Of a stretch of 62,621 bases of DNA, positions 1-62,621 are shown piece by piece; within the stretch, counting starts at the first letter, position 1; every line of letters begins with the position of its first letter. Below the pieces are notes generated by a model that was not told the DNA's origin, did no database searches, and saw only the letters and a list, made by a program, of their open reading frames with translations. The translations under genes and the position numbers were made by a program. The stretch is from a bacterium BMS3Abin11. GTDB taxonomy: Bacteria > Pseudomonadota > Gammaproteobacteria > BMS3Bbin11. The stretch is from NCBI GenBank assembly GCA_002897635.1, contig BDTD01000028.1:1-62621 (forward strand), written 5' to 3'.

Positions 1-42
1 ACCATTGAACTGATGATGTAGTGTGGGTTTACATATAGGAAT

Positions 43-80
43 ATATGGGTGTCTATTTAGTTGCTGCGGGGTTGTTTATT
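43..80 (+). repeat. Short form of an intergenic repeat also found after leuS
   Basis: Positions 43-60 resemble the ATATGGGNACCTCT motif. Positions 61-80 match 55734-55753 downstream of leuS at 19 of 20 bases. At 55587-55753 the same two ends are separated by hairpins and a REP pair; here they are adjacent, as if the middle were missing. The repeat also supplies the last codons of the transposase fragment that follows. Seen directly in the sequence; the shared-element reading is inference. Confidence 0.5.
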
Positions 81-287
81 CTGCTCTTCATTATCCCTGC
101 GTTGGTCAATGCCAGAATCGAATAAACTGACCATATTGTTCTTGAGTTGCTTACGCCAGGTCTGAATCTGGTTAACGTGAACATCATATTCACTGGATAA
201 TTCTGCCAGTGTCTTCTCGCCCTGCAGGGCGGCTAATGCCACTTTTGCTTTGAAGGCTGGTGAGTGATTTCGTCTTTTTCTTCGCAT
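57..287 (-). pseudogene. IS3-family transposase OrfA, 3'-truncated remnant
   Basis: The 76-residue product begins with the basic segment MRRKRRNHSPAFKAKVALAA, followed by the helix-turn-helix region (TLAELSSEYDVHVNQIQTWR) of IS3-family OrfA/InsN-like proteins, which bind the element's terminal repeats. The usual OrfA is about 90-100 residues. Here the tail (NKQPRSN) is encoded by the intergenic repeat at 61-80, so the 3' end has been replaced. No OrfB with the DDE catalytic domain is present, so the element cannot move on its own. Start ATG at 285-287, with a purine-rich stretch upstream (GAGGAAACAG). Family assignment is confident; the truncation mechanism is inferred. Confidence 0.75.
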
Positions 288-342
288 CTTCTGTTTCCTC
301 GTTACTTGAGTGAAAATTTAACAGAAAATACACTTATCTCAA

Positions 343-362
343 TGTCCTAATTTTGGGGGCCA
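343..362. repeat. Outer end (terminal inverted repeat) of the IS3-family element
   Basis: The sequence TGTCCTAATTTTGGGGGCCA reads, on the minus strand, as TGGCCCCCAAAATTAGGACA, a TG-starting end typical of IS3-group terminal repeats. It lies about 55 bp upstream of the orfA start and exactly where the hydantoinase reading frame loses family similarity. The opposite end is not in the window. Confidence 0.6.
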
Positions 363-709
363 CTTCTTATATCCAGCGCAAATATATCCGGACGGTTCTG
401 GGATCCTATACGTAGCGCATCGGCAAAGCCTTCGGTGATGACCAGCACTGTCGGCATGCCCTTGCGTTCAAGCAGTGCATTGGTGGCAACGGCTGTGCCC
501 ATGCGGATGCTATCAATCTGTCTTACAGGGATGGGTTCAAAGTTGTTTAGTGAAAGGATGTACCGGATGCCAGCGATTGCTGCATCAGGGTATTGCTCGG
601 GGTTTTCTGACAGCAGTTTATGTGTGTGCAGCACACCCTTCGGATCACAGGCGACAACATCGGTAAAGGTACCGCCACGGTCTATCCAGAATTTCCACTT
701 ATTTTTCAT
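363..709 (-). pseudogene. 5-oxoprolinase / hydantoinase A, N-terminal fragment cut by an IS
   Basis: Only about 115 residues of a subunit that is normally about 650-700 (HyuA) or more (OplaH) remain. The start MKNKWKFWIDRGGTFTDVVA is the classical N-terminal ATP-binding motif (DRGGTFTD) of the family, which opens 5-oxoproline or hydantoin rings using ATP. The segment RMGTAVATNALLERKGM is also characteristic. Reading continues to about position 363 and then enters the IS end, where a stop is met at 347-349. No downstream part is seen beyond the IS fragment, so the gene is inactive here. It lies next to the DevA-like gene on the same strand (22 bp gap). Confidence 0.8.
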
Positions 710-731
710 AAAAGCAGATAACCTATAATTG

Positions 732-1442
732 TTATTTGAGCAGTCCGGTGCGTCCCGCCTCTCCGATCGTCATATCAACGAAACGGCCATCTTCAAGCGC
801 AAGCACGCGGTCAGCAATATCCAGAACGCGAGGATCGTATGTAACCAGCAGGACGGTCGCGCCCTGCTTTGTGGCCAGATCATGTAACTGTTCCACGATG
901 ACTCGCCCTGTCTTGCCGTCAAGCAATGCCGTCGGTTCGTCGGCAAGGATGATCTTTGGACGCATAACCAGGGCGCGGGCAATCGCAACCCGTTGCCTCT
1001 GCCCTCCTGAAAGCTGGCGGGGAAACTTGTCTATGTGGTCGCCGAGGCCAACCTGCTCCAGAATGTTGTCTGCCGCCTCAGAGGGTGACCTGATTTCCGG
1101 GTGCAGGCGCAGTCCCATCATCAGATTCTGATGCGCCGTCAGCGCATCAATCAGGTTGTGGAGCTGAAAAATAAAACCGATATTCTGACGTACCTCACGC
1201 AGCACCTTCTGTGACGCACCATACAGTTCCCACCCCAACAAATTTACACTACCTTCCTGCAGGCGCCTCAGGGCGCCGATCAGGGTCAGGAATGTTGTTT
1301 TTCCCGAACCGGAAGGTCCGGTGATAATGACCACCTCGCCTGCACTTACCGTTCCCGTCAGTGAAAACAGCACCTGGCGACGTAAATGACCTTCGCCATA
1401 GGAATAACTGATATCCTTGAATTCAATAATGGGATTGTTCAT
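732..1442 (-). CDS. devA: DevA-type ABC exporter ATPase with altered H-loop
   Basis: 236-residue ATPase of the DevA/LolD-MacB group that drives a tripartite exporter with the permease and adaptor genes immediately upstream. Walker [10 protein letters not shown] lies near residue 42, signature LSGGQRQ near 144, Walker B IILADEP near 165. The start ATG at 1440-1442 is preferred over an upstream one because it gives the usual N-terminus ([10 protein letters not shown]) and a 4-bp ATGA overlap with the permease stop. Oddity: the H-loop, normally VTHD, reads VTYDPRV, so the switch histidine needed for efficient hydrolysis is replaced by tyrosine. The D-loop region (TALLDGK) is also slightly off. 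The protein may be impaired; the frame is otherwise intact. Confidence 0.85.
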
Positions 1443-2614
1443 CGGAAGAGTTCTGCAGGGTCTGCTTTTTTCAGATGGCGCATGGCAAGAAGCCCTGCCA
1501 GTATGCACATAATTGCCGTAGAGGTAAAAGCAATGGCCGCTTTATCAAGGCTCAGGATCATCGTATAGCCAGTCGATGCGGCCGTATAACGATAGATCAC
1601 CCACGACAGGATTGTACCGGGGATGAAGCCCAGTACCGACAAAATAAGAGACTGCTTGAGCACCAGGACGGAAAAAAACCGGTCGGGATAACCCATCGCC
1701 TTGAGTGTTGCGAATTCGGGCAGATGGTTGATCACATTGGTGTAGAGGATCTGGTAAACGATCACAGCACCGATGATAAACCCCATAATGGCGCCGACGA
1801 TAAACAAAAAACCGATAGCGGCAGTCTTGTTCCAGTAGTCTATTTCATGTTGGACGAATCCGGCACGCGTCAGCACCTCAATGTCCTTGCCACCTAGTGC
1901 CCTGCTGATTTTTTTGCGCATAATCTGCGGATCAACGCCTGGCTCGAGCCGTACCAGACCGACATTCACAAGTTCCGGCGAGGCGTTCGGGAAAAGTGCA
2001 AAAAACGTCTGCTCTCCCATCAGTATATTCCCGAAGGACGCGAAGGTGACGCCGATGTCGAACAGCCCATCAACGGTGACATGGCGACCCTCTACTGTTG
2101 CGGCAAAGGGCCCATCATGATTGTAGCGTTCAACCACATTACCGAAATAACTGCTGAGGCCTTTTTTATCAAACAGGACACCCCCGGCAACCGTGAGCTT
2201 CTTCTCCTGGTCGATGATGTCCGGCAGGGTCAGCATATGACGCCCTGGCTGAAGGCCCATGCACAATATCCAGCGCTGATAACCCGTATTGATATTTTTA
2301 AAACTGCAGAATGAATAATAAAGGGGAAGCACTTCACTGACACCGACAACGCCCGCTGCCTGCATAAGCCGTGGGCGAGAAAAGTCATGTTGTGAGCCAA
2401 AGAACTCAAACCCGGCGGGTATAATCACCAGTTGTGCATTCAGGTGTCTGAGTACCTTGGTAGCACTGTCGTTCATTGCCGAATAGAAACCGATCTGCAC
2501 CAGGATCAATAAAACGGCAAAACTTATTCCGGCGAGTGCGGCGGCAAGCCGGCGCTTCTCGAAGATGATCTGACGCCATGCGAGCGAGAATCTCTCCTGA
2601 CCGGTATGCCCCAT
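1439..2614 (-). CDS. devC: DevC-type ABC exporter permease (FtsX/MacB fold)
   Basis: 391-residue inner-membrane permease. One N-terminal helix (about residues 22-45, RRLAAALAGISFAVLLILVQ) is followed by a periplasmic domain of about 220 residues and three C-terminal helices (about 265-290, 320-345, 360-385). This is the FtsX-like topology of DevC and MacB. DevC proteins work with DevA (ATPase) and DevB (HlyD-type adaptor) to export lipids or small molecules through an outer-membrane channel. The three genes are contiguous: 4-bp overlap with the ATPase and 3 bp from the adaptor. No TolC gene is adjacent; TolC homologues elsewhere in the window could serve. Substrate unknown. Confidence 0.88.
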   Translation of the reverse strand: MGHTGQERFSLAWRQIIFEKRRLAAALAGISFAVLLILVQIGFYSAMNDSATKVLRHLNAQLVIIPAGFEFFGSQHDFSRPRLMQAAGVVGVSEVLPLYYSFCSFKNINTGYQRWILCMGLQPGRHMLTLPDIIDQEKKLTVAGGVLFDKKGLSSYFGNVVERYNHDGPFAATVEGRHVTVDGLFDIGVTFASFGNILMGEQTFFALFPNASPELVNVGLVRLEPGVDPQIMRKKISRALGGKDIEVLTRAGFVQHEIDYWNKTAAIGFLFIVGAIMGFIIGAVIVYQILYTNVINHLPEFATLKAMGYPDRFFSVLVLKQSLILSVLGFIPGTILSWVIYRYTAASTGYTMILSLDKAAIAFTSTAIMCILAGLLAMRHLKKADPAELFR

Positions 2615-2617
2615 GAT

Positions 2618-3463
2618 TCAATTCTCTGTGTGAAGTGTATCTATGCGTGCTGTGCCCTGCAGGTTGATAAATCGTGCCGCTCGCACGCTATCTTGCAGAG
2701 TGATGTAGACTTTTACGATACGGGACTCACTATTCGGCACAGGATTGAGCGAATAGATTGCTACCCGCGTGAGGCTGGGTGCTATGCGTGTGACCGTGCC
2801 GGTGAGCGGCATGTTGAGTGCCGGACTTCTGAAGATTGCGGATTGTCCTTTTTTCACATATTTGATATCGGTCTCGTAGACCTCGGCGACCGCTTCCATA
2901 TGGTCAACGTCCCCGATCTCGGCGATACCCGTCGTTTCTGAAACGGCTTCGCCGTCGCGGGCGTAGATGCCAAGCACCATGCCATCGACCGGTGAGCGTA
3001 TAATCATCTTGTTGAGTAACGCCTCGGCTCGCTTGAGATTAAGTCGTGCCTTCTCCAGTGCTATGTGTGCCCGTTCAGATGCATCGCGTTGATCGTAGAA
3101 AGATTCCTGCGAGATGGATTTATCCCGGAAAAGTATTTGTCGACGATCAAATTCACGCTTTTTTTCCAGCGCATCTACTTTTGCCCGTTCGACTTCAGTC
3201 CTGGCTATCCCGACCTCAAGCCTGCGAACATTCGCCATGTCAAAAATGGCAATGACATCGCCTTTCCTGACCCTTTGGCCTTCTTTCAAGGGCATTTCGG
3301 AGATTCTTACCGAAATAAAGGAAGGCGGACCTGCAAGTGTGTAGATACCGTTGTGTGGTTCAAGACGAGCAAGAGCGCCGATCTTTTCAGGCCGGGAGGC
3401 AGTATCAGCAAAGGCCAGGGGTAGCGTAAAAAGACAAATCAATACGGCAACAATACTTCTCAT
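2618..3463 (-). CDS. devB: DevB/HlyD-type periplasmic adaptor
   Basis: 281 residues. It begins with a Sec signal (MRSIVAVLICLFTLPLAFAD). The two half lipoyl motifs (around LKEGQRVRKGDVIAIFD and IIRSPVDGMVLGIYARDGE) are split by a short coiled-coil hairpin (about residues 75-135), followed by a beta-barrel (MEAVAEVYETDIKYVKKGQ) and a membrane-proximal segment. Such adaptors bridge the inner-membrane ABC permease to an outer-membrane channel. It is the first gene of the leftward adaptor-permease-ATPase operon. Its coiled coil is much shorter than in the two HlyD proteins at 31-50 kb, so this exporter is of a different type. Confidence 0.88.
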   Translation of the reverse strand: MRSIVAVLICLFTLPLAFADTASRPEKIGALARLEPHNGIYTLAGPPSFISVRISEMPLKEGQRVRKGDVIAIFDMANVRRLEVGIARTEVERAKVDALEKKREFDRRQILFRDKSISQESFYDQRDASERAHIALEKARLNLKRAEALLNKMIIRSPVDGMVLGIYARDGEAVSETTGIAEIGDVDHMEAVAEVYETDIKYVKKGQSAIFRSPALNMPLTGTVTRIAPSLTRVAIYSLNPVPNSESRIVKVYITLQDSVRAARFINLQGTARIDTLHTEN

Positions 3464-3518
3464 GACCCAACTCCATGTATTCCGGGGACAGTATACCTGT
3501 TTAATTTCTATAATATTT

Positions 3519-3562
3519 GGGTCAGAGTAAAACTCTAGTCGAAAAGAATTTTACTCTGACCC
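3519..3562. repeat. GGGTCAGAGTA-type palindrome (REP-like)
   Basis: Two perfect 14-bp arms (3519-3532 and 3549-3562, GGGTCAGAGTAAAA and its complement) flank a 16-nt loop. A further related half-site lies at 3620-3637, and a GGGGACAGTATACC motif at 3483-3496. In other genomes motifs of this kind accompany REP-associated tyrosine transposases (established knowledge). No such transposase is in the window. Confidence 0.65.
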
Positions 3563-3666
3563 CAAAATTTCTGATGGAGGCGATCGAAAAGGTCGGGATT
3601 TTCATGAGAAGAATATTTCAAGTACTCTGTGACCCCCTTGATTGCTGTTGATTGCCTTTATTGATT

Positions 3667-4383
3667 ATGTTTGTAAAAGAAAAGCTTCCGATGCATTTGT
3701 TAGTCAGTATGGTATTACTGCTGCTGGTCTCGATATTTACTACTGGTGTGGCCAGTTCGCAGGCAGACAGGAATAAAGAGGAGGACTGGTTTGCTGAAGA
3801 CACGGACGCGATAATCGATGCCATTAATGAGGGTGAACTGAATTTCCTGGACAAGCCACCAGATAAACTGGTTTACCACCTCCAAAACACATTTATCGTC
3901 CTGAAAAGCAGTATTGAAACGGGCTGGATCAAGCTGGTGCAATGCCATGAGAACCTGGACAAATTTCCTCGCGTGCAGATCGTCTATAACAAGGACAGGA
4001 TCCGTCATCTGCGTATTACCCAGCAAAAGAATATCGGCAATGCCTGGGTGGAGGATAATACTGTGCAATTAACCGATGTGAAGAGTAATGCCCGTTTATG
4101 TGTCCAGGCCGAGAGTCAGGCATTGATAGCACAGAAAGACGGCACCTTTGTTTTGAAGAATGGCCCGTTCATGAGGAAGTTTCTTGATGGCTATTTCCCG
4201 ATGCGGGTATCAATCGATATCAAATTTCCTACCAATCTCAGTTTCATTGCTATTGAGCCTGTAGAGCAAAAGGGTTTCAGGGTCATCCAGGGGAAACAGA
4301 GTCTGCATCTGGATGCCTGGTTTGAAGGCAGGCTGGTGACGCGTATAAGATTTAAACTTGTTCCCGAAACAAATATCCAGTAG
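3667..4383 (+). CDS. Exported protein of unknown function
   Basis: About 238 residues. I do not recognise the family. A signal peptide is clear: basic start MFVKEKLP, hydrophobic LLVSMVLLLLVSIF, then TTGVASSQA as a likely cleavage region, so the mature protein should be periplasmic or outer-membrane. The mature part begins acidic (KEEDWFAEDTDAIIDAINEG) and then alternates beta-like stretches. Only one cysteine pair is visible (QCHENL and RLCVQAE). ATG 3667 is chosen because it keeps lysines before the hydrophobic core; TTG 3652 and ATG 3691 are alternatives, and no strong ribosome-binding site separates them. The gene stands alone between REP-like palindromes on both sides, with convergent genes downstream. 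Confidence 0.6.
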   Translation: MFVKEKLPMHLLVSMVLLLLVSIFTTGVASSQADRNKEEDWFAEDTDAIIDAINEGELNFLDKPPDKLVYHLQNTFIVLKSSIETGWIKLVQCHENLDKFPRVQIVYNKDRIRHLRITQQKNIGNAWVEDNTVQLTDVKSNARLCVQAESQALIAQKDGTFVLKNGPFMRKFLDGYFPMRVSIDIKFPTNLSFIAIEPVEQKGFRVIQGKQSLHLDAWFEGRLVTRIRFKLVPETNIQ

Positions 4384-4397
4384 TTACGATCAAGTGA

Positions 4398-4426
4398 TCA
4401 GAGTACTTGAAAACAAAGTACTCTGA
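4398..4426. terminator. Palindrome after the unknown gene, possible terminator
   Basis: Arms TCAGAGTACTT (4398-4408) and AAGTACTCTGA (4416-4426) with a 7-nt loop. An outer ATCAAG/CTTGAT pair (4389-4394, 4430-4435) extends the stem, and TTGATTTTTTGGATTTTTT follows. It ends the rightward gene at 4383 and faces the leftward DksA-type gene. It belongs to the same GGGGTCAGAGTAC repeat family as 3519-3562. Confidence 0.6.
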
Positions 4427-4465
4427 CCCCTTGATTTTTTGGATTTTTTGAGAGTAACAGGCAAA

Positions 4466-4834
4466 TCACGCCCGCTCGTGTTTTGCCTGGCAATTGATAC
4501 AGCGAACAGCGGTGGGATAAGCCTGCAAGCGGGCAATGGCAATCGGTGCATCACAATCGATACATCTGCCGTATTTACCCTCGTCCATACGTTTAATGGC
4601 ACGCTCAAGGTTTTTCAGTTCATGCTGATGCTGAGTTAACATGGCAAGATTAATTTCGGTCAGCATTTCACTGAGTGATTCTTCCTGAGCATCGTGAACC
4701 CTGCCAGCCATGGAGATGGCATCACTGCTTCCATCCCTGATCAATTTATCATGAATTTCCTGCAGCAGCTGTTTTCTGTAGGTCAGCAGGCGGTCGCGTA
4801 GTTGGTTTAGATCTTTTTCATTGATGTTTGGCAT
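4466..4834 (-). CDS. DksA/TraR-family zinc-finger protein
   Basis: 122 residues. An N-terminal coiled-coil hairpin (about residues 5-85, rich in Leu/Glu/Lys) is followed by a four-cysteine zinc finger, CIDC-x17-CINC (about residues 95-117). Members bind in the RNA polymerase secondary channel; DksA tunes rRNA and amino-acid promoters with ppGpp. DksA itself is usually about 150 residues with a DxxDxA tip; here the tip region (GRVHDAQEESLSEML) does not show that motif. I therefore call it a DksA-like/TraR-family protein such as the C4-type YbiI group rather than DksA. It is leftward, 85 bp downstream of metH, separated from it by a hairpin-forming repeat. Confidence 0.8.
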   Translation of the reverse strand: MPNINEKDLNQLRDRLLTYRKQLLQEIHDKLIRDGSSDAISMAGRVHDAQEESLSEMLTEINLAMLTQHQHELKNLERAIKRMDEGKYGRCIDCDAPIAIARLQAYPTAVRCINCQAKHERA

Positions 4835-4860
4835 TTAAAAGCTCCGTTAAAAGGCTCTGT

Positions 4861-4918
4861 GTTACGTATTACGTTTTATGTTTTATGTAAACCCTAAAAC
4901 GTAAATCGTAAAACTTCG
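4861..4918. repeat. Heptamer-type inverted repeat between metH and the DksA-like gene
   Basis: The left half repeats TTACGTATTACGTTTTATG-like units, and the right half (CCTAAAACGTAAATCGTAAAA) carries the complementary units at about 7-bp spacing. The array can fold as an imperfect hairpin just after the metH stop codon. The same ACGTTTT family recurs at 15620-15664. Seen directly; a terminator role is inferred. Confidence 0.5.
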
Positions 4919-4919
4919 T

Positions 4920-7900
4920 TTAATTGTCATCCGGCTCATAAGCCAGCACCGGGGCCAGCCAGCGCTCCACCTCGGCCTTCGTCATGCCTTTTCGTCTGGC
5001 ATAATCCTCAACCTGATCCTGGCCGATGCGACCGGTTCCGAAATAACGTGCGTCGGGGTGGGCAAAATAGAAGCCACTGACGGCCGCTGCCGGATACATG
5101 GCATAGCTTTCGGTGAGGCTTACCTTTGAGCGCTGGTCGGCTTCCAACAGTTGCCACAGCAGTGCTTTCTCCGTGTGGTCAGGGCAGGCAGGATAACCGG
5201 GCGCAGGCCTGATGCCCTGGTACTTCTCTTTAATTAATTCTTCATTTGTCAGTTTCTCATTTGATGCATAGCCCCAAAATTCACGTCGTGTGCGTTGATG
5301 CATTAGCTCGGTAAAGGCCTCTGCCAGGCGGTCAGCTATGGCTTTCAGCATGATGGAATTATAATCATCGTGATCAGCTTCAAATTCAGCCAGTTTTTCT
5401 TCGATACCCAGGCCTGCAGTGACTATAAAGGCGCCAATATAATCGGCAATGCCGCTACTTTCTGGCTGCAGGTAATCGGATAGGCAAAGATTGGGTGTAT
5501 CTCTTTTGACCATCTGCTGGCGTATGCCGTGAAGTTTCAGCTGTACCGTATTGCGCTGATCATCGGTGTAGACATTAATGTCATCATGGTCGATGCTGTT
5601 AGCCGGGAAAAATCCCACAACTGCCTGTGCCTGTAGCCATTTTCCATCGATGATTTTTTTTAGCATCACCTGTGCATCATCATACAGCTCGCGTGCATGT
5701 ACCCCTTTCTCAGGGTGCTCAAAAATGGCCGGATAGCGCCCACTAAGCTCCCATGCATGAAAGAATGGTGACCAGTCGATGTAGTGTGAAATTTCTTCCA
5801 GCGAATAGTCGTCGAACTGGCGTATACCGAGAAATGAGGGCTTAACTGGAACATAGCCAGAGTCTTCACTGCGGAAGCGGTTAGCATGTACCTGTTCCAT
5901 GCTTGCCAGCTTCCGTGCCTGTTGATTACTGGCACGTCGTACACGCAGGGCCTCATGTTCTTCATTTACCTGTTGAATGTATGCCTCGCGACCCTTTTTC
6001 TGTAACAGGTTATTGGCAACTCCAACGGCGCGAGAGGCATCCAGTACATGAACAGATGTACCATCATATTGCGGTGCTATTTTTACAGCAGTGTGTATCT
6101 TTGATGTGGTGGCGCCACCAATCATCAACGGCAGTGTGTAATCCAGGCGTTGCATTTCTTTTGCCATGTGTACCATTTCATCGAGTGACGGGGTGATCAG
6201 GCCGGACAGACCGATGATATCCACATTTTCTTCGATGGCGGTCTTAAGAATGGTCTCTACCGGCACCATGACACCGAGGTCGATGGTTTCATAATTATTA
6301 CATTGCAGAACCACGGCAACGATGTTTTTGCCAATGTCATGCACATCACCTTTGACAGTTGCCAGCAGGATTTTCCCCTGGCTGCTAAGACCCCCAGATT
6401 TTTCCGCCTCTATATATGGCATCAGCCAGGCCACGGCTTTCTTCATTACGCGCGCTGATTTTACTACCTGCGGCAGGAACATCTTGCCGGCACCGAAAAG
6501 ATCACCGACCACATTCATGCCATCCATCAATGGTCCTTCGATAACCTCGATCGGTGTATCAGCCTGCAGGCGTGCTTCTTCCGTATCTTCTTCGATGAAT
6601 TCAGTGATACCTTTTACCAGTGCATGCGAGAGTCGTTCAGTCACTGGCAGTTCGCGCCATTCCCTGTTTTTGTCATCCGCCTGTACGCTACCGTCACCCC
6701 GGTATTTTTCTGCGATATCCAGCAGGCGTTCTGTTGCATCTGCGCGCCGGTTAAGGACTACGTCCTCGACGCGTTCACGTAGTTCATCTGGAAGTTCATC
6801 GTAGATGGCCAATTGGCCGGCATTGACGATACCCATGTCCATGCCTGCACCGATAGCGTGATAGAGGAATACCGCATGTATGGCCTCGCGTAGCAGATTG
6901 TTGCCACGGAAGGAGAATGAGACATTTGACACACCACCTGAAACCAGTGCATCAGGCAATGTTTTTTTGATGTCACGGGTGGCCTCGATGAAGTCCACAC
7001 CGTAATTATTATGTTCCTCGATGCCGGTGGCAATGGCAAAGATGTTCGGGTCAAAGATGATGTCTTCAGCCGGGAAGGCGACTTTCTCTGTCAGCAGTTT
7101 ATAGGCACGGGTGCAGATTTCTACTTTGCGCGCGTGGGTATCAGCCTGACCGTTTTCGTCAAAGGCCATGACGATGATAGCTGCACCGTATTGACGGCAA
7201 AGTCGTGCCTGTTTGAGAAAGGTTTCTTCGCCTTCCTTCATCGAGATGGAGTTAACGATACCCTTGCCCTGTACACATTTAAGGCCAGCTTCAATAATGT
7301 CCCATTTCGACGAATCGATCATAATCGGAACTTTGCATATGTCCGGTTCGGAGCCAATCAGGTTGAGGAACTGAACCATCACCTCTTTTGACTCCAGCAT
7401 GCCCTCATCCATATTGATATCAATGACCTGGGCTCCGTTTTCAACCTGCTGGCGGGCGACCTCCAGTGCCTGTTCATATTCACCTTCTTTGATCAGGCGT
7501 TTGAAGCGCGCAGAACCCGTGACATTGGTGCGTTCGCCGATGTTGACGAATAATGAATCAGGCAGGATATTGCAGGGTTCCAGTCCGGACAAACGGCAGG
7601 CTGCTACTTTTTCCGGCAGGGCGCGAGGTGATTTGTCCGCAATGACCTCTGCAATGGCTTTGATGTGGGCAGGTGTGGTGCCACAGCAGCCACCGACAAT
7701 ATTTAGAAAGCCACTTTCTGCCCATTCGCCAAGATAGCCAGACATATGTGTCGCATCCAGATCATACTCACCCAGTTCATTCGGCAGGCCGGCATTGGGG
7801 TGGGCCGATATGCGGAATTCAGAGATGCGGGACATCTCCGAGACGTACTGACGCAGCTGATCAGGGCCCAGGGCACAGTTCAAACCAATGGTCAGCGGCC

Positions 7901-8627
7901 GAGCATGCCGCAGGCTGTTGTAGAAGGCTTCTACGGTCTGGCCGGACAGGGTGCGCCCAGAGGCATCTGTGATGGTGCCGGATATCATCAATGGCAGGCG
8001 AATTTCATCTTCTGAAAATACTTTTTCCACTGCGAATACAGCCGCTTTAGCGTTTAAGGTATCGAAAATGGTTTCAATCAGAATGATATCTACATTGCCT
8101 TCGATCAGCGCCCGTGTGGCGACACAGTAGTCTTCGACCAGTTCATCGAAGGTGATAGCGCGTGCGCCTGGATCGTTGACATCGACCGAGACGGAAGAGG
8201 TTTTCTGATTTGGCCCCAGCACACCCGCGACAAAACGTGGCTTATCGGCAGTGCTATACTTGTCAGCTGCCTGTCGGGTTAGCTGTGCCGCTGCGAGATT
8301 TATTTCATGTGCATAGTCAGACAGATTGTAACGGGCCAGATCGCTGGGCGTAGCATTAAAACTGTTGGTTTCAAGGATGTCTGCACCGGCCTCAAGATAT
8401 TCTTCATGAATACCACGAATAATGTCTGGCTGCGTCAGTACCAGCAGGTCATTCATGCCTTTGAGATTGACGTCCCAGCCAGCGAATCTTTTACCGTGAT
8501 AATCAGCATCTTTAAGACCGTGGCGCTGAATCATTGTGCCCATAGCACCATCAAGCAGCAGAATGCGTTGCTCTAGTGCATGCAGGAGTTTTGAGGCAGT
8601 TTCAGTATTGCTATAAGGGATATTCAT
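4920..8627 (-). CDS. metH: Cobalamin-dependent methionine synthase
   Basis: 1235 residues, full length (E. coli MetH is 1227). It transfers a methyl group from 5-methyltetrahydrofolate to homocysteine through methylcobalamin in the cytosol. Domains in order: homocysteine-binding barrel (to about 330, with zinc cysteines in GLNCALG and VGGCCGTTP); pterin-binding barrel (from [13 protein letters not shown] near 360); cap and B12-binding Rossmann domain ([12 protein letters not shown] near 765, containing the cobalt-ligand His); C-terminal SAM-dependent reactivation domain ([14 protein letters not shown] near 1175). It heads a leftward methionine/SAM-cycle region. The 101 bp upstream show no cobalamin riboswitch. 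Confidence 0.98.
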
Positions 8628-8642
8628 GATTCATAAGGGCCA

Positions 8643-8658
8643 GGGAACCTCTGATTAA
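8643..8658 (+). repeat. GGGNACCTCT intergenic motif, copy
   Basis: GGGAACCTCTGATTAA lies just upstream of the metH start. Related copies are at 23209-23227 and 55587-55606, inverted copies at 55872-55891 and 11771-11784, and a diverged copy at 43-60. Function unknown. Confidence 0.4.
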
Positions 8659-8728
8659 TTATGCCATATCTCTGCGAGATCATATTGTTTTGATTTTGAT
8701 CCATAACTGAACACACTGAGATGACTCG

Positions 8729-9844
8729 TTAAATGGTTTTCCTGAATTTAATAATGCTTGCCGTAATAAATAAAAATACAAAAAACAATAATGAGGCATA
8801 AGCGGGTAATAAGTCAGTAAACTGCGTCTGCTTAATGAGTAAACCACGAATAATGTCTACAAAGTAGGTAAACGGGATAGCATAACTAATTGGCCTGACA
8901 CTATCCGGTATAGCTTCCAGTGGAAAAATAAAACCGGACAGTAAAATTGAAGGGACAATGATAAAAATAGCGAGGAACATTGCCTGTTGCTGTGTGCGGG
9001 AAATTAAAGAGATCAGCAGGCCGAGAGAAATCATTACGGCCACATAAATTATAGCTAATAGAAACAGCAATAGATGAGATGAAGGTTGAGGTAGATCGAA
9101 TAAAACCCATCCAGCTGCAAGGATAAAATAAAAATCAATTAATGCTATAAAAATATATGGCAGCAGTTTTCCTGCAATGAAAGTAGTTTTGCTCATGGGG
9201 GTAACGAGTAATTGCTCCAGGGTTCTTTTCTCCCTCTCTCTTACGACGGAGATACCCGTTAATATCAGAGCAATTTGCATGATTAATACCCCTATAACCC
9301 CTGGCAGGAAAAACCAGGTTTCTTTTTCATCTGGGTTGAATAATATTTCTGTATCCATAATAAAAGGGTCTTGAGCAATCACCACTGTGCCTGCATTTTC
9401 ATCCAGAAAATACATATCATTCGTCACACTCTGATCTGTTGCGCTATTAGAATTATATTTCATTGCCGTTGTAAGTGAGGGCATGGTGCCATCCACATAG
9501 AAGGTGATATGCGGTTGTTTATTTTCTGTCAAAAGAGAAGAAAAGTCTTTGCCGATAAACAGACCGGACTTTGCACGCCCTGATCGTATTTCTTCGACTA
9601 TTTGTTGTTTGTCATTGACGCCATACAGCTCAAAATATCCATCACTCCACAGCCCAGTTTTGATTAAATTGCTAAAATAAGATGAGTCACCATCGAATAC
9701 AGCCATTTTGACATTTTGAGGTTCCAGTTTCAGCGCAACACCAAATAATATCAGTAAGGCTAAGGGCATTACGACTATGAGTCCGATCAGACGTGGGTCT
9801 CTACGTAACTGTAAAATTTCTTTTTTTATAATTGCAGTAATCAA
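8729..9844 (-). CDS. ABC-2 type exporter permease (YhhJ/YbhR-like)
   Basis: 371 residues. One N-terminal helix (about 22-40) follows the start MITAIIKKEILQLRRDPR, typical of this family. A periplasmic segment of about 140 residues and five more helices (from about 175 to 368) follow, with the conserved cytoplasmic motif REREKRTLEQLLVTP. This is the YhhJ/YbhR/YbhS permease class, which usually works with a YbhF-type ATPase and an HlyD-type adaptor to export drugs or other hydrophobic compounds. The ATPase gene overlaps it by 4 bp upstream. Only one permease and no adaptor gene are adjacent, so the system may be minimal or use an adaptor encoded elsewhere. Confidence 0.88.
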   Translation of the reverse strand: MITAIIKKEILQLRRDPRLIGLIVVMPLALLILFGVALKLEPQNVKMAVFDGDSSYFSNLIKTGLWSDGYFELYGVNDKQQIVEEIRSGRAKSGLFIGKDFSSLLTENKQPHITFYVDGTMPSLTTAMKYNSNSATDQSVTNDMYFLDENAGTVVIAQDPFIMDTEILFNPDEKETWFFLPGVIGVLIMQIALILTGISVVREREKRTLEQLLVTPMSKTTFIAGKLLPYIFIALIDFYFILAAGWVLFDLPQPSSHLLLFLLAIIYVAVMISLGLLISLISRTQQQAMFLAIFIIVPSILLSGFIFPLEAIPDSVRPISYAIPFTYFVDIIRGLLIKQTQFTDLLPAYASLLFFVFLFITASIIKFRKTI

Positions 9845-10743
9845 TGTTTTACTGGGTTCTTTTGTGTCAGGGCGATAAATACATCTTCAAGATTTGGTTC
9901 GCTGATGGTTAGGGTGCAGGGCTTGCCGGTTATAGCACCGATTGTTGATTCCAGATCAGACTTCCTTGTTTCAGGTGTGACCACCAGGCGTAACTCATTG
10001 CCAAACTGGTTAACCAGTATCATTCCCATCGTGTTCAGCAATGTGCTCTGGAGTTCAGGGAGATATGATATATCTGCGGAGTATACCTTTGCATTTCCAA
10101 TTGCCTGCTTAATCGTGACTGGTGATCCTTCTGCGACAATTCGCCCTGATGAAATAAAAGCCAGTTGATGACACCGCTGTGCTTCTTCCATGTAGTGTGT
10201 TGTTATGAACAGAGTTTTACCTTCCGCACTTAGCCGGTAAAAATCATCCCAAAGTAATTTACGTGTTACAGGGTCAATGCCAGCGGTTGGTTCATCCAGA
10301 AAAAGTACTTTCGGGTCATGTGCCAGGGCGCAGACCAGTCCAAGGCGTCGTTGATAGCCTCCAGATAGTAAGCCCGCTAATTGATTTTTAAATGCGGCCA
10401 GATCGTAGCGATCCAGCAGAGAAGATAAGCGTTTTTCATCTGAAATATTATACATATGTGCATAAAATTCCAGGTTCTCCCATACGCTAAGTTCTTCATA
10501 CAGGCTAAAATGCTGTGCTACATATCCAAAGTCAGCTTTTGCCTGTTGAACACTCATGCCATTGACCCTGGCTTCGCCTTTATCACTTTCAATTATTCCG
10601 CAGAACATGCGGATAACAGTTGTTTTTCCCGCGGCATTTGGGCCAAGTAATCCAAAAATCTGTCCTCTATCGACATTCAAGGTCACACTATCAACAGCCA
10701 TGTGATCCTTGAAACATTTTGTTAAGTTGGTTGCCTGTATCAA
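9841..10743 (-). CDS. ABC exporter ATPase (YbhF/CcmA-like)
   Basis: 300 residues, a single nucleotide-binding domain. Walker A GPNAAGKTT lies near residue 35, signature LSGGYQRRLG near 128, Walker B VLFLDEPTAGIDP near 150, H-loop TTHYMEEA near 185. The extra C-terminal region (about 220-300) is the accessory domain common in ATPases paired with ABC-2 permeases. E. coli YbhF has two fused domains; this has one. It is the first gene of a two-gene leftward operon with the permease, inserted between metF and metH. Confidence 0.88.
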   Translation of the reverse strand: MIQATNLTKCFKDHMAVDSVTLNVDRGQIFGLLGPNAAGKTTVIRMFCGIIESDKGEARVNGMSVQQAKADFGYVAQHFSLYEELSVWENLEFYAHMYNISDEKRLSSLLDRYDLAAFKNQLAGLLSGGYQRRLGLVCALAHDPKVLFLDEPTAGIDPVTRKLLWDDFYRLSAEGKTLFITTHYMEEAQRCHQLAFISSGRIVAEGSPVTIKQAIGNAKVYSADISYLPELQSTLLNTMGMILVNQFGNELRLVVTPETRKSDLESTIGAITGKPCTLTISEPNLEDVFIALTQKNPVKH

Positions 10744-10791
10744 GGGGGTGTTTTCACCTCAGGTAATTATATTTACGTAGTTTATATTTGT

Positions 10792-11646
10792 TTAGCCGGA
10801 CAGCTTGAGGTGGTTCCAGATTGTTTGAACGGGCTCGTTCCTATTCATGGAATAAAAATGCAGACCCGGCGCGCCACCTTCGAGCAACTGTTCGCACAGG
10901 CGTATGACCACATCCAGCCCGAACTCACGAATTGATTCAAGGTCATCACCGTAAGATTCCAGGCGCTTGCGTATCCAGCGGGGGATTTCTGCGCCACAGG
11001 CGTCTGAGAAACGCGCTAGCTGTTTGTAGTTGGTGATTGGCATGATGCCAGGTATGACTGGTATTTTCAGACCCATTTTCTGGCAATCATCAATAAACCG
11101 AAAATAGGCATCCGGATTAAAGAAATACTGGGTGATTGCAGAATCAGCACCGGCATCTACCTTACGTTTAAAATTTATTAGATCAGCCTGGGCACTGGTT
11201 GCCTGTGGATGGAACTCAGGATAGGCGGCGACCTCTATGGTAAAGTAATCGCCGGTTAGCCGACGAATGAATTCCACCAGCTCATTGGCGTAACGTAGTT
11301 CATTATGCTCGGCCGTGCCGTAGCCGGAGGGAATATCACCGCGCAGTGCGACCAGGCGTTTGACGCCAAGTTTGCGGTATTCGGCCAGCATTTTGGCCAA
11401 AGTGTTCCGGTTGGTTGATATACAGGAGATGTGCGGTGCGGCTTCAAGACCATCTTCTTCTATGATGGTCTTCACCGTCTGGTAGGTTCCATCTTGCGTG
11501 CTGCCACCAGCGCCAAAGGTTACTGAGGCAAAAGCAGGTTTAAGCTTGCTTAGTTCCTTGCGAGTGGTGGCCAGTGACTGCTCACCTTTCTCAGTACGTG
11601 CAGGGAAGTATTCGAGACTGAATGTCTTTATTATATCCTGGGGCAT
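10792..11646 (-). CDS. metF: 5,10-methylenetetrahydrofolate reductase
   Basis: 284 residues (E. coli MetF 296). A FAD enzyme that makes the 5-methyltetrahydrofolate used by MetH. Seen: N-terminal SLEYFPARTEKGEQ, the FAD-barrel motif SVTFGAGGSTQDGT, the ALRGDIPSGYG segment, DSAITQYFFNPDAYFRFID with the substrate Gln, and the family C-terminus GLHFYSMNRNEP. The ATG at 11644-11646 is chosen because it gives the normal MetF N-terminus (MPQDIIKTFSLEYFP); a start further upstream would add an unrelated leader. It lies between ahcY and the ABC pair, all leftward, matching the methionine-cycle context. Confidence 0.96.
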   Translation of the reverse strand: MPQDIIKTFSLEYFPARTEKGEQSLATTRKELSKLKPAFASVTFGAGGSTQDGTYQTVKTIIEEDGLEAAPHISCISTNRNTLAKMLAEYRKLGVKRLVALRGDIPSGYGTAEHNELRYANELVEFIRRLTGDYFTIEVAAYPEFHPQATSAQADLINFKRKVDAGADSAITQYFFNPDAYFRFIDDCQKMGLKIPVIPGIMPITNYKQLARFSDACGAEIPRWIRKRLESYGDDLESIREFGLDVVIRLCEQLLEGGAPGLHFYSMNRNEPVQTIWNHLKLSG

Positions 11647-11732
11647 GCCTTGAGTTCTCTGAAGAAGCCCTGTCAACAGTATTTCGTCATTTTGAATGCA
11701 GCGTGGCAATCTGTGTTTAAAAAAGTAACCCG

Positions 11733-11767
11733 GAGATTACTTCATCACTTCGTTCTTCGCAATGACG
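11733..11767. repeat. CGTCATTGCGA-type dispersed repeat
   Basis: On the minus strand the 35 bp read CGTCATTGCGAAGAACGAAG and continue TGATGAAGTAATCTC. This pattern, with its GAACGAAGTGATGAAG core, is a widespread bacterial intergenic repeat (established knowledge). It sits between metF and ahcY and is followed by an inverted copy of the AACCTCTG motif at 11771-11784. Confidence 0.6.
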
Positions 11768-11787
11768 GCAAACAGAGGTTCTCTAAA

Positions 11788-13101
11788 TCAGTAGCGGTAG
11801 TATTCAGGTTTATATGGGCCGTCTACCGGTACACTGATGTAGTCCGCCTGTTTCTGGCTAAGTACGCTAAGGGAGACACCAATTTTTTCCAGATGCAGAC
11901 GTGCGACCTTTTCATCGAGATGTTTAGGCAGGACGTATACGATATTTTCATAGTTTTCCGGGTTGTTCCATAATTCAATCTGCGCGATGACCTGGTTGGT
12001 GAACGAGGCTGACATGACGAAGCTCGGGTGGCCGGTAGCGCAACCAAGATTGACCAGACGGCCTTCAGCCAGCACGATCAGTTTTTTGCCGTCAGGAAAG
12101 ATGACATGGTCAACCTGTGCCTTGATATTTTCCCAGGTGTATTGTTTCAGTGATGCAATGTCAATTTCAGAATCAAAGTGCCCGATGTTGCAGACGATAG
12201 CTTCGTTTTTCATCTTCAGCATATGATCATGCGTAATAACATCAAGGTTACCGGTAGCAGTAACGAAAATGTCGCCGTAAGTACATGCATCGTTCATGTC
12301 GACGACACGGTAGCCTTCCATCGTTGCCTGCAGTGCGCAGATAGGATCAATTTCTGTCACCATGACTGTAGCGCCAAGGCCTTTAAATGCCTGTGTGCAG
12401 CCTTTTCCGACATCACCGTAACCGAGTACGACGCAGATTTTACCGGCAATCATAACGTCGGTGGCACGTTTGATGCCGTCGACCAGAGATTCACGGCAAC
12501 CGTAGAGGTTGTCGAATTTTGATTTGGTGACCGAATCATTGACGTTGATGGCCGGGGTCAGCAGTTTGCCTTCATTGGCCATTTCGTACAGGCGGTGAAC
12601 ACCGGTTGTAGTTTCTTCAGAGATACCTCTGACATCCTTGAGCATTTCAGGATACTTTTCGTGCATCAGCTGAGTGAGGTCTCCGCCATCATCCAGTATC
12701 ATGTTTGGGCGCCAACCGTCCGGGCCAAAAATAGTTTGTTCGATACACCACCAGAATTCTTCTTCGGTCTCGCCTTTCCAGGCAAAAACAGGCGTGCCAT
12801 TATCAGCGATGGCTGCAGCGGCCTGATCCTGGGTGGAGAAGATGTTGCATGAAGACCAGCGTACTTCGGCCCCCAGCGCTTCCAGTGTTTCGATCAGCAC
12901 GGCAGTCTGAATCGTCATGTGCAGGCAGCCTGCAATGCGCGCGCCTTTGAGAGGTTTTGTATCACCATATTCATCACGCAAAGCCATAAGGCCAGGCATT
13001 TCAACTTCGCCAATACTGATTTCCTTGTGTCCCCATTCAGCCAGACTTATGTCTGCGACTTTGTAATCCGGTGTCAGATTTTCTACGGGTTGTACACTCA
13101 T
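11788..13101 (-). CDS. ahcY: S-adenosylhomocysteinase
   Basis: 437 residues. A cytosolic NAD-dependent hydrolase that splits S-adenosylhomocysteine into adenosine and homocysteine, pulling methylation forward. Seen: the substrate segment around [13 protein letters not shown], the NAD fold [13 protein letters not shown] (about residue 225), the conserved [11 protein letters not shown], the [15 protein letters not shown] region, and the invariant C-terminus (PYKPEYYRY) whose Lys/Tyr reach the neighbouring subunit. It is 48 bp downstream of metK on the same strand, consistent with a metK-ahcY unit. That gap is too short for the SAH riboswitch found before ahcY in some relatives. Confidence 0.98.
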
Positions 13102-13149
13102 AGCTTCCTCTCGATATGTTTGTGTTGCTAAAAAATAGTCGTTAGTTCG

Positions 13150-14349
13150 TTAAATATTTTTTGGCCAGGCTGTTGCTGCCTGGCTTATTTTTGCATCATC
13201 ACGCAGGGCGTCGACCTTATCCAGTGTTTCCCAGCTGAACTGCTCCTCGGTACGACCAAAATGACCATAGGCAGCGCAGTCACGGTAGATTGGACGCAGT
13301 AGATCCAGTGATTCAATTATGCCCCGAGGACGTAAATCAAAATGTACACGCACCAATGCTTCGATCTGCTCTTCAGGTATGCTGCCAGTGCCGAAGGTAT
13401 TGACCAGTAGTGAGACGGGTTCAGAAACGCCAATGGCGTAAGCTACCTGTACTTCACAGCGCCTGGCCAGGCCAGCAGCAACCACATTTTTGGCTACATG
13501 GCGCAGGGCGTACGCAGCTGAACGATCAACTTTGGACGGATCTTTGCCGGAGAAGGCCCCGCCGCCATGGCGGGCACTGCCACCATAGGTATCTACAATG
13601 ATCTTGCGCCCGGTCAGACCACAATCGCCAGCCGGGCCACCAATAACAAAGCGTCCGGTGGGGTTAATCATGAAGCGGGTTTCCTTGCTAATCATGGCTG
13701 CAGGAATGACTGGCTTGATGATTTCTTCAATAATGGTTTCCTGCAATTGCTTATGTTCGATATCCGGCGAGTGCTGAGTAGACAGTACGACAGTATCAAC
13801 ATGGCTGGGAATGCCATCGATGTAGCGCACGCTGACCTGGGATTTTGCATCCGGGCGCAGCCATGGCAGCGTGCCGTTCTTACGTAATTCTGCCTGGCGA
13901 TGAACCAGACGGTGCGCGTAATGAATTGGGAAAGGCATCAGTACGTCTGTTTCATCACAGGCGTAACCGAACATCAGGCCCTGGTCACCGGCACCCTGGT
14001 CGAGGTCAATACCTTCGCCGGTATTGACACCAGCTGCAATATCCTGTGACTGCTTGTCGAGCGACACCAGTACGGCACAGGATTTGCCATCAAAGCCAAT
14101 CTCTGATGAATCATAGCCGATGTCGACTATGGTCTTGCGAACAATTTCGCTATAGTCGATATTCGCGTTGGTGGTGATTTCACCGGCGATGATGGCCATG
14201 CCGGTGTTGACCAGTGTTTCGCAGGCCACACGTGAGTGGCGGTCTTCCGCCAGCAGGCCATCAAGAATGGCATCGGAGATCTGGTCTGCGACCTTGTCCG
14301 GATGTCCTTCTGAAACCGATTCGGATGTAAATAGAAAATCTTTTGCCAT
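13150..14349 (-). CDS. metK: S-adenosylmethionine synthetase
   Basis: 399 residues. It makes SAM from methionine and ATP. Seen: [20 protein letters not shown] at the N-terminus with the catalytic His, [16 protein letters not shown] near residue 115, and the P-loop-like [19 protein letters not shown] near 260. ATG 14347-14349 gives the usual start [12 protein letters not shown]; an upstream in-frame start would add six unusual residues. It is divergent from ttcA with a 78-bp shared upstream region. With ahcY, metF and metH it completes the activated-methyl cycle within 9.5 kb. Confidence 0.98.
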
Positions 14350-14427
14350 GAAAAATACCACACTCACTAAGACTGTAAAAAAAGACGGGCAATTTTACCA
14401 GTTTCTTTCCAATGGTGCATCCTGATT

Positions 14428-15234
14428 ATGCCTGTGAAAAAAATAGAAGAACATATTGATTATACAGGGGAAAGTACTTACACCACTGTGAAAACTTCAA
14501 TTAAGCCACCAAAGAAGCTGCTCAGGCCTGTGGGGCGGGCTATTGTAGATTATCAGATGATTGAAGAAGGTGACAGGTTACTCCTGGGACTGTCCGGTGG
14601 CAAAGATTCTCTATCACTGTTACATTTGCTGCATCACCTTAAAAACTACGCTCCGGTTCGCTTCAACCTTGTGGTGGCGACGGTAGACCCCGGTATCGAG
14701 GGTTTCGACCCATCACCGTTAAAAGCATATCTTGCTGGCCTGGGAATCGATTATTTCTACCGGAAGCAGGCAATTGCTGAACAGGCCGAAGAAAATATGA
14801 GGCGTGACTCATTCTGTGCTTATTGTTCCCGCATGCGGCGTGGCATATTGTATTCCACAGCCAGAAAGAATAATTGCAATAAGCTGGTGCTGGCTCAGCA
14901 TCTGGACGACCTGGCCGAGTCGTTTATGATGAGCAGCTTTTATGGCGGAAGTTTGCGAACCATGAAGGCGAGTTATACCATTGATGCGGGGGATCTGCAG
15001 GTGATTCGACCACTGGTGTATGTTAGAGAACGGCAGCTGACTAAATTTGCGGAAGCAGCGAAACTGCCGGTGATTGTTGATAATTGCCCTGCCTGTTTCA
15101 GTAAACCGACCCAACGAGAGCACATGAAGCAACTGTTGGCGCAGGAGGAGAAGGTCAACCCAAATCTGTTTGCCAACCTGCTTCATGCAATGCGGCCTTT
15201 AATGGGAAACAGCAGAGGAAAGAGGAAGGGTTAA
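14428..15234 (+). CDS. ttcA: tRNA 2-thiocytidine-32 synthetase TtcA
   Basis: 268 residues (E. coli TtcA 311, so the C-terminus is shorter). The PP-loop SGGKDS near residue 55 binds ATP. CAYCSRMRRG (near 130) and a later CPACF (near 218) supply the cysteines that hold the iron-sulfur cluster in this family. The enzyme thiolates C32 in some tRNAs. The N-terminus carries a Lys/Thr-rich extension of about 35 residues before the conserved region. Divergent from metK. The ferredoxin gene 43 bp downstream is a plausible functional partner for an Fe-S enzyme. Confidence 0.93.
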   Translation: MPVKKIEEHIDYTGESTYTTVKTSIKPPKKLLRPVGRAIVDYQMIEEGDRLLLGLSGGKDSLSLLHLLHHLKNYAPVRFNLVVATVDPGIEGFDPSPLKAYLAGLGIDYFYRKQAIAEQAEENMRRDSFCAYCSRMRRGILYSTARKNNCNKLVLAQHLDDLAESFMMSSFYGGSLRTMKASYTIDAGDLQVIRPLVYVRERQLTKFAEAAKLPVIVDNCPACFSKPTQREHMKQLLAQEEKVNPNLFANLLHAMRPLMGNSRGKRKG

Positions 15235-15249
15235 AGGGGAAGGAAAAGA
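15212..15249. repeat. Purine-rich AGAGGAAA-type repeat
   Basis: AGCAGAGGAAAGAGGAAGGG and following purines span the ttcA stop codon and the ttcA-fdxA gap. The same word run recurs at 51513-51549 after the second ABC permease gene. Probably another member of the local heptamer-type repeats. Confidence 0.35.
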
Positions 15250-15277
15250 TGTGTTACGGTTTACAGACTAAAGACTT

Positions 15278-15601
15278 ATGACCTACGTTGTCACAGAAAA
15301 TTGTATCAATTGTAAATACACTGATTGTGTTGTTGTATGCCCCGTTGACTGTTTCCATGAGGGTCCTAATTTCCTGGTCATTGATCCTGAAGAATGTATT
15401 GATTGTGCACTGTGTGTTCCCGAGTGCCCAGTTGAAGCCATTTATGCAGATGATGAGCTTCCCGATGGGATGGAACAATATATTGCATTGAATGCTGAAT
15501 TGTCAGAAATCTGGCCTGTTATTAGCGAGAAAATCGAGCCCCTGGCAGATGCAGAGAAATGGGATGGTGTAAAAGATAAACTGAAATATCTTAAACGATA
15601 A
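15278..15601 (+). CDS. fdxA: 7Fe-8S ferredoxin FdxA
   Basis: 107 residues. A soluble electron carrier of the Azotobacter FdI type. The first motif [17 protein letters not shown] has the extended spacing that gives a 3Fe-4S cluster; the second, [12 protein letters not shown], is a classical 4Fe-4S motif. The C-terminal extension (residues 60-107, with [18 protein letters not shown]) is also typical. Downstream of ttcA on the same strand and convergent with ilvD; a hairpin-forming repeat lies between the two stop codons. Confidence 0.95.
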
Positions 15602-15619
15602 CAGACCGTTTTTACGTGT

Positions 15620-15664
15620 TAGGTTTTACGGTTTACGCAACACCTAAAACGTAAAACGTAAACG
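15620..15664. repeat. Heptamer-type inverted repeat between fdxA and ilvD
   Basis: GTTTTACGGTTTACG on the left faces CCTAAAACGTAAAACGTAAA on the right. The units AACGTAA/TTACGTT recur at 7-bp steps, and the halves can pair. It sits between two convergent genes, a position expected of a two-way terminator (inference). Confidence 0.5.
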
Positions 15665-15670
15665 GTTTCA

Positions 15671-17515
15671 TTATTTTAGCTGGCTTAAATCACGTACTGC
15701 ACCACGTGCAGCACAGGTGGTCATGGCTGCATAAGCCTTTAATGCCTGGCTGACTATACGGTTCCGGTTAACTGGTTTCCAGCCGCTTTCGCTTTTGGCA
15801 TCCATTGCCTGGCGGCGTTGTGCCAGTTCTTCCTTGCTGATAGCCAGCTGAATGCTACGATTTGGGATATCGATCTCTATCGTATCGCCTTCCTCAATCA
15901 GTCCGATGGCACCCCCTTCGGCGGCTTCCGGTGAAACATGACCAATAGACAGGCCAGTGGTGCCGCCGGAGAATCGCCCGTCGGTGAGCAGTGCGCAAAC
16001 CTTGCCCATCCCTTTGGATTTTAGATAGGAAGTGGGATAGAGCATTTCCTGCATGCCCGGCCCACCTTTGGGGCCTTCGTAGCGAATCACGACGACATCA
16101 CCGGCAACGATCTGGTCAGCAAGGATCGCTTCCATGGCGATGTCCTGCGATTCAAAGATTCTTGCGCTGCCAGTGAATTTTAAAATGTTTTCGTCAACTC
16201 CGGCTGTTTTAACGATACAACCCTGTTCGGCAATGTTGCCATAGAGTACTGCCAAACCACCGTCCTTTGAGTAAGCATGTTCCAGGTCATGGATACAGCC
16301 GTTGCTGCGATCGGTATCGAGCGACCAACGCCTGTTCTGTGAGAAGGCCTGCTGGGTCGGCACATTGCCCGGAGCGGCAGAGTAGCGTAGTTTTGCTTCT
16401 TCATCATCTGACACAGCAATATCCCATTTTTTAAGTTCGTCTGCGACGGTTGCACTGTGAACGGTCGGCAGGTCGGTGTGGATCAGACCGGCACGATCGA
16501 GTTCACCGAGGATGCCCATGACACCACCGGCACGGTGGACATCTTCCATATGGTAGGTCTGGATAGACGGTGCAACTTTGCAAAGATGAGGGACCTTGCG
16601 TGACAGGCGATCGATGTCTTCCATAGTGAACTTAACCTCACCTTCTTCAGCAGCAGCAAGAAGATGCAGAACAGTATTGGTTGAGCCACCCATGGCGATA
16701 TCGAGGCACATTGCATTTTCAAAGGCCTCGAAAGTGGCGATAGAGCGCGGCAATAACGAATCATCATCATTTTCGTAATAACGGCGGGCCAGGTCAACAA
16801 TACGACGACCTGCCTCCAGGAAGAGGTCCTCGCGATCGGCGTGAGTCGCCAGCAATGAGCCATTACCCGGTAGAGACAGACCTAACGCCTCGGTCAGACA
16901 GTTCATCGAATTGGCGGTAAACATACCAGAGCAGGAACCACAGGTCGGGCAGGCAGCGCGTTCCACCTTGAATACATCTTCATCGGATTCATTCTCATCG
17001 CCAGCCATCACCATAGCATCAACCAGATCCAGGTGGACTTCCTGTTCGTTGATCACGGCCTTACCCGATTCCATCGGCCCACCGGACACAAAGATTGTCG
17101 GTATATTCAGCCGCATCGCAGCCATCAGCATGCCTGGTGTAATCTTGTCACAATTGGAGATGCAGACAATGGCATCGGCGCAATGAGCATTGACCATGTA
17201 TTCGACCGAGTCGGCGATGATTTCACGCGAAGGCAGTGAGTACAACATACCGCCATGCCCCATAGCGATACCGTCATCAATAGCAATAGTATTAAATTCT
17301 TTTGCAACACCACCGGCTTTTTCAATTTCCCGTGCTACCAGTTGTCCTATATCTTTCAGATGGACATGACCGGGAACAAATTGCGTGAACGAATTGGCAA
17401 TGGCAATGATAGGTTTGTCAAAATCTCCATTTTTCATGCCAGTGGCTCGCCATAATGCACGGGCACCGGCCATGTTGCGGCCATGGGTGGTTGTTCGGGA
17501 GCGGTATTCGGGCAT
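15671..17515 (-). CDS. ilvD: Dihydroxy-acid dehydratase
   Basis: 614 residues, full length. An iron-sulfur enzyme of valine, isoleucine and pantothenate synthesis that dehydrates 2,3-dihydroxy-isovalerate and its homologue. Seen: [18 protein letters not shown] (cluster Cys about residue 122), [19 protein letters not shown] (about 190-210), and the C-terminal [19 protein letters not shown] with active-site Ser. This is the longer IlvD class found in E. coli. It is leftward, with no other ilv genes in the window, so it is probably transcribed alone. Confidence 0.97.
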
Positions 17516-17590
17516 GATTGTTCTCGGGCTCTTTGACTTATATCAGACAGTGTATTGTAGTTGGACTGGGGTAAATGGCAATGGGTTAAT

Positions 17591-17723
17591 AGTTCCAAGT
17601 TCCAAGTTCCAAGGTCCAAGATCCAGGTCAAACCAAATAATAATCTCTATCTACCTCTGCATCCTTAGCATAAGAGCTTTTGATGTTGAAGATTCTATTC
17701 TTGGAACTTGGATCTTGGAACTT
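17591..17723. repeat. TTCCAAG heptamer repeat, large inverted repeat
   Basis: 17591-17627 carries five GTTCCAA/ATCCAAG-like heptamers. 17700-17723 carries the complementary CTTGGAACTTGGATCTTGGA run, directly abutting the ntrC stop codon. About 70 bp separate the arms. Related single arms occur at 20266-20336 and 52700-52715. Seen directly; the function may be transcription termination. Confidence 0.55.
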
Positions 17724-19132
17724 TAAACTTCAATCTCCAGTTCCTTCAACTTCCGCGTCAGCGTATTCCTGCCCCAACCAAGCAACCGTGCAGCTTCAAT
17801 TTTTCGTCTGCCTGTGTGTTCAAGGGCTGTTTCGATGAGGATGCGCTCAAATTCAGGCCCCAGGTCTTTAAGGATATTTTCCTGATCCCGGGCAAACTGC
17901 CTTTTCAGATGTAACCGCAGGGCATCCTGCCAGCTATCGATAGATACTGTTGTGTCGACTGGCTTCTCTCTAATATCCCGCGGCAGATCATCTATTCTGA
18001 TCTGTTTGGACGGTGCCATGACACTCAACCAGCGACAGGTATTTTCCAGTTGTCGAACGTTCCCTGGCCATTGCAGGGAGCTGAGAAAATTCATTGCCTT
18101 GTCGGTGAATTGCTTTTCCTCGACATTTAATTCTTTTGCTGTACGTTTGAGGAAAAATGCCAGCAGCTGCGGGATGTCCTCAGTACGTTCGTGCAGCGAT
18201 GGGATGCGCAGACGCACAACATTGAGACGGTGAAACAGGTCTTCACGAAACTTGCCCTCGTTGACGCACTTCTCCAGGTCCTGGTTGGTCGCAGCGACAA
18301 TGCGGACGTTAACTTTTATTTCCTTGTGGCCACCAACACGGAAAAAACGGCCTTCGGAAAGAACGCGTAGCAAGCGGGTCTGTAAATCCGGTGGCATGTC
18401 ACCGATTTCATCGAGAAACAGAGTGCCGCCTTCGGCCTGTTCGAACCTCCCTTTATGCTGAGCCAGAGCACCGGTAAAGGCCCCTTTTTCGTGGCCGAAG
18501 AGTTCTGATTCAATTAATTCACCAGGGATGGCGCCAGTATTGATAGCGATAAAAGGACCGCTGCAGCGAGGGCTGTGCTGGTGCAGAGATTCTGCCACCA
18601 GTTCTTTGCCTGTACCGGACTCACCGGAGATCAATACGGTGAGATCACTTTGACTGAGGCGTCCGATAGCACGGAAGATGTCCTGCATCGCAGGCGCCTC
18701 GCCTATTATTAAAGTACTTTGCTCATCTGGCGAGGCAATGCTCACCTTCTGTGTCCGTGCATGTTCGACAGCACGTTCTACCAGGTCTATAGCATCATTG
18801 ATATCAAAGGGTTTCGGCAGGTACTCAAATGCACCCTGGTCGTACGAGTCAACGGCACTATCAAGGTCGGTGTGTGCTGTCATGATAATGACAGGGGTTT
18901 CAGGCTGCTCGCTGTGTAATTTTTTAAGTAGATCCAGTCCACTGGTACCGGGCATGCGTATGTCGGTAACGATGACATTTGGTGATTTACTGGAATTTTG
19001 AAGATGCTCCAACGCATCGTCTGCAGAACTGAATATTTCAGTATTGAATCCTGCTTTAGACAAAGCTTTATCCAGCACCCAGCGTATTGAGTCATCATCA
19101 TCAATAAGCCAGATAGTTGCCTTTTTAGTCAT
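17723..19132 (-). CDS. glnG: Nitrogen regulator NtrC (sigma-54 activator)
   Basis: 469 residues. Three domains: receiver (phospho-acceptor Asp57 in VIVTDIRMPG), AAA+ sigma-54 activation domain (Walker A GESGTGKE near residue 170, sigma-54 contact loop GAFTGA near 220, Walker B GGTLFLDEIGDMP), and a C-terminal Fis-type helix-turn-helix (AARLLGWGRNTLTRKLKELE). It is phosphorylated by NtrB under nitrogen limitation and activates glnA and other genes. It follows ntrB by 22 bp, and glnA upstream carries the matching sigma-54 promoter and an NtrC site. Confidence 0.97.
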   Translation of the reverse strand: MTKKATIWLIDDDDSIRWVLDKALSKAGFNTEIFSSADDALEHLQNSSKSPNVIVTDIRMPGTSGLDLLKKLHSEQPETPVIIMTAHTDLDSAVDSYDQGAFEYLPKPFDINDAIDLVERAVEHARTQKVSIASPDEQSTLIIGEAPAMQDIFRAIGRLSQSDLTVLISGESGTGKELVAESLHQHSPRCSGPFIAINTGAIPGELIESELFGHEKGAFTGALAQHKGRFEQAEGGTLFLDEIGDMPPDLQTRLLRVLSEGRFFRVGGHKEIKVNVRIVAATNQDLEKCVNEGKFREDLFHRLNVVRLRIPSLHERTEDIPQLLAFFLKRTAKELNVEEKQFTDKAMNFLSSLQWPGNVRQLENTCRWLSVMAPSKQIRIDDLPRDIREKPVDTTVSIDSWQDALRLHLKRQFARDQENILKDLGPEFERILIETALEHTGRRKIEAARLLGWGRNTLTRKLKELEIEV

Positions 19133-19154
19133 AAGGGGATCTCAGGTATAGTCG

Positions 19155-20252
19155 TTAATCGTTCACCAGCGGCAGGAAAATGGAGAATACCGTTTTGCCG
19201 GCCTGTGAAGTGAATTCTACCAGCCCGCGGTGCTGATTGATGATGTTTTGTACGATGGACAGCCCGAGTCCCGCTCCTTCCGGTTTGTCGGTAATCAGTG
19301 GGTAAAATACCTTTGCCTGTAGTTTTTCCGGGATTCCGGATCCATTATCCTCGATGTCAATTTGTAATACTGTGCGATGCAGTGTGCTGCCAATAGTGAA
19401 TCGACCTACCGGACGCGTGCTGAACTGCAGGCTATTTGGCTCTCTGGAAGAAGTCTTTGGTGCACCGATCATGGCCTGCACGGCGTTACGTGAAATATTT
19501 AAAATAACCTGGGTCATCGCATCCTGATCGATAGATATTTCGGGCAGGCTGGGGTCATAGTTTGTAATGATGTTGACCAGATCAGAGTATTCGGCGCTAA
19601 TCAGGGTTCGGACATGTTCCAGGCAGATGTGAATGTTGACCGGCTTCATTGTCAGGGGCTGATTTGATCCTGCCATTTTGTCAACTAGATCGGATAAACG
19701 ATCAGCTTCTTTGATGATGACAGCCGTATATTCTTTCTGTATTTCATTCTCAAGATCCATATCGAGCAGCTGTGCTGCACCGCGCAGGCCGCCTAGAGGG
19801 TTTTTTATTTCGTGGGCAATCCCCTTGAGTATTTGCCGTGTGGTCTCGTATTGTTCCTGCAGATGTTCTTCGCTGGCAAGTCTCAGCAGTCTGTCAACGT
19901 GGGTAATCTCAACAATAATATTTGTAAGCTTTTGTGTACGATTGAGAGGTGTAGCAGCAAAATCGATAGCAATGGTATTTCCCGTGATGAGTTTCAGACG
20001 GATTTCCCTCTTCGTGATAGCCCTGTTCTTCTGCAGAATAGTAGTGAGTATGTCGCGACACTCAGTATTATGCTGGAAGAGTACTTCATGACTTTGTCCC
20101 ATGAGAGTACGCGCACTGGCCTGCAACAGGCTTTCTGCAGCAGGATTGATGGCCGTCAGTTTTAATTCAGAATTAAACAAAAGCACAGCCGTTTCCATGT
20201 TCTCAATCAGATAACGGCAGATTTTGTAGTCTATTTTTGTGTTATTGATCAT
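19155..20252 (-). CDS. glnL: Nitrogen-sensing histidine kinase NtrB
   Basis: 365 residues, soluble, no membrane segments. An N-terminal PAS domain (about 12-120) is followed by the phospho-acceptor helix with His147 in GIAHEIKNPLGG, then the N box (ISRNAVQAM) and G boxes (DNGSGIP and GAGLGLSI) of the ATPase domain. NtrB phosphorylates NtrC when the P-II protein is uridylylated and dephosphorylates it otherwise. Gene order glnA-ntrB-ntrC, leftward, is the classical arrangement, with a terminator between glnA and ntrB that may make ntrBC partly independent. Confidence 0.96.
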   Translation of the reverse strand: MINNTKIDYKICRYLIENMETAVLLFNSELKLTAINPAAESLLQASARTLMGQSHEVLFQHNTECRDILTTILQKNRAITKREIRLKLITGNTIAIDFAATPLNRTQKLTNIIVEITHVDRLLRLASEEHLQEQYETTRQILKGIAHEIKNPLGGLRGAAQLLDMDLENEIQKEYTAVIIKEADRLSDLVDKMAGSNQPLTMKPVNIHICLEHVRTLISAEYSDLVNIITNYDPSLPEISIDQDAMTQVILNISRNAVQAMIGAPKTSSREPNSLQFSTRPVGRFTIGSTLHRTVLQIDIEDNGSGIPEKLQAKVFYPLITDKPEGAGLGLSIVQNIINQHRGLVEFTSQAGKTVFSIFLPLVND

Positions 20253-20265
20253 GGAAAGCAGTTTA

Positions 20266-20336
20266 AAGTTCCAGGTTTTCGGGGGTTTTTTCAGTATGGA
20301 ACCTGGGGCTTGATACCTGGAACTTGTTCTTTTCAG
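20266..20336. repeat. AAGTTCCAGG inverted repeat between glnA and ntrB
   Basis: AAAGTTCCAGGTTTTCGGGG on the left is mirrored by TACCTGGAACTTGTTCTTTT on the right, with ATGGAACCTGGGG in between. It belongs to the same GGAACTT/CCAGG heptamer family as 17591-17723. Confidence 0.4.
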
Positions 20337-20349
20337 GCACTATAAAATC

Positions 20350-20377
20350 AAAACGCCTCGTCAGACAGAGGCGTTTT
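20350..20377 (-). terminator. Rho-independent terminator of glnA
   Basis: A 10-bp stem (AAAACGCCTC at 20350-20359, GAGGCGTTTT at 20368-20377) has an 8-nt loop, lies 23 bp after the glnA stop and is followed on the minus strand by GATTTTATAG. A clear hairpin plus T-rich tail. Confidence 0.85.
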
Positions 20378-20399
20378 GTAATACATTGGTTTGCTGGAA

Positions 20400-21806
20400 T
20401 TAGCAGCTGTAGTAGAGATCGAACTCAATGGGGTGAGTGCTCATGCGTAACTGTGTGACTTCTTCCATTTTCAGTTCAATGAAGGCGTCGATCACATCAT
20501 GGGTGAATACGCCGCCTGCTTTGAGAAAGTCGCGATCACCATCCAGTGCGGCCAGTGCTTCTTCAAAAGAGGCCGCAACCTTGGGTATATCTGCTTCTTC
20601 TTCAGCTGGCAGGTCATATAGATCCTTGTCCATAGCATCGCCAGGGTGGATCTTGTTGGTGATGCCATCAAGGCCGGCCATCAACATGGCAGAGAATGCC
20701 AGATAAGGGTTGGCAGTAGAATCAGGGAAGCGTATTTCGATGCGACGTCCTTTAGGGTTGCTGTCGAAAGGGATACGGATAGAAGCAGAGCGGTTACGGG
20801 CTGAATAAGCCAGCATCACAGGGGCCTCGAAACCAGGAACCAGGCGCTTGTAGCTGTTGGTGGAGGCATTGGTAAAGGCATTCAGTGCCTTTGCGTGCTT
20901 AATGATTCCACCGATGCAGTAAAGCGCAGCTTCAGACAGTCCACCGTATTCATCACCGGAGAAGATGTTCTCGCCATTTTTTGCCAGAGACATATGGACA
21001 TGCATACCATTGCCGTTGTCGCCGACGACTGGCTTGGGCATGAATGTTGCTGTTTTGCCATAGGCGTGAGCGATGTTGAGGACACAGTACTTCAGGGTTT
21101 GATTATCGTCAGCACGTTTTACCAGCGTATTGAAGCGAGTCCCGATTTCGCACTGGCCGGCTGTAGCTACTTCGTGATGGTGAACTTCAACTTCAATACC
21201 CATCTCTTCCATGGTCAGACACATGGCAGAACGCAGATCTTGCAGCGAGTCAACTGGCGGTACTGGAAAATAACCGCCTTTTACGCCAGGACGGTGACCG
21301 ATGTTGCCGTCTTCAAATACTTTCGCTGAGTTCCAGGAAGATTCGTCGGAATCGATTTTGAAGAAAGAACCTTTCATGTCATTGCCCCAACGGACATCGT
21401 CGAAGACAAAAAATTCTGGTTCCGGCCCGAAATAGGCAGTGTCAGCAATACCGGTAGATTTCAGGTAGGCTTCAGCACGATGAGCAATCGAGCGCGGGTC
21501 TCTTTCATAACCTTCGCCGGTAGTAGGTTCGAGAATATCGCAACGGATGATCAATGTCGGATCATCAAAGAAAGGATCCATAACAGCTGTTGATGCATCA
21601 GGCATCAGGATCATGTCTGATTCATTAATGCCTTTCCAGCCAGCGATAGACGAGCCGTCAAACATTTTGCCATCTTCGAACAAACTTACATCAACTGTGT
21701 GAGCAGGCACGGAAACGTGCTGTTCCTTACCGTGGGTATCTGTAAAACGAAAGTCAATAAACTTGACTCCGTTGTCCTTGATCATCTTTAAAATTTCGGC
21801 GGACAT
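20400..21806 (-). CDS. glnA: Glutamine synthetase, type I
   Basis: 468 residues. It makes glutamine from glutamate and ammonia; a dodecamer in the cytosol. Seen: [16 protein letters not shown] near 55, [10 protein letters not shown] (metal Glu near 130), [15 protein letters not shown] (near 208), the active-site loop [17 protein letters not shown] (near 325), and the adenylylation Tyr in DKDLYDLP (near 398), so the enzyme is of the GSI-beta kind controlled by adenylylation. The upstream region has a sigma-54 promoter and an NtrC site, as expected for nitrogen control. Confidence 0.98.
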
Positions 21807-21899
21807 TGATTTCCTCTTTTAAATATCTAATGTGCAAAAGCACGGTTGTACGAAATAGATTTAATACACCTTATTTAGTCCTGATAGCGAATTTATACA

Positions 21900-21915
21900 A
21901 TCAAGAATTATGCCA
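21900..21915 (-). promoter_or_regulatory. Sigma-54 promoter of glnA
   Basis: On the minus strand TGGCATAATTCTTGAT fits TGGCAY-N5-TTGC-type -24/-12 elements: GG and the -12 G are 12 bp apart, and TTGA replaces TTGC. It lies about 95 bp upstream of the glnA start. The match is good but not perfect. Confidence 0.7.
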
Positions 21916-21987
21916 GTTACGTAAGTACCTGAATATAGGTGCCCTTAATGCTTTCCGGCACGGGTAAAAATTGGTGATGCGCTATTT

Positions 21988-22004
21988 TGCACCAGATTAG
22001 TGCG
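21988..22004. promoter_or_regulatory. NtrC-binding enhancer site upstream of glnA
   Basis: TGCACCA-GAT-TAGTGCG matches the 17-bp NtrC palindrome TGCACCA-N3-TGGTGCA at 12 of 14 arm positions. It lies about 75 bp upstream of the -24 element, a normal enhancer distance. It borders the 3' end of the CDF transporter gene. Confidence 0.7.
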
Positions 22005-22028
22005 TAAATACAGACGCAGACAGTAATT

Positions 22029-23183
22029 TCAGTGCAAACTGTGGTAGAAGATCTCAATATTGCCGATATATGGGTGCTGGTGCAGGGTTTCTATGATTTC
22101 CCTGGCAACCCTCTGGCGATTCTCATCGGTGGTATCTGCGATTGTCGGGAAAATCAGGTCGACATTGATGCTGCCAGCGAGATAATGCAGGGTGATTTTC
22201 TCAGCAGGCGTTGTGCCGTCAATGCCTGCAATGGTCTCATTTATAAGTGTAGTCATTTCACTGCGCAGCGGAAGATCGACATTTGCCATGATGATTTTAT
22301 CGTTTTCGGGGTCGATATGAACCAGCACCTCATCAACGCTTTCAAAGTTATTAATCAGGCGCTGTCGTACGCATTCGGAAATCTGGTGTCCTTCAGAAAC
22401 GCTGATATTGCCATCTACCTGCAGGTGGACATCGATCAGTGCGCGTCCGCCCATTAGACGTGAACGCAGCATATGCAGATCTATCACACCGTCAGTGTTG
22501 ATGATTGCCTGCCGAATGGTTTCTACTTCTTCATGGCTGAGCGCAGTGTCTATCAGCTCTTTAAGGGCATTCCAGCTTAGCAGCAGGCCCATGCGAACAA
22601 TCATAGTTCCAAGGACTATGGCGGCGAGGGCATCAAAATAGGGCAGTCCCATGATGCTGCCACCGATACCAATCAGGACAACGATTGAGGATATAGCATC
22701 GCTTCGGTGATGCCAGGCATTGGCACGGAGAATAGTGGATTTATAGCGGTCGGCAATTCTTATGGTGTAGCGAAAAAGCCCTTCCTTGCTGAAGATGGTG
22801 ATCACCGTCATCACCAGTGTGATGGGTGCCGGTGTCAAAATTGTTGCCGGTACAGTGAGCCGCAATGCGGCATTGATGGCAATGGCTAAACCGACAAAGG
22901 CAAGCAATAAACCCAGGAAAACCGTTGCGGCAGTTTCAATTCGGCCATGGCCATAGGGGTGGTCATCATCGGCTTCTTTGTTGCCTTGCCAGATGGCGTA
23001 GAGTACCAGGGCGTCAGTAGTGAGATCCGATAAGGTATGGATACCATCCGCTACCAGTGCCTGGGAGTTACCGACTATGCCGAGAAAAAGTTGTCCCGCG
23101 GAGAGCAGTGTATTGACAATTATGCTGGTATAGGTTACCCGTTTGCCAGCAATCTTGCGTTGTTCGCCTGATTCGATGTCCAT
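22029..23183 (-). CDS. Cation diffusion facilitator (CDF) metal/proton antiporter
   Basis: 384 residues, longer than E. coli FieF (300). Six membrane helices lie between about residues 15 and 205. The metal-site motifs are HTLSD (in ADGIHTLSDLTTD, helix 2) and HHRSD (NAWHHRSDAISS, helix 5). A cytoplasmic dimerisation domain (about 210-290, DVHLQVDGNISVSEGHQIS) follows. An additional domain of about 90 residues (PAEKITLHYLAGSINVDLIF to the end) looks like a second copy of the same alpha-beta fold. Likely exports Zn, Fe, Mn or Co; the metal cannot be read from sequence. It reads toward glnA, whose control region it abuts. Confidence 0.9.
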   Translation of the reverse strand: MDIESGEQRKIAGKRVTYTSIIVNTLLSAGQLFLGIVGNSQALVADGIHTLSDLTTDALVLYAIWQGNKEADDDHPYGHGRIETAATVFLGLLLAFVGLAIAINAALRLTVPATILTPAPITLVMTVITIFSKEGLFRYTIRIADRYKSTILRANAWHHRSDAISSIVVLIGIGGSIMGLPYFDALAAIVLGTMIVRMGLLLSWNALKELIDTALSHEEVETIRQAIINTDGVIDLHMLRSRLMGGRALIDVHLQVDGNISVSEGHQISECVRQRLINNFESVDEVLVHIDPENDKIIMANVDLPLRSEMTTLINETIAGIDGTTPAEKITLHYLAGSINVDLIFPTIADTTDENRQRVAREIIETLHQHPYIGNIEIFYHSLH

Positions 23184-23208
23184 GGAGTATATTCTAGCAG
23201 CGTAGAAA

Positions 23209-23227
23209 TATGGGTACCTCTGTTAAA
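23209..23227 (+). repeat. ATATGGGTACCTCT intergenic motif, copy
   Basis: ATATGGGTACCTCTGTTAA lies just upstream of the CDF gene start. It matches the copy after leuS (55587-55606) closely. The rest of the 23184-23461 gap holds no recognisable gene. Confidence 0.45.
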
Positions 23228-23461
23228 TGGCAAAAAAAATTCCAGTAAAAGGGAAAAAATACTCAAGATTCTTTCCCTTTGACCGGAATATTGTTGGGTC
23301 TGTTGCCGACCCTTTCTCCTCCCAAATGGTGGTTCGGGCTGTTATTGCAAGCGGGACAGTAACGGAATAGGCTCGTTTTGTCCAATATTCATGAGTTGGT
23401 TAGATTTATATCAAGGTGTCTTTCTGTTAAGTTTGATATTGCTGATAGCGTATTGACATAC

Positions 23462-24067
23462 TTATTTACTGTATGGAAGCTCCAGCCAGTTACACAATTT
23501 TTGCAATGCCTCATCTACACCCGTGTGTTTGAGACTGGAAAATAACTGAATTCCATCAATGGGGAATTTGGCAAGCTTTTGTTTTACATCAAGCAGACTT
23601 GCACTGGCTTTACCACGACTGAGTTTGTCGGCTTTGTTTAAAATGACATATACTGGTAATCCTGCATGCGTACACCAGTGCACCATATTGCGATCAAATT
23701 CTTTTAGTGGGTGTCTGATGTCCATTAGTAGAATCAGACCAACCAGGCTTTTCCTTGATAGTAAATATTCACCTAGCGTCTCTGCCCAATGGTGTTGCCT
23801 GGTTTCAGAGACCTTTGCGTAGCCATAGCCCGGCAGGTCAACCAGACGGCGATCATTGCCGAGCTCAAAAAAATTGATCTCCTGTGTTCGGCCCGGGGTC
23901 TTGCTGGTGCGAGCCAGAGACTTCATGCCTGCCAGCGTGTTGAGGGTACTTGATTTCCCGACATTCGAGCGCCCGGCAAAGGCGACTTCTACCCCCGTGT
24001 CATCGGGCAGCTGCTGTAATGTATAGGCACCCTTGATGAATGTAGGCTGGATTGGCAGACGTTCCAT
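23462..24067 (-). CDS. engB: Ribosome biogenesis GTPase EngB (YihA/YsxC)
   Basis: 201 residues. GTPase motifs: G1 GRSNVGKSS (near 32), G2 TPGRTQ (near 57), G3 DLPGYG (near 77), G4 NKADKL (near 143), G5 SSLK (near 177). EngB is essential for 50S subunit assembly in many bacteria. It stands alone here, divergent from the cytochrome c gene. Diverging engB and a c4-type cytochrome gene is an arrangement common in gammaproteobacteria. Confidence 0.96.
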   Translation of the reverse strand: MERLPIQPTFIKGAYTLQQLPDDTGVEVAFAGRSNVGKSSTLNTLAGMKSLARTSKTPGRTQEINFFELGNDRRLVDLPGYGYAKVSETRQHHWAETLGEYLLSRKSLVGLILLMDIRHPLKEFDRNMVHWCTHAGLPVYVILNKADKLSRGKASASLLDVKQKLAKFPIDGIQLFSSLKHTGVDEALQKLCNWLELPYSK

Positions 24068-24215
24068 GCTTGTTTACGATTTTGTCGGTAGAGGAGAGTG
24101 ATATTCAACGCTATTCAGAATCATCTCGCAATAAGAATTTCAAGCCGTGCCCGTACAGATTCCCATCGTGAAAATCAGGATTCAGGACAGTAAATAAGAA
24201 GAATCAACACCTATA

Positions 24216-24260
24216 TAAGAAATTTCTTAAATTGACCTGAGAGTACTTTTGATATATAAA
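24216..24260 (+). promoter_or_regulatory. Sigma-70-type promoter for the cytochrome c gene, with adjacent palindrome
   Basis: TTGACC (24232-24237) and TATAAA (24255-24260) are 17 bp apart. The perfect 14-bp palindrome TAAGAAATTTCTTA (24216-24229) ends two bases upstream of the -35 and could be a regulator site. The gene starts 62 bp downstream. Confidence 0.55.
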
Positions 24261-24322
24261 GTCGCACATAGTTTCGGGCCAATAATTTTCTTTTTACCCG
24301 GCAAACTACTGGAGAGTATACA

Positions 24323-24949
24323 ATGGAAAATCTACTGATCCTGTCCATAGCAGTTGCTGGCATGATGGTTGCCAGTCTGGCTCATGCTACAACAGGCGAT
24401 GCTGAGAAGGGCAAACAAAAATCAGCTGTTTGTGCTACCTGCCACGGTGCTGACGGAAATGGGATGGTTGGCTCGCCACTCTATCCCAAATTAGCTGGTC
24501 AAGCACCAGGTTATATTTTATCGCAGCTAAAGGCCTTTAAAAAAGGCAAGAAGAAAGATGGTCGCCAGAATCCGATTATGGAGGGCATGGTTGCAAGCTT
24601 AAGCGAACAGGACATGGCTGATCTCGATGCCTATTATGCCGGTCTCAAAATTAAGATTACCGGCATCAAAAAGAGTGACGAAGCACTTGCACTCAAGGGA
24701 GAAAAGATATATCGCGGGGGGGATCAAAAGATGAATATTCCCGCCTGCATGAGTTGTCATGAGCCTACAGGAGCAGGAATCCCTATACAGTACCCAAGAC
24801 TTGGCGGCCAGAATGCTGCATACACAGAAAAGCAACTGCATGAATTTAAGGATGGTACGCGCAAATATGACATGATGAACGCTATTGCATTTCTGCTTTC
24901 AAACGACCAGATCAAACAGTTGTCACTGTATACACAGGGACTGAAATAA
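24323..24949 (+). CDS. Diheme cytochrome c4-type protein
   Basis: 208 residues. Signal peptide (LLILSIAVAGMMVASLAHA, cleavage near residue 22), then two similar c-type domains, each with a heme motif: CATCH (near 39) and CMSCH (near 141). YPKLAGQAPGYILSQL and YPRLGGQNAAYTEKQL are the matching repeats of the two halves. Periplasmic electron carrier of the cytochrome c4/c553 group, which feeds terminal oxidases or nitrogen-oxide reductases. Ribosome-binding site GGAGAG precedes the ATG. It is followed by a terminator and stands alone. Confidence 0.94.
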   Translation: MENLLILSIAVAGMMVASLAHATTGDAEKGKQKSAVCATCHGADGNGMVGSPLYPKLAGQAPGYILSQLKAFKKGKKKDGRQNPIMEGMVASLSEQDMADLDAYYAGLKIKITGIKKSDEALALKGEKIYRGGDQKMNIPACMSCHEPTGAGIPIQYPRLGGQNAAYTEKQLHEFKDGTRKYDMMNAIAFLLSNDQIKQLSLYTQGLK

Positions 24950-24971
24950 ATCGATATAACAGGTTCTTGAA

Positions 24972-24998
24972 AAGCCACCTAATGAGGCGGCTTTTTTT
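24972..24998 (+). terminator. Rho-independent terminator of the cytochrome c gene
   Basis: AAGCCACCTAATGAGGCGGCTT forms a stem with one mismatch and a 4-nt loop, followed by a run of seven T. It lies 22 bp after the stop codon. Confidence 0.85.
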
Positions 24999-25022
24999 GT
25001 TAAGAAGCGGCCTGGAGATATA

Positions 25023-25045
25023 TTGTAGGAGCGACGCTCCTACAA
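25023..25045. repeat. REP-type palindrome GTAGGAGC
   Basis: Perfect 10-bp arms TTGTAGGAGC and GCTCCTACAA around GAC. The GTAG head and GC-rich stem are typical of REP sequences. It lies between the cytochrome terminator and the radical SAM gene's stop codon. Confidence 0.65.
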
Positions 25046-25054
25046 AATAAATAC

Positions 25055-25669
25055 CTACCCTACTAAATCCAGTTCTCGCTGCCTGAATTTTACTCCCCGT
25101 TCTTCTGCCAGGATACGACATACCTCAACATCAACTCCGGCCAGACCATTGATTGCGGTTGCCGTGACATCCGGTATTGATGCGGGAGCCAGTTCGAGAA
25201 AATCGAGCATGGCCTGCCAGGAGTTTTTCAGTGCAGGGGCGCAATGATAATTATAGATTTCTTCATTCTGAGCGTTGAGTGAGACCGACAGAGCATCAAT
25301 GAGTCCTTCCATTTCTGGTAAAACATTGCGTTTGAGGACAAGGTTGGCCAGGCCATCCGTATTAAGTCGCACATGGCCACCCTGTTGTTTGACGTAACGC
25401 GCAACCTCAAGCAATGTTTTTAATCGCAGTGTCGGCTCACCATATCCACAGAAAACGACCCAGGAAAAGTCACTGACATTGCCGATTGCCGCAATAATTT
25501 CATCCGTTTCAGGGCGATGGTCGAAGCTCAGATCGTATTCATGAACCTGCATGCTTCCCTTCGTTTTGGGGCAGAATTTACAGGCCAGGGTGCAGCGATC
25601 AGTAATGCTCAGATAGCGGCGGTCCTCGATGGTGTAGGCTATTGTTTGCTTCATGGATATCTGCTTCAT
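25055..25669 (-). CDS. Radical SAM protein, TatD-associated type
   Basis: 204 residues. The radical SAM cluster motif is C-x4-C-x2-C (CTLACKFC, near residue 27). FCGYGEPTLRL (near 93) is the glycine-rich SAM-binding motif. Length and sequence fit the small radical SAM family often found beside tatD; no tatD is near here. Its substrate is unknown. A 15-bp tandem duplication (TTCATGGATATCTGC on the plus strand, about 25651-25680) repeats the start region, giving MKQISMKQ; the second ATG (25654) could equally be used. It is the downstream gene of a leftward group with the DUF3301 gene. Confidence 0.8.
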   Translation of the reverse strand: MKQISMKQTIAYTIEDRRYLSITDRCTLACKFCPKTKGSMQVHEYDLSFDHRPETDEIIAAIGNVSDFSWVVFCGYGEPTLRLKTLLEVARYVKQQGGHVRLNTDGLANLVLKRNVLPEMEGLIDALSVSLNAQNEEIYNYHCAPALKNSWQAMLDFLELAPASIPDVTATAINGLAGVDVEVCRILAEERGVKFRQRELDLVG

Positions 25670-25683
25670 GGATATCTGCCGCT

Positions 25684-26001
25684 TCAGGCTTCCAGTGATT
25701 TGGGTGGTGATGAAAAAATGATGCTCTCAAGGTGGTCGCCAAGCATGATAACAACACCGTCGCTACGGTGAAAATGATCACTGGAATAAGAAAAGCGGAA
25801 TTTTCGTCTCAGGCAACGCCGTTTATCAGGACAGCGTGTTAGCCCCAGTCCAGACAGGTGAACACTGCCATCCAGCAGTTGAAAGCCCTGATCTCTGCAG
25901 GCCCTACTTGAATACATCATCGCCAGTTCACGAACGGTAAGGTTTCTGTACCAGATAAAAATGACCAGTAGCATGAAAGCCAGCCCAAGTATTTCGCTCA
26001 T
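25684..26001 (-). CDS. DUF3301-family membrane-anchored protein
   Basis: 105 residues. One N-terminal membrane helix (about 5-18, LGLAFMLLVIFIWY), then a soluble domain with ACRDQGFQLLDGSVHLSGLG and RRKFRFSYSSD, the pattern of the DUF3301 family of gammaproteobacteria. Function unknown. It lies between the DUF465 and radical SAM genes, all leftward, with gaps of 33 and 14 bp, so co-transcription is likely. Confidence 0.75.
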   Translation of the reverse strand: MSEILGLAFMLLVIFIWYRNLTVRELAMMYSSRACRDQGFQLLDGSVHLSGLGLTRCPDKRRCLRRKFRFSYSSDHFHRSDGVVIMLGDHLESIIFSSPPKSLEA

Positions 26002-26034
26002 TCGTATTGCCGGTTTTCTTTTCTCAAAACTGTA

Positions 26035-26247
26035 TCAGGCATCCATGTCAGGGATGATCATGCTTTCCAGGCGCTGGATACTGTCTTTCAGTTTAAGTTT
26101 ACGTTTTTTCATACGCCGCAGACGCAATTGGTCTATGTAGGCATTCTGAAGCATCAGATCAATGGCATGGTCAAGGTCACTATGCTCAATTTTCAACTCA
26201 ATGAGTTCATGGCGAGCTTGCTGGATTTCTTCTTCGTTCAGACTCAT
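26035..26247 (-). CDS. DUF465 (YdcH-type) small protein
   Basis: 70 residues, almost wholly helical. Heptad leucines plus the basic segment RLRRMKKRKLKLKDSI near the C-terminus are the YdcH/DUF465 signature. Function unknown. The start ATG is supported by position only. It is leftward, in a series with the PHP gene 58 bp upstream. Confidence 0.8.
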   Translation of the reverse strand: MSLNEEEIQQARHELIELKIEHSDLDHAIDLMLQNAYIDQLRLRRMKKRKLKLKDSIQRLESMIIPDMDA

Positions 26248-26305
26248 GGAATCTCTGCCGTAGTTTCAGGCTACATTTAGTAAATCATACCACAGCTATA
26301 ACCGA

Positions 26306-27151
26306 TCAATGTTGAATCCAGTGTTGCCAAACAGGAACCATGCCGTCAGGGAGTTGGGCCAGTTTACCAAGCTCGACCCATTTCCCCGGCTCATGAAAAT
26401 CCGACCCCTGCGATGCGAGCAGGCCATGCTTTCTGGCAAACAGGGCGCTTCGAGTGTTATCGTCAGGTGTATTGCGACCACAAACCACTTCCATGCCTTC
26501 TCCGCCAGTATCTTTGAATGCAGTAAGTACACGGTTTAACCAACTTGCCGTCAGTTTATACCGTAGAGGGTGTGCGACGATGGCTATGCCACCCGCGCCA
26601 GTTATCCATGAAACGGCATCTTCCATGCTAGACCAGTCAACACGGTAGTACCCGGGTTTACCACGTACCAGGAATCGTTTGAATACATCGGTAAAGTCTT
26701 TAGCTGCATCAGTTTCGATCAAGTAGCGTGCAAAATGGGTGCGCGTGATATTGCCTTCTCCTGCAAGGCGCCGGGCATTTTCATAGGTGTTGTGGTAGCC
26801 CGCCTTAGTCAGGCGTAAACCTATTTCTATAGCCCGTTCTTCACGCATTGCCTTCAACATTTTGATTCCCTGTTTTAGTGGAGGATACTCAGGGTCAATA
26901 TTGAGCCCTATTATGTGTAAAAGTTTTCCCTGCCAGGTGGCAGAAAGCTCTATGCCAGGGATCAGCCTGATATTATTTTCTTTTGCACTGCGATATGCCT
27001 CATTCAGTCCTGCAGTGGTATCATGATCAGTCAGGGCCAGGATATCGACGTTATTGCCGGCGGCACGAGTGACTACCTCAGCCGGTAGCAAGGTACCATC
27101 CGAGGCCGTTGAGTGGCTATGCAGGTCAGCAATAATATTGGTTGGTGTCAT
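26306..27151 (-). CDS. PHP-domain phosphoesterase (TrpH/RNase AM-like)
   Basis: 281 residues. Metal-binding motifs of the PHP fold appear in order: DLHSHSTASDG (near 9), LALTDHDTTAG (near 37), PGIELSATW (near 63), IVAHPLRY (near 190) and GSDFHEPGK (near 253). The E. coli homologue (YciV/RnaAM) is a 5'-3' exonuclease acting on 3',5'-bisnucleotides and 5S/16S/23S rRNA ends. It is commonly next to the yciO/trp region in other genomes; here it starts a leftward run of small genes. Confidence 0.88.
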   Translation of the reverse strand: MTPTNIIADLHSHSTASDGTLLPAEVVTRAAGNNVDILALTDHDTTAGLNEAYRSAKENNIRLIPGIELSATWQGKLLHIIGLNIDPEYPPLKQGIKMLKAMREERAIEIGLRLTKAGYHNTYENARRLAGEGNITRTHFARYLIETDAAKDFTDVFKRFLVRGKPGYYRVDWSSMEDAVSWITGAGGIAIVAHPLRYKLTASWLNRVLTAFKDTGGEGMEVVCGRNTPDDNTRSALFARKHGLLASQGSDFHEPGKWVELGKLAQLPDGMVPVWQHWIQH

Positions 27152-27181
27152 GTCATTAGTAGGCAGGAAAGAATTGCAGCT

Positions 27182-27344
27182 AGCCCGGATATTTCATGAA
27201 TTCACACGATGATCACGCAGTATATTGATTTCACAGTGGCTTTTCTGATTGAGCGCCGTACTCGTGCGTACGGTCGATTGAAGAAAATTCGCTGTGGAAT
27301 CAATAGACAAGTGAGGGCGCGTGTTGTCATGAAACATCCGGGTT
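27182..27344. mobile_element. MITE-like element, 163 bp with 18-bp terminal inverted repeats
   Basis: AGCCCGGATATTTCATGA (27182-27199) and TCATGAAACATCCGGGTT (27327-27344) are inverted at 16 of 18 positions. The interior has no coding potential but includes a CGTACTCGTGCGTACG near-palindrome. It lies in the 265-bp gap between divergent genes. Size, terminal repeats and lack of genes suggest a miniature mobile element; no target duplication is obvious. Confidence 0.55.
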
Positions 27345-27416
27345 AGTATAAGGTAAGTTTACTGAATAAATGATACGTCATTCTGTGTTGTTTCAATATC
27401 TGACAAATTTTTTTAA

Positions 27417-28154
27417 ATGACTGATTTACAATTAAAAAGTATTTCAGTAGCTGGAGTTACCAGCTGTCACCTGAGATGTTCATCTCGTGCAAGGCGTATG
27501 CGTATCGAACTCAGGCCTGATCGCTCTTTACTGATAGTCATTCCCAGCGGGACGCGAGAAGATCAGTGGCTGGCTTTTGTGCTCAGCAAAAGGCAATGGA
27601 TAGAACAAAATCTAAAAAAGTCAGCACTACAGCAGTTCGGGCGACAGTCTTGCGTGGTTGGGTTCCCATCTACAATCGACCTGCTTTGCAAACAGCTGCA
27701 GTATTATATAAGCCGTCATACTGGGACTCGGAACAGAGCTGCGGTAGTTGCTAAAACGCTAAACCTGGTTTGCAAAAACCCATCGGAAAAACAGCTTTTT
27801 CATAACCTGCGGCGCTGGTTGATGACACAGGCACGTGAAGAATTTTCAGCGCGGCTAGATGGAATATCTAAAGCAACTGGACTTGAATGGAACAGGCTTT
27901 CAATACGTGGTCAGAAAACACGGTGGGGATCCTGCTCAGCACAGGGAAATCTCAGTCTTAATTTCAAAATGCTTTTTTTACCCTCGGATCTGGTTGATCA
28001 TGTGCTATTGCATGAGTTGATCCATACTCGGGAAATGAATCATTCCCATCGTTTCTGGGCACTGATGAAGAAATTTGATCCGAAATGTGACCAACATCGT
28101 TCTGAACTGAGAAAAGCAGGCCAGCTGCTGCCGGGCTGGACAGTAAGATTGTGA
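27417..28154 (+). CDS. YgjP-type (DUF45/M48-like) metal-dependent hydrolase
   Basis: 245 residues. The zinc motif HELIHTREMNHSHRFW (near residue 201) contains HExxH plus the downstream His, as in the WLM/YgjP metallopeptidase family. The segment RGQKTRWGSCSAQGNLSLNF just before it is diagnostic. No signal peptide, so cytosolic. Members often lie beside restriction systems or stand alone; substrate unknown. Starts at an ATG with a T-rich upstream tract and no strong ribosome-binding site. Confidence 0.87.
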   Translation: MTDLQLKSISVAGVTSCHLRCSSRARRMRIELRPDRSLLIVIPSGTREDQWLAFVLSKRQWIEQNLKKSALQQFGRQSCVVGFPSTIDLLCKQLQYYISRHTGTRNRAAVVAKTLNLVCKNPSEKQLFHNLRRWLMTQAREEFSARLDGISKATGLEWNRLSIRGQKTRWGSCSAQGNLSLNFKMLFLPSDLVDHVLLHELIHTREMNHSHRFWALMKKFDPKCDQHRSELRKAGQLLPGWTVRL

Positions 28155-28177
28155 GATTCTGAAAGTTGAAAGGTCTC

Positions 28178-28262
28178 AAGATGAAAGACGAAAGATGAAG
28201 GATGAAAGATGAAAGAAAGCCCTGTTACAATTTTGATAATCTTTAATCTTTAATCTTTAATC
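28178..28262. repeat. GATGAAA / TTTAATC heptamer repeat
   Basis: 28178-28215 is a run of AAGATGAAAGA-type heptamers. 28240-28262 is three TCTTTAA units. The two arms are complementary except for one base per heptamer, so they can form an imperfect hairpin between the YgjP and MazG-like genes. Confidence 0.5.
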
Positions 28263-28279
28263 CTGAATCTGTTTGAAAT

Positions 28280-28621
28280 ATGATCAATACCGAAAACCTA
28301 AAACAGTATCTGCGCGAATTTGCAGATGCCCGCGACTGGGAAAAGTATCATTCTCCTAAGAACCTGGTGATGGCCATGAGTGTGGAAATGGCTGAATTGA
28401 TGGAGCATTTTGAATGGATGACTGAGCAGCAAAGTCTAAATCTCGATGCAAAAACTAGAGATGAGGTGGGGCTGGAAATGGCCGATGTTATGATCTACCT
28501 GGTGCGCATGGCCGATCGTTGCAGCATTGACCTGGATAAGGCGGTACAGTGTAAGCTATTGATTAATGCAGAAAAATATCCATCGATTGAAGTCGGGCGA
28601 GATTTCAAAGAGGAAAGATGA
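28280..28621 (+). CDS. MazG-like nucleotide pyrophosphohydrolase
   Basis: 113 residues, all-alpha. The metal-binding ExxE and ExxD pairs are VEMAELMEHFEW (near 34-42) and GLEMADVMIYLVRMAD (near 72-85). This is the small dCTPase/MazG-like family, which removes non-standard or excess nucleoside triphosphates. Downstream of the heptamer repeat and upstream of the large exported-protein cluster; nothing links it functionally to either. Confidence 0.85.
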   Translation: MINTENLKQYLREFADARDWEKYHSPKNLVMAMSVEMAELMEHFEWMTEQQSLNLDAKTRDEVGLEMADVMIYLVRMADRCSIDLDKAVQCKLLINAEKYPSIEVGRDFKEER

Positions 28622-28749
28622 GCTTCAGAAAGACTGGTGATGAAATAATAGAGCATTGATTTGTTTTCATTTAAATAGGAATATACAAAGTTACTCCGTT
28701 GAATGGATTTCAGACACTGTGACGGTAATCTTCTTAAGAGGTTATTAAC

Positions 28750-29571
28750 TTGTCATCTATACATCTACAGTTTCAAAAAGGCCGATTTTTATTGCTGATT
28801 TTCGGCATATTCCTTGTCCTTCTTGCTCCCATCGCAAATGCAATTACAAAACATCTATCCATGGTAGGTGAGAATGGCCAGCCTCTAAAAACCACGCTAA
28901 TCACCATTACTTCGCCTGATGGTACATCAACGAAAAGGGTGACAGATGATAAAGGTATTCTGGAGTATGATTTCAAAAAAGGTGGAGTCTATACGTTGTC
29001 TGACCCGTCAGGATACACCATAAAAACAGTATCTGTAGCCGGTTCTGGATTGAGTAAGCCGGTAATGATAGGCATTGCCGTGGGAGCCGCAGCAGTAGTG
29101 CTGCTTGCTGCTGGCAGCTCGAGTGGAGGTGGCGACGGTGGAAGTGGAAGCGGTGGAAGCGGAGATGGAAGTGGAAGTGGAAGTGGAAGTGGAAGTGGAG
29201 GTGGAAGTGGGGGTGGAAATGAAGGCTCGTTAGGTGGCACTTATAATGTCACTGCTACAGTGGCGAATAACCCTGGCAACCTGCCTGTACTAATAAGTAC
29301 TCTGGTATTACAGCTGGAGATTATCGGAACTGCACTTACAATCATTCAGACTTCCAATAATACCAATTTTCCTGCACAGCTTTCCGGTACTATTGTAGGC
29401 GGGTCATTTACGGCCAGCTCTAATGGTTCTTATGGCGGCACCTCGACACTCTTTCAGCTGGCCGGGTCGATTTCTATTTCGCAAAATTTAAGTTTTTTGA
29501 TCAATATTGGTTCTGACGGAACCCTGGAAGGTGGACAAACGCTCACCTACAATGCTACTGGTACTAAATAG
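28750..29571 (+). CDS. Exported glycine/serine-linker protein, first gene of the cluster
   Basis: 273 residues; family not recognised. TTG start supported by AAGAGG 8 bases upstream; no ATG precedes the signal peptide. Order: signal peptide (about 12-34, FLLLIFGIFLVLLAPIANA); a beta domain with a carboxypeptidase-regulatory-like look (SPDGTSTKRVTDDKGILEYD); a hydrophobic segment (MIGIAVGAAAVVLLAAG, about 107-124); a Gly/Ser/Asp linker of about 35 residues; a C-terminal beta-rich domain (about 160-273). The same plan recurs in the protein at 37289. It precedes the first TolC-HlyD-ABC set by 135 bp, so it may be a substrate or surface partner (inference). Confidence 0.65.
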   Translation: MSSIHLQFQKGRFLLLIFGIFLVLLAPIANAITKHLSMVGENGQPLKTTLITITSPDGTSTKRVTDDKGILEYDFKKGGVYTLSDPSGYTIKTVSVAGSGLSKPVMIGIAVGAAAVVLLAAGSSSGGGDGGSGSGGSGDGSGSGSGSGSGGGSGGGNEGSLGGTYNVTATVANNPGNLPVLISTLVLQLEIIGTALTIIQTSNNTNFPAQLSGTIVGGSFTASSNGSYGGTSTLFQLAGSISISQNLSFLINIGSDGTLEGGQTLTYNATGTK

Positions 29572-29706
29572 TAATTAGTGTTCGTCCATCTTGCAGCAAG
29601 TTCAGGACATAGGGGAAAAACTGTTTCAACCTGAAAAAGTTCTCGCAAAACCGCAAAAATTGCCTGGAAAATAGATTTTCATTTGCGCTATCTGTGGTTT
29701 CTTTTA

Positions 29707-31140
29707 ATGAACATTTTATTTAATAAATACAATATTTTTTCACTATCTGGAAGTCTTGCTCAATGCCTTTTTGCGCTCCTTCTTGCTTTGTCAGTTAAGC
29801 CGGTATATGCAGGAATGGACTTGCAAGATGCGATCAGGACTGCCTTCAAAGGTAACTATGGATATCTGCAGGTACTGGATAAGGTTAAAAAGTCTGATAT
29901 GTCACTGGATATCGCGCGTTCTGTTTTTCGTACTCATTTCAATGCCTCTCTCCGTTCAGATGCCGTTGTAGGCGCCGAGATTGGTCAGCAATACAGGATG
30001 TCACTCAGTCGCAAACTGACTGACGGTTCACGGGTCGAGGCCGGAGTGTATGCCTCACAGTTTGATACTAGCGCACTAAGTGAATTTAGAGTGCAGTACA
30101 CCCGCCCCCTGTTTTCTGATCCGGAACGCAGTGGTGTGCTTGCTCTAAATAAAGCAGAGAGTGACAAAAAACATAGTCTGCGTGTTAGTGAAGTTGGTGC
30201 AGAAGAACTGACAGCCAGAGTCATACAGGCATGGTATCGTGCCTACCAGTCAGAACAGGGGATAGCCGTGCAACAGACAGCATTGGAAACGGCAGACAGG
30301 CTGGTTGCCGCAGTCAAAGCCAAATATGCAAATGACCTGGCCTCCGGTTTTGATGTTGAACAGGCAGAGTTAAATAGCGCCCATTCCAGGCAAACAGTGA
30401 AAGACTCTGAGGCCTTACTGCAAAATGACCTGGACAAACTCAAGATACTGCTAGGCCTGGATCCTGAAAATGAAGTGGATTTTAATTTTTCCTTGCTGGT
30501 AGACCAGCGAGTATCGACTAAGCCAGAGGAAATTGAGGCATTACAGCAAATGGCACTGAACCATCGGCTGGAAATTATCGCAATGAAGGAACGTCGCGAT
30601 TTCGCATTGAAGCGAATGAACATCATCAACAAACGGGTAGGTCCCCCGGTTGATTTAAGCATCCACTATGCCCTGGTCGGACAGGGTGGATCACTGAGCG
30701 ATTCCTTTGAAGTGGATGACCAGCGCATTGGTCTGGGTTTGAATGTGTCGACAGATTTTGCCCTGGCTACAGAAAAAAACAAGGCAAGACTTGCAGTGCT
30801 TGAATATGAGCAGACAGTGAGAAGTTACAGGCATCTCACTGATACTGTTAAAACAGAAATCCGCAGCGCCGTTCGGCAGATGAGCCGTTACGAAGAGAAG
30901 TCGATATTGGCACAAAGGACGGTAGTACTGGGAGAAAAACGGTTTGTGCTGGCAAAAAAGAGATATGATGACGGCCAGATCGATGTAATCGAACTACTGG
31001 AAAGCCAGCGTGATCTTGCCCAGCTAAAGCAATCCAGCCTGACGGCAATCATTGATTTACAGCTAGCACGGCTTAATCTTGACCTGATAAGTGGTCAATT
31101 GAGAGATAAATGGCAATTACCGCAAGCAAATCAAATGTAG
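29707..31140 (+). CDS. TolC-family outer-membrane channel, exporter 1
   Basis: About 477 residues. Signal peptide MNILFNKYNIF...LLLALSVKPVYA. Paired coiled-coil repeats of the outer-membrane efflux family follow: a first half with LQDAIRTAFKGNYGYLQVL and a second with LEIIAMKERRDFALKRMNIINKR. The closing helix KRYDDGQIDVIELLESQRDL is the family's typical C-terminal signature. ATG 29707 chosen; TTG 29683 would add eight residues. It forms the tunnel through which the adaptor and ABC permease encoded next push substrate. Its 3' end overlaps the HlyD gene by 31 bp, so the operon is tightly coupled. Paralogous to the TolC gene at 46933. Confidence 0.88.
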   Translation: MNILFNKYNIFSLSGSLAQCLFALLLALSVKPVYAGMDLQDAIRTAFKGNYGYLQVLDKVKKSDMSLDIARSVFRTHFNASLRSDAVVGAEIGQQYRMSLSRKLTDGSRVEAGVYASQFDTSALSEFRVQYTRPLFSDPERSGVLALNKAESDKKHSLRVSEVGAEELTARVIQAWYRAYQSEQGIAVQQTALETADRLVAAVKAKYANDLASGFDVEQAELNSAHSRQTVKDSEALLQNDLDKLKILLGLDPENEVDFNFSLLVDQRVSTKPEEIEALQQMALNHRLEIIAMKERRDFALKRMNIINKRVGPPVDLSIHYALVGQGGSLSDSFEVDDQRIGLGLNVSTDFALATEKNKARLAVLEYEQTVRSYRHLTDTVKTEIRSAVRQMSRYEEKSILAQRTVVLGEKRFVLAKKRYDDGQIDVIELLESQRDLAQLKQSSLTAIIDLQLARLNLDLISGQLRDKWQLPQANQM

Positions 31141-32582
31141 TTAAAGGGGGTATCGCCCTGCTCGTGGTTTACGCAGGTTTTTCCTTTCTGGGCTCAGGTA
31201 AAGAAGATATCGAGGATGCTGTGTTCCAGGAACCTGTTGTTGCCAGAGCAGATCAGGGTTCATTTGATATTTCCATCATCGAGTCAGGCATTCTCAATGC
31301 ACGACGTTCAGTCACACTTGCTTCAGATCTCCCCAGTAACAGAGCGAAGATCATTTTTCTCAGGCAGGAGGGTGCTACCGTTAAACCCGGTGAGGTGATC
31401 GTCAAGTTTGACCCGGCCCCTTTTGCCGAAGATATTGAAAAGCTGTCAGCAGAGATAAGCGATGCCAGTGCAGCACTGGCACAGGCTGAGGAAGAGCTTC
31501 AGCTGACCATCCAGCAGGGCAGGGCCAGTACAGAAAGTATGCTGCACAATGTCGAAGTGGCTCAACTCAAACACAAAAACCTGACACAGGCCGAGCTACC
31601 GCTGCGCCTGACAAAATCAAAAAATGATTTGCAGGCAGCTAAACAAAATTACAGGCTGGCAAAGAAAAAAGCCAAATCAATGAAAGAACTGCTTGAGCAA
31701 GGTTTTACTAAACGCCGTGAATACGAACAGGCAAAGGCGGCTATAAGTGAGTCAGCTGCCGAACTTGGTCTGGCAAAACAGCAGGAAAAACTGCTGCGTG
31801 AAATGATAGCACCGGGTGAGATACGACAATCAGAACTCAGGTTGGTAGAACTTAAGCGTAAAGTTGCTGAGCAAAAGAAGGTTAATCAGCATAAATTAGC
31901 CCTGAAAAACACGGCAATGATACGCCTGGATCATCGTTACGATCTACTGAAAAAGTCACAACTGTCAGCAAAAGCGTTGCTGGATAAAACAATTATAAAA
32001 GCACCTGTGCCAGGATTTGTCGTATACAAAACTGTCTCTGTACAGGGTGAAATGCGCAAGGTCCAGGTCGGAGATTCCGTCTGGCAGCATAATGGCTTTA
32101 TCGTTCTGCCGGATATGTCTGAAATTATTACCGACCTGAAGGTTCGTGAAACAGATATTGCCCAGCTGGAAGTCGGACAGACAGCGTCAATTCGCCCGCA
32201 GGCCTACCCCAACCTGTTATTGACCGGACGTGTGGAAACCATCGGTACACTGGCATCAGGCAAGGACGAAGAAATGCCAAGGTTTCTTGTACGTGTCGCT
32301 ATCAATGATGTTGATTCAAGGCTAAGACCGGGTATGACAGCACGTACTCGTATACAGACAGCGAAGCTTGAGGATGTGGTGCGTGTACCGGTTGAAGCGG
32401 TATTTTATTCCGGGGATCAGGCCGTGAGTTTCCTGTGGAAAATGAACAAGGCCGAGGCTATCGCTATTGAGATTGGCCCCAGTGACGGCCAGTTCGTTGT
32501 CGTGACTAAAGGATTGTCGGGCGGCGAGAAATTATTATTACACGATCCCCGTAAAGTGTTAGGCGGTGAGCCTGCCTCATGA
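31110..32582 (+). CDS. HlyD-family adaptor, exporter 1
   Basis: 490 residues, longer than a usual MacA (about 370). One N-terminal membrane helix (about 12-30, KGGIALLVVYAGFSFLG). Lipoyl halves occur around EGATVKPGEVIVKFD and IIKAPVPGFVVYKTVS. Between them lies a long coiled-coil hairpin (about 110-285, rich in Ala, Lys, Glu), which suggests a tall adaptor. The beta-barrel region (VRETDIAQLEVGQTASIRPQ) and membrane-proximal part follow. Overlaps the ATPase gene by 4 bp. Paralogue of the adaptor at 48362. Confidence 0.88.
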   Translation: MAITASKSNVVKGGIALLVVYAGFSFLGSGKEDIEDAVFQEPVVARADQGSFDISIIESGILNARRSVTLASDLPSNRAKIIFLRQEGATVKPGEVIVKFDPAPFAEDIEKLSAEISDASAALAQAEEELQLTIQQGRASTESMLHNVEVAQLKHKNLTQAELPLRLTKSKNDLQAAKQNYRLAKKKAKSMKELLEQGFTKRREYEQAKAAISESAAELGLAKQQEKLLREMIAPGEIRQSELRLVELKRKVAEQKKVNQHKLALKNTAMIRLDHRYDLLKKSQLSAKALLDKTIIKAPVPGFVVYKTVSVQGEMRKVQVGDSVWQHNGFIVLPDMSEIITDLKVRETDIAQLEVGQTASIRPQAYPNLLLTGRVETIGTLASGKDEEMPRFLVRVAINDVDSRLRPGMTARTRIQTAKLEDVVRVPVEAVFYSGDQAVSFLWKMNKAEAIAIEIGPSDGQFVVVTKGLSGGEKLLLHDPRKVLGGEPAS

Positions 32583-33253
32583 TACAGGTGCAGGTACTGG
32601 ATAAAAGCTACACTCTGCCCGGGCAGAGTATACCCGTCCTGAAAAGGCTTTCACTTGAGGTCAATGAGGGGGAGTTTGTCGCCATCATGGGCCCGTCCGG
32701 TACTGGCAAATCTACCTTATTGAATGTCCTTGGCTGTCTTGATGTTGCGGATGCAGGCAGTTATGTGCTGGATCAGGAAGTCATCTCGACCATGGATGAC
32801 TACGCGCTGGCTGACATAAGGAACCGCAAAATCGGGATTATTTTTCAGTCAACGAGCTTCGTCGATTACCTTGATCTGCCTGATAATGTAGCTATGCCGG
32901 GTTTCTATTGTGGCCAGTCACGCGAACACAGCCGACGACGCGCGATTGAATTACTGCAGCAGGTTGGACTGGGACACAGACTGAAGCATCGGCCCGGTCA
33001 GTTGTCCGGTGGCGAATGTCAGCGTGTCGCCATCGCCCGTGCCCTGTTTAATCACCCCCGTTTATTGCTGGCAGATGAACCAACAGGCAATCTGGACAGT
33101 AAAAATTCTACTGAAATTGTCAGGCTGCTGAAGCGGCTGAATACACTGGGTTTGACTATCGTTTTGATCACACACGATAGCGAGGTCGCGAGTGCCGCCG
33201 ACAGGATCTATCGCATGCAGGATGGGGAGCTGACTAGCGATTTCGATGATTAG
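32579..33253 (+). CDS. MacB/LolD-type ABC ATPase, exporter 1
   Basis: 224 residues. Walker A GPSGTGKST near 39, Q-loop IIFQSTSF near 91, signature [15 protein letters not shown] near 141, Walker B LLLADEPTGNLDS near 160, H-loop LITHDSEVA near 198, all intact. The GECQ in the signature is a small deviation from GQQQ/GEQQ. It powers the permease encoded immediately downstream (8-bp overlap). Split ATPase and permease genes, rather than a fused MacB, occur in exporters of peptides, lipids and RND-independent efflux. Confidence 0.92.
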   Translation: MIQVQVLDKSYTLPGQSIPVLKRLSLEVNEGEFVAIMGPSGTGKSTLLNVLGCLDVADAGSYVLDQEVISTMDDYALADIRNRKIGIIFQSTSFVDYLDLPDNVAMPGFYCGQSREHSRRRAIELLQQVGLGHRLKHRPGQLSGGECQRVAIARALFNHPRLLLADEPTGNLDSKNSTEIVRLLKRLNTLGLTIVLITHDSEVASAADRIYRMQDGELTSDFDD

Positions 33254-34451
33254 TACAGATATTTTAAGGTACATACTGCCAGCCATTTATATGTGGCGGA
33301 TCAAGCGCCTGCAGGCACTGCTGAGCATTGTCAGCATTGCCATTGGTGTGGCAGGTTTTGTTGTTGTCGTCGCCATGGGCCAGGGGGCGCGTGAGGAATT
33401 CTCTCGTGCTGTCGGCGTACTCGGTACCGGTACTGTGATTATCAACAGCACGGCAGCAGATGACAGTCCACAGCTGAACTCGGAAATGATATTCAATCTG
33501 AAAAGGCTGATGGGCCACGAGTTGTCGGCAATGGCGCCCGTTCTTCATGAATACAGGACTGCCTATCTGAATCGGAAACAGCAGCGGGTGCGTCTGGTGG
33601 GTACCGGCACGTCCTACCGTGAGGTGTTTTCACTCAGCATGGCCAGTGGCCGTTTTCTTGCTCCTTATGATTTGCATCGTCGGCAACGGGTAGCCGTGCT
33701 TGGTCATGATATTGCACTGGATCTTTTTTCCAGTACACAGGTAACAGGCAGGATGCTCCGTCTTGGCCACGAATGGTTCACTGTCATCGGTGTGCTGGCT
33801 AACAGTAAGTTTCCAATGATGAAATTATCCAGTTTTCAAACGCCGGATACCTCACGTGCCATATATGTTCCTATGACTGTGATGTCATCCGGGGCCGTCG
33901 ATGACCAGGTATTCAGCCAATTACTGCTGAGGTTTGCTGATGACCAGCGGATACCCGCGGCGACACCTTTGCTGCACAGAATATTTGGCGCCAGCCGCTT
34001 CAAACAGCAGAAGCTGGAACTGATCATTCCCTATGAACTGCTGATAAAAAAGAAGCAGTTTCAGAACCTGCTGGAACTCTTCCTGCTCGGCATATCCACA
34101 ATTATTCTTGCTGTAGGCGTGACCGGTGTACTGAATGTAATGCTGGTAAGTGTCAACACACGGCGTAGCGAGATTGGTTTACGCCGTGCAGTCGGGGCGA
34201 CAAGAAATGACATACTGCAGCAGTTTATGGTTGAAGGTGTGTTACTGGCAGTCATTGGTGGGAGTATCGGACTATTTGTTGGCTGGGGACTGGGGAGTGT
34301 CGTTACCAGCTGGTTTGAGCTGCCGGTAGTATTTGATATACAGACTATCCTTATTGGGTTTTCCGTGGCATTGCTTGCCGGTGTCCTGTCAGCGATTTAT
34401 CCTGCGATCAAGGCGGCAGGCCTGCATCCGGTAGAGGCATTAAGGTCCTGA
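33246..34451 (+). CDS. MacB-type ABC permease, exporter 1
   Basis: 401 residues. An N-terminal helix (about 20-42, ALLSIVSIAIGVAGFVVVVA), the MacB periplasmic core (about 45-260) and the FtsX-type C-terminal block of three helices (about 280-305, 333-358, 372-395) with the motif VNTRRSEIGLRRAVGATRNDI that contacts the ATPase. Members extrude substrate by a periplasmic mechanotransmission rather than through the membrane. Last gene of exporter 1; the kinase gene begins 43 bp later on the same strand. Confidence 0.9.
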   Translation: MISTDILRYILPAIYMWRIKRLQALLSIVSIAIGVAGFVVVVAMGQGAREEFSRAVGVLGTGTVIINSTAADDSPQLNSEMIFNLKRLMGHELSAMAPVLHEYRTAYLNRKQQRVRLVGTGTSYREVFSLSMASGRFLAPYDLHRRQRVAVLGHDIALDLFSSTQVTGRMLRLGHEWFTVIGVLANSKFPMMKLSSFQTPDTSRAIYVPMTVMSSGAVDDQVFSQLLLRFADDQRIPAATPLLHRIFGASRFKQQKLELIIPYELLIKKKQFQNLLELFLLGISTIILAVGVTGVLNVMLVSVNTRRSEIGLRRAVGATRNDILQQFMVEGVLLAVIGGSIGLFVGWGLGSVVTSWFELPVVFDIQTILIGFSVALLAGVLSAIYPAIKAAGLHPVEALRS

Positions 34452-34494
34452 AACGAAGATGAAAGGAAAATTATAAAATGCCGATCCTTTTAAT

Positions 34495-36381
34495 ATGAGG
34501 GCAAGTATTTTACCCTTACTGCTGATTATCGGCTGGGCTACCCCGATGCAATCACAATCCGGTTTAGTCCAAAATGGTGTGTTCGAAATCGTCAATCAGG
34601 GTTTTAGCCATCATGAATTAATTGACTCCGTCCAGGTGCTGATCGATCCAGAAGGGCAATTGTCATTCAACGATATCCAGTCCCCCCCTTATCGGGATCA
34701 GTTCAGGTCCCTTGCCAAAACCGGCAACTCATTCGGGATAAATAAAAATAATTATTGGTTTCGGGTGAATATTCAGTTTACCGATAGTGCTAAGGGCATC
34801 TATTACCTTGAGGTGGGTTCACCATTGTTGAACGAGATCACGGCTTACCTCCCCAATGGTGACGGTACGTGGCAAACGAATACTGCTGGTGACACTATCC
34901 CGTATTCGGCACGGATAATCGACCATCAACACATTGCCTATCCGCTCCACGTCACCACTACCGCACCACAGCAGATATATTTCAATGTAACAGGCGGTGG
35001 GGCAAAAACAGTGCCGTTTTATTTATGGAACAGCACTGAGTTTAATCGGCATGAAAACAGGGAGCATATGTTTACTGGTATCACAACCGGAGCATTGTTT
35101 GCTCTGGTTCTCTACAATGCTTTTCTCTTTGTGTCGCTCAAGGATACCACCTACCTGTGGTATGTCGGCTATCTTACTTTTATTGCACTCTTCTTGCTGA
35201 ATTATTCAGGAATGGCATACAGGTATCTATGGCCAAGTCTGTATGGGTGGGCTAACCTCGCAGGGCTAGTATTTCTATTTTTGGCCATGGGGTTCGGCTT
35301 ATTGTTTGCCAGAAATATATTGAACATACATCAGCTGTCCTCACGTTTTTCGGTCGTGTTAATCCTATCGGCCGCAGTGAGTTTCCTGCTCGCATTTCTA
35401 ACACAAGTTATTGACACAACCCTCCTTTCAACCATTGCCATCGCCATGGCACTCTACGTCATTGCTATATCTTTACATGCTATTGTATTTTCAATTAAAT
35501 CAGGGTATACGCCAGCTTTATATGTCCTCTTTGCATTTGTTAGCCTGATTCCAGGAGTAATTATTTCGTTACTCAGGAATATTGGTATGATGGACTCAAG
35601 TTTTTTGTCCGAACATATGATCTCTGTCGGTTTTATATCGGATGCAATTTTATTATCCTTAGCACTCGCATACAGAATTCGCTATACCAATAAAAAGATG
35701 GACATGCTTAAGGAGGATGTGGTCAAACAAAAGGAGGGATTTTCCCATAAACTGGTAAATGCTCAGGACAATGAGCGAAAATATATCGCTAGTGAATTGC
35801 ATGATGGTTTAGGGCAAAACCTGATAGTCATCAAGAATAAGATCAGTCGATATTTTAAAAGTAGTGATAAAGCTAATGGAGATATTGGCCAGGCCCTGGA
35901 TCAACTCATCCAGGACACCATAGATTTAGTGCGAGGCCTGTCATCTCAATTGTACCCACACCAACTAGAACGGATAGGCCTTAAATCAGCGTTAGATAAT
36001 GTGATTGAATCAAGCTTTTATGATTCTAATATTGAAGTTGATTATCAGATTGATGAGCTGGGAGAAAATATTGATTCCCATACACAACTACACCTGTATC
36101 GCATTTGCCAGGAGGGAATAAAAAATATCCTGACTCATGCCAGCGCCAGCCTGGCATCTATAAGATTAGATAAAATCGAGGATAAGGTAAGGTTGAAAAT
36201 TATGGATAATGGCCAGGGCGTTGCATCATCATGGTTAAATCAGGAGGATTTCAGCGCTTCATTTGGTCTAAATAGTATTAAAGAACGAGTACAACTACTT
36301 AGGGGAAATACAGTATATAGTACTAGTGAAGAGGGTGGATTCACGATTTTGGTAGAGATACCATTACGGCGTGATGCTTAA
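34495..36381 (+). CDS. 7TMR-DISM sensor histidine kinase
   Basis: 628 residues. Signal peptide (residues 1 to about 20), an extracellular beta domain of the 7TMR-DISMED2 type (about 25-180, with NNYWFRVNIQFTDSAKGIYYLEV), seven membrane helices (about 192-396), then the NarX/LytS-like kinase core: HisKA_3 with His436 in ASELHDGLGQNL, N box CQEGIKNIL and G box MDNGQGV of the ATPase domain. Such receptors often sense carbohydrate or cell-surface ligands. The response-regulator gene overlaps it by 8 bp. Located between exporter 1 and the surface-protein genes, it is the likely regulator of this cluster. Confidence 0.9.
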   Translation: MRASILPLLLIIGWATPMQSQSGLVQNGVFEIVNQGFSHHELIDSVQVLIDPEGQLSFNDIQSPPYRDQFRSLAKTGNSFGINKNNYWFRVNIQFTDSAKGIYYLEVGSPLLNEITAYLPNGDGTWQTNTAGDTIPYSARIIDHQHIAYPLHVTTTAPQQIYFNVTGGGAKTVPFYLWNSTEFNRHENREHMFTGITTGALFALVLYNAFLFVSLKDTTYLWYVGYLTFIALFLLNYSGMAYRYLWPSLYGWANLAGLVFLFLAMGFGLLFARNILNIHQLSSRFSVVLILSAAVSFLLAFLTQVIDTTLLSTIAIAMALYVIAISLHAIVFSIKSGYTPALYVLFAFVSLIPGVIISLLRNIGMMDSSFLSEHMISVGFISDAILLSLALAYRIRYTNKKMDMLKEDVVKQKEGFSHKLVNAQDNERKYIASELHDGLGQNLIVIKNKISRYFKSSDKANGDIGQALDQLIQDTIDLVRGLSSQLYPHQLERIGLKSALDNVIESSFYDSNIEVDYQIDELGENIDSHTQLHLYRICQEGIKNILTHASASLASIRLDKIEDKVRLKIMDNGQGVASSWLNQEDFSASFGLNSIKERVQLLRGNTVYSTSEEGGFTILVEIPLRRDA

Positions 36382-37021
36382 GGAGAAAGTAACCATAGTG
36401 CTGGCAGATGACCATCCTATCTTTAGGCGTGGACTGGTTGATACGTTGGAAGACGCTGAAGCCTATCATGTAGTGGGCGAAGCGGGTGACGGGAATGAGG
36501 CAATTGCTCTAATTACCCGTCTTAAGCCCCACATCGCTATTCTTGATATTTCTATGCCGCAACGTGATGGTCTGGATGTGCTGGTTAAGGCGCAGCACTG
36601 GGCCAGTCCGCCGATTTTTGTCATACTGACATTGTATGATGATGAATCTTATCTCAAAAAGGCACTTGAGTACGGCGCTAAAGGTTATCTGTTAAAAGAT
36701 AATGCGGAAACCGAGTTGATAACTTGCCTTGATATGGTGTCAATCGGTAAAACTTACCTTTCTCCCGGGGTCGCCTGGCGACTGGTGGAGGGAACCGAGC
36801 AGTCACATGATTCACTTGAACAGCTGTCGACGGCAGAACGCAGGATTTTTACCCTGGTGTCTGAATTTAAAACCAATGCAGAAATCGCAGAATTATTGTC
36901 AGTGAGTATTCGTACGGTTCAGAACCATCGTTCAAACATATGTAAAAAATTCGGTTTAAGTGGTGCCCATGCACTGACACAGTTCGCAGCCCGCTTTTCG
37001 GACTCTACAGGCGCAAATTAA
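36374..37021 (+). CDS. NarL/LuxR-family response regulator
   Basis: 215 residues. Receiver with Asp58 in IAILDISMPQRDGLDVL, conserved LADDHPIFRRGL at the N-terminus and Lys in GYLLKDNAE. The C-terminal LuxR-type helix-turn-helix (about 150-208) has LSVSIRTVQNHRSNICKKFG. ATG 36374 is preceded directly by GTG 36371; either may start. Cognate partner of the adjacent HisKA_3 kinase by overlap and type. The following 267 bp contain inverted CTACTTA/TAAGTAG motifs which could be its binding sites (inference). Confidence 0.92.
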   Translation: MLKEKVTIVLADDHPIFRRGLVDTLEDAEAYHVVGEAGDGNEAIALITRLKPHIAILDISMPQRDGLDVLVKAQHWASPPIFVILTLYDDESYLKKALEYGAKGYLLKDNAETELITCLDMVSIGKTYLSPGVAWRLVEGTEQSHDSLEQLSTAERRIFTLVSEFKTNAEIAELLSVSIRTVQNHRSNICKKFGLSGAHALTQFAARFSDSTGAN

Positions 37022-37128
37022 TTCTACTTGAGCCACCGCCAGCAGCTTTGTTTTTTGCTAAATCAGTGAGCTGATTGTTTAATAATTCTCATTTGCTATT
37101 CGCTTCGAGAAGGCCTCTTCATTACTTT

Positions 37129-37181
37129 CTACTACTCATCGTATAAATAGGTAGTTCTACTTATGTGCGTTTAAGTAGTAG
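37129..37181. promoter_or_regulatory. Cluster of inverted CTACT/AGTAG motifs upstream of the 37289 gene
   Basis: CTACTTA (37157-37163) and TAAGTAG (37172-37178) are inverted around 8 bp, inside a larger pair CTACTACT (37129-37136) / AGTAGTAG (37174-37181). The pattern resembles the heptamer pairs bound by NarL-type regulators. It lies 108-160 bp before the next gene and directly after the response-regulator gene. The rest of the gap shows a GGGAGAAA ribosome-binding site before ATG 37289 and nothing else recognised. Confidence 0.4.
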
Positions 37182-37288
37182 CCCTTATATTCACCGTTCC
37201 CCCTTTGCATGATACTTAATCCGCGGATGTCGGTTGCTAAGTAAATATTAGGTGAGTTTAAAAAAGTTAAATAAAAGGGAGAAACATC

Positions 37289-38434
37289 ATGTATACACAC
37301 ACTATTCTGAAAAAGATTTCACACTGCCTGCTGATTTCTTGTTTTTTTGTTGCAGCATCCTTAAGCGGAGCCGCGTTCGCGGAAGTGAAAATTGACCATA
37401 AGCCGGTAAAGGATTCTACATCGGGCAAGAGAATTGATTTGTCTGCAAAGTTTAAAGACAAGTCGGCAGGAATCAGCAAGGCATTTGCCTATTTTAATTC
37501 TGACCTTGATACGCTCTGGCATTCAGTGCCTATGTCGGGCGATGGAAATAAATACAGCGGCCAACTGCCTGCACCTGATATTTATACCAGTTTTATCAAT
37601 TACCGCTTTCTGGTCGTCAATGAAAAAGACCAGATACAGGCAGGTGAAGTTTACACGATCGCGATAAAAAAGGATGAGAAGGCACTGGCACGGCTGCAGA
37701 GAAAACCACCGACAGATGTCAAGATTGACGTGTCTGAGATTCAAGATGCGAAAGACATGGCGGATAAGATAAAACGGGAAAGGATAAGCTCGAAAGATCA
37801 GAAAAAGGAGGCGAACCAAAGTACACGTCCGAATCCGGGATCCCGAGTAAAGGTTTTGTCTGAATATAAGCCGAGCATAGATTCACTGAAAGGATTCAGG
37901 GACTATGTGAATTTGTACTATACCCCAAAGGCATATGGCGCGACTGCAGGTATTATTGATCCGTCAGCGACGGTTTCTGGTGCCGGTGCAGGAACTTATA
38001 CAGGAGCCGCAGCTGCTGGTGGCGGGGGTGTGAGTACCGGTGTGCTGCTGGGCGGGTTGGCCGTTGCCGGTGGTGCTGCCGTTGCCGCAGGAGCTTCTGG
38101 TGGCGATAGCGGGGGTAGTAGCGGAGGTGGCCCCACTGGTTCAGTCTGTAGTACCGCAAATGCCTCAGGCAGAGACGCGCCACAAACAATTACAGTAGAT
38201 CTAGGGAAGACTTCGGGGACCTTTGGGTTTTCATGGAATATGGTTAGCATAAAGGACCGAATGGTTTTGACCACATCCACATTAACGCCTCTATTTGATA
38301 CTGGCTGTGTCAGCGGCAGTGGTTCGGTAAGTATTCCCTTCACTGATTCTTCAGGAAAAATACGGGTAACCGTCCAACCAAATTGCGCGGGTGGTAGCGG
38401 TACCGCATGGAGTTTCAAGGTACGGTGTCCTTAA
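37289..38434 (+). CDS. Exported glycine-rich linker protein with C-terminal beta domain
   Basis: 381 residues; family not recognised. Signal peptide to about residue 31 (LLISCFFVAASLSGAAFA). An N-terminal Ig/fibronectin-like domain (about 32-140, FNSDLDTLWHSVPMSGDGNK). A charged helical linker (150-190, Lys/Asp/Glu/Arg). A Gly/Ala hydrophobic stretch (about 240-265, VLLGGLAVAGGAAVAAGA). A Gly/Ser linker. A C-terminal beta domain (288-381) holding four cysteines that could form two disulfides. The design parallels the 28750 gene. Good ribosome-binding site (GGGAGAA). It starts the surface part of the cluster and is a candidate substrate for the CsgG-like pore or ABC exporters (inference). Confidence 0.7.
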   Translation: MYTHTILKKISHCLLISCFFVAASLSGAAFAEVKIDHKPVKDSTSGKRIDLSAKFKDKSAGISKAFAYFNSDLDTLWHSVPMSGDGNKYSGQLPAPDIYTSFINYRFLVVNEKDQIQAGEVYTIAIKKDEKALARLQRKPPTDVKIDVSEIQDAKDMADKIKRERISSKDQKKEANQSTRPNPGSRVKVLSEYKPSIDSLKGFRDYVNLYYTPKAYGATAGIIDPSATVSGAGAGTYTGAAAAGGGGVSTGVLLGGLAVAGGAAVAAGASGGDSGGSSGGGPTGSVCSTANASGRDAPQTITVDLGKTSGTFGFSWNMVSIKDRMVLTTSTLTPLFDTGCVSGSGSVSIPFTDSSGKIRVTVQPNCAGGSGTAWSFKVRCP

Positions 38435-38498
38435 AACACCAATTTCGGATATACCAGGGATTTCTTCATGTGCGAGTATCTTAAACTACGACGATTAA

Positions 38499-38520
38499 AC
38501 CTGGTCAAGGACGACCAGGT
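38499..38520. repeat. Hairpin ACCTGGTC/GACCAGGT before the CsgG-like gene
   Basis: Perfect 8-bp arms (38499-38506, 38513-38520) around AAGGAC. No T-run follows, so it is more likely an operator, attenuator-like or RNA-stabilising stem than a terminator. It lies in the 199-bp gap between the 37289 gene and the CsgG-like gene. Confidence 0.5.
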
Positions 38521-38633
38521 GTGGAGCAAGTTTCACAATCATTGTGCCAAAACAGGCAATTAAAATGCCCACTACCCCATACAAAGAAACCTTTCCTGAG
38601 CAGGTCTCTGCTGTGCGGGGGAATTTTGCGTAT

Positions 38634-39638
38634 ATGAAAGCATTCTTCACCAGAATAGCCGTGGCATTATTTATTGCAGCAGTTGTTTCACCCTCCTATG
38701 CGGCGGACTGCGATCCGGACTTTGATTCTGATTGTGAGCATAACGTTTCAAGCCAGGCCAGCCGTATTGCAAGCTACCCCAGTTATCATGGACCGAAACA
38801 GGTGGTAGCGGTGCTGCCGTTTGCAAACAGAGTTAAAAATGTCTATGGCTCGTGGCAACTTGGTGAAGGCCTGGCAGAGATTCTGGTCACTGAGCTGGTT
38901 AAATCCGGTCGTTTTTTAGTTGTGGAGCGGGAATCTATTCGAGGCATCATTTCGGAGCAGGAATTAGGCCTGTCTGGATTGGTCAGAAAAGAGACGGCAG
39001 TAAAAACCGGCCAGATGTCAGGTGCTCAATTCTATATCAAGGGTGCGATAACCGAATTTAACGATCAGGCAGGTGGTGGTGGGATAACGTTGGGGTTCAA
39101 GGGTGGTGAAGTTGGTGGCAAGACGCGCACCGCCTACGTCGGCATTGATGTACGCATAGTCGATAATACCACCGGCCAGATTTATGCCTCATACAATGCC
39201 TCTGCCAAAGCGCGTAGCACGGGTGCCTCGCTGTCAACCAACCTGACTAATTTTGGCGATCTCTATAAGCTTGGGGCCTCCGGATTTAATAGCACCGCAT
39301 TGGGGGTAGCTACACGTAAGGCAGTTCAGAAGATCATGGGCTTCATTCTGGCCGAGAGCAAGAACATCCCCTGGCAGGGTTCAATTATCAAGGCCGGGTC
39401 GAAAGTCTATCTTAACCGCGGCGACAGTGCCGGGGTAAAAAATGGTGACAGACTGGCTGTCTATTCAAAAGGCGAGGCGCTGATTGACCCGGAAACCGGG
39501 TTTAACCTGGGTTCAGACGAACGCCTAATCTGCTCAGTTTTCATAGTGCAATCCCGACCCAAATTTTCCATTGCCAGGATGACGCCAGACTGCCAGGGCC
39601 AGGGTATTAAGCGTGGCGACATTGTGCGTTATCAGTAA
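38634..39638 (+). CDS. CsgG/HfaB-family outer-membrane secretion protein candidate
   Basis: 334 residues. ATG 38634 is chosen because it gives a clean signal peptide (MKAFFTRIAVALFIAAVVSP then SYA) after GGGGGA; ATG 38544 would bury it. The region VVAVLPFANRVKN...WQLGEGLAEILVTELVKSGRF followed by VVERESIRGIISEQELGLSG is the CsgG-family core, and the GAQFYIKGAITEFN and AYVGIDVRIVDNTTGQI segments complete it. CsgG makes the nonameric pore that exports curli subunits. Unlike E. coli CsgG it lacks a lipobox (AADC instead of L-x-x-C). A C-terminal extension (about 250-334) resembles a small beta domain of the FlgT C-terminal type. No csgA, csgB, csgE or csgF homologues are seen nearby. Confidence 0.8.
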   Translation: MKAFFTRIAVALFIAAVVSPSYAADCDPDFDSDCEHNVSSQASRIASYPSYHGPKQVVAVLPFANRVKNVYGSWQLGEGLAEILVTELVKSGRFLVVERESIRGIISEQELGLSGLVRKETAVKTGQMSGAQFYIKGAITEFNDQAGGGGITLGFKGGEVGGKTRTAYVGIDVRIVDNTTGQIYASYNASAKARSTGASLSTNLTNFGDLYKLGASGFNSTALGVATRKAVQKIMGFILAESKNIPWQGSIIKAGSKVYLNRGDSAGVKNGDRLAVYSKGEALIDPETGFNLGSDERLICSVFIVQSRPKFSIARMTPDCQGQGIKRGDIVRYQ

Positions 39639-39659
39639 TAGGCTGAGTGAAGGGTGATA

Positions 39660-40106
39660 ATGAAAAGTATTTCTAAGGTGTTGGTTGTTTTGGCATCTCT
39701 GACTGTTCTTATGACAGGTGCAGTAGCACAGGCAGGTGAGCAGACAAAGGAGATCAGTGAGGTGCCGGTCACCGCAACGCCCAGTGCGGAACAGTTGCGG
39801 CAGGCGATGTTGCTGGGCATGCAGTACCAGGCGATGATGTATCCGCCGGATCGGAGTTACCAGGGTTACCCGATCCCCTGGGCCTATACCTATCGCCCAG
39901 GGGTAGTCATCCCGTCACCTTCACAATATGCGAACTGTTATCCGACTGGCCCATACAGCAGCTATTGCAGGCAGACATACCCGGCCTATCGCAATTATCC
40001 GGCTTATCCCCCCACCTATCCCTGGCCGGTCAACAAATATGCCTATCCGCCATTTCCGTCAGACCGTCCGGACTACAACACACATAAGCAACACCGGAGA
40101 CATTAG
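39660..40106 (+). CDS. Small secreted Pro/Tyr-rich protein
   Basis: 148 residues; not recognised. Signal peptide (KVLVVLASLTVLMTGAVAQA), a short helix (AEQLRQAMLLGMQYQAMM), then about 95 residues dominated by Pro, Tyr and aromatic repeats (YPAYRNYPAYPPTYPWPV) with two cysteines, and a basic HKQHRRH tail. ATG 39660 is preferred over GTG 39654. Its stop codon directly abuts the next start codon, so it is translated together with the two neighbours. Such Tyr/Pro-rich proteins can be surface or matrix components (family-level inference). Confidence 0.6.
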   Translation: MKSISKVLVVLASLTVLMTGAVAQAGEQTKEISEVPVTATPSAEQLRQAMLLGMQYQAMMYPPDRSYQGYPIPWAYTYRPGVVIPSPSQYANCYPTGPYSSYCRQTYPAYRNYPAYPPTYPWPVNKYAYPPFPSDRPDYNTHKQHRRH

Positions 40107-40988
40107 ATGAGAATTTCCAATGCAAGACATAAATTAACCAGCAGAGCCATCTTTACCCTGCTGATTCTTGCATTGTCGAGCCTGGGGAATCCTTTGCTCG
40201 CACAAGTAAACACCCTTGGTAAACCAAAAATCATGATAATCATGCAGGAAAAGGTGATGGGTGTTTTTGGTACGACTGGCTGGGAGTCACCCGGACAGGT
40301 GGAAATCACCCTGGCTGAAAAATTTCGCGCACTGGGATACCCCGTGATGGACCCGAACACGGTACGTCGTAATGTGAAACAGTCTGTCGCCTTGCGTATG
40401 CTGGAGGGTGACAACGCCAGTGCAGCAGCAGAAGCCAACAAGATGGGCGCACAAATAACCATTATCGGTACTGCAATTAGTAAACCCGGAGGAGCAAAGC
40501 TATACGGCACACAAATGCAATCGATACAGGCCACCATCACCGCACGTGTAGTGCAAAATGATGACGCCCGGATAATCGCCAGTGGAACCGCGACGGCCTC
40601 AAAAGTCCATATCGATGAAGTTCAGGGTGGTGTGCTGGCACTGGAAGAGGCAGCAACAGAGCTTGCAGAAAAGTTAATTCCAATGATTAATGCGAAGGTA
40701 GATAAAACACAGTATGGGGAAGGGAATCTTCTGACGCTTAATATCAGTAATCTGCAACATTATCCTCACCTTGATTTAATTTTATATTTTTTTGAAACAT
40801 CGGTGGACGGCGTATCACAGGTGTATATGCGTGACTATAAGAACAGTGTGGCGGATATAGGATTGATGTATTCAGGTCAGTCAACAGAACTGGCAAGAAA
40901 AATCTCTGAAGCGACATTTCCGGGTTTTAGTCTACTGGCTACAAACGTTACTGCTAACCGGATGGATCTGGTGGTGGTACTAAAATAG
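40107..40988 (+). CDS. Exported CsgG/FlgT-like protein
   Basis: 293 residues. Signal peptide (IFTLLILALSSLGNPLLAQ, to about 32). A first alpha-beta domain (about 38-200) has ITLAEKFRALGYPVMDPNTV and KMGAQITIIGTAI, the pattern of TolB-N/CsgG or FlgT-middle folds. A second domain (about 205-293) reads as a beta-alpha-beta-beta-alpha-beta unit (LTLNISNLQHYPHLDLIL ... RMDLVVVL). Probably periplasmic or outer-membrane associated. It sits 2 bp before the giant YD-repeat gene and immediately after the Pro/Tyr-rich gene, so likely part of the same assembly. Family assignment is tentative. Confidence 0.6.
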   Translation: MRISNARHKLTSRAIFTLLILALSSLGNPLLAQVNTLGKPKIMIIMQEKVMGVFGTTGWESPGQVEITLAEKFRALGYPVMDPNTVRRNVKQSVALRMLEGDNASAAAEANKMGAQITIIGTAISKPGGAKLYGTQMQSIQATITARVVQNDDARIIASGTATASKVHIDEVQGGVLALEEAATELAEKLIPMINAKVDKTQYGEGNLLTLNISNLQHYPHLDLILYFFETSVDGVSQVYMRDYKNSVADIGLMYSGQSTELARKISEATFPGFSLLATNVTANRMDLVVVLK

Positions 40989-40990
40989 CG

Positions 40991-43900
40991 ATGAACAGGA
41001 TGAGAAAATCCCGACAACTTTTCAAGATGATAAGAGGCAGTTTGTTTCTTTCAGTGATGTACGGTTTGTCACTTATCTATGGAATTTCAAATGCCTCAAT
41101 TTTATCTGATGTTGAATCACGCCCACTTATCTCACCCGGTTTTTATGACATGTATCCTGGAAAAGTTGATGTCGGTGGAGTTGCAAGCATCACACTGCCA
41201 TCACGGGCGTTATTGTTGGAACAAAATGATATCAGCATCAGAGGTATTGGTTCACCAATCGCTATAAAACGAGTTTACCGGTCTGACAGAAAGAACAACG
41301 GTCCGTTCAGTGATGGCTGGGCGATTGCCGGACTGCCTTCATTATTGCCCGGTGAGGATAATATCGTTTTGATTACCGCCTACGGGATTTTAGTGTTTGC
41401 TAAAAATAAGGCGGGGGAATTTAGTGGGGATAATGGGCTGACCATTCAGCGCGAGAGCACAGGGTATCTTTTACAGGCTGTGGATCGAAGCCAGATCAGG
41501 TTTTCTAAAACAGGTCAGATCACTAGCAAGCAGGATGCAAATAAAAACCGCATAAGCTTTAGCTACGATAATGACCGATTGGTTGAAATTGTAGACAATG
41601 GTTCTTCGCGGTATCTTCGGATCAGCTACAACAAAGCAGGAAAGATATCCGATATTCAGGATAATTCAGGCCGAAGAATCAACTACAAATATAATAATAA
41701 CGGCCTGCTTAACGAAGTGATTTTACCGGGCCTTGAGAAAATATCATATCGCTATGAGGCAGGAAAACTGACTGTAGTGTCGCATCGTGGTCGCTCAGAG
41801 CTAAATATTCGTTACGATGAACCTGATATTGGTGTTATCCGACGGGTAGATTATGGGAATGAACAATGGTTGGAGTTCAAAACCCTCGCCAACAGGAACG
41901 GGTTATCTGTAGAAATTAAGGACAGCCGGAATAATCTGTTTCAGCAATCTTTTTCTGAAGAGAAAGATGGTATCAAAGTGGTGTCTAGCGGTCAGAATGG
42001 GTGGCGGGCTGAGTATCTTTTTACAACAGGTTTTAAATTAAGAGAGGCGCGCTTAGCAGATGGATATTCGTTGTCAAAGCAGTACGATAAGCTTGGTAGA
42101 TTAACTTCTGTGCAGGACAACCGCGGTAGAAATATCGTTCTGGGCTATAAGGGAAAGTCACTTGCCCCGGTTTCTGTCAAAGATCGGCAAGCTGGGGATC
42201 TCAACATACAATATGATGAGAACAGCAATATCCAGTCGATCAAAAAGAATAACAGGCACATATCCTACCAGTATTCTAAGGCGGGGAAAATACTTTCCGT
42301 CTCTGTGAATAAGAAAAAGCTGGCATCATACCGTTACGATAAATCAGGTAACAAAATCGAAGATAAGCGCGAGAACTACCTACCAATACGTACAGCCTAT
42401 GACAGCCTTGGACGGTTAGAATCAGAGAGGAGCGATTACAGACATGAGCGCCTTTTTCGGTACGATAGATCAGACCGAATATCAAGAATAAGTAGCGGCA
42501 AAGAAGGCTGGATAAGTTTTGATTTCTCCTCTGATGCATTGCTTAAGTCAATCGTTAGTGCCAGGGGCAATAAAATATCCTATCAATACGACAACTATGA
42601 GCGCCCCGTTTCGACCATTCTGCCAGATGGCACCCGATATAAAAGGCAGTACAGTTATGATGGTGCCAGGCAAATAGTTGACACCTTATTTCCCGATGGT
42701 AAGAAGACGAAATTAACACGTGATCAGCTGTATCGCCCACTAGAATTTATTGACTCTATGGGTAACCGCTATCAATATGAATGGACCCGCGGAGGACAGC
42801 CGAAAAAAATTGTCTTTTCAGATAAATCTTATGTTGTAAATAGCTACGATAAAACTGGAAGACTAGTTAAATCACGGTATTCTGATGGTACGGAAGAAAC
42901 GTACCGCTATAAGGGGACCCGGTTGTCTCAAATGACAACGGCAGATTTTAAGCTGGGCTACCATTACCAACAGGGAAACATTAACCCTGTCGGGTATACG
43001 GATAATAAAACCGGTATCAAGATAGCGGTGGAATACTCAGAGAACAATAAATTAAAGTCAATTAACATACCGAAAGTTGGAAAAATACAGTACCAGTATA
43101 ACCGTCATGGACAGATGGAATCTGTCACGGATACGCGTGGCAGGAAATTTGTATACCTCTACAATAAAGGCGGACAAGTATCTCAGATTATATACCCGAA
43201 CAAGGTAAAGCAGGCGGTTTCAGTTAATAAGGCGACAGGTAATATCGATTCGATTGAGGTATCCAGTCAATCATCCGTGTTACTCAAACGCAAGTATTCT
43301 TATCAGGGAAATCAATTTATTGCCGGTTATGAAGATGAGAATGACAGTAGCGTTAAGTATAAGTATAGTGCCAATGATGAGCTGATTGAGGCGACGTACC
43401 GCGCGGCAAAAGACAAAGAAAATATACGATACCAGTATGATCCCAATGGCAATTTATCGGAAGAAGAAAGCAATGGACGCGTGACGCGCTATCAGTATAA
43501 CGGCATTGGTAATCTGTCCAGTAAAGATGATAAAAAATTTCGATATGATCAGCGTGGAAACCTGATAGAAATTGATAGCCTGGGTCAGAAAACAATCTTT
43601 CGCTACTCTATTGCAAATAAACTGACAGAGGTGGTTCTGCCCGATGGCGAGAAAAAGGAATATCGTTATGATCCCTTAGGGCGTCTTGTCTACATAAAGC
43701 ACAGGGATAAGATCACACGCATTCTATGGAATGGCGACCATCGCTTACTGGAAGTGGATGGTGAAGGTAAGATCAATAAAATTTTTATCTACGGGCAGGG
43801 CGTTGACCGCCTGCTGGCTATTATTGAGAATGGCAGTGCGCAATATTTCCATCAAGACATAAACAGTAGCACCATTCTGGTGACAGATGAGAAAGGAAGC

Positions 43901-46864
43901 ACGCTATCACGACCTCAATATGGCCCGTATGGCGAGATACGTAATAAGCAATTCGCGGCGGAAAATTACTGGTTCTCCGGGCGACCCTATGACCCTGTTC
44001 TCAATGCGTATTATTTACGCGCACGCTATTACTTTCCTGATCTGAAGCGATTTGGTAGTCGTGACACCGTCTCCGGTGATATGACTGTGCCAAGAATGAT
44101 GAATCCTTATTTGTATGCATTAAATAATCCGGTCAATGCCAGTGATCCGGGAGGAACTATATTTCTGGAACTCGCAGCAACTGGAGTTATTGCGGTGCTT
44201 ACTGGCGGGGTAATCGTATACAAAGTCGCTCAGGCAATAGGTGGTGGTGCAGGTTTTTCGAGTGTACGAGATCGAGGAGTAGACAATTATCAGGCAGCAG
44301 ATGTTAAAGGTAGCACTGAACGACTCGGCCGTGCCGTCCGTGAGATCCAGTCACATGTTAATAATCTTGGTGGTACCAGCACGTTGTTTGACACAGGGCT
44401 GGCACCCAAAAATAAGGCGCTTGGTTTTGCTCTTACTGCGGCCGCGAGATTGGGTGTATCACCCATACCCGTGTCAAATACACCAGCGGATTTAGTGCTT
44501 AACTCGAATATTGTTGATGTGGCATCGCGGCCTGATCTCAGCGGTAGCCAGCAACTTGCGCAGAGTGCAGCGCATTTGTTAAATGAAGGAACAAATCAAT
44601 TGTCCACAGGACTGTTCGTCGGGCTAATGAATACTGGGGTGCTGCGGTCTTTGCCTGGCATGGCTAAAGATACCCTGAAAGGTGCGGGTAGCTTTATTGC
44701 ACGTACTGGCACTTACATAGGAACCTCCCTGAGTTCAGTTGTACGCCAGGCAGCACAGGCGGCGACTACGCCCGGAGCAAGGCAAGCGGCGCAAACAGCA
44801 GCAGCAACAGCAGCAGGCACAGCATTGAGTGGTGCCGGATCCTCTGCAAACGCGCAGGCAAATGAAGCTGCTGCCATTACGAAGGCAGCGGTCGATCGCT
44901 TTCGGGGTGAGGTGATCGCGCTGAAAAATCGCTGTACTGCACTGGACACACTACGCGCCGAGCGACGCACGAAACTTGAAGATGCGAAACGTCTGGCGAG
45001 TGAAATCAAAGCGGCGGTTTCAGATAGAAACAATGCTTCTGGCAGGTTTCTCCAATGTACCGGACTTAAACAGTATGCCGATAGATTAGTGGCCAGAGTG
45101 GCTGCCATTGCCCCAAAGGCTGCACAGGGAAACCAGGGGGCACGCTCACTTCTACAGCGTTGCAACAAGGAAAGCGACCTGGATAATGCTGCTAAGCTGC
45201 AGCGTTTAAGTGGATCATTAGCGAAAGAGGCAGCATCTGCCTACCAGCGACTTTCTGCTGTTTTAACCGGTCAACTGGCGCAAGAGCAGGACAAGGCGCG
45301 TGCAGATTTAGCTAAAATAGAAGCTGTTAAAGCCAAGTTGAATCTGGCAAAAGTTAAGTCGGTAACAGTGCGGAATTATCAGGATTCAGCCAGGGCCATT
45401 GCTGCCAGAGTAGGTGAGTTGAAGAGCAGTTGCAGTAATACCTATTCTTATCTGTCACAGGAGATCCGGAAAAGAGCAGGAATTACGGGTGATGCCGGGT
45501 TCAAGGCTTTGCTTGCAAAGCTGGCAGGGATAGAAGCGACAATCAATACCCGGGAGTATAACCCGAGTTTAGCCGGCAACGTTGATGCCCTGATCAATCA
45601 GGCTAATGATTTTATGGCTGAACTGCCGGGGAAAGAAGCTGCTCTTAACGAGTGTATTTCTTACGACGTCGTCTCCCCGTTGCTGCAGGCCCAGGTCCAG
45701 ATGGCACAAATAAAAAATGTCAGCTCGTGGGACAGTGAAATTGCCAGCCTGAGAGGGCAGTGCCGTACCCGGCTGGATGCTGCAAATGCCGCTGCGGATA
45801 AAGACCAGAAACCTGACACAGAGGGTACAGAATTTGAGCCGCCACGGGGCCAGGGCACAGACTGTAGTTTTCGTGGTAGAGATGGCAAGTGCATGGACGA
45901 TGTTATTGGTGGTACGCCTCGTGGTGTGGGCGTTGGCGGTACACCTGTCGTTGTAACCCCGACAGGAGGGGGCGCGGGGCAGCCACCTGAACAGGATTCG
46001 ACTACCGGCCAGTCAGGGACTGGAACCGCATTCGGCGACTACGGTACAGATCCGCGCGAGCGGGAGCGTCAGTCTAACCAGAGGGCCGAAAACCAGGCCG
46101 ATATTAACCGCGCACAAGGGAGGATGGGGCCAGATGGCCGACCACTGCCTGGTGGTGGTCGTCCCGGTTCTGATATTGCTACATCGTTTGGCACACCAAC
46201 CTTACCTGATGACCCAGTGATTAATGAGCCTGCACCTACAGCAGGTCAAGCACCTTCAGAAACCAGCGACAACACCATAGCCGGTACCGGGAAGCCCCAG
46301 GCAGGCGGGTCAGGCGGCACTGCTGGCAGGCAATCATCCTCAGGAATGATCCCTGGTACCAACAGATCCGGCAAGCCTGCCGCCAGATCCGGTAAGCCTA
46401 CATCGACGAGGCGGGCTGGTGGCAGTAATTCTGCCGCCTGTCGGTCAGCATTCAACGCTTTGTTAACGCATACAAGACAGGCCGCTTCGGTGATCAGTAA
46501 GGGTTGTGGGCAATTCGTTTCCTTTCAAAAAAGAAGCTACAGTTTATTATCTGCTTATGAAAAATCCTGTGGTAGAGCAGCCAAAGGAAAGGATATTTTA
46601 CTTAGGCAGGTCACTCAAATGAAGAAACTTTGCCGCAGTGCAGGGAGTAGCTCGGGTGGCAAGCCAGTTAAACCGAGAAAGCCAGTTAAACCGAGAAAAC
46701 CAGTTAAACCACGCAGACTAGCACCTCCCCCGGTTGTTAAATGTGGCAAAGATCAGAAGAAAGTGAAAAGTGGAAATACCTACACCTGTAGTGATTTACC
46801 ATGTCCAAAAGGTCGGCCAAGAATGTTCGCGGGCTGGGGTTGTGGGAGCTTGTATGGTAACTAG
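40991..46864 (+). CDS. Giant YD-repeat/RHS-type exported protein with unusual C-terminus
   Basis: 1957 residues. Signal peptide (about 13-36, MIRGSLFLSVMYGLSLIYGI). An N-terminal RHS-type domain (VDVGGVASITLPSRALLLEQ...AIKRVYRSD) is followed by many YD repeats (about 150-990, such as YQYDPNGNLSEE), which form a beta-shell in RHS and Tc toxins. The RHS core-associated motif (NAYYLRARYYFPDLKRFGSR, LYALNNPVNASDPGG) lies near 1010-1055. The last 900 residues are not a typical toxin domain: a hydrophobic segment (about 1057-1085), Ala-rich helical coiled-coil region with scattered cysteines (about 1295-1600), Gly/Pro/Ser low-complexity (1600-1815), a Cys-rich end with three KPVKPR repeats. No immunity gene follows. 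Likely surface or secreted. Confidence 0.85.
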   Translation: MNRMRKSRQLFKMIRGSLFLSVMYGLSLIYGISNASILSDVESRPLISPGFYDMYPGKVDVGGVASITLPSRALLLEQNDISIRGIGSPIAIKRVYRSDRKNNGPFSDGWAIAGLPSLLPGEDNIVLITAYGILVFAKNKAGEFSGDNGLTIQRESTGYLLQAVDRSQIRFSKTGQITSKQDANKNRISFSYDNDRLVEIVDNGSSRYLRISYNKAGKISDIQDNSGRRINYKYNNNGLLNEVILPGLEKISYRYEAGKLTVVSHRGRSELNIRYDEPDIGVIRRVDYGNEQWLEFKTLANRNGLSVEIKDSRNNLFQQSFSEEKDGIKVVSSGQNGWRAEYLFTTGFKLREARLADGYSLSKQYDKLGRLTSVQDNRGRNIVLGYKGKSLAPVSVKDRQAGDLNIQYDENSNIQSIKKNNRHISYQYSKAGKILSVSVNKKKLASYRYDKSGNKIEDKRENYLPIRTAYDSLGRLESERSDYRHERLFRYDRSDRISRISSGKEGWISFDFSSDALLKSIVSARGNKISYQYDNYERPVSTILPDGTRYKRQYSYDGARQIVDTLFPDGKKTKLTRDQLYRPLEFIDSMGNRYQYEWTRGGQPKKIVFSDKSYVVNSYDKTGRLVKSRYSDGTEETYRYKGTRLSQMTTADFKLGYHYQQGNINPVGYTDNKTGIKIAVEYSENNKLKSINIPKVGKIQYQYNRHGQMESVTDTRGRKFVYLYNKGGQVSQIIYPNKVKQAVSVNKATGNIDSIEVSSQSSVLLKRKYSYQGNQFIAGYEDENDSSVKYKYSANDELIEATYRAAKDKENIRYQYDPNGNLSEEESNGRVTRYQYNGIGNLSSKDDKKFRYDQRGNLIEIDSLGQKTIFRYSIANKLTEVVLPDGEKKEYRYDPLGRLVYIKHRDKITRILWNGDHRLLEVDGEGKINKIFIYGQGVDRLLAIIENGSAQYFHQDINSSTILVTDEKGSTLSRPQYGPYGEIRNKQFAAENYWFSGRPYDPVLNAYYLRARYYFPDLKRFGSRDTVSGDMTVPRMMNPYLYALNNPVNASDPGGTIFLELAATGVIAVLTGGVIVYKVAQAIGGGAGFSSVRDRGVDNYQAADVKGSTERLGRAVREIQSHVNNLGGTSTLFDTGLAPKNKALGFALTAAARLGVSPIPVSNTPADLVLNSNIVDVASRPDLSGSQQLAQSAAHLLNEGTNQLSTGLFVGLMNTGVLRSLPGMAKDTLKGAGSFIARTGTYIGTSLSSVVRQAAQAATTPGARQAAQTAAATAAGTALSGAGSSANAQANEAAAITKAAVDRFRGEVIALKNRCTALDTLRAERRTKLEDAKRLASEIKAAVSDRNNASGRFLQCTGLKQYADRLVARVAAIAPKAAQGNQGARSLLQRCNKESDLDNAAKLQRLSGSLAKEAASAYQRLSAVLTGQLAQEQDKARADLAKIEAVKAKLNLAKVKSVTVRNYQDSARAIAARVGELKSSCSNTYSYLSQEIRKRAGITGDAGFKALLAKLAGIEATINTREYNPSLAGNVDALINQANDFMAELPGKEAALNECISYDVVSPLLQAQVQMAQIKNVSSWDSEIASLRGQCRTRLDAANAAADKDQKPDTEGTEFEPPRGQGTDCSFRGRDGKCMDDVIGGTPRGVGVGGTPVVVTPTGGGAGQPPEQDSTTGQSGTGTAFGDYGTDPRERERQSNQRAENQADINRAQGRMGPDGRPLPGGGRPGSDIATSFGTPTLPDDPVINEPAPTAGQAPSETSDNTIAGTGKPQAGGSGGTAGRQSSSGMIPGTNRSGKPAARSGKPTSTRRAGGSNSAACRSAFNALLTHTRQAASVISKGCGQFVSFQKRSYSLLSAYEKSCGRAAKGKDILLRQVTQMKKLCRSAGSSSGGKPVKPRKPVKPRKPVKPRRLAPPPVVKCGKDQKKVKSGNTYTCSDLPCPKGRPRMFAGWGCGSLYGN
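46661..46714 (+). repeat. Three 18-bp tandem repeats encoding KPVKPR
   Basis: Units at 46661-46678, 46679-46696 and 46697-46714. The first two are identical; the third has changed at a few bases. They give a basic Pro-rich stretch near the C-terminus of the YD-repeat protein. Copy number could vary by slippage. Confidence 0.9.
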
Positions 46865-46932
46865 AGCCCAGTCAGAAACTCTTACGCAATTGAAATCAAA
46901 CAATTATGTATGGAGTGAACTGAGGAAGAACA

Positions 46933-48381
46933 GTGAATTTTGTGGTATCTAAAATGTATGCTCGAAAAAGGTACTCTAAAATTGGCCAATCTATATTGGC
47001 GGTTGGCGTGGCGTGTACTTTTGGCTTTTCTACACCAGCCTGGGCCGAAATGATCCTGGATCTGGAACAGGCTATCGCTCTGGTTTTGAAACAGAACCGC
47101 TCTGTCAGGCAGTCCTCAGACCGTCTCGGGCTGGATGCGAATTCTATCGTAGCCGTGCAGTCAGATTTCAAAACTCAAATCTCTCCAGACGCCATTATTG
47201 GCGTACAGAATGGCAAGGATGCCAGCAGTTACGGTTTTAAGGTTGTACGCCGGTTTTATAATGGAACAGAACTGGTAACACGCATCGCCAATGAAAAATT
47301 TGGCAGTGATGACGGGCGTAGCAACCGTGTTTCAGTTGAATGGCGGCAGCCACTGTTGGCGAATGCCGGCAGGCTGGTAAACGAGGAACCGCTTGTACGG
47401 GCGCAGCAAAGCAGCCTCAGCAACCGGCGCTCATATGAGTTGACGCGTGTCAGTGTGGTTCTGCAAGTGATATCGCTGTACTACGAAATGATACGTTTAC
47501 AGCAGCAAACGCGTGCGGATAAAAAAACCATTGATCGATTGACTGCCTTATTTAAGGCGAGCAAGGCAAAAGAATCGCTGGGGTGGACGACGCGCGTGGA
47601 TACCTTACGTGTTGAATTACAGCTGAGTGAGGCGCGGAGTCGGCAGAATAGCAATCAGGATCTGCTCCGCAGTGCTGCACGGCAATTTTCTGAGATCCTG
47701 GCTATGCCACTGAATACGACGTTTAAGCTAAAACCCCCGCCTACATTTGAGCTGGAAATTACAGATGAGAAGCTTGCGATTAAGACGGCCCTGAAGAACC
47801 GCCTCGATTTTGCCCAGGTGCTACAGGATTTTGAGGATGCAAACCGTGGCGTAAAAATTGCTAAAAAGCGACTAAAACCCGCACTGCAACTGGTTACAAG
47901 GTACACCCGGGCTGATGATTTTGTGTTTTTCGATAATAGCCTGGGGAGCAATAATCGCTGGTCCTTGCAGCTTACCAGCAATACTGATTTTCACCGGCGT
48001 AGGGAAAAAGCAGAATTCCGAAACGCCAGCATTGAAGAGGATGCTGCCTCACAGGCGATTGAAATTGCGCGTCAGTCCATTATCCGTGAGGTGCGTGATC
48101 GACTGACCAGTTATCGTTTAAATCGACGTAATTTAACATTGGCTGAAAGCAGTTATGATCGGGCGGAATCACGTTTGAAACTGGCCCGGCGCCTGTTTGA
48201 TATAGGCCGCGAAACACAGTTTACCGTCAGTGATGCTGAGGAGGCATTTTTGCAGACTGAGAACCAGCTGCTGCTCAATCAGGCACGGGTTTCGGTCTCA
48301 GGCTATCAGGCGCTGGAGGCTATGGGGCTGTTGATAGAAACCCCGAAGGAGTTAAGGCCGGATGTCTATCCGCGCATATAA
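46933..48381 (+). CDS. TolC-family outer-membrane channel, exporter 2
   Basis: 482 residues. GTG start supported by AGGAAG seven bases upstream; ATG 46954 is an alternative. Signal peptide (ILAVGVACTFGFSTPAWA, to about 38). Mature protein has the OEP pattern: LDLEQAIALVLKQNRSVRQS at the start and RLFDIGRETQFTVSDAEEAF near the end. Similar in plan to the TolC at 29707 (for example SVEWRQPLLANAG versus QYTRPLFSDPERSG), so the two exporters look like paralogues. Overlaps the next adaptor by 20 bp. 68 bp after the YD-repeat gene. Confidence 0.88.
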   Translation: MNFVVSKMYARKRYSKIGQSILAVGVACTFGFSTPAWAEMILDLEQAIALVLKQNRSVRQSSDRLGLDANSIVAVQSDFKTQISPDAIIGVQNGKDASSYGFKVVRRFYNGTELVTRIANEKFGSDDGRSNRVSVEWRQPLLANAGRLVNEEPLVRAQQSSLSNRRSYELTRVSVVLQVISLYYEMIRLQQQTRADKKTIDRLTALFKASKAKESLGWTTRVDTLRVELQLSEARSRQNSNQDLLRSAARQFSEILAMPLNTTFKLKPPPTFELEITDEKLAIKTALKNRLDFAQVLQDFEDANRGVKIAKKRLKPALQLVTRYTRADDFVFFDNSLGSNNRWSLQLTSNTDFHRRREKAEFRNASIEEDAASQAIEIARQSIIREVRDRLTSYRLNRRNLTLAESSYDRAESRLKLARRLFDIGRETQFTVSDAEEAFLQTENQLLLNQARVSVSGYQALEAMGLLIETPKELRPDVYPRI

Positions 48382-49606
48382 ACTGCTTAGAATCGCGCTG
48401 GTTACTGTCGTCTTGACAGCCCTTGTTCTGTTGATGCTGACAGTCGATATCAGGGTCAGCACTTCGACGGCAATGGCAAAGCCTGTGGTGATGGTCGAGA
48501 CAGGTCCACTGGAAGTCTGGTCAAATTATTCAGGTGAGATCAATTCACAGCGCGTCACCGTTATTATGTCTAAAATGCTTGGTAGATCGACAATTACCGA
48601 GCTGGAAGAAGAAGGCAAGCAAGTTGAAAAAGGCGATGTGCTGGCTCGTTTTGATTCTGCAGAAATAGAGCAAACCATCATTAAGCTTGAGCGTGAGCAT
48701 ACTCTGGCCAGCACCAGTCTGGATAGCCTGATCAATGCTAAAATTCCGATGGAACTCGAAGAGCTTTCGTCAAAAATGCTGGAGCTCAAAGGACGTTTAT
48801 CATATGAACAGGCCTATCTGGCAGACAGCAGACGCCTACTGAAAGAAAAAATTGTCTCACCGCAGGAAGTACAGAAGCAGCAAAGTAAAGTTGATCAGCT
48901 CCGAGTAAATTATAAATCTGTCAGTAAGCGTCATCAGCTGACCATTGATCACCTCAACCCGCTGGCGATAAAACAGGCAACAGCCAAAGTCAGTGCAGCT
49001 GAACAGGAACTGGAAATAGCAAAAAGACAGCTGTCTAATTCAGTTATTTATGCGCCCGCCAGAGGGGTGGTTGTATATAACCCGCTGTATTTTGGAAATG
49101 AATACCGTTCTATCCGGGTGGGTGATCCAGTGTATGCAAATCAGCGATTCATGGTTTTACCGGATATGCAGTTACTGAAAGTAAATTTTTATATTCCGGA
49201 GTCAGAGCTTTCCCGGGTGGGTGACGGCCAGGATGTTCTGGTACGGCCTGTCTCTAATAGTGAAACCCGATTATTGGGAAAGATCACGCATATCGGTACA
49301 GCAGCACAAAAACTGCCCGGCAAGCCTCAGTGGCAACGCTACTTCCAGGTTACTGTGTCGATAGAGCAAAGTGAAAACGAAGTGCGTCCCGGCATGTCTG
49401 TCGTGGTACACGTACGTTCCTATAACAATCAGAATGCAATAAGGATTCCCCGGCGGGTCGTTAACTGGGATGGAAAATTACCTTTTGTTTATCTTGAACA
49501 GAACGGAGAGAAGCAGAAAAAAGATATCACACTGGGACAGGCGAATACTGAATACATAGAAGTCATCGGTGGCCTGGTGCCTGGTGACAAGGTGTTTGTA
49601 GAATGA
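48362..49606 (+). CDS. HlyD-family adaptor, exporter 2
   Basis: 414 residues. N-terminal membrane helix (about 7-29, RIALVTVVLTALVLLMLTVD). Lipoyl half near EEEGKQVEKGDVLARFDSAE, long coiled-coil (about 95-225), second half near VIYAPARGVVVYNPL, barrel with FYIPESELSRVGDGQDVLVR. The fit to exporter 1's adaptor is clear in layout. It links the ABC permease to the TolC channel. ATGA overlap with the ATPase gene. Confidence 0.88.
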   Translation: MSIRAYKLLRIALVTVVLTALVLLMLTVDIRVSTSTAMAKPVVMVETGPLEVWSNYSGEINSQRVTVIMSKMLGRSTITELEEEGKQVEKGDVLARFDSAEIEQTIIKLEREHTLASTSLDSLINAKIPMELEELSSKMLELKGRLSYEQAYLADSRRLLKEKIVSPQEVQKQQSKVDQLRVNYKSVSKRHQLTIDHLNPLAIKQATAKVSAAEQELEIAKRQLSNSVIYAPARGVVVYNPLYFGNEYRSIRVGDPVYANQRFMVLPDMQLLKVNFYIPESELSRVGDGQDVLVRPVSNSETRLLGKITHIGTAAQKLPGKPQWQRYFQVTVSIEQSENEVRPGMSVVVHVRSYNNQNAIRIPRRVVNWDGKLPFVYLEQNGEKQKKDITLGQANTEYIEVIGGLVPGDKVFVE

Positions 49607-50295
49607 ATCCGGTTGAGATGAAGGAGAGCACCGTACTCGAACTTTCAGGGGTGAATAGAGACTTCCCTACTTCATCCGGTTGTGTGCAGGCGTTGAAGCG
49701 GGCTTCCCTTAAGGTAGAGAAGAATGAGTTTATCGCTTTAACAGGCCCTTCAGGATCAGGGAAATCCACATTGTTGAATATTGCTGCTTTGCTGGACACG
49801 CCTACCCGCGGGGGGCGGGTTTTTCTGGGTAAAGATACGGAAGGATTGCATGATGGCGAATTAGCCGACATGAGAAAAGATTCTGTCGGCATGATATTTC
49901 AAAGCTATCATTTATTACCGCACCGGACAGTGCTGGAAAATATACTGTTCCGGTTCAGGTATCTTAAAACACCCGCTGTTCAGGCAAGAAAACTCGCCAT
50001 GGAAGCGATAGAACTGACGGGTTTAAACGACATCATGCATCGTGCAGCCTATTTGCTGTCAGGCGGTGAAATGCAGCGAGCAGCCATTGCCCGTTCTATT
50101 GTTAACCGTCCGGCTTTACTGGTTGCCGATGAGCCGACAGGGAATCTTGACAGAAAATCCACGGAAGGTGTGATGAAGTGCCTGTCAAACCTGAATGAAT
50201 TAGGAACAACCATACTTATGGTGACGCACAATGAAGGCATATTAAATTATTGTACGCGACATATATATTGTAAGGACGGTTATATAGAAGGTTGA
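49603..50295 (+). CDS. MacB/LolD-type ABC ATPase, exporter 2
   Basis: 230 residues. Walker A GPSGSGKST near 46, Q-loop MIFQSYHL near 99, signature LSGGEMQRAAIARSI near 149, Walker B LLVADEPTGNLD near 170, H-loop MVTHNEGI near 206, all present. It overlaps the permease start by 4 bp and follows the adaptor by 4-bp overlap, a compact operon. Substrate not inferable from the ATPase itself. Confidence 0.92.
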   Translation: MNPVEMKESTVLELSGVNRDFPTSSGCVQALKRASLKVEKNEFIALTGPSGSGKSTLLNIAALLDTPTRGGRVFLGKDTEGLHDGELADMRKDSVGMIFQSYHLLPHRTVLENILFRFRYLKTPAVQARKLAMEAIELTGLNDIMHRAAYLLSGGEMQRAAIARSIVNRPALLVADEPTGNLDRKSTEGVMKCLSNLNELGTTILMVTHNEGILNYCTRHIYCKDGYIEG

Positions 50296-51500
50296 ACATG
50301 CTGTATATACCACCAACAATTCTCGACGTCGTTCTGGGTATTCGATCAGATATCGGCCGCTTCCTTATGTCGCTTGGAGCCATAGCTGTCGGCATGTTCT
50401 CACTGGTTATGCTGATTGCTATTACCCGGGGGCTTGATCATCAGGCCGAATCCCTGATTCGTTCACTCGGTGTCAATGTCATCGGTGTGATTAGCCAGCC
50501 ACAGCAGAAAAGCAGCAGTGGTGTTCGAGTCGGTACGGAAACAAGTCGGACGATTGCGGCAGCTTTCCCGGGGATCTCTGTTTCCAATGTGCGCGTGTCA
50601 TCGGCTTCTACCCTCGGAACGGTACAAAAAGTGGAAATTATAGCAACTGATGAGAATTTCCTGGATATACGTCAGTGGGATCTGGTTTCCGGACGTTTCC
50701 TTGACGCTGCGGATCTTCGTTTAAGAGAACGGGTTGCCATCATCAGTGAACAACTGGCCAGTTCATGGGCATGGTCTATCAATAGCATCATTATCCTTGG
50801 TCAGAGTACTTTTAGAGTGGTGGGAATCGTACGCGCGAACACGGGAAATCAGGAAAATATGAATGGCATTGACCAGCATCTATACGGAAACAATATGGTG
50901 ATCGTGCCGATCACACTGCAGCCATACTGGAGTGATCAGTACCTGCAGAATGTCGATGCATTAGACGCCATATATCTCAAGGTCGGTAGCCGTCAGTCAT
51001 TCCCTGTCATCCTGAAAGGCATCAAGCAGATTCTTGATGACCCCGTGTACGATCAAAGCTCAATTACTCTGCTTTCTCCGGACAAACTGGTGGCAGGCAC
51101 ACGCACGTTGCAGAATACGTTAAATATTACTTTGGGATTTTTGGTTGTGCTATCCGTTGGTTTAGGCGGTATGACGATGGTGGGCCTGATGGTGGCGAAT
51201 GTAAGAGAGCGTCGCGCGGAGATCGGCTTGCGGCGGGCGATGGGCGCAAAGAAATGGCAGATTCAGTTTCTGTTTGTCATTGAGTCAATCGTTGTTTCAC
51301 TCTCTGCGCTGGCTGTCGGTTTGCTCATCAGTGCGGGTATTTTATTTATGATCGGTAACCGACTGCCTGTGCCAGTTGTTATCAGTTATTCAGTGTTAGG
51401 CATCCCCGTTATTGTGTCCCTTGCCTCCGGGCTGGTGGCATCCATCTGGCCGGCCTTGCTGGCAAGCAGAATCGAACCTTGTATAGCCCTAAGGCATTAA
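50292..51500 (+). CDS. MacB-type ABC permease, exporter 2
   Basis: 402 residues. N-terminal helix (about 18-42, LMSLGAIAVGMFSLVMLIAI), periplasmic core (about 45-265), then three helices in the FtsX block (about 283-310, 330-355, 370-395) with the ATPase-contact segment VRERRAEIGLRRAMGAKKWQI. It ends the 23-kb cluster; a purine-rich repeat follows and then the convergent LON-domain gene. Confidence 0.9.
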   Translation: MNMLYIPPTILDVVLGIRSDIGRFLMSLGAIAVGMFSLVMLIAITRGLDHQAESLIRSLGVNVIGVISQPQQKSSSGVRVGTETSRTIAAAFPGISVSNVRVSSASTLGTVQKVEIIATDENFLDIRQWDLVSGRFLDAADLRLRERVAIISEQLASSWAWSINSIIILGQSTFRVVGIVRANTGNQENMNGIDQHLYGNNMVIVPITLQPYWSDQYLQNVDALDAIYLKVGSRQSFPVILKGIKQILDDPVYDQSSITLLSPDKLVAGTRTLQNTLNITLGFLVVLSVGLGGMTMVGLMVANVRERRAEIGLRRAMGAKKWQIQFLFVIESIVVSLSALAVGLLISAGILFMIGNRLPVPVVISYSVLGIPVIVSLASGLVASIWPALLASRIEPCIALRH

Positions 51501-51512
51501 GGTCTTAAAAGC

Positions 51513-51549
51513 AGAGGAAAGAGGAAAGGTTAAAGAGGAAAGATAAAAA
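51513..51549. repeat. AGAGGAAA purine-rich repeat after exporter 2
   Basis: AGCAGAGGAAAGAGGAAAGG followed by TTAAAGAGGAAAGAT, close to the run at 15212-15249. A complementary TTTCCTTTCCTTTGC run lies at 51570-51584, so the region may fold as a hairpin between convergent genes. Confidence 0.45.
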
Positions 51550-51584
51550 AGAGGACTACGATTTCGATTTTCCTTTCCTTTGCT

Positions 51585-52223
51585 TTAGTTGACCTTATGG
51601 TTCCCCACCGGCCAGTTATCGAGTGCGGCCTGTTCCAGCAATTCGATCAGACGATCCACTCTGGACTCTACATCGGATGCTTCCAGAAGGGATTGTTTCT
51701 GGGTAGAGCTGAAAGGACAGTGCATGGCCAGTGCAGTAACTAGTTCAGACATGCTTGCTTCGAGTATGGGTCCGAGATGGGAGTTTTCTTCCGGCATTGG
51801 CAGATATAACGAGGCAGCATTCAGTAATCTCCTGTGTTTATCGTTATTGCCCTCCCTGATTATATTCCCCGAAGGCAGATAATCAACTTCCGCAGTACGA
51901 TAGAGGTATCTGTCATCATGCTCCTGAACAATATCAAATCGACACAGACCGCGCAGGGTTACCAGCATTCGTCCATCATTAGTGTCTTCATGGTGGGTGA
52001 TTTTGCCGGTGCAGCCGGTCATGTAGACCGGTGGGTCAGATTGACAGGACTGGTTCGTTGAAGGCTGTATCATGCCGATGATGCCGTCTCCCTGCAGAGC
52101 ATCCCTGAACATGTGCAGGTAACGTTGCTCAAAGATATGCAGTGGAAGTATGCCGCCCGGTAATAGTAGAACCCCCGGTAACGGGAAAAGCGGTATATTT
52201 CTTGGTAGTCTGATATCGTTCAT
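51585..52223 (-). CDS. LON N-terminal-domain protein (peptidase substrate-binding-like)
   Basis: 212 residues. The start (NIPLFPLPGVLLLPGGILPL followed by HIFEQRYLHMF) is the LON substrate-binding domain, with the second conserved block GCTGKITHHEDTNDGRMLVTL. There is no AAA+ or protease part, as in many stand-alone proteins of the family found in gammaproteobacteria. Role unknown. Convergent with exporter 2 and divergent from the YjbQ gene 62 bp away. Confidence 0.88.
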   Translation of the reverse strand: MNDIRLPRNIPLFPLPGVLLLPGGILPLHIFEQRYLHMFRDALQGDGIIGMIQPSTNQSCQSDPPVYMTGCTGKITHHEDTNDGRMLVTLRGLCRFDIVQEHDDRYLYRTAEVDYLPSGNIIREGNNDKHRRLLNAASLYLPMPEENSHLGPILEASMSELVTALAMHCPFSSTQKQSLLEASDVESRVDRLIELLEQAALDNWPVGNHKVN

Positions 52224-52285
52224 AGCAGAACCCGTGTGGTTAAGTATTTTCTATAATTCTAGCAGACCGGTGGTTAGTAAGATAA

Positions 52286-52693
52286 ATGATAATAGAATTA
52301 TTTATAGAAACTCAGGGGCAGGGGCTTATAGATATCACTGCCGAGGTGGTATCGTTGGTCAGCACTGCATCCTGTAAGGAAGGACTTTGTACGGTTTATG
52401 TTACCCATACATCGGCAAGCCTGACTATACAGGAGAATGCCGACCCGTCCGCTCGCCGGGATCTGGAGAACTGGCTGAATCGCCTGGTACCAGAAAACGA
52501 TCCACTGTATACCCACACGACCGAAGGAGCGGATGATATGCCTGCCCATATCAAGGCCATCCTCACCAACGTTTCACTGAGCATTCCCATCATCAATGGC
52601 AGACTGGGGCTGGGAACCTGGCAGGGGTTGTATCTGTGGGAACATCGCCGGTCAGGTCATCGACGACGGTTGCTGGTGCATGTTACAAAGTAG
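52286..52693 (+). CDS. YjbQ/UPF0047 family protein
   Basis: 135 residues, single YjbQ domain: LIDITAEVVSLV, TVYVTHTSASLTIQENADPS (near 45), MPAHIKAILTNVSLSIPI and the C-terminal LGTWQGLYLWEHR. The family binds a metal through conserved His residues and has a weak thiamine-phosphate synthase activity in E. coli YjbQ; the real role is uncertain. Upstream of the DUF4389 gene. Confidence 0.92.
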   Translation: MIIELFIETQGQGLIDITAEVVSLVSTASCKEGLCTVYVTHTSASLTIQENADPSARRDLENWLNRLVPENDPLYTHTTEGADDMPAHIKAILTNVSLSIPIINGRLGLGTWQGLYLWEHRRSGHRRRLLVHVTK

Positions 52694-52769
52694 CATAGCT
52701 GGAACCTGGAACTATTTTCAATGCTATAATCCGTCGTTCTTGCTTACCTGCTCACGGTAGAATTTTGTA

Positions 52770-53066
52770 ATGAATGACAATATCAAAGAAAGCCTGAAAG
52801 ACAATTCCACCTGGATGCGTATCCTCTATATGGCTATTTTCGTGTTCATTTTTAATATTGTCGAATTTTTGATCGCTGCCCTGGTTGTATTCCAGCTGCT
52901 GGTGCTTTTGTTTACCGGTAAGAAGAACATACGCCTGGTTAGTTTTGGCGACATGCTTAGCCAGTACGTCTACAGGATTCTGCAGTATTTGACATTCAAT
53001 AGCGAAGACAGGCCTTTCCCGTTTGCTGACTGGGATGACGTAGCTCTGGAAACAGGCAAGCAATAA
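52770..53066 (+). CDS. DUF4389-family membrane protein
   Basis: 98 residues. One or two membrane helices (about 20-55, IFVFIFNIVEFLIAALVVFQ). A short amphipathic tail follows with YVYRILQYLTFNSEDRPFPF, the family signature. Function unknown. 67 bp before leuS, same strand. Confidence 0.85.
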   Translation: MNDNIKESLKDNSTWMRILYMAIFVFIFNIVEFLIAALVVFQLLVLLFTGKKNIRLVSFGDMLSQYVYRILQYLTFNSEDRPFPFADWDDVALETGKQ

Positions 53067-53133
53067 TTCTGACAACTTTCATACTTTCAGCTAATTGCCC
53101 CGAAATAAACGATTATAGGTAGCCTCTGCAGTA

Positions 53134-55584
53134 ATGGAACAAAGATACATTCCCCAGGACATAGAAACTCCTCTACAGGCGCAGTGGGAAAACGACAAAG
53201 TTTACAAGGTAACTGAAGACCCTGATCGGGAGTCCTTTTATAGTCTCTGTATGTTTCCCTATCCCAGTGGCCGCCTGCATATGGGGCATGTTCGGAATTA
53301 CACGATTGGTGATGTGATTAGCCGCTATCAGCGGATGCAGGGGAAGAACGTGCTGCAGCCGATGGGCTGGGATGCGTTTGGCCTGCCGGCCGAAAATGCG
53401 GCAATCAAGCATGGTGTGCCACCGGCAAAATGGACGCATGAAAATATCGATTACATGCGTGATCAGCTGAAGCGGCTCGGCTTCGGTTATGACTGGGATC
53501 GTGAACTGGCGACCTGTGATCCGGATTACTACCACTGGGAACAATGGCTGTTTACCCGCCTGTTGCAGAAAGGCCTGGTCTACAAGCGTACCGCGCCCGT
53601 TAACTGGTGCCCGCATGACAGGACCGTGCTGGCCAATGAACAGGTCATCGACGGTTGCTGCTGGCGTTGCAATACTCCGGTGGAGCGGCAGGAAATCCCA
53701 CAATGGTTCATGAAGATCACCGCGTATGCTGATGAGTTGCTAGCGGGTCTGGATCAGCTTGATGGCTGGCCAGATGCGGTGAAGACTATGCAGCGAAACT
53801 GGATCGGTCGATCAGAGGGCGTAGAGCTGAGTTTTGCAGCAGAGGGTGAGGTGGATGATCTTGTTGTCTATACCACAAGACCGGACACCCTGATGGGTGT
53901 TACCTATGTGGCAGTCGCTGCTAAACACCCGTTGGCACTGAAAGCAGCTGAAAACAGTCCTGATCTGCAGCTGTTTATCGAAGAATGTCGTAGCACCGAG
54001 ACTGCTGAAGCAGCCATGGAAACTATGGAAAAGAAGGGCATGGCTACCGGTTTTGTTGTTAGCCATCCTGTTACAGGCGAAGACGTTCCGGTTTGGGTCG
54101 CAAATTTTGTTCTGATGGGTTATGGCACCGGTGCAGTGATGGCTGTACCAGCGCATGACCAGCGGGATTTTGAATTTGCTGGTAAATACGACATCCCGAT
54201 CAAACCGGTAGTTTACCCGGCAGGCGGAGAACTGGAGCGGCCGCTGACAGCGGCATTTACCGACTACGGTGTGTTGAAAAATTCCGGCCAGTTTGACGGA
54301 CTGACATCAGCACAGGCTTTTGAGGCCATTGCTGACTGGCTACAGCAGCAGGCGAAAGGCGAGCGTCGAGTAAATTACCGGCTACGCGACTGGGGCATTT
54401 CCCGTCAGCGCTATTGGGGCTGTCCAGTGCCAGTTATTTATTGTGATGATTGCGGCACAGTGCCGGTGCCGGATAAGGATTTACCCGTGCTATTACCGCT
54501 TGATGTAGAGCTGGATGGTACCCGTTCGCCGTTAGTCGATCATCCTGACTTTACCCATGTGAAATGCCCATCATGTGGTGCTGATGCACGCAGGGAAACC
54601 GATACTTTTGATACTTTTTTTGAGTCTTCCTGGTATCTGGCACGTTTTACCTGTGCGGATCAGGACAAGGCGATGCTTGATGAGCGGGCAGATTTCTGGC
54701 TACCGGTCGACCAGTATGTCGGTGGTATCGAGCATGCCATCCTGCATCTATTGTACGCGCGCTTTTTCACAAAACTGATGCGTGACGAGGGTCTGCTGCA
54801 TGTTGATGAACCAATTAAGCGACTGTTGACCCAGGGTATGGTGTTGATGAATGGCAGCAAGATGTCGAAGTCCAAAGGCAATACGGTCGATCCCGAGTCT
54901 CTTATAAATCGCTATGGTGCCGATACGGTGCGTTTGTTCATTATGTTTGCTTCGCCGCCACAGATGTCACTGGAGTGGTCTGATGAAGGCGTTGAAGGGG
55001 CGTCGCGCTTTCTTCGACGACTATGGCGTCTGGTGTCTGAGCATGTGACTGATGGTGTGGTTTCTGGCAGTGAGAATGGTCACTCAGACACGGCAAAAAT
55101 TCTCAACCGCCAGATTCATCTGACCATCAAAAAAGTAACTGATGATATAGAACGCAGGCTGCAGCTGAATACAGCGATAGCCGCAGTGATGGAGCTAATG
55201 AATGCTGTCAGCAAATTCCAGCCGACGCATGACAATGACAGAGCTGTCGTCCAGCAGGCGCTGGAGACGGCCTGTCTGTTGTTGACCCCGGTAGTGCCGC
55301 ACATTACCACCGTGTTGTGGCAGGAACTTGGTCAGACAGGAGCTATTATTGATGCAGCATGGCCGCTTGCTGAAGAAGCCGCTATGGTACAGGATGAGAT
55401 CCAGTATGTCGTCCAGGTCAATGGCAAGCTGCGTGACCGCATACGGGTGGCTGCAGATGCTGATCAGACTACGATTAAACAACTGGCGCAGGCCAGCGAA
55501 AGTGTGCAGCGCCATATTGATGGATTTACAGTACGTAAGATAATTGTCGTACCGGGGCGACTGGTAAATATTGTTGTCGGCTGA
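53134..55584 (+). CDS. leuS: Leucyl-tRNA synthetase
   Basis: 816 residues. Class I: HMGH at residues 49-52 (in [18 protein letters not shown]) and KMSKS at about 576-580. A CP1 editing domain lies near 220-420 ([36 protein letters not shown]). The anticodon-binding part and C-terminal domain close the protein ([17 protein letters not shown]). Charges tRNA-Leu with leucine. Length is normal for the compact bacterial type (about 810-870). Heads a rightward run that continues with lptE-holA-proA-nadD. Confidence 0.98.
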
Positions 55585-55586
55585 CA

Positions 55587-55753
55587 ATATGGGCACCTCT
55601 ATTTAATCCCTATGGGCATAATTCCCCGTGGCTTGCCACGAAAACTGTAGGTGCGAATTCATTCGCACAATGTGCATAAACATTGGCATGGCTGTGCGAA
55701 TGAATTCGCACCTACATTTAATACCCCGTCAGCTTGCTGCGGGGTAGTTTATT
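55587..55753. repeat. Composite intergenic repeat after leuS
   Basis: The 55585-55978 gap starts with ATATGGGCACCTCTATTTAA (55587-55606), followed by a CGTGGC/GCCACG hairpin (55627-55640), the REP pair (55646-55716) and the hairpin TACCCCGTCAGCTTGCTGCG (from 55722, closing with GGGTA). It ends with the sequence matched at 61-80. An inverted copy of the first motif lies at 55872-55891. The remaining 55754-55978 contains no gene that I can support; its last bases give an AAGGA ribosome-binding site for lptE. Confidence 0.55.
55646..55716. repeat. REP doublet with perfect 24-bp arms
   Basis: Arm 1 (55646-55669) begins TGTAGGTGCGAATTC; arm 2 (55693-55716) is its exact reverse complement, 23 bp apart. 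Each arm also has an internal palindrome GTGCGAAT/ATTCGCAC. This is the BIME-like, head-to-head layout of REP elements with a GTAG head. No REP-associated transposase is in the window. Confidence 0.8.
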
Positions 55754-55978
55754 TCCATGAATATTCATCTTGCATCCCAAATAGTCCCTCTCTGCGTTAA
55801 GAATCTTCGTAATAACCAGGGAGCCTTGCCTTGATATGAACAATTTGAAATACAATCTGATCTCTTCAGAATTAGTAGAGGTACCCCATATGAGTGTTTT
55901 TCCTGTTCAGTTTTGCCGGTATACTCGACCCAATGCCGAAAATGATTGAAACAAAAATCTTCCTGTAAGGATATTCTG

Positions 55979-56461
55979 ATGAAAAGCGTTGCCCTGATTT
56001 TACTGTTAACAACCAGCCTGCTTTCCGGATGTGGTTTTCACCTGCGTGGAACTGTTGTGCTGCCTGATTCAATCCGTTCGGTTGCAATTTCATCGCCTGA
56101 CGGCAAACTCAAAGATATCCTTACAGACAGGCTGGAATCCAGCAAGGTAACTGTTGTCGCTAGCCCGACTTCAGACAGCGCAAATATTAAAATTACCAGC
56201 GTCAAATTTAGTCGTGAAATCAGAACAATTGATGAGCGTGGCAAGTCTACGGGTTATGTGATTATTCTCAAAGTCGGCTATAAGGTTTTCGACAGCAAGG
56301 GCAAAGAGCTGATCAAGCCGTCAGTCTCTACAGCACGACGCGATTACAATTTTAATCCGGACCAACTGTTGTCAGCAACGCGGGAAGAAGAGCTGCTGCG
56401 TGATGATATGCGTGGAGATGTAGCACAGGGCATACTGAGCAAAATGTCCCGTATCAGGTAG
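55979..56461 (+). CDS. lptE: LPS-assembly lipoprotein LptE
   Basis: 160 residues. Lipobox LLSGC (near residues 15-19) follows a short signal; then GFHLRGTVVLPDSIRSV, the characteristic LptE start, and the RREYNF-like segment RRDYNFNPDQLLSATREEELL. LptE plugs the LptD barrel that inserts LPS in the outer membrane. ATG 55979 is chosen because it is preceded by AAGGA and gives the lipobox; 55946 would not. It stands 20 bp before holA, the usual gammaproteobacterial pairing. Confidence 0.92.
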   Translation: MKSVALILLLTTSLLSGCGFHLRGTVVLPDSIRSVAISSPDGKLKDILTDRLESSKVTVVASPTSDSANIKITSVKFSREIRTIDERGKSTGYVIILKVGYKVFDSKGKELIKPSVSTARRDYNFNPDQLLSATREEELLRDDMRGDVAQGILSKMSRIR

Positions 56462-56480
56462 TACTAGGCTGAAGCTTCTC

Positions 56481-57524
56481 TTGCGCGTCTCTATACAAAG
56501 TCTGTCTGATTCGGATAGAAAAGATCTAAAGCCTGTTTATCTGCTGTTTGGCAGCGAAATTCTGCTGCTTGAAGAAGTCTCTGATGCATTACGTAAACAG
56601 GCACGGCAACAGGGTTACACTGAGCGTGATAGTTTTGTCGTTGAGCAGGGATTCGACTGGGGTGCGCTGTTACAGTCGGGCAGCAGCATGTCCTTATTTG
56701 ACGAAAAGCGATTGATAGAGTTGCGTATGCCAACAGGCAAACCCGGCCAGCCTGGCAGCCGTATGTTGATTGAGCTGGCAGAAAATATGCCACCCGATAC
56801 CCTGTTAATGGTTATTTGCGGTGCTGTTGACCGGACGGGGCAGAACCAGAAATGGTTCAAGGCACTTGATGCGGCGGGCGTAACTGCAGAAGCCAAAGAG
56901 GTTAAGCTGGCAGACTTTCCCGGCTGGTTGTCACATCGTCTGCGTAGCAAAGGGCTGCTTCCTGATCAACAATCTATCGAATTATTAACACATTATTTTG
57001 AAGGTAATCTACTGGCTGCCGCCCAGGAAATCGATTTACTGGCGCTGAACATCTCGTCGGATAATGGCTCGCTACACGATGCAAAACAGCAACTTGCAGT
57101 CCTGCAGTCTTCCGTGTCAGATAATTCTCGATTTTCTGTCTTCAGCTACCTGGATGCCTGCCTGGCAGGAGACTGGCTACGAACAAGCCGTATTATTGAT
57201 GCCTTGAGAGCGGAAAAAGATCAGTCAGTATTTCTCATAGTAATGCTTGGGCGTGAGGTGAGAAGGCTGACACAGATAGCTTCAGCCCTGGCTGGCGGTG
57301 CAAATAAAGGGCAGGTCTTCAAACAATACAGGGTCTGGGGTGCTGATCAGCACAGGATTGACGGTGCAATCAGACGCCACGGCCGGGATCAATGGCAGCA
57401 AATCCTGCAGCAGATAGCAAAGCTTGATAAAATAGCCAAAGGCAGAGCTAGCAGTGAAGGGATATCGATCTGGTTCGATATCGAAAAACTGTCGATGAAA
57501 ATCTGTGGACTTAAAATAAGTTGA
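56481..57524 (+). CDS. holA: DNA polymerase III delta subunit
   Basis: 347 residues. TTG start supported by the normal HolA opening ([20 protein letters not shown]) and the spacing to lptE. Conserved segments: [12 protein letters not shown] near 24, [20 protein letters not shown] near 93 (with no Walker A ATP site), the [19 protein letters not shown] part near 253 and the C-terminal collar. Delta is the wrench in the clamp loader that opens the beta ring. Between lptE and proA, as usual. Confidence 0.93.
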
Positions 57525-57528
57525 AGCA

Positions 57529-58794
57529 ATGAATTCACAATCGATTGAAAAATACATGGATCAGCTGGGTCGTCTGGCAAGAGCAGCGAGCAGACGGGCT
57601 GCGGCGGTGGATAGCGCTGCCAGGAATAAGGCCTTACTGGCAGCGGCTGCCGCGATTGAAGATCAGGCAGCGAGTCTGGCAATAGAAAACAACAGGGATC
57701 TTGAATCAGGCCGTGAACATGGACTGGATGCCGCGTTACTGGATCGTCTCGAATTGACCGTTGAGCGCATCGCAGGTATGGCTGAAGGACTGCGGCAGGT
57801 GGCGGCCTTACCTGATCCTGTCGGTGAAATTACCGACATGCGTTACATGCCTTCTGGTATACAGGTTGGCCGCATGCGTGTACCGCTGGGTGTCATAGGC
57901 ATCATTTATGAGTCACGCCCTAATGTGACCGCAGATGCCGCATCATTGTGCCTGAAATCGGGCAATGCCTGTATTCTCAGAGGTGGTTCGGAGGCCCTGC
58001 ACTCCAATCTGGCGCTGGCAGCCTGTCTCCGGCAGGGGCTGGAGGCGGCAGGCTTGCCTGAAACGCTCATTCAGGTAATTAACACCACGGATCGTGCAGC
58101 CGTCGGCAAGTTGCTGACCATGGATCAATATGTCGATGTCATCATTCCTCGCGGTGGCAAAGGTTTGATAGAGCGGGTGATGAAGGAATCCAGCATACCT
58201 GTTATCAAACATCTGCATGGTGTCTGCCATGTCTATATTGATGATCAGGCAGATATCAACAAGGCCGTAGAGATTGCCTATAACTCTAAAACGCATCGCT
58301 ATGGTGTTTGTAATGCGATGGAAACATTGTTGGTAGCGGATTCAGTAGCAGGCAGTGTATTGCCCCTGCTGGCACAGCGTTACGCTGATGCCGGTGTAGA
58401 GTTACGAGGCTGTGATAGAACTCGTACTATTCTAGCCGATATCAAAGCGGCAACGGATGAAGACTGGGATGCGGAATATCTTGCTCCGATACTGGCTATA
58501 CGCATCGTCGATGGTATTGATCAGGCAATGCAGCACATAGATCAATATGGCTCACAGCATACCGATACCATCGTCACAGAGGACTACAGCAAGTCACGCA
58601 AATTCCTGCGCCAGGTTGATTCCAGTTCAGTCCTAGTCAATGCATCGACCCGTTTCTCCGATGGCTTTGAATATGGGCTTGGTGCCGAAATCGGTATCAG
58701 TACCGACAAGCTGCATGTGCGTGGCCCGGTAGGGCTGGAAGGTCTGACATCACAAAAATACATTGTCCTGGGTGACGGCCATATACGCCAGTAG
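57529..58794 (+). CDS. proA: Gamma-glutamyl phosphate reductase
   Basis: 421 residues. Aldehyde-dehydrogenase fold; reduces glutamyl-5-phosphate to the semialdehyde in proline synthesis. Seen: [20 protein letters not shown] (near 115), [19 protein letters not shown] (near 140), the active-site Cys region [11 protein letters not shown] (near 228) and the [15 protein letters not shown]-like segment [13 protein letters not shown] near 382. It begins 4 bp after the holA stop and 6 bp before nadD. No proB in the window. Confidence 0.97.
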
Positions 58795-58800
58795 GTCACA

Positions 58801-59436
58801 ATGCCGCGTTTGATCTATCTGTACGGCGGTACTTTTGATCCGGTACACTATGGCCACCTCAAGCCACTGGATGAACTGCAGCAGAAACTGACAGCCGATG
58901 CAGTTTATATTCTGCCTGCTTCAATACCGCCGCACCGGCCGGTACCACAGGCCAGCTGCCAGCAGCGAGTGGAAATGTTGAAGCTGGCACTGCGGGAGTA
59001 TCCCGACTTTATTCTGGACTGCCGTGAGCTGGAACGTGAAGGGCCTTCGTGGACAGTGCTGACCCTGCAGTCTTTCCAGCAACAATATCCCGCTGACAAC
59101 CTGTGTCTGGTAATGGGCAGTGACGCCTTCGCCAGCCTGCCTACGTGGTATCATTGGAAGGAAATTTTACAACTGGCACATATTATTGTTATTCAGCGGG
59201 CAGGTGAACTGGCGTGTTCGATGCCTGATTGGGCAACAGAACACATGGTTGATGATGTGACAGCCCTGCGTAACAGGAAATGTTCCAGTGTCATGCCAGT
59301 CAGCCTGAAAGGCTATGACATTTCAGCGACAGATATCCGACAGCGGCTAAATGAAGGGCGGGATATTGACGGAATGTTGTCTGATGAGGTGATTGATTTC
59401 ATCCGCCAAAATGGGCTTTATCAAAACGATAAATGA
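58801..59436 (+). CDS. nadD: Nicotinate-nucleotide adenylyltransferase
   Basis: 211 residues. Nucleotidyltransferase fold: GGTFDPVHYGHLKPL (near 9) with the HxGH-type site, SWTVLTLQ substrate segment near 83, VMGSDAFASLPTWYHWKEI near 105 and the closing ISATDIRQRLNEG near 175. Makes deamido-NAD from nicotinate mononucleotide. ATG follows the proA stop after 6 bp. Precedes rsfS, its near-universal neighbour in this class. Confidence 0.96.
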   Translation: MPRLIYLYGGTFDPVHYGHLKPLDELQQKLTADAVYILPASIPPHRPVPQASCQQRVEMLKLALREYPDFILDCRELEREGPSWTVLTLQSFQQQYPADNLCLVMGSDAFASLPTWYHWKEILQLAHIIVIQRAGELACSMPDWATEHMVDDVTALRNRKCSSVMPVSLKGYDISATDIRQRLNEGRDIDGMLSDEVIDFIRQNGLYQNDK

Positions 59437-59469
59437 GGATGGTGAGTATATGAGGAAACAGGATTGCCT

Positions 59470-59826
59470 ATGACACCCGAACAGGTAAGGGATACCGCTG
59501 TAGCCGGGCTGGAAGAAGCCAAGGTACAGGATATCAAGGTGATGGATGTTAGGGGGCTGACCGATATTACCGATTTTATGATACTGGCGACCGGCACGTC
59601 GTCCCGTCACGTCAATGCCATCGCTGACAAGCTGGTTGATTACATGAAAGATCATGGCCATCGTCCACTCGGTGTAGAAGGGCAGGAAGAGGCGGAATGG
59701 GTATTGGTTGATCTGAATGATGTCATCACTCATATCATGCAGACGGATGCCCGTGTATTTTATGATCTGGAAAAGCTGTGGGGCGAAGAACTGCGCCAGA
59801 TCGTCGAGAAAAGCAGGGAAGGCTGA
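59470..59826 (+). CDS. rsfS: Ribosomal silencing factor RsfS
   Basis: 118 residues. Core sequences: LEEAKVQDIKVMDVRGLTDI, TDFMILATGTSSRHVNAIAD (near 32) and EGQEEAEWVLVDLNDVITHI (near 72). RsfS binds L14 on 50S and blocks subunit joining under starvation. ATG 59470 is chosen over TTG 59464, since AGGAAAC/AGGAT precede both. Sits between nadD and rlmH as in many proteobacteria. Confidence 0.95.
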   Translation: MTPEQVRDTAVAGLEEAKVQDIKVMDVRGLTDITDFMILATGTSSRHVNAIADKLVDYMKDHGHRPLGVEGQEEAEWVLVDLNDVITHIMQTDARVFYDLEKLWGEELRQIVEKSREG

Positions 59827-59847
59827 GCAGAGATTGAGATTCCCCTG

Positions 59848-60333
59848 ATGCAGATTCATCTCATCGCCGTAGGTCGTAAGATGCCACATTGGGTCGATCA
59901 GGCCTATAGTGAATATGCCCATCGCATGCCTCGTCATTGTTCAATGAAATTGATTGAAATCAATGCCGGTAAACGCAGCAAAAGCGCCGATGTCGCACGT
60001 ATCAATCGCGAAGAAGGTGAGCGTTTGCTGCAGGCAATCCCGAATGGCTCACGGGTCATCGCAATGGAGCGTAGCGGCAAAGAAAAAAATACCGAGCAAC
60101 TGGCTCTCAGTATGGAAAAGTGGCTGGCGGGTGGGCAGGATGTGGTGTTGCTGGTTGGTGGCCCGGAGGGTCTCTCAGAAGACTGTCTTGAGCGTGCAGA
60201 TGAATGCTGGTCTCTGTCGAAGATGACCTTTGCTCATCCACTGGTTCGTGTTGTCCTGGCCGAACAGCTCTACCGTGCCTGGAGTATTATCGCCAAACTG
60301 CCCTACCATAGAGGCGAGCAGGGTGGTGGCTGA
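59848..60333 (+). CDS. rlmH: 23S rRNA pseudouridine-1915 N3-methyltransferase RlmH
   Basis: 161 residues. SPOUT fold: VVLLVGGPEGLSE (near 101, SAM knot) and the C-terminal RVVLAEQLYRAWSIIAKLPYH (about 133-154). The usual protein ends at about PYHR; here a short GEQGGG tail follows because the maf start codon is inside the last codons. Methylates m3-psi1915 in the ribosome. Overlap with maf suggests coupled translation. Confidence 0.95.
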   Translation: MQIHLIAVGRKMPHWVDQAYSEYAHRMPRHCSMKLIEINAGKRSKSADVARINREEGERLLQAIPNGSRVIAMERSGKEKNTEQLALSMEKWLAGGQDVVLLVGGPEGLSEDCLERADECWSLSKMTFAHPLVRVVLAEQLYRAWSIIAKLPYHRGEQGGG

Positions 60334-60958
60334 TCAAAGGTTCTCTGAACCATATCTGTATCTGGCCTCTGCATCGCCACGCCGTAGTGAACTACTCAAA
60401 CAGATTGGTATTAATTTTGAGCTGATCAAGGGGCTTGATGTAGATGAAGCTCAGCATGAAACAGAGACACCAGAGCAATATGTATCCCGTCTGGCAAAGG
60501 AAAAAGCAGCCGCCGGTTATTCCCGATTGACTTCCTCAATTCCTGCTTCCGCAGTAGAAGACAAACAGGCAGCCGGAATTCTCGTATTGGGAGCAGATAC
60601 ATGTATTGAACTTGATAAAGCAATAGTTGGCAAGCCAGCCAATAGAGAAGATGGTATAGCAATGTTGAAAGGTTTATCCGGCCGGTCGCACAGGGTTTTA
60701 ACGGCCATCTGTCTTTTTGATGGTAACAATGTGCGCCAGGCACTGAGTAAGAGTACAGTCTTTTTCAAGCCACTCAAAATTGATGAGATTGAACAATATT
60801 GGGAAACAGGTGAGCCTGCCGACAAAGCCGGCGCCTATGCAATTCAGGGCTATGCTGCGCAGTTTGTTGTCGATTTACATGGGAGTTATAGCGGGGTGGT
60901 TGGGTTGCCGTTGTATGAGTTGAGTGAGTTGCTTGCTGAGGCTTCATCATCTGATTGA
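60323..60958 (+). CDS. maf: Maf-family nucleotide pyrophosphatase
   Basis: About 211 residues from GTG 60323 (GTG 60326 is equally possible). This start is chosen because the conserved opening YLYLASASPRRSELLKQIG follows within 11 residues; an earlier ATG would add 31 residues read inside rlmH. ILVLGADTCIELDKAIVGKP (near 80) and GAYAIQGYAAQFVVDLHGSY (near 170) are the conserved active-site blocks. Members hydrolyse dTTP/UTP or modified nucleotides and affect septation. Overlaps rlmH by 11 bp. Confidence 0.92.
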   Translation: MVADQRFSEPYLYLASASPRRSELLKQIGINFELIKGLDVDEAQHETETPEQYVSRLAKEKAAAGYSRLTSSIPASAVEDKQAAGILVLGADTCIELDKAIVGKPANREDGIAMLKGLSGRSHRVLTAICLFDGNNVRQALSKSTVFFKPLKIDEIEQYWETGEPADKAGAYAIQGYAAQFVVDLHGSYSGVVGLPLYELSELLAEASSSD

Positions 60959-61058
60959 TTGCTTATTGTGCTGGCGCACGGCTGGGGTTTTTCCTTTTTT
61001 ATTTTTACTCTTTACATTGTAAAATAGACACGACCCCTTTTCCTATTTTGGCATAACG

Positions 61059-61090
61059 AAGCTGTAGAAAAACCTACAGCTTATTTTTTG
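61059..61090 (+). terminator. Rho-independent terminator after maf
   Basis: AAGCTGTAG (61059-61067) pairs with CTACAGCTT (61074-61082); TTATTTTTTG follows. It lies 100 bp after the maf stop. The same arm, GCTGTAGAAAAACCT (61061-61075), is repeated in inverse at 61207-61221, giving a wider 15-bp inverted repeat. The remainder of 60959-61220 shows no gene. Confidence 0.65.
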
Positions 61091-61220
61091 ATTAGATTTT
61101 ATCCTAAAAAACGGGCTCCTACGTGAATTCTGAGTCTGGTTTACCTCTGTCATTTATATTTGAGGGCACTCTCCGTTGCGAAAATATCTCTATAAAAGTT
61201 TTCCACAGGTTTTTCTACAG

Positions 61221-61300
61221 CCTCAACATTGAGCTAAGCTGCGACGCGTAGCAGCGTCAGGTGGAGGCCAAAGGCCGGTGTACTTTAGCGTTTTGTTATA
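61221..61300 (+). other. attC-like integron recombination site
   Basis: About 80 bp. Left core CCTCAAC (61221-61227) and right core GTTATA (61295-61300) enclose imperfectly complementary arms: AACATTGAGCTAAG against CTTTAGCGTTTTGTT, with GCTAA/TTAGC paired and a GGCC-AAA-GGCC hairpin in between. That is the R/L stem plan of attC sites, with a VCR-like GTTAT end. The toxin-antitoxin pair lies immediately beyond; the opposite flank TATAACGCCTTGCTCAGCGG (61877-61896) looks like the start of a second attC cut by IS21 material. No integrase gene in the window. Confidence 0.45.
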
Positions 61301-61305
61301 TTTCA

Positions 61306-61572
61306 TTACTCGTAATGCGTCCACATTCGGATAATTTTTACTATTTTCTCTTTTTCATATATTTGATACACAAGACGATGTTGAATATTAATTCTTCTTG
61401 AGTATGCACCTGCTAAGTCGCCCACAAGTTTTTCAAACGATGGGGGATTTTGGAGAGGGCTTTCTTTTAGAATATCTAATAGAAGTTGAGCCTTATTTTT
61501 AAGTCCTGATTGGCTTATTCTTTTAGCGTCTTTTTGAGCTTGTTTTGTATAGACTATCTTCCAACTCACCAA
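61306..61572 (-). CDS. yoeB: Txe/YoeB-family mRNA interferase toxin
   Basis: 88 residues. The RelE-fold sequence (YTKQAQKDAKRI at the start, GDLAGAYSRRINIQHRLVYQ around 48-66, IRMWTHYE at the end) is YoeB-like, including the C-terminal His/Tyr used in ribosome-dependent mRNA cleavage. The gene follows its antitoxin with a 7-bp overlap. Probably a cassette: the attC-like site is just beyond its stop codon. Confidence 0.93.
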   Translation of the reverse strand: MVSWKIVYTKQAQKDAKRISQSGLKNKAQLLLDILKESPLQNPPSFEKLVGDLAGAYSRRINIQHRLVYQIYEKEKIVKIIRMWTHYE

Positions 61573-61808
61573 TCAATATCCTTTGAGCATGCCGCCACAT
61601 CCTCCTCAAGGCCTTCTTTTATAGATTCCCGCATACCTGGAACTGAGAGTAAATAAAGTGTTTCATTTACTGCGTTCCAATCACTCTCAGAAATAAGAAC
61701 AGCATTATTTCTTTTCCCCGTAATAACAATAGGTTGGTGAGACTCTGCCGCCTCGTCAATTAGGTTATATAGATCTGCCCTTGCATCTGTTGCTTTTAAA
61801 ATTGCCAT
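61566..61808 (-). CDS. yefM: YefM/Phd-family antitoxin
   Basis: 80 residues. The N-terminal DNA-binding part (ATDARADLYNLIDEAAESHQ, PIVITGKRNNAVLISESDW) is the Phd/YefM fold; the C-terminal acidic tail (EGLEEDVAACSKDIDW) wraps the toxin. It neutralises YoeB and represses the operon, whose palindromic operator lies 25 bp upstream. Pair with toxin is intact. Confidence 0.93.
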   Translation of the reverse strand: MAILKATDARADLYNLIDEAAESHQPIVITGKRNNAVLISESDWNAVNETLYLLSVPGMRESIKEGLEEDVAACSKDIDW

Positions 61809-61832
61809 ATTTCATCTCCGATATACCTTAAT

Positions 61833-61850
61833 CGTACGCATATACGTACG
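61833..61850. promoter_or_regulatory. Operator palindrome of the yefM-yoeB operon
   Basis: CGTACG-CATATA-CGTACG, two 6-bp palindromic boxes 6 bp apart, 25 bp upstream of yefM. Same layout as the TGTACA boxes of E. coli yefM-yoeB, with a different hexamer. Confidence 0.65.
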
Positions 61851-61921
61851 CTTTTGCAATGAGTATTTATAAAATATAACGCCTTGCTCAGCGGCAATTC
61901 AAAGCGGCACATTTTTGCGAA

Positions 61922-61976
61922 TGCAAAACTGGGGGAAGTTCCTCAATTAGGTGAGTGCAAAACTGGGGTAAGTTCC
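61922..61976. repeat. Two direct 21-bp repeats at an IS21-type end
   Basis: TGCAAAACTGGGGGAAGTTCC (61922-61942) and TGCAAAACTGGGGTAAGTTCC (61956-61976) differ at one base, at 34-bp spacing. IS21-family ends carry such multiple transposase-binding repeats. They are read through by the truncated istA frame. Confidence 0.6.
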
Positions 61977-61977
61977 G

Positions 61978-62328
61978 ATAGCTGTAGCTTCGGTTCGGGT
62001 AGGCTTGTGTGTATTCTTCCCACAGCAGGTGCTTGGTTACCCCTTTGCGCCTCAGCTCCTGATGCACCTCGACCCAGTCGGGTAATTCAAAGTCCCCCGT
62101 TGCACGGGTATCGGATGCCGGGTAAAACAGCTCAGCCAGCTGCTGATCATTCAGCTTCTCTATAGCCGCCCAGCTAAGATCCTGTGCCAGCGCTTTGCTG
62201 GTGATTTTCTGTATAACGCCCAGGCTGATTCTCAGGCTGTCCTTTATTTGCCTCATGCTCAGTCCAGCATGAAGGCGTAGTCGTAATACTTCGCGTAATT
62301 GTCGCATTGAAATTCTCTTTGTTGGCAT
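61978..62328 (-). pseudogene. istA: IS21-family IstA transposase, N-terminal fragment
   Basis: About 115 of roughly 500 residues. The start MPTKRISMRQLREVLRLRLH, with AGLSMRQIKDSLRISLGVIQ, is the classic IstA helix-turn-helix; the later block DWVEVHQELRRKGVTKHLLW and PNRSYSY is also IstA. Similarity stops near 61985, where the frame runs into terminal repeats. The DDE domain and IstB are missing, so an internal deletion joined the istA start to the other end. Confidence 0.82.
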
Positions 62329-62384
62329 CACCGTCTCCGATAGAAATCGGGCAGGTTAGCAGTGAATGTTCAATACGTGGAAAA

Positions 62385-62519
62385 GATTCTGATTCATCGT
62401 GAACGGTGATTCTGGTAAAACACTAAAAGTGTTCACGTTCACGCCAGAATCGGTGTTCACCATCAATCAGAATAGGTGTTCACGATGCGCCAGAATCAGT
62501 GTTCACGTTCGACCAGAAT
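62385..62519. repeat. IS21-type iterons (four direct, two inverted)
   Basis: Copies of GTGTTCACGNTNNNCCAGAAT lie at 62429, 62453, 62476 and 62499 (steps 24, 23, 23 bp). Two inverted partial copies are at 62385-62404 and 62408-62423. They lie upstream of istA and fit multiple transposase-binding sites. 62520-62621 contains no gene that I can support. Confidence 0.7.
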
Positions 62520-62621
62520 ATGCATGTGAAATGAAAATTCATGAATAAATGTAGGTGCCTTCAAAATTTGAGGGCTAGAGCGAGGGATGTCACTGACATC
62601 ACCCCCAGGCCAAACCAGGTA

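What the first reader, a model, noticed from the sequence alone, without database searches (positions are those of the whole stretch)
38634..40988. CsgG-family protein without curli partners, coupled to a Pro/Tyr-rich protein and a second CsgG/FlgT-like protein
The CsgG-like gene lacks a lipobox and carries a C-terminal extension. csgA/B/E/F-like genes are absent. The neighbours are a small Tyr/Pro-rich secreted protein and another CsgG/FlgT-like exported protein, with start-stop contacts between them and the YD-repeat gene. This could be a CsgG-derived export route for a new substrate.
Basis: partly seen in the sequence, partly recalled or inferred. Interest (0 to 1): 0.65.

Follow-up and report, generated by a model that had tools for sequence, protein, structure and literature searches.

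The report
CsgG/FlgT-type envelope module beside Rhs protein
A bacterium without curli or flagella carries relatives of the curli pore and of a flagellar ring protein in one gene run with a giant secreted YD-repeat (Rhs) protein, and parts of this arrangement recur in distant bacteria, which suggests a small, uncharacterised cell-envelope system that handles that protein.

Summary
38634-39638 encodes a CsgG-domain protein with a cleavable signal peptide, no lipobox and a C-terminal extension. It is followed by a Pro/Tyr-rich exported protein, a second exported protein and a 1957-aa exported YD-repeat (Rhs) protein, all in contact. The genome has no CsgF, no curlin repeats and no flagellar FlgH.

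Two points that looked odd are ordinary: the extension is a FlgT_C/TsaP-type domain present in about half of gammaproteobacterial matches, and loss of the lipobox recurs. The second protein is FlgT-like without FlgT_N; its model has the TolB/CsgG core and no room for membrane hairpins, so it is soluble. The CsgG protein keeps CsgG-length hairpin segments, but the model does not resolve them; pore formation is undecided.

What is new is a recurrent association. The FlgT_N-less protein was found in only two other genomes, both with the CsgG-FlgT_C protein. In the window genome and a Chromatiales MAG it lies directly before the genome's only Rhs gene. A third genome has the CsgG, Pro/Tyr and FlgT-like genes plus a secreted Rhs stub. 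Best reading: a non-curli, non-flagellar CsgG/FlgT-type envelope complex serving a Sec-exported YD-repeat protein. A pore is possible, not shown.

The parts
38634..39638 (+). P0001: CsgG domain (res. 55-248) plus FlgT_C/TsaP-type domain (res. 256-331), signal peptide, no lipobox
39660..40106 (+). P0002: Pro/Tyr-rich exported protein, 148 aa; 40% identical homologue beside the P0003 homologue in L050
40107..40988 (+). P0003: FlgT-like exported protein without FlgT_N; TolB/CsgG core (38-199) plus C-terminal alpha/beta domain (207-292); no membrane hairpins
40991..46864 (+). Sec-exported YD-repeat (RHS) protein, 1957 aa, the only RHS-repeat gene of the genome; candidate client
46933..51500 (+). 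TolC-type OEP, HlyD-type adaptor, ABC ATPase and MacB-type permease, contiguous with the RHS gene (68-base gap, then overlaps); linked by position only
37289..38434 (+). P0004: exported protein with Gly-rich linker, upstream of P0001; role unknown, possibly same locus

Best explanation
The locus encodes a non-curli, non-flagellar envelope complex built from CsgG/FlgT-type ring proteins and dedicated to a Sec-exported YD-repeat (Rhs) protein. Shown: P0001 is a CsgG domain joined to a FlgT_C-type domain, with CsgG-length hairpin segments. P0003 is a FlgT-like protein that lacks the FlgT_N domain and, by its model, is soluble. P0002-P0003 and P0003-RHS are conserved neighbours in other genomes, and P0001-type and P0003-type proteins co-occur. 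Inferred: P0001 forms a ring at or in the outer membrane. P0003 and P0002 sit on its periplasmic side. The complex anchors, displays or translocates the YD-repeat protein after Sec export. The adjacent TolC/MacB exporter may serve the same product or an unrelated small one.
For: Fold of P0001: Foldseek best hits are FlgT 3w1e (5e-17) and FlgT in the LPHT ring 8z5n (1e-15), then CsgG 4uv2 (4e-9) and GNA1162 (6e-7); VIA Z 20.7 over 262 residues, 3.6 A, to 8z5n and 12.5 to CsgG. Homologues of P0003 carry FlgT_N above the Pfam cut-off (L053, L055). Gene association: G364/L054 has P0001 homologues (43 and 46% identical), the P0002-P0003 pair (40 and 50%) and a secreted RHS stub in one cluster. L052 (Chromatiales Ww483) has the P0003 homologue directly followed by an exported RHS gene and a P0001 orthologue elsewhere in the genome (1e-116). 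In G000 and G751 (the genome of L052) that RHS gene is the only one in the genome. FlgH, CsgF and curlin repeats are absent from all four genomes tested, with positive controls. A stretch of the window RHS C-terminal half resembles the 1607-aa secreted protein of the G364 cluster (E 2e-5, above all 100 shuffles).
Against: Only three genomes carry the FlgT_N-less P0003. In G751 the CsgG gene is not beside the pair, and in G364 the RHS gene is a stub several kb away from P0003. About 20 other CsgG-FlgT_C neighbourhoods show no RHS gene (the search missed the G364 stub, so it is not fully sensitive). AlphaFold confidence for P0001 is modest (pLDDT 69, 5 sequences) and the hairpin segments are unresolved. 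No lipid anchor is predicted, whereas curli CsgG is a lipoprotein.
Confidence: 0.5

Rival explanations
1. P0001 is a true CsgG-type outer-membrane channel that exports a substrate (the YD-repeat protein, the Pro/Tyr protein or P0004), with P0003 as periplasmic accessory in the way CsgE acts for CsgG.
For: Both hairpin segments have CsgG length: TM1 aligns to E. coli CsgG without a gap, TM2 differs by about two residues, and an aromatic residue is conserved at the constriction-loop position. The subfamily-average TM1 pattern alternates (permutation p 0.03). A Sec-exported YD-repeat protein needs a way across the outer membrane if it is to act outside.
Against: No lipobox; hairpins unresolved in the model; single-sequence amphipathicity not significant, though the test also fails on E. 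coli CsgG; the CsgG eyelet is about 12 A (PMC7304575), so a 1957-aa protein would have to pass unfolded.
Confidence: 0.25
2. The proteins are soluble, structural or peptidoglycan-associated factors (FlgT, LpoB or GNA1162-like), and the RHS gene is merely a cargo gene in a variable region of the operon.
For: Best fold matches are FlgT and the LPHT ring; P0003 lacks hairpins; a FlgT_C-type domain occurs in TsaP, a pilus-associated LysM protein; most CsgG-FlgT_C loci have no RHS.
Against: P0003 lies directly 5' of the sole RHS gene in two genomes of different groups; the P0002-P0003 pair, P0001 homologues and an RHS stub lie together in a third.
Confidence: 0.22
3. A diverged flagellar H-ring or curli remnant.
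For: FlgT and CsgG homology.
Against: No FlgH, CsgF or curlin repeats in any of the four genomes; intact, co-directional, conserved genes.
Confidence: 0.03

Closest known systems
CsgG-DUF4810-GNA1162 (DUF799) lipoprotein operon, e.g. L034, L035, L037, L038
   Same: CsgG protein (with FlgT_C-like end in L037/L038), small middle protein, second TolB-fold protein, same order
   Different: Here the proteins are not lipoproteins, P0002 is not DUF4810, P0003 is not hit by the GNA1162 model and has an extra C-terminal domain, and an RHS gene follows
Flagellar H-ring proteins FlgT/FlgO/FlgP
   Same: P0001 has the FlgT middle + C fold; P0003 is FlgT-like; non-flagellar clusters in Nitrospirota and Nitrospinota combine CsgG-FlgT_C and FlgT_N proteins, with LPP20 in L053
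   Different: No FlgH in the genome; FlgT_N lost from P0003; P0001 has CsgG-length hairpin segments
Curli secretion channel CsgG
   Same: CsgG domain, hairpin-length segments, aromatic at the constriction loop
   Different: No lipid anchor, added FlgT_C domain, no curlin repeats or CsgF
TsaP (type IV pilus secretin-associated protein)
   Same: C-terminal domain of P0001
   Different: CsgG domain in place of the LysM domain

Membership tests
Curli secretion system (CsgG) | CsgG domain | tested here: met
   Pfam CsgG 121.5 bits; CsgG structures matched
Curli secretion system (CsgG) | N-terminal lipid anchor | tested here: not met
   SPSYA|ADC, no lipobox
Curli secretion system (CsgG) | Two transmembrane hairpins per subunit | tested here: inconclusive
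   CsgG-length segments, but pLDDT under 50
Curli secretion system (CsgG) | CsgF and curlin-repeat substrates | tested here: not met
   absent genome-wide, E. coli control positive
Curli secretion system (CsgG) | CsgE cap | not tested
   no genome-wide CsgE search was left; no csg gene flanks the locus
Curli secretion system (CsgG) | Nonameric outer-membrane pore | not testable with these tools
   no oligomer modelling
FlgT / flagellar H-ring | FlgT middle and C-terminal fold | tested here: met
   P0001 vs 8z5n chain 0: Z 20.7, 262 residues, 3.6 A
FlgT / flagellar H-ring | FlgT_N domain | tested here: not met
   absent from P0001 and P0003, present in homologues L053 and L055
FlgT / flagellar H-ring | Flagellum in the genome (FlgH) | tested here: not met
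   three control genomes positive
CsgG-DUF4810-GNA1162 operon | CsgG + small protein + second TolB-fold protein in this order | tested here: met
CsgG-DUF4810-GNA1162 operon | Third protein belongs to GNA1162-like (PF05643) | tested here: not met
   no PF05643 match in G000; no match for P0003; profile comparison 1.3% probability
CsgG-DUF4810-GNA1162 operon | Middle protein is DUF4810 | tested here: not met
   P0002 has no Pfam match at E up to 1

The most novel reading that the evidence does not exclude
P0001 with P0003 and P0002 is a CsgG-derived outer-membrane channel or display platform that carries a Sec-exported YD-repeat (Rhs) protein to the cell surface, a route for Rhs proteins separate from type VI secretion.
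Probability: 0.2. Interest if true: 0.85.

Novelty: new variant of a known kind. Interest (0 to 1): 0.5.

Why it matters
How Sec-exported YD-repeat proteins of Gram-negative bacteria reach or cross the outer membrane is, to my knowledge, mostly unexplained. A CsgG/FlgT-type complex tied to such a protein gives a concrete, testable candidate. It also links curli pores, flagellar H-ring proteins and the GNA1162-type operons as variants of one envelope-ring toolkit.

Tried and rejected
Curli: rejected, no CsgF or curlin repeats. Flagellar H-ring: rejected, no FlgH. GNA1162 operon membership: order matches, families do not. Defence system: no PADLOC match. Plasmid spread: no P0003 match on plasmids. 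Single-sequence amphipathicity of the hairpin segments: uninformative, the test also fails on E. coli CsgG. Profile comparison of P0003 with GNA1162 or CsgG alignments, from two P0003 sequences: weak, replaced by structure comparison. Literature: no paper in the searched library holds CsgG together with YD-repeat, and little on the GNA1162 operon.

Full report
OBSERVATION. P0001 (38634-39638) matches Pfam CsgG at 3.8e-35 over residues 55-248. It has a signal peptide ending SPSYA|AD and no lipobox. P0002 (39660-40106) is 32% Pro+Tyr after the signal peptide. P0003 (40107-40988) has no Pfam match above noise. P0002, P0003 and the YD-repeat gene (40991-46864) abut within 0-2 bases. The YD-repeat gene is followed after 68 bases by an OEP/HlyD/ABC/MacB set with overlapping genes, so 38.6-51.5 kb looks like one transcription unit (inference).

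WHAT P0001 IS. The C-terminal extension is a FlgT_C-type domain: weak Pfam FlgT_C (4e-4, below cut-off) and a profile match to TsaP of type IV pili (3jc8, 7e-8) and a LysM-domain chain (6ve2, 2e-6). The AlphaFold model (pLDDT 69, five sequences) is closest to FlgT (3w1e, 5e-17) and to FlgT in the LPHT ring (8z5n, 1e-15), then CsgG, the Chlamydia protein CT253 and GNA1162; VIA Z is 20.7 to 8z5n over 262 residues. That 8z5n chain 0 is FlgT is my reading of its fold and length; the entry title says only 'LPHT ring'. The architecture is common: in 369 genomes of the class, 27 of 50 matches to the P0001 profile reach into the extension (query end 305 or more). Non-lipidated members also recur.

HAIRPINS. 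Against E. coli K-12 CsgG the TM1 segment aligns without gaps and the TM2 segment is within about two residues, while GNA1162-operon CsgG proteins are clearly shorter at TM2; an aromatic residue is conserved where CsgG has its constriction loop (constriction residues Tyr66, Asn70, Phe71 from PMC7304575). The placing of the two hairpins in CsgG rests on my knowledge of the published structure. The subfamily-average TM1 alternates in hydrophobicity (p 0.03), but single sequences mostly do not exceed shuffles, and neither does E. coli CsgG. AlphaFold gives residues 147-162 and 198-213 pLDDT under 50. Pore formation by P0001 is therefore open.

WHAT P0003 IS. Its model (pLDDT 80) has the TolB/FlgT/CsgG core at 38-199 (VIA Z about 10-12 to TolB, FlgT, CsgG, GNA1162), with a 10-residue loop where CsgG has TM1 and no insertion for TM2, plus a C-terminal alpha/beta domain (207-292) that was not searched on its own. 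Homologues in a Nitrospiraceae MAG (L053, 48%) and a Nitrospinota MAG (L055, 30%) carry FlgT_N above the Pfam cut-off. P0003 is thus a FlgT-like protein that lacks FlgT_N, and by its model soluble.

CONSERVED CONTEXT. The genome-collection scan returned five loci. FlgT_N-less close homologues occur in two of them (L052 and L054); the 369-genome class search and the 398-genome phylum search added only more distant relatives. (a) L054, the same contig as G364 (an Ectothiorhodospiraceae MAG, in the window's class): two CsgG-FlgT_C genes (43 and 46% identical to P0001), the P0002-P0003 pair (40 and 50%), a Sec-exported RHS stub (DUF6531 plus one repeat) and very large secreted proteins. Part of the 1607-aa one resembles part of the window RHS C-terminal half (E 2e-5; above all of 100 shuffles). 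(b) L052, a Chromatiales MAG: P0003 homologue directly followed by an exported RHS gene; a P0001 orthologue (1e-116) lies on another contig without P0002 beside it. All RHS_repeat matches of G000 fall in the window gene and all of G751 in this neighbour, so in two genomes the only RHS gene sits directly 3' of P0003. With a few thousand genes per genome, chance adjacency is of order 1e-3 in each (estimate). About 20 other CsgG-FlgT_C neighbourhoods, each up to 10 kb on either side, show no RHS hit, though that search missed the G364 stub, so the link seems to belong to the P0003 subfamily.

NOT CURLI, NOT FLAGELLA. CsgF, curlin repeats and FlgH are absent from G000, G364, G751 and G752, with positive controls. 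CsgG-DUF4810-GNA1162 operons show the same gene order (DUF4810 named from memory of the family), but P0002 and P0003 fail those families. Nitrospirota and Nitrospinota clusters combine CsgG-FlgT_C and FlgT_N proteins without this RHS gene.

MECHANISM. Shown: domain make-up, the predicted fold of P0003, gene order, recurrence, absence of the curli and flagellar markers tested. Inferred: a ring-like envelope complex of P0001 with P0003/P0002 that anchors, displays or translocates the Sec-exported YD-repeat protein. A CsgG-like pore is possible (about one in four); a purely structural role with an unrelated RHS neighbour is the main alternative.

VERDICT. New variant of a known kind; interest 0.5.

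Noticed in passing
window 29683-34451 and 46933-51500: Two OEP-MFP-ABC-MacB exporter sets flank the locus; they are only 21-36% identical to each other, so not a recent duplication.
   Followed up: partly
window 34495-37021: 7TMR-DISM histidine kinase and LuxR-type response regulator lie between the first exporter set and P0004; possible regulator of the locus.
   Followed up: no
L001 1357-2142 (G000:C29): A second, stand-alone non-lipidated CsgG protein (261 aa) in the same genome, shared with genus members.
   Followed up: partly
L007 922-3159 (G000:C4): A FlgT-like protein with FlgT_N (just below Pfam cut-off) followed by an exported 363-aa protein, in a genome without FlgH.
   Followed up: partly
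L050 4262-9085 and L140 12317-16918: Very large secreted proteins (1607 and 1533 aa) in the G364 cluster; the 1607-aa one weakly resembles the window RHS C-terminal half.
   Followed up: partly
L103 10396-12216, L104 10490-12463: Protein-kinase-like proteins with a stretch matching the P0003 profile, directly beside CsgG-FlgT_C genes.
   Followed up: no
L111 7542-10337: A 931-aa protein with several successive CsgG-FlgT_C-type matches, near another CsgG-FlgT_C gene.
   Followed up: no
L055 3479-10756: Nitrospinota cluster with two FlgT_N proteins, a GNA1162-like protein and CsgG-FlgT_C, i.e. the two gene arrangements merged.
   Followed up: partly
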